Shown one piece after another: positions 1 to 34,620 of a DNA stretch of 34,620 nucleotides. Both the position numbers and the translations under genes were made by a program. Each line of letters opens with the position of its first letter. Within the stretch, counting starts at the first letter, position 1. Origin of the DNA: Eubacterium sp. (GTDB lineage Bacteria; Bacillota; Clostridia; Lachnospirales; Lachnospiraceae); NCBI GenBank assembly GCA_021769425.1, contig JAETSX010000053.1, positions 1 to 34,620 of the forward strand, in the 5' to 3' direction. Below the pieces are notes generated by a model that saw only the letters and a program-made list of their open reading frames with translations, ran no database searches and was not told the origin of the DNA.

Positions 1-1929
1 TATGAGAACAAGATCATATTCGACTATGCCCTGGCAAAGTTTTATGGCGACAGGTATTCCAAGGACATCATCACGCTGCGTTCCGATCTGACCGTCATGG
101 AGAGGGCTTTGCAAGCACTTGTCCTCAGTCAATATCGTTTGAAGGTATTTCAGGATCATCGTCTTGGGATTAAGCCTGTTGTGCTTTTTAAGGCTGCGAA
201 GATTGCTGACAGCAAGGATTTCATGGCTGAGTTTATTGAAACGGTGAAAAAGCTGACCGGCGCACAGCTGCGCAGTCTTTCTACTGCTGTCAATAATGAG
301 GTCATGCACAAAGCCTTTGCTTACTTCGCTAACAACGGTATCTCTTTTGATACGCTTGCTGCGGAGCTTCGTGATGACTTTTCCGAGGAGCATTGCGTTT
401 CCGTAAATGATGATAAGGATGCCACGCAGAAGCAGATTCTTTTGAATTCTCTTGAAGATGCGGACAATCCTTACCGTGCAATCTTTGAAGTCAAGAAGCT
501 GGATGAAGGCTGGGATGTCCTGAACCTGTTTGATATTGTCCGACTTTATGAAACGAGACAGTCCAGCGGCAAAAAAATAGCTCCCGCCACTATAGCGGAA
601 GCACAGCTGATTGGACGTGGAGCAAGATACTGTCCATTTCAGCTTGATGATGAGCAGCCGAAGTTTCAAAGAAAATATGACGAGGACGTAACCTGTGAAC
701 TGCGTGTCTGCGAGACGCTCTATTACCATTGCCAGAATGACCATCGCTATGTGACGGAGCTGCGTAATGCCCTTCGTGAGATTGGTTTGGATACCGACAA
801 GATCGTGCAGCGTGAGTATGTCCTTAAGGATGATTTTAAGGGCACCGACTTATACCAGCAAGGCCTGATCTTCTTGAATGATCGAGAGGTGAAAGATAGA
901 AAAGATGTGCGCGGTCTTACACCGACCGTCCGGGATGACATATACCGTTTCCAAGCTGCGACGGGAGCATCCGGCTTTGATTCTGTCATGGTGGAAACTT
1001 CGCAGGGAGTCGACCTTGTTATTGATTTAAAAACGGCTCATATGACCATCAAGGAAATTGCAGCCATCAATTATGCAATTGTTAACAAGGCTTTGATGAA
1101 ATATCCGATTTTCAAGTTTAATACCCTGCGTTCCTATTTTCCGAATGTCTCATCCACGAGGCAGTTTATCACCGATGATGAGTATCTCGGTGCTGTCCGT
1201 ATCGACATTCAGAGCAAGGATGAGCATCCGACTATGGAAACGCTCTATGCTGCAGTTTTCTATGTGCTTGGCAAAATCGCCGGTTCTATTTCCGGCATTG
1301 AAGAAACCTATAGAGGCACAAAGACATTTAGGGCGAGAAATATCAGAGATGTCTTTCGCAACAAGACTGTCAACTATACCGATCCTCATGATGGCGGAAT
1401 TGGTATATCGCAGAACGATCCATCTGTGAAGAGCGACTGGAAAATCGACCTCTCGACTGAGGACTGGTTTGTCTATACTGATAACTACGGAACATCGGAA
1501 GAGAAGGCATTTGTTGCTTACTTCCGAGGGTATGTTGCTCAGTTACGAAAAATGTATAATCGTATCTACCTTATCAGAAACGAGCGGGAATTCCACATTT
1601 ATTCGTTCGAGGATGGTGAGCGTTTTGAGCCTGACTATGTTCTCTTCCTGCAGAGGGATAAGACGGACGGTTTTGAGCAACTCCAGATTTTTATCGAGCC
1701 GAAAGGTACGCAGCTTCTCGAAAAGGATGCATGGAAAGAAAAATTCCTGCTCCAGTTAAGGACGGAGGCTGTGCCAGCCACCATCTTTGTGGACGACAAC
1801 GACTACAAGATTTGGGGACTCCACTTCTTCAATCAGGATAACCGCATGAAAGAATTTGACTCGGAGTTTAGAGTGGCGTGTATTTCCTGTTTGGAACTGA
1901 TAAGGCAGATAATGCCGTGGTGTACATAG
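1..1929 (+). CDS. Type III restriction enzyme Res subunit (DEAD/DEAH helicase-nuclease), C-terminal part
   Basis: The frame is open from the first base, so the start and the Walker A half lie upstream of the window. What remains holds the second helicase lobe, with KKLDEGWDVLN near 490-525 and the arginine-finger motif QLIGRGARY near 600-630. Near the end is a PD-(D/E)xK nuclease signature: EPDY at about 1627 and IEPKG at about 1693. Together these match the ATP-dependent translocase and nuclease subunit of type III restriction-modification systems, which needs a Mod methylase partner; none is visible here. The last 17 or so residues are read out of frame from sequence that encodes the next gene's GIY-YIG domain, so the natural C-terminus appears replaced at a junction near 1870. 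Family call is solid; whether the protein is active is unknown. Confidence 0.85.
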   Translation, partial: YENKIIFDYALAKFYGDRYSKDIITLRSDLTVMERALQALVLSQYRLKVFQDHRLGIKPVVLFKAAKIADSKDFMAEFIETVKKLTGAQLRSLSTAVNNEVMHKAFAYFANNGISFDTLAAELRDDFSEEHCVSVNDDKDATQKQILLNSLEDADNPYRAIFEVKKLDEGWDVLNLFDIVRLYETRQSSGKKIAPATIAEAQLIGRGARYCPFQLDDEQPKFQRKYDEDVTCELRVCETLYYHCQNDHRYVTELRNALREIGLDTDKIVQREYVLKDDFKGTDLYQQGLIFLNDREVKDRKDVRGLTPTVRDDIYRFQAATGASGFDSVMVETSQGVDLVIDLKTAHMTIKEIAAINYAIVNKALMKYPIFKFNTLRSYFPNVSSTRQFITDDEYLGAVRIDIQSKDEHPTMETLYAAVFYVLGKIAGSISGIEETYRGTKTFRARNIRDVFRNKTVNYTDPHDGGIGISQNDPSVKSDWKIDLSTEDWFVYTDNYGTSEEKAFVAYFRGYVAQLRKMYNRIYLIRNEREFHIYSFEDGERFEPDYVLFLQRDKTDGFEQLQIFIEPKGTQLLEKDAWKEKFLLQLRTEAVPATIFVDDNDYKIWGLHFFNQDNRMKEFDSEFRVACISCLELIRQIMPWCT

Positions 1930-2573
1930 GCCAGGCAGGAGTTCGTAAAAATGGCAAGGGGCTCCTTCTGCGAGTGCAGGAGGCACATAACTCCATTGAC
2001 TATTGGACTGAGGCAGTCATGTTCACTACGACAAATAACTCTTTCGGGCCGACGGAGATAAGCTATCTTGAAAATCGCTTCTGTAATATGGCGATTGAAG
2101 CAGGTCGTTATGTTGTTAAAAACGGAAATGACCCCAATCCGGGGAATATAACTGAGGAGACAGAGAGCGAACTTGAAGAGTTTATCGACTATGCGAAAAT
2201 TGTGATGGGCACTCTTGGGCATAAGGTGTTTGAGCCGTTTGCGCCTTCTGCAGAATCCGCTGACACAGAACCGGTCCTATACATGGAATATGGAAAAGGC
2301 AAGGCTTCCGGCAAAAGAACAAGCGATGGGTTTGTTGTGCTGAAAGGCAGTACAATCAATCCTACCATGACCAAAAGTTGCCCCGAAAGAACGATAAAGG
2401 ACCGTAAGAAGTATGAGGATAAGATTGACAGCAATGGAATCTTAATAGCTGATGTACTGCTTTCCAGTCCTTCATCAGCAGCCGGATTTGTTGGTGGTGC
2501 TTCCTTAAGTGGAAATGCACTCTGGAAAGATGCTGAAGGGAAAACACTGAAAGAGCTTCTTGAAGCAGATTGA
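1878..2573 (+). CDS. GIY-YIG nuclease family protein with DUF4357 C-terminus, 5'-truncated
   Basis: The product starts directly inside the GIY-YIG fold (VYFLFG, then VVYIGQ), with a conserved Arg in LLLRVQEA and Glu in YLENRF. A C-terminal part beginning GFVVLKGS looks like DUF4357. Homologues usually carry roughly 50 residues before the GVYFLFG strand. Here an in-frame stop at 1869-1871 lies only two codons before the GTG at 1878, and there is no clear ribosome binding site. The frame overlaps the end of the Res gene in another phase. I read this as a gene whose 5' end was lost when it was joined to Res. It may be a pseudogene, or be translated weakly from GTG 1878. DUF4357 GIY-YIG genes are commonly found near restriction systems, so the pair fits a defence cargo. 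Confidence 0.7.
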   Translation: MYFLFGTDKADNAVVYIGQAGVRKNGKGLLLRVQEAHNSIDYWTEAVMFTTTNNSFGPTEISYLENRFCNMAIEAGRYVVKNGNDPNPGNITEETESELEEFIDYAKIVMGTLGHKVFEPFAPSAESADTEPVLYMEYGKGKASGKRTSDGFVVLKGSTINPTMTKSCPERTIKDRKKYEDKIDSNGILIADVLLSSPSSAAGFVGGASLSGNALWKDAEGKTLKELLEAD

Positions 2574-2602
2574 ACCTTTTAATTTTGCCCCACCTTTTAA
2601 TT
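2574..2602. repeat. Paired direct repeat ACCTTTTAATT, possible IS21-type end remnant
   Basis: ACCTTTTAATT occurs at 2574-2584 and again at 2592-2602, directly after the GIY-YIG stop codon. Short tandem repeats of this kind resemble the multiple transposase-binding repeats at ends of IS21-family elements, but no istA/istB gene is present. The repeats are seen; the IS assignment is inference. Confidence 0.3.
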
Positions 2603-2680
2603 ATTCCAAAATCACTACACCGCAAGGCTGTCACTCCGCCACATTATCGAGCGGCAGCAGGACAACTGAACACATAAAAC

Positions 2681-2719
2681 AAGGGCTTCCAAAGTCAGAG
2701 CACGACCTCGGAAGCCCTT
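2681..2719 (-). terminator. Hairpin, probable terminator for a minus-strand gene
   Basis: AAGGGCTTCC (2681-2690) and GGAAGCCCTT (2710-2719) form a perfect 10-bp stem with a 19-base loop. Read on the minus strand the hairpin is followed by GTTTTATG, a short T run. It abuts the stop codon of the minus-strand fragment described next. On the plus strand it is not followed directly by a T tract. Confidence 0.45.
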
Positions 2720-2785
2720 ATTTCAAGCCTTTTTCGGCGGCTTTTGCCACGGAGAGGGCTTTTTCTTTTGTATCAAAATCAGTAG
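2718..2785 (-). pseudogene. Possible 3' end of an unidentified minus-strand gene
   Basis: On the minus strand about 21 codons can be read, ending DTKEKALSVAKAAEKGLK and a TAA at 2718-2720 that touches the hairpin at 2681-2719. The charged, alanine-rich composition looks like a real protein tail. The reading is lost at about 2785, where the plus-strand LtrC-like gene begins without a start codon. I do not recognise the family. It could be the stub left when two DNA segments were joined head to head, or chance. Confidence 0.25.
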
Positions 2786-5699
2786 GAACATAGATATGAA
2801 GAGGCCAAACTGCCAGATAACTTTTTTGACGTCGCAGTAGGGAATGTCCCGTTCGGGCAGTTCAAAGTTTCCGATAAGCGGTATGACAAACACCATTTCC
2901 TGGTGCACGATTTCTTCTTTGCCAAAACACTGGATAAAGTCAGGCCAGGAGGCGTGATTGCCTTTATTACCTCATCGGGGACAATGGATAAGAAAAACCC
3001 CGCTGTGCGCAGATATATCGCACAGCGGGCAGAGCTTTTAGGTGCAATACGACTTCCAAATAATACGTTCCTTAAGAATGCAGGGACACAGACAACGGCG
3101 GACATTCTGTTTTTGCAGAAGCGTGACCGTATGGTGGAAGCGGGACCGGATTGGCTGTACCTGGACACGGATGAAAACGGAATCACCCAGAACCGCTATT
3201 TTATAGAACACCCAGAGATGGCACTTGGGGAAATGGCAATGGAACACACCCAGTATGGCTTGGACAGCGCCTGTCGCCCATATCCAGGGAAGGAGCTGGC
3301 AGATTTATTGGAGGAGGCTATTGTTAATATCCATGCTGAAATATCGGAATATGAAACAGACAGGCTGGGGGAAGGAACAGCCGATGCTATCCCAGCAGAC
3401 CCAAATGTGCCAAATTACTCTTATACTGTCTTAGACGGAGCCATTTATTATAGGGAAAACAGCCACATGAAGCTTGTGGAGCTGTCCAAAACAGGGGCGA
3501 ACCGTGTCAAGGGCATGGCGGCAATCCGTGACTGTGTGCGGGAATTGATTGCATCACAGAGGGACGGCTATCCTGATGCAGACATCCAAAAGGGGCAGCG
3601 GGAATTAAACCGCCTTTATGACGTGTTCCGCAGCAAATACGGGCTTTTGAATGCAAGGGCAAACCGTCTGGTGTTTGCGGATGACAGCAGCTACCCCCTT
3701 CTGTGTTCCCTTGAGGTGCTTGCAGAGGATGGGACGCTGGAGCGGAAAGCAGACATGTTTACCAAACGCACGATAAAACCCCATAAAGCGGCCACAAAAG
3801 TGGACACGGCCAGTGAAGCATTGTCCTTATCATTATCGGAGAAAGCCTGTGTGGATATGGGGTATATGTGCCAGCTCACAGGAAAAGGAGCCGGGGAAAT
3901 GGAACAGGAATTAAAAGGGGTAATCTTCCGCCTGCCTGACATTGAAGGTGCCGCGCCGCAGTTTATCTCGGAAGATGAATACCTTTCCGGCAATGTGCGA
4001 AAGAAACTAAAGGAGGCGAAACTTGCAGCGCAGTCAGACCCAGTATATGAAACCAATGTGCAGGCGTTGGAGCGGGTGCAGCCCAAAGACCTTTCTGCAG
4101 CACAAATCAGCGTCAGGATGGGGGCGACCTGGATACCCACGAAGGATGTTGCAGATTTTATGTTTCAATTGCTGGAAACCCCAGAACATTTAAGGGCTTA
4201 TTTTAAAATCCATTTTTTCAAATACACCGGGGAATGGCAGGTGGAGGGAAAGAGCAATGACAAGGGGAATGTCAAGGCGAATAACACCTATGGGACGCAC
4301 CGTGCCAATGCTTACCGAATTATAGAGGACACATTAAATTTGAGGGACACCCGCATTTACGATTATGAAGTGGACGATGAGGGCAGGAAAAAAGCCGTCC
4401 TCAATAAAAAAGAAACCGCCATTGCGCAGGGGAAACAGGATTTAATCAAACAGGCATTCCAGGACTGGATCTGGCAGGAGCCGGAACGCAGACAGCGCCT
4501 GACTTCCTATTATAATGAACATTTTAATGCGATTAGACCGAGGGAATATGACGGGAGCCATCTGCATTTTTATGGCATGAACCCTGAAATCCAGTTGAGG
4601 CAGCACCAGAAGAACGGCATTGCCCGCATTCTTTATGGCGGGAATACGCTGCTTGCCCATGTGATGGGGGCTGGGAAAACCTACACGATGGTGGCGGCGG
4701 CGATGGAAAGCAGGCGGCTGGGGCTTAGCAGCAAGTCAATGGTCGTGGTGCCAAACCACATCATTGAGCAGTTTGCGGCGGAATGGCTACAGCTATATCC
4801 GGCTGCGAATATCCTTGTGGCGACGAAAAGGGACTTTGAAACGAAAAACCGCAAGAAGTTCTGCGCAAGGATAGCCACCAGCGATATTGATGCAGTCATT
4901 ATCGGGCATTCCCAGTTTGAGCGTATTCCATTGAGCGTGGAACGACAGCAGGGGATGCTCCAAAAACAACTTAAAGAAGTGATGGACGGCATCCTGGAAG
5001 CGAAGCGCCATGAGGGGAGCCGTTTTACGGTAAAGCAGCTTGAGAAAAGCAGGAAGTCACTGGAGGGCAGGCTGAAAAAATTAAATGACCAGAGCCGCAA
5101 GGATGACGTGGTGAGCTTTGAGGAACTGGGCATTGACCGCCTGTTTGTGGACGAGGCGGACAGTTACAAAAACCTTTTTTTATACACGAAAATGAGGAAT
5201 GTGGCAGGGATTGCACAGACAGAGGCGCAGAAATCCTCGGATATGTTCTTGAAATGCAGATACCTGGATGAACTGACCGGGGGCAAAGGCGTCATATTTG
5301 CCACCGGAACCCCCATCAGCAATTCCATGACAGAGCTTTACACCATGCAGCGTTATTTACAATATGGAGCCTTGGAAAAAAGCAATTTACAGCACTTTGA
5401 CGCATGGGCATCCACGTTTGGGGAGACAGTTTCTGCAATAGAACTTGCCCCAGAAGGCAGCGGCTACCGGATGAAAACGAGGTTTGCAAAGTTTTATAAC
5501 CTGCCAGAGCTTATGATGATGTTCCGGGAAGTGGCGGACATACAGACCGCAGATATGTTAAACCTGCCTGTGCCGGAAGCGGAATACCGTGTCATCCATG
5601 TAAAACCCAGCGAAATGCAAAAAGAAATGGTGGAGGAATTGGGGAACCGTGCAGAACGTGTCAGAAACGGCATGGTAGACCCATCATCGGATAACATGC
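2786..5699 (+). pseudogene. LtrC-like DNA methylase/SNF2-type helicase of the ICE, 5' exon, truncated at its start
   Basis: The frame opens just after a TAG at 2783-2785 and has no start codon; the first possible start (GTG 2903) already lies inside a conserved domain. Near the start is NVPFGQF, the NPPY-type motif of N6-adenine methylases. It is followed by a Rossmann-like stretch ending in SSGTMDKKNPAVR. Further on come helicase motif I (MGAGKT near 4666), motif II (VDEADSYKN near 5146) and motif III (ATGTPISNSM near 5300). This is the large protein found in Tn1549/CTn-type elements, whose full-length versions are much longer. At 5699 the gene is cut by a group II intron, and reading on in frame stops at 5764. 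With its 5' end missing and its helicase split, it is very unlikely to make a working enzyme. Confidence 0.8.
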
Positions 5700-6099
5700 G
5701 TGAGCGATACGTTACAGCTATAAACCACGAGGAAAACGTGACAAAAGCTGTGACTGATGTGTAGTAATTAAAAAAATAGAGCACATCAGGATAACTGATA
5801 ATCTGAGAAGTGGAATGATGGAGTAACGCCCGGAAACGCTTCCCTTAATACCCCGTTGGGCGAGTGGATAAAGTTCACGGCCTACAGCACGGAGAGGACG
5901 GCTGAAGTATACCCAAACAGGCAGAGCTGTGGAAAGGTCGGCAGAGGTGCCGGCTGTATATGACAGGTCGGAGGTCTATATATAGTCATGGTTAGAATGT
6001 CTGAAAAGACTGACATATCTGCGAATGTACAAGTCTATATGTCGCATAGATAGAAATGTCTATTCCACGGGCGTGGAGCCAGTGAGGTAAAGTAAAAGT

Positions 6100-6108
6100 G
6101 CATGTTAT
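6100..6108 (+). other. Predicted EBS1 of the group II intron
   Basis: GCATGTTAT is perfectly complementary to exon bases 5691-5699. It lies in domain I, about 400 bases into the intron, a plausible place for an exon-binding site that selects the target during retrohoming and splicing. The complementarity is seen; the role is inferred from group II intron biology. Confidence 0.65.
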
Positions 6109-6439
6109 GGAATACCTTATGCCGTTACAGGCGGCATCAAGCTGGCAGGCTTAAAGCAGAACCTAAAACTATATTGAAATCCTTGAAGTTTTTTTCAGGG
6201 ATTGGGATAAGATTATCGGAACGTAGTAAGTTACCCGACACCTGCCCATTTGCAGGTGGTGATGACGAATCATATAAGCGTCTTTGCGGGTGATGAAAGT
6301 GGAGGCACAGTACTGATGATACACGCAATAATAAGGCGTGAGTAGGGATAGCCTCCAGTCAGTAGTCAGATTTGTAATAGGAATTATCACCATAGGTTCG
6401 AGCAAGACAAAAAGTTTGCTCCGAAAGGAGTGATGTTCT

Positions 6440-8350
6440 ATGACAAAGAAACGGAAAAACAAGAAGCTAAGGCACAATGAATACTACGATATGCAGGATA
6501 TTTATGACGGGCTGTACCAAAAGAGCAAAGACGGCGGGAAATTCAGGAACCTAATGCAGTATATCACTTGTGGAAACAATATAAAACTTGCGTATAGGAA
6601 CATCAAAGACAATGCCGGGAGTAAAACGTATGGTACAGACGATATGAATATCAAAGATATTGAACGAATCGAAGTAAGCGAGTTTGTGCAGATTATCCAG
6701 CGTAAATTTAAGGATTACCAGCCAAAAGCAGTAAAAAGGGTAGAAATCCCAAAAGAAGGGAGCGACAAAACAAGGCCGCTTGGAATCCCCACAATGTATG
6801 ACCGCCTGATACAGCAATGTATCTTGCAGGTTTTGGAGCCAATCTGTGAAGCAAAGTTTTATGAACACAGCTATGGGTTCCGCCCAAACCGGAGCGTGGA
6901 ACATGCTATCGCCCAGACGCACAGGAATATGCAGTTATCCAACCTGCATTACTGTGTGGATATAGACATACAGGGATTTTTCGATAACGTCAACCACTCA
7001 AAGCTGTTAAAACAGATTTGGACAATGGGGATACAGGACAGGCAGTTATTAGTGATTATAAGGAAGATGTTAAAAGCCCCGGTCAAAATGCCGGACAAGA
7101 CCGTCTGTTATCCAATGAAAGGAACACCGCAGGGCGGTATTTTGTCGCCGCTGCTGTCCAATATCGTGCTGAATGAGCTGGACTGGTGGGTCAGCAGCAA
7201 CTGGGAAAACATGCCGACAAGGTATGAATACTACACAACCACCACCAAAAACGGCACGGTCAGCAGGAGCGGCGCAATGGAAGCATTAAAGAAAACCAAT
7301 GTAAAGGAAATGCGGATTGTGCGGTATGCGGATGACTTCAAAATCTTTTGCAGGAGTTATGACGCCGCCGTCAGGACATTCCATGCGGTGAAAGGCTGGC
7401 TGAAAGAACGGCTGAAACTGGACATCTCACCCGAAAAATCAAAGATAGTAAACTTGCGGAAACACTATTCGGACTTTCTTGGATTTAAGTTAAAGGTTCA
7501 TCGGAAAAGGAATAAATACACGGTTGTCAGCAGTATGGGCGACAAAGCTGTGAAAAAGGCGGCAAAGAAGCTGGTGGAGCAGATAAAGCGCATACAGAAG
7601 CCGGACAGCGGCAAAGAGCAGTATAAGATGATACAAAACTACAATTCAAAAGTCATGGGTATCCACAATTATTATAAAATAGCTACCCGGATATGCCTTG
7701 ACTGCCGAAAGATAGCATTCCAGGCAACGGCTGTATTCAAGAACCGTATGAGGAAAAATTTTAAATCCGTGAAGTATTATAAAAAGCGGAAAAAGAGAGT
7801 GCCAAACATATCAAAAGCTGTGAAAATGAATTATGGGAAAAGCGAGCAGATCCGATTTATAAGCGGCTATGCAGTAGCCCCGGTTGGATATGTACAGAAC
7901 AAAATCCCTAAGTGTAAGAAAAAGTCTGTCAATAAATACACAGCCGAAGGGCGTGCTGAAATCCACAATAATTTAGGGATAGACACCTTTACGCTGTTGA
8001 AACTCATGCAGAACCCTGTCAGCAACAGGAGCATACAGTATGCGGACAACAGGATTTCACTGTATGCCGGGCAGTATGGGAAATGTGCAGTAACAGGGAT
8101 AAAACTGGAATACAGCGATATCCACTGCCACCATAAAACCCCACGCTGTCAAGGCGGTACAGATGAATATAGAAATCTGGTAATTGTGCATGAGGACATC
8201 CACAGGCTAATCCATGCGACAAAGCAGGACACAATATCACAGTATATTTCCGAATACAAAGACACCATAGATTTACGCAAACTGAATGAGTTGAGAAACT
8301 TAGCTGGAAACACAGAAATAAGTTCTTTGGATAATACTATTGCAATCTAA
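6440..8350 (+). CDS. ltrA: Group II intron reverse transcriptase/maturase with HNH endonuclease (LtrA-type)
   Basis: This 636-residue intron-encoded protein has the usual order of reverse transcriptase, maturase (X) and HNH domains. RT blocks include RPLGIPTMYDRLIQQ, YGFRPNRS, GTPQGGILSPLLSN and the catalytic YADD at residues 296-299. The C-terminal HNH nuclease shows a CxxC-like pair (CAVTG and others) with HCHH at residues 562-565 and a following NLVIVHEDIHRLIHA. The protein should bind its intron RNA, assist splicing and prime reverse transcription after cutting the target strand. ATG 6440 has GGAG upstream (AAAGGAGTGATGTTCT). The frame is complete with all catalytic residues, so it may act in trans even if its own intron copy cannot splice. 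Confidence 0.93.
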   Translation: MTKKRKNKKLRHNEYYDMQDIYDGLYQKSKDGGKFRNLMQYITCGNNIKLAYRNIKDNAGSKTYGTDDMNIKDIERIEVSEFVQIIQRKFKDYQPKAVKRVEIPKEGSDKTRPLGIPTMYDRLIQQCILQVLEPICEAKFYEHSYGFRPNRSVEHAIAQTHRNMQLSNLHYCVDIDIQGFFDNVNHSKLLKQIWTMGIQDRQLLVIIRKMLKAPVKMPDKTVCYPMKGTPQGGILSPLLSNIVLNELDWWVSSNWENMPTRYEYYTTTTKNGTVSRSGAMEALKKTNVKEMRIVRYADDFKIFCRSYDAAVRTFHAVKGWLKERLKLDISPEKSKIVNLRKHYSDFLGFKLKVHRKRNKYTVVSSMGDKAVKKAAKKLVEQIKRIQKPDSGKEQYKMIQNYNSKVMGIHNYYKIATRICLDCRKIAFQATAVFKNRMRKNFKSVKYYKKRKKRVPNISKAVKMNYGKSEQIRFISGYAVAPVGYVQNKIPKCKKKSVNKYTAEGRAEIHNNLGIDTFTLLKLMQNPVSNRSIQYADNRISLYAGQYGKCAVTGIKLEYSDIHCHHKTPRCQGGTDEYRNLVIVHEDIHRLIHATKQDTISQYISEYKDTIDLRKLNELRNLAGNTEISSLDNTIAI

Positions 8351-8359
8351 TTATTGATG

Positions 8360-8395
8360 GAGCGCCGTGTGATGGGAAACTGTCATGCACGGTGC
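8360..8395 (+). ncRNA. Group II intron domain V
   Basis: A GAGCGCCGTG arm, GGGAAAC tip and CACGGTGCG arm form the short, highly conserved catalytic hairpin that starts with the AGC triad. It lies 10 bases after the maturase stop codon, as usual for these introns. An ATG at 8385 inside it is in frame with the 3' exon. Confidence 0.75.
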
Positions 8396-8420
8396 GAACC
8401 GGGGGAAAGCGGCGAGGGAG

Positions 8421-9653
8421 AAAAAGTTGACGCAACTATTGTTTTGCGATTTGTCGACGCCAAAAAACGACGGCACATTCAGCGTTTATAACGACATTAG
8501 GGATAAATTGACTGCAAAAGGAATCCCCCCGGAAGAGATCGCATTTATCCACCATGCAGACACCGATGCAAAGAAAAAAGAATTGTTTTCCAAAGTAAGG
8601 AGGGGCGCTGTCCGTGTCCTAATGGGCAGCACGTTTAAAATGGGCGCTGGGATGAATGTGCAGGATTTGATAATTGCGTCCCACGATTTGGATGTGCCCT
8701 GGCGCCCGCGAGATTTACAGCAGAGGCTTGGCCGGACGGTTCGGCAAGGCAATACAAATAAGAAGGTTGCTATTATCCGGTATGTCACAGAAGGGACATT
8801 TGACGCATTTTTGTACCAGGTGATTGAAAACAAGCAGAAGTTCATCAGCCAGATTATGACAAGCAAAAGCCCTGCCCGAAGTATGGAAGATGTAGATGAA
8901 GCCGCCCTTTCCTATGCGGAAATCAAAGCCCTGGCGACTGGAAATGTGCATATAAAAGAGAAGATGGAGCTGGACATCCAGGTGTCAAAACTGCAATTAT
9001 TAAAACAAAGCTTTCTGAGCCAGAAATATGAAATGGAAAATAATGTGGCCAAATATTTCCCAAAGGAAATAGAAAAACAGGAACAGTGTATCACAGGATA
9101 TGAGGCGGACATGACACAGGTGCAAGCCCATACACCATCAGAACGCAGTATATTTCCGACTATGCAGATAAACGGCACGGTATATCATGAGAAAAAAGAG
9201 GCAGGACAGGCGCTCTTAGATGCCTGCAAAGCAATGAAATCGCCAGAGGGCGTGCCGCTTGGGGCATACCGTGGACTTCAGATGGAGCTTTCCTATGACA
9301 GTTTTATGATGGGATTTGTTGTTGCCTTGAAGGGAAAACGAACCTATCAGGTCACCCTTGGCGAAGACCTTTATGGAAATATTACAAGGATAGACCATGA
9401 GATAGAGAAAATTCCAGACAGCCTGGAACAGTGCAGGGAATATTTAAAGACGTTGCAAATCCAACTTGAGACAGCAAAAAAGGAAGTAAAGAAAGAGTTC
9501 CCAAAAGAGCAGGAACTGTCTGAAAAAGTGGCAAGGCTTGGGGAACTGAATGCACTCCTGGATATGGATAAAAGGGATAAGGTATTATTAGATGAAACAG
9601 CAGAGGTAAAGGAGGCTGAGCCAAAACGGAAAAAGACAGAACGTGAGAGGTAA
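8421..9653 (+). pseudogene. LtrC-like helicase, 3' exon (helicase lobe 2 and C-terminal coiled region)
   Basis: Host-gene homology resumes at KKLTQLLFCDLSTPKNDG and continues with the lobe 2 motifs GSTFKMGAGMNVQ and LQQRLGRTVRQGN, then a hydrophilic helical C-terminus. In intact family members about 50 residues (a segment around NDGRKLALDQR) lie between the DNM that ends the 5' exon and this LTQL block. They are absent here, so even perfect intron removal would not restore the protein. The frame is open back to an ATG at 8385 inside intron domain V, without a good ribosome binding site. A 422-residue product from there would be only a helicase fragment. The gene is followed by about 285 bases without a convincing gene. 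Confidence 0.78.
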
Positions 9654-9938
9654 TTTATGCGGCGTCAGGGAACTGATGCCGTCTTACATAACAGGCAGGA
9701 AGCGTGTAAAATATCAAATTGCACGCTGGATGGCCTGTGTTCTTTCTGGTATGCTCCTGATATATCGAACGCAGAAAAGGGGAATGTTCCATTCATTAAA
9801 AAACAAGGGTTGTAAAGGGAAAGTTTCATAAGAGTAATATACTATATCTGTGCAATAAGAAATGCGAGGATAAAAAGGCATGTGACAGAAATCAATCTGT
9901 TTTATAACAAAATAGTTTTACGAAAGGATGGAGATTTT

Positions 9939-10304
9939 TTGGATAACCGGAGAGCAGATAGAGGCATGGACATAAAAAATATCGGCCTATACAACTTGCC
10001 AAAATGGTTCAGCTATTTGCTGGAAGAAGTGGATTTATTATACGAGGAAGCATTGGCAGACTCCGTTTCCTATCAGAAGATAAAGGAAAAACGCTGTTGT
10101 TTGTTGAACCAATATAGTTTCTTATTGGAGCTGACAGACAAGGATAAGATAGCAGAACCTTTGGAATTAACACAGGAAGAAACGGATGCACTTTCCAGGT
10201 TTTTGGTATTGGAGTATGATAAAGCAAGAACAGAGAATATTCAAATGTACCTTTTAGGGGGAAGCCATGTGTTGAAATTGCTGCGGGCATTAGGAGGAAT
10301 TTAA
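9939..10304 (+). CDS. Small conserved-looking protein of unknown function
   Basis: I do not recognise this family with certainty. The product is about 121 residues and mostly helical and charged, with a C-terminal stretch RFLVLEYDKARTENIQMYLLGG and then HVLKLLRALGGI, of the kind seen in small accessory proteins of clostridial mobile elements. I chose TTG 9939 because GGAG ends 5 bases before it (9930-9933); ATG 9966 is the alternative. The frame is open further upstream to 9882 but without a ribosome site. It has no signal peptide or membrane segment. It is followed directly by a terminator-like hairpin. Confidence 0.6.
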   Translation: MDNRRADRGMDIKNIGLYNLPKWFSYLLEEVDLLYEEALADSVSYQKIKEKRCCLLNQYSFLLELTDKDKIAEPLELTQEETDALSRFLVLEYDKARTENIQMYLLGGSHVLKLLRALGGI

Positions 10305-10307
10305 TGG

Positions 10308-10348
10308 TTACATAACCAGTGTTCAGAAATGAAAGCTGGCTGTTTTTT
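10308..10348 (+). terminator. Weak hairpin plus T tract after the small gene
   Basis: TTACATAACCAG (10308-10319) and GCTGGCTGTTTTTT (10335-10348) give a short CCAG/CTGG stem and a run of six T. It closely resembles the stronger terminator at 12563-12610 in both arms. Confidence 0.45.
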
Positions 10349-10709
10349 GATTAGGGGAGGATAAGGAAGCATTCTTAGAGTAGGCAGGAACAATGATTTT
10401 AGTAGAAAGAGATAGAAATCTATGATATACTAATATATAAATCAGATGATAAATCCTTGAAAAATTGCAATTAAAACTAGGCGCCAATCATATTATCAGC
10501 GTCATGGGATTGATTCAAGCTGCTTTATGAAGTGGAAATTTTGTAGGGATTTGCTGAAGCTGAGTTAAAATTATGGAAAGAAATTTTTGGTGTTTTGTTT
10601 TTAGTATTGGAAGAATATTGCTTTATCACGGGATGGACAAAGAAATTTTACTAAGTTATAGGATAAAAATTGAGAAAAAGTTTATTATTTAGATTGGAGA
10701 GTGATTAAT
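10349..10709. other. AT-rich intergenic stretch before the DUF262 gene
   Basis: About 360 bases with no reading frame I can support on either strand. Composition shifts here from the moderate GC of the ICE backbone to clearly AT-rich, which marks the left edge of the cargo gene that follows. Its promoter is presumably here, but no -35/-10 pair stands out enough to call. Confidence 0.5.
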
Positions 10710-12491
10710 ATGGGATTACAGCCAAAAATTAATGGAAAGACAGTTGAACGTGCGTATGAAGATTATAGGAATGGTATCTATTTGGTGAATCGTAGATATC
10801 AACGTAAACTTGTTTGGAATAAAAATGAAAAAGAGGCTTTTATTGATTCATTAAAGAATGGATATCCTGTACCATTATTTCTTTTTTCGGTTAATGAATA
10901 TAAAGGAATACGAAGACAGGAAATAATTGATGGAATGCAAAGATTAAATGCAATATTTGGTTTTATTGAGAACGAATTTGAAATAGAGGGATATTATTTT
11001 GATTTATCTTCCACTGCTTTGACTAAACAATTATTAGACGAAAATGTGTTAAAGCAAAAAGAGCCTGTTTTAGATAGAACAGATTGCGTTAGGATTGCAA
11101 GTTATGAATTACCTTTTTCAAGTTATGATGAAGATAATCCAGATATTATTGATGAGGTTTTTAGAAGAATTAATTCAAATGGAAAGCATCTATCAAGACA
11201 GGAAATAAGACAAGCTGGTGCAACTGGTGAATTTGCAGAGTTGGTACGTGTATTGTCAACAAAATTACGTGGGGATGTGTCACATGAAGATGTATTGCTT
11301 TTGGAACAAATGAAAGAGATAAGTATTCAACAAGATGGAAATGGGTATGGAATAGTTGCTGATGAGGTTTTTTGGGTAAAACAGAACATTATTCTCAAAA
11401 AGGATTTAAGATTATCAATGGATGAAGAAATTGTAGGGGATTTAGTAGGTGCTATGGTTGCCGAAACAATACCTCCATCTAGAGTAAGTGTGTTGGATGC
11501 ATATTATTATATAAATGTGGAAGAACAGGATGGTCGTGGTTATAAAACAGAAAAGGCTATTCAAGTTAGAAGTGCAGAAACTATAAGTATACAATTCCTC
11601 TATATAATTGACGAGATAAAAAAGATTTTTTTTGGAAAAGAGCATACAATAATTCAACATATTCTTAATCAAAGAGTGTATAGAGGACCGAGATATTTTC
11701 AAACTTTATTTTTAGCTTTGCATGAATTGCTTATAAAAGAAGAGATGAAAATAATAGATTATGATAAAGTTTATGAAAAATTATATAATATTGCTGACCG
11801 TACAATGATTATTTCAGGAGGGGGAGGAGCATGGAGTGCAAAAGAGAAAATAGAGGTTGTTGCAAAAACAGTTGCAATTTTGAAACCAGCATTTGTAGAA
11901 CGAACAGAAGGAGATCCGATGCATTATTCATATGCAACTGAAATAGAAACCTTATTAAAACAATCAAAAACAGAAAATACGCAGTATGATTTTAAACAAG
12001 GTATTCATGATTTGGTTAGTGGAAAAAGAAATGAACGTTTGATAAGAAAAATATTTAAGACTTTAACAGCAATGGGAAATTCAGGAAAGAATGCAATAGG
12101 ATATGTGTTAATTGGTGTTGCTGATAAGTTTGAAGATGCAGAAAAAATTTCAAGAATGTATAATGGGGAAAACATTAAAGTAGGGAATTTTTATATTACA
12201 GGTATTGATGGAGAAGTGGAAAAGTATTATGAAGGAGATTATGACTCATATTTTACACAACTCAAGAATGCATTAGAACAGATGCCTTTAGATGAACATT
12301 ATATGAGACAAATAGGTTCAAAAATGAGGATGGTAAATTATTACGATAAATCGGTAGTAATTATAAAAATAATTAGTGACAATGGCGCAGTAATGTTCGA
12401 CAATAATTATTATACTAGAACAGGTGCAAACAATAATCCAGAACCAGTGTCAGCTCCAGAGATGCCAGCATTTTTTGCAAAGTTTATTTAG
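10710..12491 (+). CDS. DUF262 and AlbA_2 (Schlafen-type) domain fusion, candidate defence protein
   Basis: The N-terminal half is DUF262 (GmrS/ParB-like fold). DGMQRL at residues 74-79 stands for the usual DGQQR, and RRINSNGKHLSRQEIR is the second conserved block. The C-terminal part, from about residue 415, has QYDFKQGI and then IGYVLIGVADKFEDA. This matches the AlbA_2/Schlafen putative nucleic-acid-binding domain, whose usual signature is EFK followed by LLIGV. DUF262 proteins include the GmrSD restriction enzymes and other anti-phage factors, so a role against foreign DNA is plausible but inferred. ATG 10710 has GGAGA 9 bases upstream; GTG 10701 is less well placed. The gene is AT-rich, unlike its neighbours, and lies alone between two related terminators, which points to acquired cargo. 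Confidence 0.75.
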   Translation: MGLQPKINGKTVERAYEDYRNGIYLVNRRYQRKLVWNKNEKEAFIDSLKNGYPVPLFLFSVNEYKGIRRQEIIDGMQRLNAIFGFIENEFEIEGYYFDLSSTALTKQLLDENVLKQKEPVLDRTDCVRIASYELPFSSYDEDNPDIIDEVFRRINSNGKHLSRQEIRQAGATGEFAELVRVLSTKLRGDVSHEDVLLLEQMKEISIQQDGNGYGIVADEVFWVKQNIILKKDLRLSMDEEIVGDLVGAMVAETIPPSRVSVLDAYYYINVEEQDGRGYKTEKAIQVRSAETISIQFLYIIDEIKKIFFGKEHTIIQHILNQRVYRGPRYFQTLFLALHELLIKEEMKIIDYDKVYEKLYNIADRTMIISGGGGAWSAKEKIEVVAKTVAILKPAFVERTEGDPMHYSYATEIETLLKQSKTENTQYDFKQGIHDLVSGKRNERLIRKIFKTLTAMGNSGKNAIGYVLIGVADKFEDAEKISRMYNGENIKVGNFYITGIDGEVEKYYEGDYDSYFTQLKNALEQMPLDEHYMRQIGSKMRMVNYYDKSVVIIKIISDNGAVMFDNNYYTRTGANNNPEPVSAPEMPAFFAKFI

Positions 12492-12562
12492 GGATGTAAG
12501 GAACAAGAAAAAGAGAAAATAGGCATTAAAATTATAATTTATGTCAAGCTAAAAATATCATA

Positions 12563-12610
12563 TTACATAGCCAGATGGTTTTCTAAAAGCAGAATCATCT
12601 GGCTGTTTTT
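12563..12610 (+). terminator. Rho-independent terminator after the DUF262 gene
   Basis: AGCCAGATG (12569-12577) pairs with CATCTGGCT (12596-12604), followed by GTTTTT. The outer sequence TTACATA and CTGGCTGTTTTT is shared with the hairpin at 10308-10348 on the other side of the gene. Confidence 0.75.
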
Positions 12611-12675
12611 ATGCCCAGATATTCAAGAAATGATATAAGAATATCAATACAAGGGCAGGGAAGGAAGTGAGAAAA

Positions 12676-13647
12676 ATGCCATATATCGCACCAGAAGTCA
12701 TTCAGGAAGTAAAGCGGATGGATTTATTGACCTATCTGAAAAGTTATGAGCCATATGAGCTTGTGCGCTTTTCCGGCAATGTCTACACCACCAAAACCCA
12801 TGACAGCTTAAAGATTTCCAACGGGAAATGGATGTGGTGGAGCCGTGGGATTGGCGGGCGGTCAGCCCTGGACTATCTGATAAAAGTTAAGGGATATGCT
12901 TTTTTAGATGCGGTACAGGCGATTGCAGGGCAGGCGGCCATAGATCCGCCTGTTCCCCCACCAGCCGAAAAGCCAATAGAAAAAAAGTTGCTACTGCCAA
13001 AGCCCAACCGTTGTCATACAAAGGTGGTTTCCTATCTAAAGGGACGTGGAATTGATGCAGATATTATTCAATTCTGCATCAATTCTGGGCAGATATACGA
13101 AAGTGAATCTTACCAGAATGCAGTGTTTGTAGGGCGGGACAGGGAAGGGAACCCGCGTTATGCGGCGCTGCGTGGGATAGGGACAGATTTCATTGGCGAT
13201 GCAAACGGCAGTGACAAAAACTATTCGTTTTCCATCCCAGCAGTAGGGGGCAGCGGCATTGTCCATCTGTTTGAGTCGGCCATTGACTTATTATCTTATG
13301 CTACGTTGCAGAAGATGGAAGGGCAGGACTGGCGGGAAGAACACCTGTTATCCCTTGCAGGGGTATATCAGCCAGCAAGGGAGTTGGGACGGAGTAAAGT
13401 GCCTGCCGCACTCACCCAATTCTTAAAAGACAGTCCAGAAATACAAAAAATCGTATTGCATTTGGACAATGACCAGGCGGGCAGGCTTACAGCAAAAGCA
13501 ATACAGACAGTGCTTCCAGGGAAATACCAGGTATTAGACCACCCTCCTCCACAGGGCAAAGATTACAACGACTGCCTATGTATCAGGCGCGGGTTTGAGG
13601 TGACAAGGCGGGGAAAACTGAACAAAGGGAGGAGCTATGGGAGGTGA
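12676..13647 (+). CDS. Toprim domain-containing DUF3991-type protein
   Basis: The N-terminal part (IAPEVIQEVKRMDLLTYL, then WWSRGIGGRSALDYLI) is the DUF3991-type segment that resembles a primase zinc-binding domain without its cysteines. The C-terminal part is a Toprim fold: LFESAIDLLSY supplies the conserved Glu, and VLHLDNDQAGR supplies the DxD pair. Such proteins are common in clostridial ICEs and are thought to act in DNA processing or replication of the transferred strand; the reaction is not established. I prefer ATG 12676, with AAGGAAG about 8 bases upstream, over GTG 12667. It is the first backbone gene after the DUF262 cargo and precedes a noncoding gap of about 330 bases. Confidence 0.8.
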   Translation: MPYIAPEVIQEVKRMDLLTYLKSYEPYELVRFSGNVYTTKTHDSLKISNGKWMWWSRGIGGRSALDYLIKVKGYAFLDAVQAIAGQAAIDPPVPPPAEKPIEKKLLLPKPNRCHTKVVSYLKGRGIDADIIQFCINSGQIYESESYQNAVFVGRDREGNPRYAALRGIGTDFIGDANGSDKNYSFSIPAVGGSGIVHLFESAIDLLSYATLQKMEGQDWREEHLLSLAGVYQPARELGRSKVPAALTQFLKDSPEIQKIVLHLDNDQAGRLTAKAIQTVLPGKYQVLDHPPPQGKDYNDCLCIRRGFEVTRRGKLNKGRSYGR

Positions 13648-13973
13648 AAATTGAGACGTAATAGCAGAGGAAGTCATAGCAATAACCATTTTTAGAGCTG
13701 CAAAAAGCAGTAAAAGAGAAAAAATATCAGGGAAACAGATAAATAATAGAAGGGAAATTATTGAGAAGCGGGGGATTATCATAGCGGTTAATGGCGGGAA
13801 AACATTTGTTTTCGGCGGGTAATGAGGCTGATTAGAAAGACAGTAAGCAGATAGCGGCGTGATACACAATACCAGCAAGCAACGCCTTTGGATTGCCACC
13901 GCCCTTTTCGGGCAGCGGCAGCCAAAGGCAGCTTGTCAGGGAATGCCCTGAAACCCCTTGGAAGAAATGGAGG
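13648..13973. other. Noncoding segment with two inverted repeats, possible oriT or regulatory RNA
   Basis: In an otherwise tightly packed module this 326-base gap has no credible gene. It holds GAAAAC-ATTT-GTTTTC (13798-13813) flanked by two GGCGGG copies. It also holds a larger hairpin with GCCTTTGG (13884-13891) pairing to CCAAAGGC (13922-13929) and a GC-rich inner arm, and a small CAGGG/CCCTG hairpin at 13937-13950. Hairpins near the relaxase operon are a feature of transfer origins, but I cannot place a nic site. An mRNA leader structure is the alternative. Confidence 0.4.
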
Positions 13974-13982
13974 ATGATAAAA

Positions 13983-14120
13983 ATGGAAGGATGGATGTTT
14001 GTAGTTGGGATGTTGGCAGGAGGCTTTGTCGGCGTGACAGCCATGTGCTTGTTTCAGATTAGCGGTATGGAAAGCAGGGAGGAAGAAAAAGATGCGATTA
14101 GAAATCAAAAAAGAAAATAA
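13983..14120 (+). CDS. DUF3789-like small membrane protein
   Basis: A 45-residue product with one hydrophobic segment (MFVVGMLAGGFVGVTAMCLF) and then a short charged tail. This is the layout of DUF3789 proteins, which sit at this place in clostridial ICEs; the function is unknown. ATG 13983 has GGAGG 9 bases upstream. The ATG at 13974 is in frame but abuts the Shine-Dalgarno and is rejected. Its 3' end overlaps the next small gene. Confidence 0.6.
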   Translation: MEGWMFVVGMLAGGFVGVTAMCLFQISGMESREEEKDAIRNQKRK

Positions 14121-14202
14121 AAGGCGCAGGAAAAAACGTCTGGTGCGCTATGCGGAGGCAGTAAAGGAAAAGAAACAGGGAGGGGGAAGCAGGAAATGTT
14201 AG
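14092..14202 (+). CDS. Very small basic protein nested between DUF3789 and DUF5688 genes
   Basis: This 36-residue frame begins MRLEIKKENKRRRKKRL. It has GGAGGAA 7 bases before the ATG, overlaps the end of the DUF3789 gene and overlaps the start of the DUF5688 gene. The good ribosome site and tidy overlaps suggest real translation, perhaps for translational coupling. The strongly basic N-terminus could bind nucleic acid. No family recognised. Confidence 0.45.
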   Translation: MRLEIKKENKRRRKKRLVRYAEAVKEKKQGGGSRKC

Positions 14203-15152
14203 AGGAAAAGATATTTGCCGAAGGAGTGGCGCGGGAAATCAAAAGCTGCCTTGCGCCAGAGTTTTCCGATGTGGAATGCACCGTCGTGGAACAGCGGAAA
14301 AACAATAACGTTGTTTTGACAGGCATCTGTTTCCACAGGCCGGGGCAGCGGGCAGACCCGATTGTCTATGTGGAGCCATTTTATGATGAGGTAAAGAATG
14401 GCAGGCCAAGAGAGGAAGCCATGAAAGAGATGGCAAAGCTGGCAGAAAAAGGGATGGAGATAAAAGAAATCCCAAAGGCTGACAAGGTGCTTGTATATGG
14501 GCAGGCGAAGGAGTATCTCTGTGTGCGGATTGTGAATACAAGGGCGAACCGGAAAAAGCTTTCCCAGATGCCCCACCAGGAAATGGAAGACCTGTCGCTT
14601 ACGCTTGCGCTCTGCTTCCCATTGAATGACAAAATGGAAGATGGCAGCATAGAAGTGACGGATGAACTCATGGGCATATGGGGGATGGAGGAAGAAACGC
14701 TGTTCCAGCAGGCATGGGGGAGCATGGAGAGGCGGCAGCCGCCAGTGCTGCAGGACATGGGGGCAATGTTTGGCATGGCAGACCCCAGGAACCTGCTTGC
14801 AGGGGAAGCGGATTTCCCACATAAACCAGAAGGGCAAATGTTTGTATTGACAAACCAGGGGATGCGTTATGGGGCTTCTGCCCTTGCCTGCCCAGGCGTG
14901 ATGGAAAAAATCAGCAGACTATTCCCAGAAGGATTTTATATCCTGCCTTCTTCCATCCATGAAGTGCTGATAGTGCCAAAAGATGGGGATCTTGTCCCAA
15001 AAGAATTGGGCAACCTGGTACGGGAGGTCAACCAAATCGAGGTAAGCAGTGATGAAGTGCTGTCTGACCGTGTGTATGAATATGACAGGGAGAAAGGAAA
15101 AATCCGCCAGATACCGGAATCCTTGGCAAAAGAAAGGGGGATGGAGCGTTGA
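14196..15152 (+). CDS. DUF5688 family protein
   Basis: A 318-residue soluble protein with the DUF5688 pattern. An N-terminal part ends in PIVYVEPFYDE, a middle segment has LSLTLALCF, and a C-terminal part includes FYILPSSIHEVLIVP and then LVREVNQIEVSSDEVLSDR. The family recurs in clostridial ICEs just upstream of the mobilization genes, and its biochemical role is unknown. The start at ATG 14196 follows GGGAGGGGGAAGCAGGAA. The stop codon overlaps the TTG start of mobC, so the two are probably translationally coupled. It has no signal peptide. Confidence 0.8.
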   Translation: MLEEKIFAEGVAREIKSCLAPEFSDVECTVVEQRKNNNVVLTGICFHRPGQRADPIVYVEPFYDEVKNGRPREEAMKEMAKLAEKGMEIKEIPKADKVLVYGQAKEYLCVRIVNTRANRKKLSQMPHQEMEDLSLTLALCFPLNDKMEDGSIEVTDELMGIWGMEEETLFQQAWGSMERRQPPVLQDMGAMFGMADPRNLLAGEADFPHKPEGQMFVLTNQGMRYGASALACPGVMEKISRLFPEGFYILPSSIHEVLIVPKDGDLVPKELGNLVREVNQIEVSSDEVLSDRVYEYDREKGKIRQIPESLAKERGMER

Positions 15153-15538
15153 GGAACAGGGACATTCCCTTTCTGTTCCGCCTGAATAGGGAAGAGGCGG
15201 ACGCATTCCGGGAACGGGTAAAAAGGAGCGGGCTGAGCCAGGAAGCCTATGTGCGCCAGTCCATCAGCGGGAAAACGCCAAGGGATGCGCCTCCGCCTGA
15301 TTATTATTCGATGATGAAAGAACTCCATAGGATTGGCAACAACCTAAACCAGATAGCGCAGAAAGCGCATGTCTTAAATGTCGTTGACGTACAACGCTAC
15401 GACAGGGACATGCGTAAGTTTGAGGAAGCCGTGCGCCTGATTACCGAAGCAGTCATTTTGCCTGAACCTTTTGGAACCCCGCAAAGCCTGGCTTGCAGGG
15501 AAGAAGCAGCACAGGGCGGGGCGCAAAGGGGGGAGTGA
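15149..15538 (+). CDS. mobC: MobC-like relaxosome accessory protein
   Basis: This 129-residue protein has a ribbon-helix-helix-like start (FRLNREEADAFRERVKRSGL, then SQEAYVR). It also has the conserved MobC motif ELHRIGNNLNQIAQKAH. MobC proteins bind the transfer origin and help the relaxase to open and nick it. The start is TTG 15149, overlapping the TGA of the DUF5688 gene in a TTGA arrangement with GGGGG just upstream. The stop is immediately followed by the relaxase start at 15540. Position directly before a PF03432 relaxase strengthens the call. Confidence 0.88.
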   Translation: MRNRDIPFLFRLNREEADAFRERVKRSGLSQEAYVRQSISGKTPRDAPPPDYYSMMKELHRIGNNLNQIAQKAHVLNVVDVQRYDRDMRKFEEAVRLITEAVILPEPFGTPQSLACREEAAQGGAQRGE

Positions 15539-15539
15539 C

Positions 15540-17015
15540 ATGGCGACAACCTCTATCTGGAGCGTGAAAGGCTGGCTTGGGAAAGTAGTCATCTATGTGG
15601 AGAACCCAGACAAGACCATGCATCCAGAGATTGCAAGGCTGCCAGAGCTGCCCTGCCAGGAAGAGCGGGAAATGCAGAGCCTGTCCGACGTCATTTCCTA
15701 TGCAGTCAGGGAAGAAAAAACCAGGCAAAGGCAGAAGAAAGAAAATCTTAACAGTGATGGGGAGGAAATCATGTATGAAGAGACAGGGGGAGCCATGCAG
15801 CAGTATGTGTCCGGCGTCAACTGCACGCCCACCACCGCCCGCTCCGAGATGATGGCAGTCAAACAGAAGTTTGGCAAGGATGGGGGCATCATGGCATTCC
15901 ACGGCTACCAGTCCTTTGCGCCAGGGGAATGCACCCCGGCGCTGGCGCATGAGATTGGCATGAAGCTGGCAAGGGAATTGTGGGGGAGCCGTTTCCAGGT
16001 GCTGGTGGCAACACATCTGGACAAAGCCCACCACCTGCACAACCATTTTGTGGTGAACTCCGTTTCCTTTGCAGACGGAAAGCGTTATCACCGGACAAAG
16101 CAGGATTATCGGGAGATGCGTAATGTTTCCGACAGGCTCTGCCTGGAATATGGGTTATCCGTCATAGAAAACCCAAAGCAGGGGCAGGCAAAACATTACG
16201 CTGAGTGGAAAGCGCAGCGGGAGGGTAAGCCTACCTACCGGGGCATGGTAAAGGCGGACGTGGATGAAGCCATAGGGAAAGCAAGGACAGAAAAACAGTT
16301 TTTCCATTACCTGAAAGAGATGGGGTATTCCATCAAGTTTGGAAAGGACGTCACCATATGCCCGAAGGGGAGGGAGCGCGGGCTGAAACTGGCGCGGAAT
16401 TTTGGGGAGGATTACACGATTGCATCCATCCGCAGGCGCATACTCACGCAGCCTGTGGAAAAGAAACTTCCGAAATCCCTGCAAATTCAGCAAAAATCCT
16501 ATACCATTAAAGTAAAAGGGACGCTGCGCCAGGCAAGGAGGATCGGCGGGCTGCGCGGGCTGTACCTGCACTACTGCTACCAGCTTGGCATCCTGCCCAG
16601 ACACAAGACGCCTAGGAACCCGAAACAGGTGCATATGCTGTTTCGGGAGGACTTAAAAAAATTGGATACGGTTTCAAAGGAAACAAGGCTGCTCTGCCGC
16701 TATCACATAGACACTGCAGAGCAGCTTTTTTCATACAGGGAAACCCTGCAAGGGCAGATATTGGAACTTTCTGACATAAGAAAGCATCTCCGCTATAAAA
16801 TCCGCAGCATCAAAGACAGCGGGCAACAGTCAGAAATGAAAGCAGAGATTTCCCGTTTCACACAGCAGATAGGGGAACTGCGAAAGGAGGTGGGGCTTTG
16901 CGATGGAATCGCCGCACGTTCCGGCGTGGTGAAAGAAAAATTACAAAAAGTGCGGCAAGAGAATATCCAGCAAAAGGAGGGAAGGAGCCATGAACACATC
17001 AGGCGAAGCCGCTGA
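15540..17015 (+). CDS. Relaxase/mobilization nuclease (PF03432 Relaxase family)
   Basis: The 491-residue product starts MATTSIWSVKGWLGKVV, and Tyr19 in VIYVENPDKT is the likely catalytic tyrosine. The metal-binding histidines lie in THLDKAHHLHNHFVVNSV (about residues 158-175). A hydrophilic insert (about 55-85) and a long helical C-terminus follow the family pattern. The enzyme should nick one strand at oriT, stay covalently attached and pilot the DNA through the channel. ATG 15540 directly follows the mobC stop and has GGGGGAG 5 bases upstream; the in-frame TTG at 15471 would overlap mobC and is less likely. Its end overlaps the pcfB start by 26 bases. Confidence 0.92.
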   Translation: MATTSIWSVKGWLGKVVIYVENPDKTMHPEIARLPELPCQEEREMQSLSDVISYAVREEKTRQRQKKENLNSDGEEIMYEETGGAMQQYVSGVNCTPTTARSEMMAVKQKFGKDGGIMAFHGYQSFAPGECTPALAHEIGMKLARELWGSRFQVLVATHLDKAHHLHNHFVVNSVSFADGKRYHRTKQDYREMRNVSDRLCLEYGLSVIENPKQGQAKHYAEWKAQREGKPTYRGMVKADVDEAIGKARTEKQFFHYLKEMGYSIKFGKDVTICPKGRERGLKLARNFGEDYTIASIRRRILTQPVEKKLPKSLQIQQKSYTIKVKGTLRQARRIGGLRGLYLHYCYQLGILPRHKTPRNPKQVHMLFREDLKKLDTVSKETRLLCRYHIDTAEQLFSYRETLQGQILELSDIRKHLRYKIRSIKDSGQQSEMKAEISRFTQQIGELRKEVGLCDGIAARSGVVKEKLQKVRQENIQQKEGRSHEHIRRSR

Positions 17016-17916
17016 CCAGGTGGTGCGCATGTCAATGGAAGTGGGCGAGGCAGCTTTAAAGATTTCCGGCGCAGGGGCAAAACAGCTTGCCGTGCTTTTA
17101 TACGCCATCTTAAAAGAGCAGAAAAAGACGAAGGGCAGGGCAAGGCTGGAAACCTTAGTGCGCTCCGGCAAGCCGCTCACTGTGTTCTCCGTGAGGGAAA
17201 GCGATTTAAAGAAATTTGTCCAGGAAGCAAAGCGGTATGGAATCCTCTACTGTGCAGTGCGCACCCCAAGGGGGAGCAAAGACGGCATGGCGGACGTCAT
17301 GGTAAAGGAAGAGGACGCGCCCCGCATCAACCGGATTGTAGAACGGTTCCAGTTTGCTTCCGTAGCCGAGGCAGCGCAGGTTAAGACAGAAATTGAGAAA
17401 GCAAGGGCAGATAACGGGAAGCAAAAAGCAGACAGGACACAGGAGGCAGAAGGACAGAAATCAGACAGAGCGCCGCAGCAAGAACAAACACCAGGAACCG
17501 GAAACCAGGAAAAAGGGAAACAGCCAGAAAAAGGAGAGGGGCAGGCAGAGCCGGAACAGGGCAGGCCAGGAAAATCCAAGGAGGATGCGCTGATGGAAGA
17601 ACTGTTCGGGGAGGAGGCAGGGCAGGAGGGGGGAACAAAAAACCCCTCTATGGCAAAGACAGAAAAATCCCATCCGTCCGAGCCTACCTCAAGGAAGCGA
17701 GGGAAAGCCGCAGAGGGTACTTCTAAGCCGCAGAAAGGTTCCATGACAGATAAACCATCCGTGCGGGAAGCGTTAAAGGAAATCCAGGCAGCGAGGAAGC
17801 AGGAAGCGGACACACCCAGACAGGAAGCGCCTGCAAAGGAAAGCAAGGGCAGGAAGCCTTTGCAGCACAAACAGCCACAAGGCAGGAAGAAACGAAAAAA
17901 AGCAAAGGAGAGATGA
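16990..17916 (+). CDS. pcfB: PcfB family protein (DUF3801)
   Basis: The N-terminal 135 or so residues match PcfB/DUF3801: MSMEVGEAALKISGAGAKQ, LLYAILKEQ, and FSVRESDLKKFVQEAKRYGI followed by LYCAV. The rest (about 140-308) is a low-complexity tail rich in Lys, Glu, Gln and Pro and ends in a basic cluster. PcfB is a relaxosome adaptor that links the processed DNA to the VirD4 coupling protein in Gram-positive conjugation systems. ATG 16990 lies inside the relaxase 3' end with AAAGGAGGGAAGGAGCC upstream. The disordered tail is probably a flexible linker; its exact sequence is likely to vary between elements. Confidence 0.85.
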   Translation: MNTSGEAADQVVRMSMEVGEAALKISGAGAKQLAVLLYAILKEQKKTKGRARLETLVRSGKPLTVFSVRESDLKKFVQEAKRYGILYCAVRTPRGSKDGMADVMVKEEDAPRINRIVERFQFASVAEAAQVKTEIEKARADNGKQKADRTQEAEGQKSDRAPQQEQTPGTGNQEKGKQPEKGEGQAEPEQGRPGKSKEDALMEELFGEEAGQEGGTKNPSMAKTEKSHPSEPTSRKRGKAAEGTSKPQKGSMTDKPSVREALKEIQAARKQEADTPRQEAPAKESKGRKPLQHKQPQGRKKRKKAKER

Positions 17917-17919
17917 AAA

Positions 17920-18843
17920 ATGGACAATAATTTTGACGCAATCTTAAATGTCTCAGCAGTGCCGCAGGATGACAGGGTGGCGGCGTTTATTGCAGAGAGC
18001 AGGAACAACCGCAGCCGCTGCTATGAACTGTCGGAACAGACGACCGCAGCCGTGGCGACGGATAGCGAGGCATTCCGGCAGTACCTGGACGTGCAGAGCC
18101 GCTTTGACCGTTATACAGCCAATAATGCCTTGCTGATTATGGCGCAGAACCCAGACGCGCAAAAACTGGGTGATTACGGGTACTGGAAAGACCAGGGGGC
18201 TTATGTGAAACGCACGGAAAGAAAAAATCCGGTGCTTATCCTGGAGCCAGGGAAGGAATATGAGCGGGAGGATGGCAGCATCGGCACCTATTACAATGCA
18301 AAAAAGTTGTATGACGTTTCCCAGACTACCATCAAGGATAAAACACAGCCGCAGGAGGCAGTGGAGGGGAAACAGCTAATCCGTGCGCTGGTCAGCAACC
18401 CGCCTGTGGATATTGTAGCTGCTGACCCTGACCAGATGCCGGAGGACAAGGGGGCAATCTTTGAGCCGGAGGACAATTGTATTTATGTGAGGAAGGGCAT
18501 GGATGCAGCCACCATCTTCCAGAGCCTGACGCCAGAACTTGCCCTTGCCGGATTTGCAAAAGGAGACAAAGACTATGACCGGAATGAAGATGCGTTCCAC
18601 GCTTACTGCGTTTCCTATATGCTCTGCAAAAAATATGGGATGGACACGCAGCAGTATGATTTCAGGCAAGCGCCAGAGTTTTTTGAGGGTATGGAGCTGC
18701 AAGAGGTACGGGGGGAACTTTCCAAAGCCCGTGACGCCGCAAACGCCATCCTGTCCCGCATGGCAAAAGTATTAGACCAAGGCAGGAACCAGAATAACCG
18801 CCAGCAGCAGACGGCGCAGCACAGCAGGGAGGAAGCAAGATGA
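17920..18843 (+). CDS. ArdC-like protein with a degenerate zincin-type domain
   Basis: The N-terminal domain (FDRYTANNALLIMAQNPDAQ, then GDYGYWKDQGAYVKRTERK) is like the ArdC ssDNA-binding domain. The C-terminal domain has the layout of the ArdC metallopeptidase (EDAFHAYCVSYMLCKKYGMDT). The HExxH zinc site, however, reads PELAL at residues 205-209, so both zinc-binding His are replaced while the Glu is kept. ArdC-type proteins protect incoming single-stranded plasmid DNA from restriction. Here I would expect DNA binding without protease activity. The gene starts 3 bases after pcfB (AAAGGAGATGAAAA then ATG), and its stop overlaps a possible 32-codon frame. Confidence 0.65.
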   Translation: MDNNFDAILNVSAVPQDDRVAAFIAESRNNRSRCYELSEQTTAAVATDSEAFRQYLDVQSRFDRYTANNALLIMAQNPDAQKLGDYGYWKDQGAYVKRTERKNPVLILEPGKEYEREDGSIGTYYNAKKLYDVSQTTIKDKTQPQEAVEGKQLIRALVSNPPVDIVAADPDQMPEDKGAIFEPEDNCIYVRKGMDAATIFQSLTPELALAGFAKGDKDYDRNEDAFHAYCVSYMLCKKYGMDTQQYDFRQAPEFFEGMELQEVRGELSKARDAANAILSRMAKVLDQGRNQNNRQQQTAQHSREEAR

Positions 18844-18938
18844 AGTTGGAAACGCTTCCTGTTTCCCAAGGGAAAATGGCAATGGAGGTGATGGGTATTG
18901 GGCAAAGACAAGAGAACCTTAGAGCTGGACAAATATGA
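18840..18938 (+). CDS. Possible 32-residue coupling peptide
   Basis: ATG 18840 overlaps the TGA of the preceding gene (ATGA), and the frame starts MKLETLPVSQGKMAMEVMG. It runs through the ribosome binding site of the next gene and stops at 18938. Such frames often serve only to carry ribosomes to the next start. There is no family match that I can name. Confidence 0.3.
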   Translation: MKLETLPVSQGKMAMEVMGIGQRQENLRAGQI

Positions 18939-19098
18939 AAGCGGTGTCATTTTCCAATCCTTAAATGACAAAAGAAACCAAATGATAAAAGAGGGCAGGG
19001 CGACGGACGCCGTGGATGACGTTTTATTGAAAGTGATCGGTTTAATGGAAACAACGGAAAAAGGGAAAAGGAGGCGGAACTGCCATGAAGAACGGTAA
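18898..19098 (+). CDS. Small charged protein before the coupling protein gene
   Basis: A 66-residue soluble protein (LELDKYESGVIFQSLNDKRN and so on) with TTG 18898 as start and a very good GGAGGTGA 6 bases upstream. A small gene at this position, just before virD4, is common in clostridial ICEs; I do not know its function. Its 3' end overlaps the VirD4 gene start by 14 bases, so coupled translation is likely. Confidence 0.65.
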   Translation: MGKDKRTLELDKYESGVIFQSLNDKRNQMIKEGRATDAVDDVLLKVIGLMETTEKGKRRRNCHEER

Positions 19099-20899
19099 TC
19101 ATCAGGCAGATTATGTGCTTGCAGCCTGCGGCATTGTCCCAGTCGTCTGGCTTGCGCTGTTAGCAGCCCCGGATTTATCGGGTGGGCTGTTTGCCGTGAT
19201 AGAGCGGTTTCCAAAGGCTGTGGAACATCCATTCCACATCACAGCCTGCACAGACAGCATAAAAGCCGTACTCATTTCCCTGCTTGCCTACGGTTTGGGG
19301 ATTGGGATTTACTGCTCCACGCGCAGGAATTACCGCAGGGGCGAGGAACATGGCTCAGCCGTTTGGGGAAACGCCAAGGCAGTCAATAAAAAATACAGTG
19401 AGCGGCAGTTTGGGGCAAATAAGTTGATGACACAAAATGTGCGTATCTGCTATGACAGCCGCAGGCATCGGAGGAACCTGCTTACGCTGGTTATTGGCGG
19501 CAGCGGTTCTGGTAAGACTCGCTTCTATGCCAAACCGAATCTTCTGCAGGCGAATACCTCTTTTGTGGTGCTTGACCCCAAAGGGGAAAACTTGCGTGAC
19601 ACCGGACATCTGCTGGAAGCAAAGGGCTATGAAGTTCGTGTGCTGGACTTAATCAACATGGAAAAAAGCCACTGCTATAACCCATTTGTTTATTTAAAAA
19701 ACGATAATGATGTGCAGCGGCTGGTGACGAATTTGTTTAAAGCGACAACGCCAAAAGGGAGCCAGAGTAATGACCCATTTTGGGACACCGCAGCATCCAT
19801 GCTTTTACTGGCGCTGATTTTTTACCTGAAATACGAAGCCCCAAAAGAAGAGCAGAATTTCCCAATGGTCATGGAGCTGCTGCGGGCAGGGGAGGTGCGG
19901 GAGGACAACGACGAATACCAGTCTCCTTTGGATGAGCTGTTTGAGCGTCTGGAAATGCGGGAGCCGGAGCATATTGCGGTGAAATATTATAAGGATTACC
20001 ATTCTGGAAGCGCAAAGACGTTGAAATCCATCCAGATTACCCTTGCGGCAAGGTTAGAGAAATTCAACCTGCAAAGCCTTGCCGCGCTGACAGCCACAGA
20101 TGATTTAGACCTGCCTGCCCTGGGGGAGAAGAAAGTGGCGCTGTTTGCGCTAATTCCAGATAATGACACCAGCTATAATTTCCTGGTATCCGTACTGTAT
20201 ACGCAGCTATTCCAGCAGTTATTTTACCTGGCTGACCATAAATATGGCGGCAGGCTCCCCGTCCATGTGCATTTTTTAATGGATGAATTTGCGAACGTCA
20301 GTTTGCCAGACGATTTTGACAAGATACTTTCCGTCATGCGTTCCAGGGAAGTGAGCGTGTCCATCATCCTGCAAAATCTGGCGCAGCTAAAAGCATTGTT
20401 TGAGAAACAGTGGGAAAGCATCTGCGGGAACTGCGATGAATTCCTCTATCTTGGCGGCAACGAGCAGGGGACACATAAATATGTCAGCGAGCTGCTTGGA
20501 AAATCCACGATAGACACCAACACTTATGGGAAGTCCACCGGGCATTCCGGCAACTATTCCACCAATTACCAGAATACAGGGCGGGAGCTGTTGACGCCGG
20601 ACGAGGTGCGTATGCTGGACAACCGCTATGCCATCCTGTTTATCCGTGGGGAACGTCCGGTGCTGGATGAGAAATTTGACATCCTGAAACACCCAAATGT
20701 GGCATTGTCCACAGATGGAAAAGGCAAGCCATACCGCCACGGGGAAGTGACCCAGGCAGTGGCGGGCATCATGCTTGGAGACAGCCTGGCAGATGAAATC
20801 ATGACAAATGAGCCAGATACCGAGGGCTATGAGTTATTGTCCGAAGAGGATTTAGAAACCATGTATAACCAAAAGGAGGAGGAAAAAGACAATGATTAG
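19085..20899 (+). CDS. virD4: VirD4/TraG-type conjugative coupling ATPase
   Basis: A 604-residue type IV secretion coupling protein. Two N-terminal membrane segments (about residues 9-30 and 57-78) are followed by the ATPase: Walker A GGSGSGKT at residues 138-145, VVLDPKGE, and Walker B HFLMDEFAN with D400-E401. Later conserved blocks are SIILQNLAQLK and GGNEQGTHKYVSELLGKST. It should sit as a hexamer at the membrane and drive the relaxase-DNA complex into the channel. ATG 19085 has GGAGG about 10 bases upstream. The end overlaps the Maff2 gene by 8 bases. Confidence 0.95.
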   Translation: MKNGNHQADYVLAACGIVPVVWLALLAAPDLSGGLFAVIERFPKAVEHPFHITACTDSIKAVLISLLAYGLGIGIYCSTRRNYRRGEEHGSAVWGNAKAVNKKYSERQFGANKLMTQNVRICYDSRRHRRNLLTLVIGGSGSGKTRFYAKPNLLQANTSFVVLDPKGENLRDTGHLLEAKGYEVRVLDLINMEKSHCYNPFVYLKNDNDVQRLVTNLFKATTPKGSQSNDPFWDTAASMLLLALIFYLKYEAPKEEQNFPMVMELLRAGEVREDNDEYQSPLDELFERLEMREPEHIAVKYYKDYHSGSAKTLKSIQITLAARLEKFNLQSLAALTATDDLDLPALGEKKVALFALIPDNDTSYNFLVSVLYTQLFQQLFYLADHKYGGRLPVHVHFLMDEFANVSLPDDFDKILSVMRSREVSVSIILQNLAQLKALFEKQWESICGNCDEFLYLGGNEQGTHKYVSELLGKSTIDTNTYGKSTGHSGNYSTNYQNTGRELLTPDEVRMLDNRYAILFIRGERPVLDEKFDILKHPNVALSTDGKGKPYRHGEVTQAVAGIMLGDSLADEIMTNEPDTEGYELLSEEDLETMYNQKEEEKDND

Positions 20900-21224
20900 A
20901 AAGAGCAGAAACGGCAGGAAGCCAATGAGAAAAAACGCAAAAAGGGCAGTGGCGGTGTATCTGGCATTGCTTATTTTGCTGGCGTTTGGGTCAGACACGG
21001 TATATGCTGCAAACGACCCCTTGAAAGTGGTGAATAACCTGTCTAATTTTATTTTCAGCTTAATCCGTGCCATCGGCATGATTTTACTGGGGTTTGGCAT
21101 TGTGCAGGTGGGCTTGTCCTTAAAGTCCCACGACCCCAGCCAGAGGGCAAACGGGTTTTTGACACTTGCAGGCGGTATTATCATCACTTTTGCCAAAGAA
21201 ATCCTTACCCTTATCACAGGATGA
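20892..21224 (+). CDS. Maff2 family small membrane protein (VirB2-like position)
   Basis: A 110-residue protein with a basic N-terminus, a signal-like hydrophobic stretch (VYLALLILLAFGSDTVYA) and two more hydrophobic segments (LIRAIGMILLGFGIVQVG and FLTLAGGIIITFAKEI). This is the Maff2 pattern, found between VirD4 and the VirB6-like gene in these ICEs. It is thought to be a small membrane or pilin-like subunit of the channel. ATG 20892 overlaps the virD4 end, after AAAAGGAGGAGGAAAAAGACA. Confidence 0.85.
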   Translation: MIRKSRNGRKPMRKNAKRAVAVYLALLILLAFGSDTVYAANDPLKVVNNLSNFIFSLIRAIGMILLGFGIVQVGLSLKSHDPSQRANGFLTLAGGIIITFAKEILTLITG

Positions 21225-21250
21225 AGGCAGGAAGCGGGAAAGAAGAAATA

Positions 21251-21271
21251 GGGGCGGGTATTGCCTGCCCC
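21251..21271 (+). other. GC-rich stem-loop ahead of the VirB6-like gene
   Basis: GGGGC (21251-21255) pairs with GCCCC (21267-21271), with further G/C pairing inside. It ends 7 bases before the AAGGAGG ribosome site of the next gene and could tune translation or mRNA stability. There is no T tract, so it is unlikely to be a terminator. Confidence 0.35.
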
Positions 21272-21293
21272 CAGATAAGGAGGTGCAAAAAAC

Positions 21294-22130
21294 GTGTCAG
21301 ACAACTGGGTGGTGCAGAATTTACAAAATGCCCTGGACACATGGAACCATAAGCTGACGGAACTGTGGCAGATACTCACGCAGTCGCCGGAAACCTTTAA
21401 AGGAGGAAGCATTTGGAAGGCAATCGTAAACATTAATGGGGCATTGCAGGCCATTGGCTATGCCCTTTTGGTATTGTTCTTTGTTGTCGGCGTGGTTAAG
21501 ACGTGTGCAAGCTTTACAGAAATCAAAAAACCAGAACATGCCTTAAAACTGTTTGTACGGTTTGCCTTGGCGAAAGGAATTATCACACATGGGCTGGAAC
21601 TGATGATGGCATTGTTCCATATCGTGCAGGGAATCATCAGCAATATCATGGAAACAGCAGGAATTGGGGCGGCACAGGCCACAGCGCTGCCAGATGAGAT
21701 TGTAAAGGCAGTGGAAAGCTGCGGCTTTTTTGAGAGCATCCCATTGTGGGCGGTGACGCTGATAGGCGGCCTGTTCATTACGGTATTGAGCTTTATCATG
21801 ATTATGAGCGTATACGGGCGGTTTTTCCGCCTATACCTATATACCGCCATTGCCCCAATCCCATTATCCACGTTCGCAGGCGAGCCAGTGCAGAACGTGG
21901 GAAAGAGTTTTCTAAAATCTTATGCGGCAGTGTGCCTGGAGGGGGCGGTTATCGTGCTGGCGTGTATTATTTTTTCCCTTTTCGCATCTTCCCCGCCTGT
22001 GGTGAACCCAGACGCCGCGGCAGTCACTATGGTATGGGGCTATATTGGGGAGTTGGTGTTCAACATGCTCATCCTTGTTGGGGCTGTGAAGATGGCAGAC
22101 AGAGTAGTGAGGGAGATGATGGGCTTATAA
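21294..22130 (+). CDS. VirB6/TrbL-like conjugal transfer membrane protein
   Basis: This 278-residue polytopic protein has about five or six hydrophobic segments, among them GYALLVLFFVVGVVKTCA, LIGGLFITVLSFIMIMSVYG, AVCLEGAVIVLACIIFSLFA and a C-terminal FNMLILVGAVK. The RFFRLYLYTAIAPIPLSTFA block is typical of the VirB6-like channel component of Firmicutes ICEs. The start is GTG 21294, with AAGGAGG ending 9 bases upstream; no ATG is nearby. It lies between Maff2 and PrgI, the usual order. Confidence 0.88.
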   Translation: MSDNWVVQNLQNALDTWNHKLTELWQILTQSPETFKGGSIWKAIVNINGALQAIGYALLVLFFVVGVVKTCASFTEIKKPEHALKLFVRFALAKGIITHGLELMMALFHIVQGIISNIMETAGIGAAQATALPDEIVKAVESCGFFESIPLWAVTLIGGLFITVLSFIMIMSVYGRFFRLYLYTAIAPIPLSTFAGEPVQNVGKSFLKSYAAVCLEGAVIVLACIIFSLFASSPPVVNPDAAAVTMVWGYIGELVFNMLILVGAVKMADRVVREMMGL

Positions 22131-22163
22131 CAGGATATAAATATCAGAACAGGAGGTAGCATT

Positions 22164-22676
22164 TTGGAGGTAAAAATCAACCGGGAAATCCGTAACTATA
22201 CGGAATCCATGTTTTTTGGACTGTCCCTGCGGCAGTTCATTTTTTCTGTCTTAGCCTGCGGCGCGGCAGTGGGGCTTTATTTCCTGCTCCGCCCCGTTTT
22301 AGGGACAGAGGCTGTAAGCTGGGTATGCATACTGGGAGCCGCGCCGTTTGCGGCGTTGGGATTTGTGCGTTACCACGGCATGAATGCGGAGCAGTTTCTC
22401 TGGGCGTGGATAAAATCACAGATCCTTATTCCAAAGCGTCTGGTTTTCCAGTCAGAGAACTTCTATTATAAGGCATTGAAGCCCAGCCTGGAAAGCCACA
22501 AAAAAGAGGCGTTAAAAGCTGGCATAGAAAGCCAAAGAAAAGAAGAAATAAAACTAGGCGTTGAGAACTGTAAAAAAGAAGCGGCAAAACCAGACATGGA
22601 GGGCTGCAAGAAAGAGCGTTGGGAATCATGTGCTGGAAACCATAGGAAGAAGGAGGCAGGGAAACAGGATGATTAA
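22164..22676 (+). CDS. prgI: PrgI family protein (VirB3-like) with repeat-bearing C-terminus
   Basis: The N-terminal 100 residues are PrgI: VKINREIRNYTESMFFGLSL, two membrane segments (about 24-45 and 48-68), then QFLWAWIKSQ and a YYKAL block. TTG 22164 is the start, preceded by AGGAGGTAGCATT. PrgI is the VirB3 counterpart that partners VirB4 in the channel. From about residue 109 the tail is made of degenerate 12-residue repeats, longer than a plain PrgI tail. Its stop lies just inside the VirB4 gene (ATG 22669). Confidence 0.88.
   Translation: MEVKINREIRNYTESMFFGLSLRQFIFSVLACGAAVGLYFLLRPVLGTEAVSWVCILGAAPFAALGFVRYHGMNAEQFLWAWIKSQILIPKRLVFQSENFYYKALKPSLESHKKEALKAGIESQRKEEIKLGVENCKKEAAKPDMEGCKKERWESCAGNHRKKEAGKQDD
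22488..22667 (+). repeat. 12-residue (36-bp) degenerate tandem repeats in PrgI C-terminus
   Basis: Five consecutive 12-codon units can be laid out from residue 109: LESHKKEALKAG, IESQRKEEIKLG, VENCKKEAAKPD, MEGCKKERWESC and a degenerate AGNHRKKEAGKQ. The first four share a hydrophobic residue, Glu, two variable residues and then K/R-K-E. The DNA copies have diverged, so this is an old expansion or one selected at protein level. Confidence 0.7.
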
Positions 22677-25005
22677 GACACTGAGCAACATCTTCAAGCA
22701 GGACAAAGAACGGTTTGCCATTCCAAGGAGCGTCCAGCAGGCAATCCCCATCCAGGCAGTCTGGGCGGACGGAATTTTTAAGATTGGGCGAAACAAATTT
22801 TCCAGGACATACAAGTTTTTAGACATCAACTATGCTGTAGCCAGCAGGGAGGACAAGGAATCCATGTTTTTGGGGTACAGCGAGCTGCTCAATTCCTTTG
22901 ACAGCGGAGCGACTACGAAAATCACCATCAACAACCGCCGCCTGAACAGGGAGGACTTTGAGAAGTCTATCTTAATTCCCATGCAGGAAGATGGGCTGGA
23001 TTTATACCGCAAAGAATACAACGCCATGCTTTTGGAGAAAGCAACTGGAGCGGAGCGTGTGGTGCAGGAAAAATATGTGACGGTATCTGCCTATAAGAAA
23101 ACCATTGAGGAAGCCAGGACGTATTTTGCCCGTGTGGGGCCAGAGCTTGCAAGCCACTTCGCACGTTTAGGTTCCAAATGTGTGGAGCTGGATTTGACGG
23201 ATAAGCTGCGGGCGCTGCATGATTTCTACCGTGCTGGAGAGGAAACAAACTTCCATTTTGATTTGTCAGAAACCATGAAAAAAGGGCATAGCTTCAAGGA
23301 CTTTATCTGCCCAGACAGCTTTGAGTTTGAGAAAGACTGTTTCCGTATGGGCGACCGCTACGGGCGGGTGTTGTTCTTAAGGGAATATGCGTCTTATATC
23401 AAGGACATCATGATTTCGGAATTAACGGACTTGAACCGGAACCTGATGCTGAGCATTGACGTGATACCTGTGCCAACGGATGAGGCGGTGCGTGAGGTGG
23501 AAAACCGTCTGTTAGGGGTGGAAACCAACATCACGAACTGGCAGCGGCGGCAAAACGCCAACAACAATTTTTCCGCTGTCGTCCCTTACGACATGGAGCA
23601 GCAGCGTAAAGAGAGTAAGGAATTTTTGGACGATTTGACTACCCGTGACCAAAGGATGCTGTTTGCCGTGCTGACACTGGTGCATACCGCAGACACAAAG
23701 GCACAGCTTGACGCAGATACAGAAGCTTTGCTTACTGTGTCCAGAAAACATCTATGCCAGTGTTCAACGCTCAAATACCAGCAAATGGACGGATTGAATA
23801 CCGCCCTGCCAATCGGACACCGGAAAATCAACGCTATGCGCACCCTTACCACAGAAAGTCTTTCCGTGCTGATGCCTTTCCGTGTGCAGCAAATCATGGA
23901 CGAGGACGGCATTTACTGTGGGGAGAACGCCATTTCCCATAACCTTATTATGTGTAACAAAGCAAAGCTGCTCAATCCCAATTCCTTCTTTCTAGGGGTG
24001 CCAGGCAGCGGCAAAAGTTTCAGCGCAAAGATGCTGGTGGTATTCCTTGCCCTTGCCACAGGGGACGACATACTGGTCTGCGATCCCGAACGAGAGTACG
24101 CCTCTTTGATAGAGGCGATGGGCGGCGAAGTGATACGGATTGCAGCGGGGAGCCGTGACCGCATCAATGCAATGGACATGGTGGAAGGGTATGGCGATGG
24201 CGGGAATCCGGTCATTGACAAGTCTGAGTTTGTATTATCCCTCTTTGAGCAGCTTGACGCCAAAGGAGTGAGCGCAAAGGAAAAATCCATCATAGACCGC
24301 TGTACTGCCGCAGTTTATGAAGATTACCAGAACGGAGGGGCAGTGCCGACGTTATGCATCCTGCGCGAAAAAATGCTGGAACAGCCAGAAAAGGAGGCAA
24401 AAGACCTTGCCCTTGCGCTGGAGCTTTTTACAAGTGGAAGCCTTGATGCATTCGCCCATGAGAGCAACGTGGACGTAAACAGCCGCATGGTGGTTTATGA
24501 CATCATGGATTTGGGCAAGCAGTTGAAAACAATGGGCTTGCTGGTTATTACAGACGCCATGTTAAACCGTGTGACAGAGAACTGGAAGAAAGGGAAGCGC
24601 ACCCATATTTTCTTGGACGAGTTTCATGTGGTATTTGAAAATGAGTATTCTGGCGCATTCTTCAATTCTGCATGGAGACGGTTTCGGAAACGGAATGCGT
24701 TCCCTAACGCCATCACGCAGAATGTGGAATACTTGCTGGACTCCGTGCTTGCCAGCACCATGCTGTCAAACAGTGAGTATATCGTGATGCTCAACCAGGC
24801 GCCTTCTGACCGCCAGCAGCTTGCCGATTTGTTAAATATCTCAAATGAGCAGATGGGCTATATCACCAATGCGGATGCAGGGTGCGGCTTAATCAAATAC
24901 GGCAGTTCCCTGGTGCCGTTTATCAATAAATTCCCTAGCAACACACGGTTATATAAATTGATGACAACGAAACCAGGGGAGGATGGGGCAAATAGAAAGA
25001 GATAA
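22669..25005 (+). CDS. virB4: VirB4/TraE-type conjugation ATPase
   Basis: A 778-residue type IV secretion ATPase. The N-terminal half is the VirB4 domain (RSVQQAIPIQAVWADGIFKI and so on). The C-terminal ATPase has Walker A GVPGSGKS at residues 443-450, VCDPEREY, and Walker B IFLDEFH with D650-E651, then AITQNVEYLL. It powers assembly of, and transport through, the conjugation channel. I chose ATG 22669 (MIKTLSNIFKQDKERF), which overlaps the PrgI stop; the frame is open back to 22561 but that part is only the PrgI tail read in another phase. A hairpin without a T tract follows. Confidence 0.95.
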   Translation: MIKTLSNIFKQDKERFAIPRSVQQAIPIQAVWADGIFKIGRNKFSRTYKFLDINYAVASREDKESMFLGYSELLNSFDSGATTKITINNRRLNREDFEKSILIPMQEDGLDLYRKEYNAMLLEKATGAERVVQEKYVTVSAYKKTIEEARTYFARVGPELASHFARLGSKCVELDLTDKLRALHDFYRAGEETNFHFDLSETMKKGHSFKDFICPDSFEFEKDCFRMGDRYGRVLFLREYASYIKDIMISELTDLNRNLMLSIDVIPVPTDEAVREVENRLLGVETNITNWQRRQNANNNFSAVVPYDMEQQRKESKEFLDDLTTRDQRMLFAVLTLVHTADTKAQLDADTEALLTVSRKHLCQCSTLKYQQMDGLNTALPIGHRKINAMRTLTTESLSVLMPFRVQQIMDEDGIYCGENAISHNLIMCNKAKLLNPNSFFLGVPGSGKSFSAKMLVVFLALATGDDILVCDPEREYASLIEAMGGEVIRIAAGSRDRINAMDMVEGYGDGGNPVIDKSEFVLSLFEQLDAKGVSAKEKSIIDRCTAAVYEDYQNGGAVPTLCILREKMLEQPEKEAKDLALALELFTSGSLDAFAHESNVDVNSRMVVYDIMDLGKQLKTMGLLVITDAMLNRVTENWKKGKRTHIFLDEFHVVFENEYSGAFFNSAWRRFRKRNAFPNAITQNVEYLLDSVLASTMLSNSEYIVMLNQAPSDRQQLADLLNISNEQMGYITNADAGCGLIKYGSSLVPFINKFPSNTRLYKLMTTKPGEDGANRKR

Positions 25006-25028
25006 AAAATAAAGCATTCCTATACTGT

Positions 25029-25061
25029 GGCGGAAAGGGAAAAATATTACTGCTTTCCGCC
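25029..25061 (+). other. Perfect 9-bp hairpin between virB4 and DUF6674 gene
   Basis: GGCGGAAAG (25029-25037) pairs with CTTTCCGCC (25053-25061). No T run follows, so it is more likely an mRNA processing or stability element than a terminator. It lies in the 144-base gap, the largest gap in the channel gene cluster up to this point. Confidence 0.4.
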
Positions 25062-25149
25062 GCAGGTGGGAAATTAGAACCGTGGAGGTATCGACGGCAG
25101 AAATGCAATTCTTATAAAAAGAGTTTCAACAGTAAGGAGGGAACACATC

Positions 25150-25923
25150 ATGGGAGAAGAATTTCAGAGCCATTTAAAGGAACAGCCGGAAATCGCCGGA
25201 TTGTTTCAGGTATTGGAGGATAGTGGACTTACAAAAGAATTTCAAGAAGTGGAATCTTTGGTAAATTACCTTGAGGGGATGGAAAAACAGTTTCATAAGG
25301 TGTTGGGGGAACTAAAAGAAGTCCGTGGGCAGTTGGAACAAATACAGGATAAGGGCATCAAAGCAGCCGCAGCACGGATTGTGGGGAAGGCAGAGGAAAA
25401 GGTGCAGGAAATCGGTGGAAAACTCACGCTTGTAAAGGAGAATTTCATCCGTTCTGCGAGACATGCAGTGGGAATTTTTCATGAAAAAGGGGTGGATGCA
25501 TTGCGAAAGGCAGTGTCCGCCATGAAAATCCCCTCTGCCCTGTCTTTGCTGAAGGATGCGCTGCATAGCGGAGTGGAGAGCATGGATAAACATGCGGCAA
25601 AGATAGCGGCTGTCAGCGGCGAGCTGCACAAGGCAGTAGAACAAACAAAAAATGTGGGCAGGGCATTGTTTGGCAGGCGGATAAAAGAACCAGGGGAACG
25701 CAGCAAAGACAAAGGAATCCTTGCAAAAACGCAGATGGCATTATTATCCTGCGGAAGTTTGTTTTCTGGTATGGAGCAGGCGACAGAGAAAGCTATGAAC
25801 CGGATGGGGCAGTTTGCAAGTTTGGAAAAGAAATCTTCGGTTAGGGCAGAGTTAAAGCGGATGAAAGGCAAAAAAACCATAGAGCCATGTCTGAGAAATC
25901 CAGTCCAGGAAAAGGCAAGATAA
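25150..25923 (+). CDS. DUF6674 family protein
   Basis: This 257-residue soluble protein is largely helical, with a coiled-coil-like middle (KVLGELKEVRGQLEQIQDKG) and a basic C-terminus. It resembles DUF6674 proteins, which occur between virB4 and the sortase or hydrolase genes in clostridial ICEs. The function is unknown; a structural or accessory role in transfer is only inferred from context. ATG 25150 follows AAGGAGGGAACACATC. The family assignment is from overall pattern and position rather than a catalytic motif. Confidence 0.65.
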   Translation: MGEEFQSHLKEQPEIAGLFQVLEDSGLTKEFQEVESLVNYLEGMEKQFHKVLGELKEVRGQLEQIQDKGIKAAAARIVGKAEEKVQEIGGKLTLVKENFIRSARHAVGIFHEKGVDALRKAVSAMKIPSALSLLKDALHSGVESMDKHAAKIAAVSGELHKAVEQTKNVGRALFGRRIKEPGERSKDKGILAKTQMALLSCGSLFSGMEQATEKAMNRMGQFASLEKKSSVRAELKRMKGKKTIEPCLRNPVQEKAR

Positions 25924-25952
25924 GCGACAAAAGTTTAGGGAGGTTAGTTAGC

Positions 25953-26723
25953 ATGAAGAAAAGAATATATCTGACAGGATTTATGCTTTGTGCGGCATTG
26001 TTTGTTGTTTCACTATACCAGGTCATTCATGACACTGTCAGCGCCAGGAATGCAGAAGAAGCATTTGCGCATCTGGCAGAAGTGGTGGAATTGGCAGGGG
26101 AACCAGGGGGAAAAACGCCAAAAAGAGAGAATCCACAGAGAGGGAACCAGTCCCCATTGGAGCAATACCAGAAACTTTTCCAGCAGAACAATGAATTGGC
26201 AGGATGGGTGTCCATTGAGGGAACCAATATCAACTATCCGGTCATGTATACGCCAGAGAAGCCAGACTTCTATCTCAAACACAACTTTGAGAAAGCATAC
26301 AGCGCTTATGGCGTGCCTTATATTGCGGAACATTGCAGCCCATTTGAGCCAAGCGACAACATTCTTATCTATGGGCATCACATGAAAAATGGAACAATGT
26401 TTTCGGGGCTGTTAGAGTATGAGGATAAGTCGTTCTATGAAAAACACAAAACCGTCCGCTTTGATACGCTGGCAGAACAGGCAGACTATGAGGTCATTGC
26501 AGCATTCAAGACCACGGTGTATGACGGGGCAGGGTTTCCATTTTATCTGTTTGCAAATGCAGAGACAGAAGAGGCATTTCAGGATTATGTGGACAAGTGT
26601 AAATCACTTTCACTATATGATACAGCAGCGACAGCCCAATGTGGGGATAAACTGGTCACATTGTCTACCTGTGAGTATTCCAGGAAGAATGGGCGTTTTG
26701 TGGTAGTGGCAAAAAAGAAGTAG
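25953..26723 (+). CDS. srtB: Class B sortase
   Basis: A 256-residue membrane-anchored transpeptidase: an N-terminal signal anchor (RIYLTGFMLCAALFVVSLYQ), a linker, then the SrtB fold. The catalytic residues are His142 in YGHHM, Cys240 in LSTCEYS and Arg248 in NGRFVV. Class B sortases join surface proteins to peptidoglycan; ICE-borne copies probably anchor mating-related surface proteins, though no substrate with a sorting signal is seen in this window. ATG 25953 has GGGAGG 9 bases upstream. The frame extends back to 25887 over the end of the previous gene, but that start would put charged residues before the anchor. Confidence 0.92.
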   Translation: MKKRIYLTGFMLCAALFVVSLYQVIHDTVSARNAEEAFAHLAEVVELAGEPGGKTPKRENPQRGNQSPLEQYQKLFQQNNELAGWVSIEGTNINYPVMYTPEKPDFYLKHNFEKAYSAYGVPYIAEHCSPFEPSDNILIYGHHMKNGTMFSGLLEYEDKSFYEKHKTVRFDTLAEQADYEVIAAFKTTVYDGAGFPFYLFANAETEEAFQDYVDKCKSLSLYDTAATAQCGDKLVTLSTCEYSRKNGRFVVVAKKK

Positions 26724-26845
26724 GCGTAAAAGAAATTTTCCATACGCCAAAGATGGCAGGGGCATATCATCCACTCGTTTGCAGAACTAAGAGAACGCAG
26801 GGCAAATGTCAATGCCATGTTAAAAATTAGGAAAGGAGCCAGGAG

Positions 26846-28771
26846 ATGGCGAAAGAAATCCGAACGCGTCAAGTCTGTAAAGATATAAAAGCATTAGATA
26901 AGGCAAAAGCCGTCACAGGGCATATGAAACATGCCTATATCCGTACAAAGGAATCCGCGGGGCAGGCACAGATGCAAAGCCAGGAAAGTGAAACCCCGGC
27001 CGATTATGCAGAAAATAGAATGGCGTGTGGGGCTGACAGGGTGATCCATGAAGCTGTCCATCCAGTCAGACAGCAAGGCAGGAAAAAGAAAAACCAAAGA
27101 AAAGAAATACGCCAGACGGTAGAAATAATAAAACAGGAAAATGGAGAGGGACATACTTCTGGAAAGGAGCCGTGTCCCTCTTTTTCTTCGGCACAGGAGG
27201 GGAAATTTTACCAGACCAAAAGCCAGGAAGCAAAAGATAAAAATGCACAGGCAGGGCAGCAGCCTTTGCAACAGAGACAGACACAGCGGCAAGCCATACA
27301 GCAGGCAGGGCAGCGAAAAGCACAGGAACAAACCATATGGCGGGAGAGCCAGCAAAAAGCTGTGCAGCGGACAAGTCAGCAGAGGGTTTCAGAAATTGGC
27401 AGAATCCAAGTGCGGAAATTGCCAAAGCAGACGATTAAGACCCTGGAACACAGAGAAAAGACCATTAAGACAAACCATTATTCTAGGCGGGCAATAAAGC
27501 CCGTCAGGAAAGGAGCTGTCAAAGGCACAGGAAAATCCATCAAGACAGCCGAGCAGACGGCGAAAACCACTGTTAAGACGAGCCAGAAAGCGGCAAAGAC
27601 GGCACAAAAGACCGCAAGGACTTCTGCAAAGATGGCAGAAAAAGCAGCGAGGGCAGCAAAGCAGGCAGCGAGGGCAGCAGGGGAAACAGTAAAAGTCGCA
27701 GCAAAAGCGGCGGCTGCTTCAGCAAAGGCAGCAGTTGCAGCAACAAAAGCTTTCATTGCCGCCCTTGCCGCTGGTGGGTGGGCGGCAGCGCTTATTTTGA
27801 TTGTCATTCTTTTATTTGGCGCAGTATTCCATATGACAGGGGGCGACAATTTAAGCACGGTAAATCCAGTCAGCGCAGAAGTAGAGGCATATCGGCCAGT
27901 CATACAAAAATATGCAGACCAGTATGGGATTGGCGAATATGTAGAGCTGCTTATGGCAGTGATGATGCAGGAAAGCGGTGGAAGGGGCAATGACCCTATG
28001 CAGAGTTCACAGTGTCCTTATAACAAGAAATACCCAAGGAAACCCAATGGCATCAAAGAACCGGAATATTCCATTGCATGTGGAGTACAGGCGCTGAAAG
28101 CAGAACTGACAGAAGCGGAAGCTGAAAGCCCCATTGACATGGAGCGTATCAAGCTGGCGTTGCAAGGATACAATTATGGTAACGGATATATTAAGTGGGC
28201 AAAAAATAATTACGGGGGCTATACAGCGGCAGGAGCTGTTGAATTTTCTGAAATGATGGCGAAGAAAATGGGATGGAAAAGCTACGGGGACAAACAGTAT
28301 GTCCCCCATGTCCTTCAGTATTATGCTTTTGGCAGAATCCCAGCAGGAACCGGAAACCAGGCAATTGTGCAGGTGGCGCTTACCCAGGAAGGGAACAGCG
28401 GAGATACCTATTGGAGCTGGTACGGGTTTGGAAGCCGTGTGGAGTGGTGCGCCTGTTTCGTGTCGTGGTGTGGGGAACAATGCGGCTATTTAGAGAGTGG
28501 CGTAATTCCAAAATTCTCCCTTTGTTCCGATGGTGCGAGATGGTTCCAAACGAAAGGTCAGTTTCAGGATGGCAGTTCTGTCCCAGCGGCAGGTGACATC
28601 ATCTTTTTTGACTGGAAAAACGATGGAACAATCGACCATGTGGGGATTGTGGAGAACGTGGCAGATGGCGTGGTGCATACCGTGGAAGGGAACAGTAAGG
28701 ATAAAGTGGCAAAACGCAGTTATCCTTTGGGAGACCGTAGAATTTATGGATATGGCTGTCCAGTATTTTAG
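26846..28771 (+). CDS. Bifunctional lysozyme-like/CHAP peptidoglycan hydrolase (CwlT-type)
   Basis: The 641-residue protein has a long hydrophilic cytoplasmic N-terminus. Its residues 225-305 are a Lys/Ala/Thr-rich helical tract (KTAKTSQKAAKTAQKTA and similar), and one membrane segment follows at about 311-331. Outside the membrane are a lysozyme-like domain, with Glu376 in MMQESGG and the ALQGYNYG block, and a CHAP amidase/endopeptidase with Cys535 in EWCACFVSW and His598 in IDHVGIVE. It corresponds to the VirB1/CwlT enzymes that open the wall for the conjugation channel. ATG 26846 follows AGGAAAGGAGCCAGGAG. It is the last gene of the transfer module; a strong hairpin follows it. Confidence 0.92.
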   Translation: MAKEIRTRQVCKDIKALDKAKAVTGHMKHAYIRTKESAGQAQMQSQESETPADYAENRMACGADRVIHEAVHPVRQQGRKKKNQRKEIRQTVEIIKQENGEGHTSGKEPCPSFSSAQEGKFYQTKSQEAKDKNAQAGQQPLQQRQTQRQAIQQAGQRKAQEQTIWRESQQKAVQRTSQQRVSEIGRIQVRKLPKQTIKTLEHREKTIKTNHYSRRAIKPVRKGAVKGTGKSIKTAEQTAKTTVKTSQKAAKTAQKTARTSAKMAEKAARAAKQAARAAGETVKVAAKAAAASAKAAVAATKAFIAALAAGGWAAALILIVILLFGAVFHMTGGDNLSTVNPVSAEVEAYRPVIQKYADQYGIGEYVELLMAVMMQESGGRGNDPMQSSQCPYNKKYPRKPNGIKEPEYSIACGVQALKAELTEAEAESPIDMERIKLALQGYNYGNGYIKWAKNNYGGYTAAGAVEFSEMMAKKMGWKSYGDKQYVPHVLQYYAFGRIPAGTGNQAIVQVALTQEGNSGDTYWSWYGFGSRVEWCACFVSWCGEQCGYLESGVIPKFSLCSDGARWFQTKGQFQDGSSVPAAGDIIFFDWKNDGTIDHVGIVENVADGVVHTVEGNSKDKVAKRSYPLGDRRIYGYGCPVF

Positions 28772-28777
28772 TTCACG

Positions 28778-28818
28778 GCAAAGGAAAGGCGGGCAATTGT
28801 TCCCTGCCTTTCTTTTGC
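28778..28818 (+). terminator. Long hairpin terminator closing the conjugation module
   Basis: GCAAAGGAAAGGC-GGG (28778-28793) pairs with CCC-T-GCCTTTCTTTTGC (28802-28818), with one G-T pair and a single-base bulge. The T-rich 3' arm partly replaces a separate T tail. It begins 7 bases after the hydrolase stop codon. Confidence 0.65.
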
Positions 28819-28869
28819 GATGTAATGAAAAATATAAATAGGCACAATGTATAGTATGTAATGATTACT

Positions 28870-28925
28870 TTTACTTCGTGAAAAAAAATGCTACTTCGTG
28901 AAATATTGCTAAAAAATGATACAAT
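28870..28925 (+). promoter_or_regulatory. Predicted LytTR-regulated promoter A (two TACTTCGTGA repeats and -10)
   Basis: ACTTCGTGA cores start at 28873 and 28893, 20 bp apart, each preceded by T. A -10-like TACAAT with an upstream TGA lies at 28920-28925. There is no standard -35; the second repeat ends 18 bases before the -10 and lies next to the -35 position, as at AgrA-type activated promoters. The same layout recurs at 34430-34485. The nearest large gene downstream is the secreted protein at 29170. Confidence 0.65.
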
Positions 28926-29006
28926 CAATCCGAAGAAAATATTGCTACAACGCAGTTGTAAATTAAAAAATATGCTTTGTATACTAAAAATGAGAGGAGG
29001 ATTAAG

Positions 29007-29107
29007 ATGGGGAATGTCAGAAATCCAAGTATTTAAAGATTGCTGAAAGTTTAATTCGGCAGAAAGTAGAAAGAGGAACTTATGAACAACTGGGACTCTG
29101 TTTGTAA
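29007..29107 (+). pseudogene. Possible frameshifted N-terminal remnant of a GntR-type regulator
   Basis: AGGAGG is 6 bases before ATG 29007, which opens only a nine-codon frame (MGNVRNPSI). If one base were restored at about 29026, the frame would continue as PKYLKIAESLIRQKVERGTY, which looks like the first helices of a GntR winged helix, before running into a stop at 29105. I read it as a broken regulator stub in the leader of the next gene. A short leader peptide is the alternative. Confidence 0.35.
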
Positions 29108-29169
29108 GGCTTTCACTGGTCGAAAAAATTTATGAAAACACAGGAAATTAGTTTTTAGGAGGAATTTAT

Positions 29170-30351
29170 ATGAAAATAAGAAAATTAGTAACCGTAATGT
29201 TAGGGGTAAGCCTGTTGCTGGGAAATATTTCTGTGGTAAACGCAGCAAACATGAATAATGCAGCTAAATTTGATACTGAAAGCAACAATGATAATTTGTC
29301 TGTGCTGCAATCTGAAATTATAACGGATGAAGTAACTTGTGAATTTACAAACAAAGCAGAAGAGGATACGGTAACTCCACATGCAAATGCCAGAAGAACT
29401 GCCAATAAATATATGTGGAGTTCAAGAACAATGAAATATGATTTTTCAGACCAAACATGGTCTACCAATAAAGAAATTTTTAGTACATATTCCAAAACAT
29501 CAGGCGGCTTTGTTATGTCAGGTTTTTTGGTAAATCCTAAAGGCCAGAAAGATTACAATACAGCGTTGAGAGAAGGGTATTTAAATGATTCTGCATATGC
29601 AGAAAATCAGGGACATTATTATCAGGATGTTGTATCTGGTGAGGGTAACAATAATGTTACATTTATGTTAGAGTCAAATGTAAATGTTTTTATTTTCGAT
29701 AAAGATGTCAATTTAATTTATAGATCATCTGACGAGGCAGGGGTTACAAGTTATTTTACTAGGTATTATTCAACATCTAAATTGATTGCAGGGCAAACAA
29801 ATAAAGTAATAAGTTTAGGCTTAGTTGATGGAAATTATTATTTTGTATTTGATGTAAAAAACGCTACAGCGACAAGCGGTTACCACTATGGATATTATGC
29901 TGGGCAGCCTTTGCCAATAGCACAAACATCAACGTTTTATGACCATATGCATAATACAAGAATTCAATGGGATAAACGGTCTTCTAGTCAATCAGCAAAT
30001 ACCCAAACAATGACAATAAATTGTCCGAGTGGGAGTGAAGATGAGTATGCTTTGACAAGTGTAAGGTTTATAGATAGGTCAAAAGCATTTGCAAATAATA
30101 CATATGCATCAAGAATTGATTATTATTACACTCCAGCAACGGCAAGTTATTCAACAAAATTAACGCAAACAGGCGGATGGTGGAGTGACTTAGTTGATAA
30201 TAACCCAGCTTCAGGTTCTATAGATGGGGATTACAAAACTTCTGTTACTGTGAACTGGGTGAGTGGTCTTGCTTATGTAAATGCTAGCTGCACTACAATG
30301 ACAAATATGACGATTAACTATTTAGTACCATTTGGAATAATAGCTGATTAA
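29170..30351 (+). CDS. Secreted protein of unknown function under the LytTR-type promoter
   Basis: A 393-residue protein with a clear signal peptide: basic start MKIRKL, hydrophobic VTVMLGVSLLLGNISVV, and an NAA cleavage region near residues 25-27. The mature part is rich in Ser, Thr, Asn, Tyr and aromatic residues and looks like an all-beta extracellular protein, with two Cys in its whole mature length besides none in the signal. No sortase motif, choline-binding repeat or catalytic triad is evident. AGGAGG sits 7 bases before ATG 29170, and a perfect terminator follows. I do not recognise the family. Promoter A, 245 bases upstream, suggests induction by the LytTR system encoded further on. 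AT-rich codon use sets it apart from the transfer genes. Confidence 0.75.
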   Translation: MKIRKLVTVMLGVSLLLGNISVVNAANMNNAAKFDTESNNDNLSVLQSEIITDEVTCEFTNKAEEDTVTPHANARRTANKYMWSSRTMKYDFSDQTWSTNKEIFSTYSKTSGGFVMSGFLVNPKGQKDYNTALREGYLNDSAYAENQGHYYQDVVSGEGNNNVTFMLESNVNVFIFDKDVNLIYRSSDEAGVTSYFTRYYSTSKLIAGQTNKVISLGLVDGNYYFVFDVKNATATSGYHYGYYAGQPLPIAQTSTFYDHMHNTRIQWDKRSSSQSANTQTMTINCPSGSEDEYALTSVRFIDRSKAFANNTYASRIDYYYTPATASYSTKLTQTGGWWSDLVDNNPASGSIDGDYKTSVTVNWVSGLAYVNASCTTMTNMTINYLVPFGIIAD

Positions 30352-30383
30352 TGATATTTCTAAAAAAGTTAGATTCAGCCACG

Positions 30384-30422
30384 GAGGGCATTAAAATTAT
30401 TTTAATGCCCTCTTAATTTTTT
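30384..30422 (+). terminator. Strong rho-independent terminator
   Basis: GAGGGCATTAAAA (30384-30396) and TTTTAATGCCCTC (30400-30412) form a perfect 13-bp stem with a 3-base loop. TTAATTTTTT follows. It should end the transcript of the secreted protein gene. Confidence 0.9.
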
Positions 30423-30448
30423 GGTCAAAAGGCAAGGAGGTAATAAAA

Positions 30449-31879
30449 GTGATGAATTATGTTCAAACTATTGGCAGTACACTGGTTAATGGAAAGAAAT
30501 ATAATGTCGAAAACTATTTTGTTTCACCAATGAAGGAATTATACCAAAAAACGGTATTAGTTGAGGATGGAAAGGAAAACAATAATGACAGCTACCGTCA
30601 GCATACAAAGTATAATGACAGGTTAGATTGTTACTTTAGTACATATGATTTAGTAAGTTTACTTCATAATGAAGAAAGTTATCTGGAAGGTACCATAGAT
30701 TCCAGCCAGGATGTAGATTATTATTCTTTTTCTTATCAGGAAAAAAAGTTATATTCAAAGATGGGAATTTCTTCAGAAGTTACTATTATGTTGGAATCTC
30801 CAGATAGTAACTGTAATTTAATATTGTATGATTCCTATGGAAATCAAATTGGAATGGCAGAAGATGATGGAAATGGCAATAAAAAACTTACAATACCAGA
30901 TTGGGATTGTGTTACATCACAATATATTATTAAAGTGGAAAGCACAGATAATGTATCAAATTTAGAGAAAAGCGCTTATCGTATAAAGATAATGGAAACA
31001 AGAAGCAAAGACACCCAAAGTAATAGTGTACAGCACGCTTGGGAAATAGAAAATGCTTGTAATGCTGACAATCGAGACGAAATAAGAAAGAAATACGAGG
31101 GATTATACAAAGAACAGCTTGATAGATTGCATAAAATTCAGTTTGAAGCATTACCAGAGAGCCAAAAATATTTAGGAACCGCTACGGTTCAAGAATTATT
31201 ATGCAGAATGAAAAATGGTGAGCAGTTGGATCAAAAAGAGATGGCATATGTAAAAATATTTGCTAACCTGGCTGATTATGAAAAGGCGGAAGCTAGCAAC
31301 TATATTCATAGTGAATTTTATCAGAGAATAAGGGAAAAAGCAGAGAAGAATGGTATGAAGGTGCCTGATGGATTATGGGAAATTGAGATGGATGTGGAAG
31401 GAAATATATCTGTGAAAGGAGATATGGAGGAAGAAGAAAGGATAAAATTGGAAAAGATGTTATCTGAAAATTTTGCCGAAGATTTGTGGAATAAGCATAT
31501 ACAGGCAACAGACATTTCTAAGGAACAATATAGATTATTAAATGGGTATCATGAATTGAACAAATTTCTTCAGAGTGCGACAAACGGGGAATATTCATAT
31601 AAAGATATTACTGTAGATAAAAATGGTAAAATTGGAGGATTGCCAGATAAAATGTGCCAATTGCTCAATTCTCAGGAGGCAAATGCCAAGTATGAGGAGT
31701 TAAGGGATGAAATCTATATGCTTATGGATTATGAAAATAAATATGGAGTTGAAAACATTATGAATTTTAGTATTAAGTATCAGGTCTCTGATTCAGAATT
31801 AAGTATTATTGACCCAGTTATTAGTATGGAATGGGTAAACAGTATCGGATATTATAAGAATATGAAACCTATCAAATAA
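30449..31879 (+). CDS. Unknown protein with a PPC-like beta-sandwich and no signal peptide
   Basis: A product of about 476 residues. Residues 75-185 resemble a bacterial pre-peptidase C-terminal (PPC) domain: LEGTIDSSQDVDYYSFSY, VTIMLESPDSNCNLILYDSY and the closing QYIIKVES and YRIKIME strands. PPC domains normally occur in secreted proteases, but this protein begins MNYVQTIGSTLVNGKKYN with no signal peptide and has no protease domain. The C-terminal 270 residues are charged and helical. GTG 30449 and ATG 30452 are both possible after AAGGAGG. Codon use is AT-rich like the secreted gene upstream. Family unknown; it may leave the cell by a non-Sec route or act inside. Confidence 0.7.
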   Translation: MMNYVQTIGSTLVNGKKYNVENYFVSPMKELYQKTVLVEDGKENNNDSYRQHTKYNDRLDCYFSTYDLVSLLHNEESYLEGTIDSSQDVDYYSFSYQEKKLYSKMGISSEVTIMLESPDSNCNLILYDSYGNQIGMAEDDGNGNKKLTIPDWDCVTSQYIIKVESTDNVSNLEKSAYRIKIMETRSKDTQSNSVQHAWEIENACNADNRDEIRKKYEGLYKEQLDRLHKIQFEALPESQKYLGTATVQELLCRMKNGEQLDQKEMAYVKIFANLADYEKAEASNYIHSEFYQRIREKAEKNGMKVPDGLWEIEMDVEGNISVKGDMEEEERIKLEKMLSENFAEDLWNKHIQATDISKEQYRLLNGYHELNKFLQSATNGEYSYKDITVDKNGKIGGLPDKMCQLLNSQEANAKYEELRDEIYMLMDYENKYGVENIMNFSIKYQVSDSELSIIDPVISMEWVNSIGYYKNMKPIK

Positions 31880-32373
31880 ATTTATGAATAGCATCTTGTT
31901 TTCTATATGTATAAAATGGTCAGGATGAATATACTGTAAATTTATTATATCAGGGTTTTGTCCGATAAAAAAGGTGAAGACTATGAGTTTTGGAATGATA
32001 TATTCGTATTAAGGGATAAAATTGTATATAGTACATTGTAGATAGAAGTTGGTTTGGAAAACAAGAAAAATATTTATAAAAATAATAGGAAGGAAAAGAA
32101 GCAGCTTTTCAGAAGTAATATTAAGGTTTCCCTGAAATAATGAAAGAATAGTTTGGATGCAAAAGCGTAAGTAGTTTGGAAAAATTGTGGAGTAAGTAAA
32201 ATAAGTATTAGTATTAAGAGGCTGTCGGATTATGAGGTAATAAAGTATATATGTAACGGTTAAAGGTTTTGTTGCTATTTTGTATGCTTGTAATCTTAAT
32301 CTTGGCAGTCTTTTTATTTTGATAAGTATAAATTTTGGTGATAAACTTGAAAAATAAAAGGGGATGAAATTTT
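31880..32373. other. AT-rich intergenic region upstream of the two-component genes
   Basis: Nearly 500 bases without a frame I can support. It lacks the ACTTCGTGA repeats, so the regulator operon does not seem to use the same operator. Several very short frames exist, including a hydrophobic one ending at about 32320, but none has both a ribosome site and the features of a signalling-peptide precursor. No clear terminator is seen after the 31879 stop. Confidence 0.5.
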
Positions 32374-33108
32374 ATGATAGAAATTGTTGTCTGCGATGAT
32401 AATGTAGAGGACTTGAATCATGCAACAGATATATTAAACAAAATTTTTGAAAATAAAAGTATTTTGTTTAATATAAGAGCTTATTTATCAGCTGGTGAAA
32501 TGTTAGATGCTGTTCAGAAAATAGATATAGCGATTTTGGATATTGCAATGAAAGAATATAATGGAATTGAAGTGGGGAGGAAAATTAGGGAGAAGTTTCC
32601 AAATGCAAAATTGATATATACAACTAGTTTTGAAGAGTATTGCATGCGGGCAATTAATGAAGTCCATGCTTTTTCTTTTTTATGTAAACCTCTGGACGGA
32701 CATAAACTGCAGGTGCAGATAAAAGAATTATTAGATAATTTTTCTGATTCTGTTGTAGAAAAAGAATTTTATAAAGTGACAGACAGCCGGAAAAGAGAAT
32801 ATTCCATGATGAGATTTAATCTGAAAGATATTTTATATTTTGAATATATAAAAAGGCAACGGAGAGCTTCTATTGTATTATTAGATGAAATATATGAATG
32901 TGAATGTGTATTTGAGAGGCTGACTGAAGAGTTAAAGCCATATGATTTTGTGGTAAATTGTCGAGGAAATTTAGTAAATTTGGTGCATGTTCAAAAAATT
33001 AAAGGATATATACTTTATTTGGATAATGGAAAGGAGCTGGCGATTGCACAAAAAAGAGTTGTAGAATTTAGAGTACAAATGAATGAATTTTTGCAACGAA
33101 ATTCCTAG
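32374..33108 (+). CDS. LytTR-family response regulator (AgrA/VirR-like)
   Basis: This 244-residue protein has a receiver domain with acidic pocket Asp8-Asp9, phospho-acceptor Asp56 (AILDIAM), TTSF and Lys105 in LCKPL. From about residue 130 it has a LytTR DNA-binding domain (FNLKDILYFEYIKRQRRASI, then VVNCRGNLVNLVHVQKI). LytTR regulators activate genes for bacteriocins, quorum sensing and secreted factors by binding paired direct repeats near -35. The matching repeats here flank this gene block at 28870 and 34430. ATG 32374 follows AAAAGGGGATGAAATTTT. The stop lies 10 bases before the kinase start, so the two are one operon. Confidence 0.92.
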   Translation: MIEIVVCDDNVEDLNHATDILNKIFENKSILFNIRAYLSAGEMLDAVQKIDIAILDIAMKEYNGIEVGRKIREKFPNAKLIYTTSFEEYCMRAINEVHAFSFLCKPLDGHKLQVQIKELLDNFSDSVVEKEFYKVTDSRKREYSMMRFNLKDILYFEYIKRQRRASIVLLDEIYECECVFERLTEELKPYDFVVNCRGNLVNLVHVQKIKGYILYLDNGKELAIAQKRVVEFRVQMNEFLQRNS

Positions 33109-33118
33109 GAGAGCAGAG

Positions 33119-34408
33119 ATGGATAGAATTTTATTGATTATGTGCAGCGGTTTTTCATGTTTTATTATAACTGAAATTCTGTTTCAGTTTATGAATGGCA
33201 GATATGAGAGAAGCTGTCAGAAGAAGTATGTTTATTTTTTTGCTAAAATGATTGTAATATTATCTATTGTATTTGTAAATTTATTAAATAATTCTGTCTT
33301 AAATTTGGCGGCATGGTGTATTGCAGTTGGTTTGTCGGCGTTTTTCCTTTATTTTGAATATGTTGACAGAACCTTGAAGCGTGTACTTGAATGTGAAGCA
33401 TTAGCGCTTTGTATGTGTGTCTGTGAATCGTTGGGTGTAATTTTATTACAATGGATGCTGCAATTATTGAATATAAAAATTACAAATGCAGTGATGTTAC
33501 ATTGCCTTGAAGTTACATTTTCAAAGATTATACTTATTTTTTTATATTATATGTTTATAAACAGATTAATGAAACGTAAATATTCCTCTTCTTCAAATAC
33601 ACAATATGTTATTTATATTATTATGTTAGGATATAGCCTAGTCAACATGGTAATTATAGTTGAATATTTTGTGCAGGGGCAAGAAAGTTATTTATGCGCA
33701 GTAAATATGGGATGCATTGTATTAGCCGATTTGTATCTATTGTATTATGTTAAAATGGCTGATGAAAAAAATTATTTTGAAAATCAGGTGAAAGCCTTGG
33801 AACAACAGGCGAATATACAATACGAGTATTATTTACAACAGACTAGAAAATATGAAAGAACGGTTCAAATTTTACATGATGTAAATAAACATATGAAAGC
33901 AATAGAGGATTTGTTTATGACGGAACAAAGGCAGAAAGCGAAGGAATATACAAATGAGATTGGAGACATGTTAAAGCCTCTTATACCAGTTGAATATACA
34001 GGAAATCCTATATTGGATATTCTTTTAACGGATAAACAAGTATTTATGAAAGACAAGAATATTTTATTTGATATTAAAACAGATAATGTAAATTTAGATT
34101 TTATCGCGCCAATAGATATTACTACGATTTTTGGCAATCTGTTAGATAATGCAATTGAAGCAGCAGAAAAAGTGGGGGATGATAAATATGTGTTTATAAA
34201 AATCACTTCTTATCATCAGATGATTGTGGTGAAAATGGAGAATAGTTGTGATGAAGTAAAGTGGAAAAATGGTTATCCAGTTTCCCAAAAAGGAAAAGGC
34301 AGGGGGATTGGGATTTTGAATGTGTTGAGTAGTATAGAGAAGTATGATGGAAACATAAAATTAAAACAAGATGGCAAACGATTTATTGTAGAGTTATTTC
34401 TTAATTAG
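33119..34408 (+). CDS. AgrC-like sensor histidine kinase (GHKL type)
   Basis: The 429-residue kinase has an N-terminal half of about six membrane segments, as in peptide-sensing AgrC/ComD kinases. A short coiled linker (NQVKALEQQANIQYEYY) precedes the dimerization and ATPase part. The phospho-accepting His is His253 in LHDVNKHMKAI, the N box is NLLDNAIEAAEK, and the G box is GRGIGILNV. Such kinases usually detect a secreted peptide, but no precursor or processing protease is found in the window. ATG 33119 has AGGAGA 6 bases upstream, overlapping the regulator stop; the frame extends back to 33083 without a better site. Confidence 0.9.
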   Translation: MDRILLIMCSGFSCFIITEILFQFMNGRYERSCQKKYVYFFAKMIVILSIVFVNLLNNSVLNLAAWCIAVGLSAFFLYFEYVDRTLKRVLECEALALCMCVCESLGVILLQWMLQLLNIKITNAVMLHCLEVTFSKIILIFLYYMFINRLMKRKYSSSSNTQYVIYIIMLGYSLVNMVIIVEYFVQGQESYLCAVNMGCIVLADLYLLYYVKMADEKNYFENQVKALEQQANIQYEYYLQQTRKYERTVQILHDVNKHMKAIEDLFMTEQRQKAKEYTNEIGDMLKPLIPVEYTGNPILDILLTDKQVFMKDKNILFDIKTDNVNLDFIAPIDITTIFGNLLDNAIEAAEKVGDDKYVFIKITSYHQMIVVKMENSCDEVKWKNGYPVSQKGKGRGIGILNVLSSIEKYDGNIKLKQDGKRFIVELFLN

Positions 34409-34429
34409 AATATTTTTTAGGGGAGAAAT

Positions 34430-34485
34430 TTTACTTCGTGATAAAAATTCTTACTTCGTGAAAAAGTGCTTGAAATTTATACTAT
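34430..34485 (+). promoter_or_regulatory. Predicted LytTR-regulated promoter B (two TACTTCGTGA repeats and -10)
   Basis: ACTTCGTGA cores start at 34433 and 34453 (20 bp apart), and a -10-like TACTAT lies at 34480-34485, 47 bp from the first core. Spacing is identical to promoter A. It points away from the kinase gene, so its target must lie beyond 34485, largely outside the window. Confidence 0.65.
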
Positions 34486-34620
34486 TTTGAGCGAAATTAT
34501 AAACAAACCTGAATTATTCACGGCGGTATGAGCAGGCATAAAATTTGCCGTAGTTACCGTTACAACCTCTTCCAATACCCCACTCTGCCACAAAACAGCC
34601 TAAAAATGGGCAGACTTCTC
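34486..34620. other. Right edge of window, no gene called
   Basis: GC content rises again here, suggesting a return to backbone DNA. A plus-strand frame from ATG 34528 and a minus-strand frame both run through, but neither has a ribosome site or a family I recognise. Confidence 0.4.

What the first reader, a model, noticed from the sequence alone, without database searches (positions are those of the whole stretch)
28870..34485. Two promoters with identical direct-repeat architecture bracket a LytTR two-component system
TACTTCGTGA occurs four times, as two pairs. In each pair the copies are exactly 20 bp apart, and a -10-like hexamer (TACAAT, TACTAT) starts exactly 47 bp after the first ACTTCGTGA core. 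The second repeat sits near the -35 position. LytTR regulators are known to bind such paired repeats about two helical turns apart. The element encodes one LytTR regulator, located between the pairs. This predicts a self-contained regulon carried by the ICE.
Basis: partly seen in the sequence, partly recalled or inferred. Interest (0 to 1): 0.75.

Follow-up and report, generated by a model that had tools for sequence, protein, structure and literature searches.

The report
Mobile quorum-sensing switch with matched operators
A gut bacterium's mobile DNA element carries a cell-to-cell signalling receiver of the agr type together with two copies of the DNA switch it most likely binds, and relatives of this receiver carry the same kind of switch near their genes, in two cases directly in front of the gene for the signal peptide.

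Summary
The 4.9 Mb host genome holds no other pair at up to 3 mismatches. Regulator (32374) and kinase (33083) are AgrA/AgrC-like. All 8 loci examined whose regulator is 46-100% identical (window included) have the same operator, about TAYYTSGTGC-AAAAAAWYYG-TAYYTSGTGC, within about 6 kb. In two it stands directly in front of agrD, with agrB near by. A search by motif alone led to a ninth locus, where the site follows a kinase fragment. So the pairs are very probably binding sites of this LytTR regulator in an agr-type quorum-sensing receiver. No agrD/agrB of its own was found; P2 is cut 43 bp downstream by an insertion sequence at the contig end. The module rides a Tn1549-like ICE. Binding was not tested.

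The parts
28872..28901 (+). Operator P1: TACTTCGTGA-N10-TACTTCGTGA, upstream of the DUF6947 gene
   Evidence: same pair in L031 at 8102
28910..28915 (+). Likely -35-like box of P1 (TAAAAA), 8 bp behind the second repeat; a CGA box follows at 28931-28933
   Evidence: box compared at offset 8 in 14 sites; CGA at offset 29 or 30 in 9 of 9 sites of the near clade; inference
29170..30351 (+). Secreted protein, 393 aa, signal peptide by eye, CBM-like_2 and DUF6947 domains; first large gene behind P1
   Evidence: 74% identical gene in L051
30383..30413 (+). Terminator-like hairpin between the DUF6947 gene and the next gene
   Evidence: 2 such sites found in the region, 1.5 expected by chance
30449..31879 (+). 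476-aa protein without family match; a relative lies behind the DUF6947 gene in L051 (58%), and in L031 (90%) it follows the remains of that gene
32374..33108 (+). AgrA-like response regulator with LytTR DNA-binding domain (FVVNCRG where others have FhRhHRS)
   Evidence: motif from PMC4227749 passages
33083..34408 (+). AgrC-like GHKL histidine kinase, overlaps the regulator gene
   Evidence: the two solved sequences found are S. aureus AgrC, 4bxi and 6e52
34432..34461 (+). Operator P2: TACTTCGTGA-N10-TACTTCGTGA, directly behind the kinase gene; in two relatives the site behind the kinase precedes agrD
34470..34475 (+). Likely -35-like box of P2 (TTGAAA); a CGA box follows at 34492-34494
   Evidence: inference
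34505..34620 (-). End of an insertion sequence (DDE transposase) that cuts P2 off from whatever lay downstream; the contig ends inside it

Best explanation
The module is an agr-type quorum-sensing receiver carried as cargo by a Tn1549-like (CD1110/CD1115) ICE. A cyclic peptide is sensed by the AgrC-like kinase, which phosphorylates the LytTR regulator; a regulator dimer binds the two direct repeats, 20 bp (about two helical turns) apart across an A-rich spacer, just upstream of the -35 position, and switches on P1 (a secreted DUF6947 protein and perhaps the 476-aa protein behind it) and P2. P2 stands where relatives have the agrD promoter; here it runs into an insertion sequence, so the set looks like a receiver without its own signal. 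Shown: exact pairs, their restriction to this locus, their recurrence near this regulator family, agrD behind the site in two relatives. Inferred: binding, direction of control, peptide ligand, and use of a sigma-28-like core promoter.
For: No other pair in the genome at up to 3 mismatches. All 8 loci examined with a regulator of 46-100% identity have a pair of period 20 (shuffles give 0 at 0 or 1 mismatch and 1.75 at 2 mismatches over the 14 loci and four spacings). In 397 family genomes the exact degenerate pattern occurs 8 times in 6 genomes; 7 of 8 lie in genomes with this regulator/kinase family, and the G008 site, found by motif alone, lies directly behind a kinase fragment. agrD (TIGR04223, E 3e-14 and 3e-10) follows the site in L050 and L052, with agrB (PF04647) near by. 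The kinase matches S. aureus AgrC structures. Repeats 11 bp apart, upstream of -35, are within the range known for LytTR operators (PMC6193735 passages).
Against: No binding or expression data. At one mismatch the pattern is common by chance: 63 places in 51 of 397 genomes, and the reversed control also rings in dozens (not counted). L034 and L054 reach the motif only at 2 mismatches, where shuffles also give hits, and the pattern was widened from TAYTTSGTG to TAYYTSGTG. The exact core pair occurs once in the viral contigs (L049), without a regulator in the 1.9 kb held. The regulator's DNA-contact motif is far from the classical one. Regulators of 32-37% identity lack the motif at the set threshold. 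No agrD or agrB belonging to the window module was found, so the signal is unknown. The core boxes of P2 fit sigma-28 only partly.
Confidence: 0.82

Rival explanations
1. The pairs are bound by this regulator, but the core promoters are ordinary sigma-A promoters with the reader's TACAAT/TACTAT as -10 and the second repeat in place of the -35 box.
For: TACAAT and TACTAT lie at the same distance in both window promoters and in L031; one search lists GTGAAA-16-TACAAT as a weak promoter-like site with TG before it (39 such sites found in the region, 33.7 expected).
Against: In 14 aligned sites the position of these hexamers (offset 18) matches TATAAT no better than background (2.21 of 6), while offset 8 matches TTGACA best (3.93 against at most 2.71 at other offsets from 0 to 39). 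The sites may share descent, so conservation alone is not proof of function.
Confidence: 0.3
2. The two promoters are simply a duplicated stretch (57 bp, 81% alike) whose repeats are read by some other factor of the ICE or the host.
For: The similarity spans the whole promoter; the host has 25 LytTR matches.
Against: The motif is absent elsewhere in the host assembly and recurs near the same regulator/kinase pair in other genera and in front of different genes.
Confidence: 0.1
3. The module still has its own agrD/agrB on the far side of the insertion sequence, in a part of the ICE missing from the assembly, so it is a complete agr circuit rather than a receiver only.
For: P2 stands where L050 and L052 have the agrD promoter; the contig ends inside an insertion sequence that begins 43 bp behind P2; the assembly is 97.4% complete.
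Against: All 6 agrB matches of the genome lie within about 2.2 kb of other LytTR genes, and the 5 agrD matches lie in the same places; L031, a reduced ICE with the same module, has no agrD or agrB match in its 20.7 kb; G391 (one contig) has its agrB matches far away, and G385 and G101 have none.
Confidence: 0.3

Closest known systems
agr quorum-sensing systems (AgrB/AgrD/AgrC/AgrA)
   Same: AgrC-like kinase, AgrA-like LytTR regulator, direct-repeat operators, and in two relatives agrD behind the operator with agrB near by.
   Different: In the window no agrD or agrB; operator sequence, A-rich spacer and period 20 differ from the S. aureus operator (which I recall as ACAGTTAAG with a 12-bp gap); contact motif FVVNCRG; the genes behind P1 are a secreted DUF6947/CBM-like protein and a 476-aa protein.
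LytTR regulatory systems (LRS, HdrRM/BrsRM of Streptococcus mutans; PMC6193735)
   Same: LytTR direct repeats separated by 11-13 bp, mostly 12, with a bias to 10 bp upstream of -35 (passages).
   Different: LRS use a membrane inhibitor protein; here a GHKL kinase partners the regulator.
Tn1549-like / CD1110-CD1115 conjugative elements
   Same: Window encodes the CD1110 VirB4-like and CD1115 VirD4-like proteins, relaxase, a class B sortase-like protein and a CHAP protein.
   Different: An agr-type receiver with matched operators follows the CHAP gene; the ends of the element are not in the contig. The name Tn1549-like is recalled.
SigD (sigma-28) promoters of Clostridioides difficile (PMC3865298)
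   Same: TAAA and CG separated by 15-18 bases (passages); P1 has TAAA and CG 17 apart.
   Different: An upstream LytTR operator; P2 and L050's agrD promoter have TTGAAA in place of TAAA, L052's TGGAAT.

Membership tests
LytTR response regulators (AgrA-like) | Receiver domain plus LytTR domain over the curated cut-offs | tested here: met
   PF00072 46.5 bits and PF04397 37.8 bits, both over cut-off
LytTR response regulators (AgrA-like) | FhRhHRS DNA-contact motif | tested here: not met
   FVVNCRG at that place (motif from PMC4227749); L031, L050, L051 and L052 share it
LytTR response regulators (AgrA-like) | Direct-repeat operator about two helical turns apart upstream of regulated promoters | tested here: met
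   P1 and P2, and all 8 loci at 46% identity or more; binding itself not tested
agr quorum sensing | AgrC-type kinase with membrane sensor and GHKL domain | tested here: met
   PF14501 8e-23; S. aureus AgrC as the only solved sequences found, E about 1e-4; membrane part judged by eye
agr quorum sensing | agrD and agrB in the same locus | tested here: inconclusive
   not in the window, and no unpaired agrB match in the genome, but the insertion sequence and contig end follow P2; present in L050 and L052
LytTR regulatory system (LRS) | Membrane inhibitor protein in place of a kinase | tested here: not met
   partner is a GHKL kinase
Tn1549-like ICE | CD1110 VirB4-like and CD1115 VirD4-like proteins | tested here: met
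   NF045971 1026 bits, NF045973 525 bits, both over cut-off
Tn1549-like ICE | Recombinase and attachment ends | tested here: inconclusive
   none seen among the window proteins scanned; a serine recombinase stands behind the module in L031
sigma-28 (SigD) promoters | TAAA, 15-18 bases, CG box | tested here: inconclusive
   P1, L031, L051, L173, L034 fit; P2 and the agrD promoters have the CGA box but TTGAAA/TGGAAT, L050's first site TTAAAT; sigma-28 gene over cut-off in 7 of 7 genomes

The most novel reading that the evidence does not exclude
A conjugative element carries an agr listener that lacks its own signal, keeps two matched operators, and so lets the element's secreted cargo respond to a peptide made by other bacteria (two relatives with the same operators encode CxxIGYQPxMP peptides); the operators sit on sigma-28-type promoters, so output would need both a peptide signal and an active flagellar sigma factor. 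In one relative genus the same operator type stands ahead of Thoeris-like TIR genes, which would put phage defence under the same kind of signal.
Probability: 0.25. Interest if true: 0.75.

Novelty: new variant of a known kind. Interest (0 to 1): 0.55.

Why it matters
It gives a defined operator sequence for a clade of agr-type systems in one bacterial family (Lachnospiraceae), found from sequence alone and checked across genera, so targets can now be read from genomes. It also makes two questions testable: whether mobile elements carry peptide receivers without a signal, and whether agr-type control can be joined to sigma-28 promoters or to defence genes.

Tried and rejected
Chance: rejected for the pairs, though half-sites and pairs with one mismatch are common. 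The TACTTCGTGA pair at up to 2 mismatches in 299 family genomes gave, besides the window's two, three hits in three genomes; none has a regulator or kinase match within the 3 kb held. The exact 9-bp core pair in viral contigs gave one contig, L049, with no A-rich spacer and no regulator or kinase in the 1.9 kb held. Structure predictions of the 476-aa protein (mean pLDDT 47) and of the DUF6947 protein (mean pLDDT 30) were too poor to search with; no fold search was made. Searches for further relatives in viral contigs and plasmids (best 28.5% identity, none) brought none close; the 'relatives' search brought one new handle, G409, whose coordinates match L031. I had first read the -10 position as variable among relatives (note); the alignment of 14 sites replaced that reading. 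A scan for strict sigma-28 promoters in 9 loci gave 6 hits, 3 of them at operators (5 of the 6 in the five loci for which shuffles gave 1.6). A scan in front of 25 of the 41 flagellin matches (those held as loci) found 3 of 25 (3.8% expected per gene; two are TAAA-N15-TCCGATAT, in G391 and G008, one is a poor fit); 3 of the 25 stretches were short because the contig ends. An earlier version had the orientation wrong and one crashed. The A-run at the start of the spacer as a filter (11 of 63 places, all 11 in genomes with the regulator or kinase family) was formed after seeing the sites and is not an independent test. Paper searches listed, by title and start of abstract, no paper on this operator or on agr receivers in Lachnospiraceae mobile elements, and none at all for DUF3879/4885/6033/6947; lists were capped (20 of 229) and the library lacks most subscription journals.
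Full report
Observation. TACTTCGTGA occurs four times without mismatch, all on the + strand: 28872, 28892, 34432, 34452. Each pair has period 20. TACAAT (28920) and TACTAT (34480) start 47 bp after the first ACTTCGTGA. The two promoters are alike over 57 bp at 81%. Half-sites with up to 2 mismatches are at chance level (22 against 18.7), but the pair with N10 and up to 3 mismatches occurs twice in the 4,915,403-base assembly, both times here, against 0 for the reversed control.

The genes. 32374-33108 is a receiver plus LytTR regulator, 33083-34408 a GHKL kinase; the only solved sequences found for the kinase are S. aureus AgrC. Behind P1 stand a DUF6947/CBM-like_2 protein with a signal peptide by eye (29170) and a 476-aa protein without family match (30449). 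A terminator-like hairpin lies between these two (30383-30413), and 494 bp without an ORF of 60 aa lie before the regulator, so it is open whether P1 also transcribes regulator and kinase.

Relatives. The searches gave, by identity of the regulator, L031 at 95%, L032/L050 at 70% (the same locus by its contig coordinates), L051 at 60%, L052 at 57%, L034 (MT839695) at 52%, L053 at 47%, L054 at 46%, and six loci at 32-37%. I scanned 14 loci (window included) for TAYYTSGTG pairs at spacings 19-22 with at most 2 mismatches. All 8 loci at 46% or more have a pair of period 20, from directly behind the kinase to 6.0 kb from the regulator (L054); L034 and L054 reach it only at 2 mismatches. None of the six lower ones has a pair of period 20; L057 has two 2-mismatch hits at spacing 21, and L031 one more at spacing 22. 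Shuffled loci gave 0 hits at 0 or 1 mismatch and 1.75 at 2 per set of 14. The pattern had been TAYTTSGTG and was widened after that. The spacer is A-rich: about TAYYTSGTGC-AAAAAAWYYG-TAYYTSGTGC. By eye L055 (36%) has TACTTCGGGG-AAAAAATCTG-TACCTCGGAA behind its kinase, and L056 and L057 have TAAGTTATAC/TAAATTATG-like repeats of period 20. The architecture therefore seems older than the half-site sequence; most regulators with CRG in the contact motif go with TSG half-sites and two with HQC go with TTAT half-sites. That is a hypothesis from few cases.

Whole-genome test. In 397 family genomes the pattern with no mismatch occurs 8 times in 6 genomes: G000 twice, G268 twice, G391, G385, G008, G039. 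Six of the 397 genomes have a regulator of 46% or more: G000, G268, G391, G176, G385, G101; four of these six have an exact site, the other two a one-mismatch site. G008 was not a carrier by protein search, yet its site lies directly behind the C-terminal 201 residues of a kinase 68% identical to the window's, on a 4.5-kb contig. The G385 exact site lies on another contig than its regulator. Only G039 stays unexplained; it has no A-rich spacer, and I did not look at its neighbours. At one mismatch the pattern is not specific: 63 places in 51 of 397 genomes, with the reversed control also ringing in dozens of genomes (not counted). One viral contig has the exact core pair without a regulator in the stretch held.

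agr identity. In L050 and L052 a peptide of 49 and 48 aa of the AgrD family (TIGR04223, E 3e-14 and 3e-10) is the first gene behind the site, and an AgrB (PF04647) follows at once in L050 and about 2.5 kb on in L052. The peptides contain CMCIGYQPKMP and CIFIGYQPQMP. AgrD-like peptides with CFFIGYQP lie behind the kinases of the lower-identity loci L056, L057 and, about 4 kb on, L059. So the position behind the kinase is an agrD promoter in relatives, and the loop would be the usual positive feedback of agr. In L050 an extra gene lies between kinase and site.

The window's P2. 43 bp behind the second repeat (34505) begins DNA that recurs in two other contigs of the genome (98-100% identical); beside it, in one of these, is a DDE transposase frame (PF13701; I recall this as an IS1380-type element, not tested). 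The contig ends in it. The genome's six agrB matches all lie within about 2.2 kb of other LytTR genes. The five agrD matches lie near five of these agrB genes, one of them on the other strand 2.7 kb away and one at E 1.0; the sixth agrB has no agrD match. In the assembly, then, the module is a receiver without a signal gene. This could be an assembly loss. G391 (one contig) has its four agrB matches far from regulator, kinase and P2; G385 and G101 have no agrB match at all. Receivers without agrB thus seem to occur in relatives too.

Other targets. In L051 and L173 P2 stands before a DUF3879 gene, in L034 before a DUF4885-like gene. In L050 a second site precedes a small secreted protein. In G385 three sites precede two related genes (VENVFDEMY proteins, 41.5% identical, one on another contig) and a pair of related proteins that look membrane-bound. 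In G101 two sites, with one and two mismatches, precede TIR-type genes: a ThsB-like protein (PADLOC 2e-49) with TIR/SLOG proteins further on, and a TIR-effector-like gene with a ThsA-like SIR2 gene further on.

Core promoter. Fourteen sites were aligned (L031 and L173 are near-duplicates of P1 and L051). A hexamer starting 8 bases behind the second 10-mer matches TTGACA at 3.93 of 6 on average, against at most 2.71 at any other offset from 0 to 39; it is TTGACA in all three G385 sites. In the 9 sites of the near clade CGA stands at offset 29 or 30 in 9 of 9 (7 of 7 without duplicates; 0 of 20,000 shuffles; no shuffled set of 2,000 gave any trinucleotide 7 of 7 at any offset pair). Shared descent of the promoters could explain part of this. 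TAAA followed by CG after 15-18 bases is the SigD consensus in C. difficile (PMC3865298, passages). P1, L031, L051, L173 and L034 fit it; P2 and the agrD promoters have the CGA box with TTGAAA or TGGAAT, so the fit is partial. All 7 genomes tested have a sigma-28 gene over the cut-off and flagellins. Flagellin promoters gave only weak support for the same grammar (3 of 25). I hold the sigma-28 reading at about even odds. Repeats placed just upstream of -35 agree with what is known for LytTR operators (passages of PMC6193735: mostly 12 bp, a minority 11 or 13 bp apart, with a bias to 10 bp upstream of -35).

Mobility. The window carries the CD1110/CD1115 conjugation genes, a relaxase and a class B sortase-like protein. 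L031, a genome of the same genus (its coordinates match G409), holds the module at 91-96% DNA identity, without most of the DUF6947 gene, next to short pieces of the same ICE (window 12564-13777 collapsed to about 350 bp, then 28827 onward), and a serine recombinase about 740 bp behind the kinase; its P2 keeps one repeat only. L034 has a relaxase gene directly before the regulator. The module is therefore probably mobile in at least two settings. In one search, 3 of the 23 same-genus genomes listed (own included) carry the regulator; 371 further genomes without a match were not listed.

Verdict. The finding is real. Its reading as a LytTR regulon on an ICE is very likely right, the promoter geometry needs correction, and the system should be called agr-type. 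Papers were seen as listings, and as passages for PMC4227749, PMC6193735, PMC7438776, PMC3865298, PMC5200910 and PMC10301443.

Noticed in passing
window 2903-9653: A helicase-type gene (SNF2/ResIII part 2903-5764, Helicase_C part 8385-9653) appears split by a reverse-transcriptase gene, group II intron kind as I judge it (6440-8350); pieces searched apart.
   Followed up: partly
window 97-1929 and 10701-12491: Defence-type genes in the same contig: a protein matching the C-terminal part of a type III restriction enzyme model (PADLOC 1.8e-71) and a GmrSD_N/Schlafen-AlbA protein.
   Followed up: partly
L054 1555-9141 (G101:C38): The AgrC-like kinase frame runs without stop into RHS repeats, a 2528-aa open frame with GHKL, RHS_repeat and CBM_4_9 matches.
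   Followed up: partly
L054 15912 and L142 8177 (G101:C38): Operator-type sites precede Thoeris-like TIR gene clusters, with a 5-hmdU DNA kinase-like gene and a SIR2 gene among them.
   Followed up: partly
window 28990-29150: The stretch between P1 and the DUF6947 gene looks by eye like the worn remains of a GntR-type coding sequence in shifted frames; 28997-30258, most of the DUF6947 gene included, is missing in L031.
   Followed up: no
L050 11978-13327 (G268:C6): What looks like a reverse-transcriptase gene of group II intron kind lies between kinase and agrD promoter (by eye from the protein start).
   Followed up: no
L050, L051, L052 genes behind the sites: Several products without an obvious signal peptide share a V-x-I-S-x-x-G-like stretch near the N-terminus; DUF3879, DUF6033 and DUF4885 proteins occur among the genes there (by eye).
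   Followed up: no
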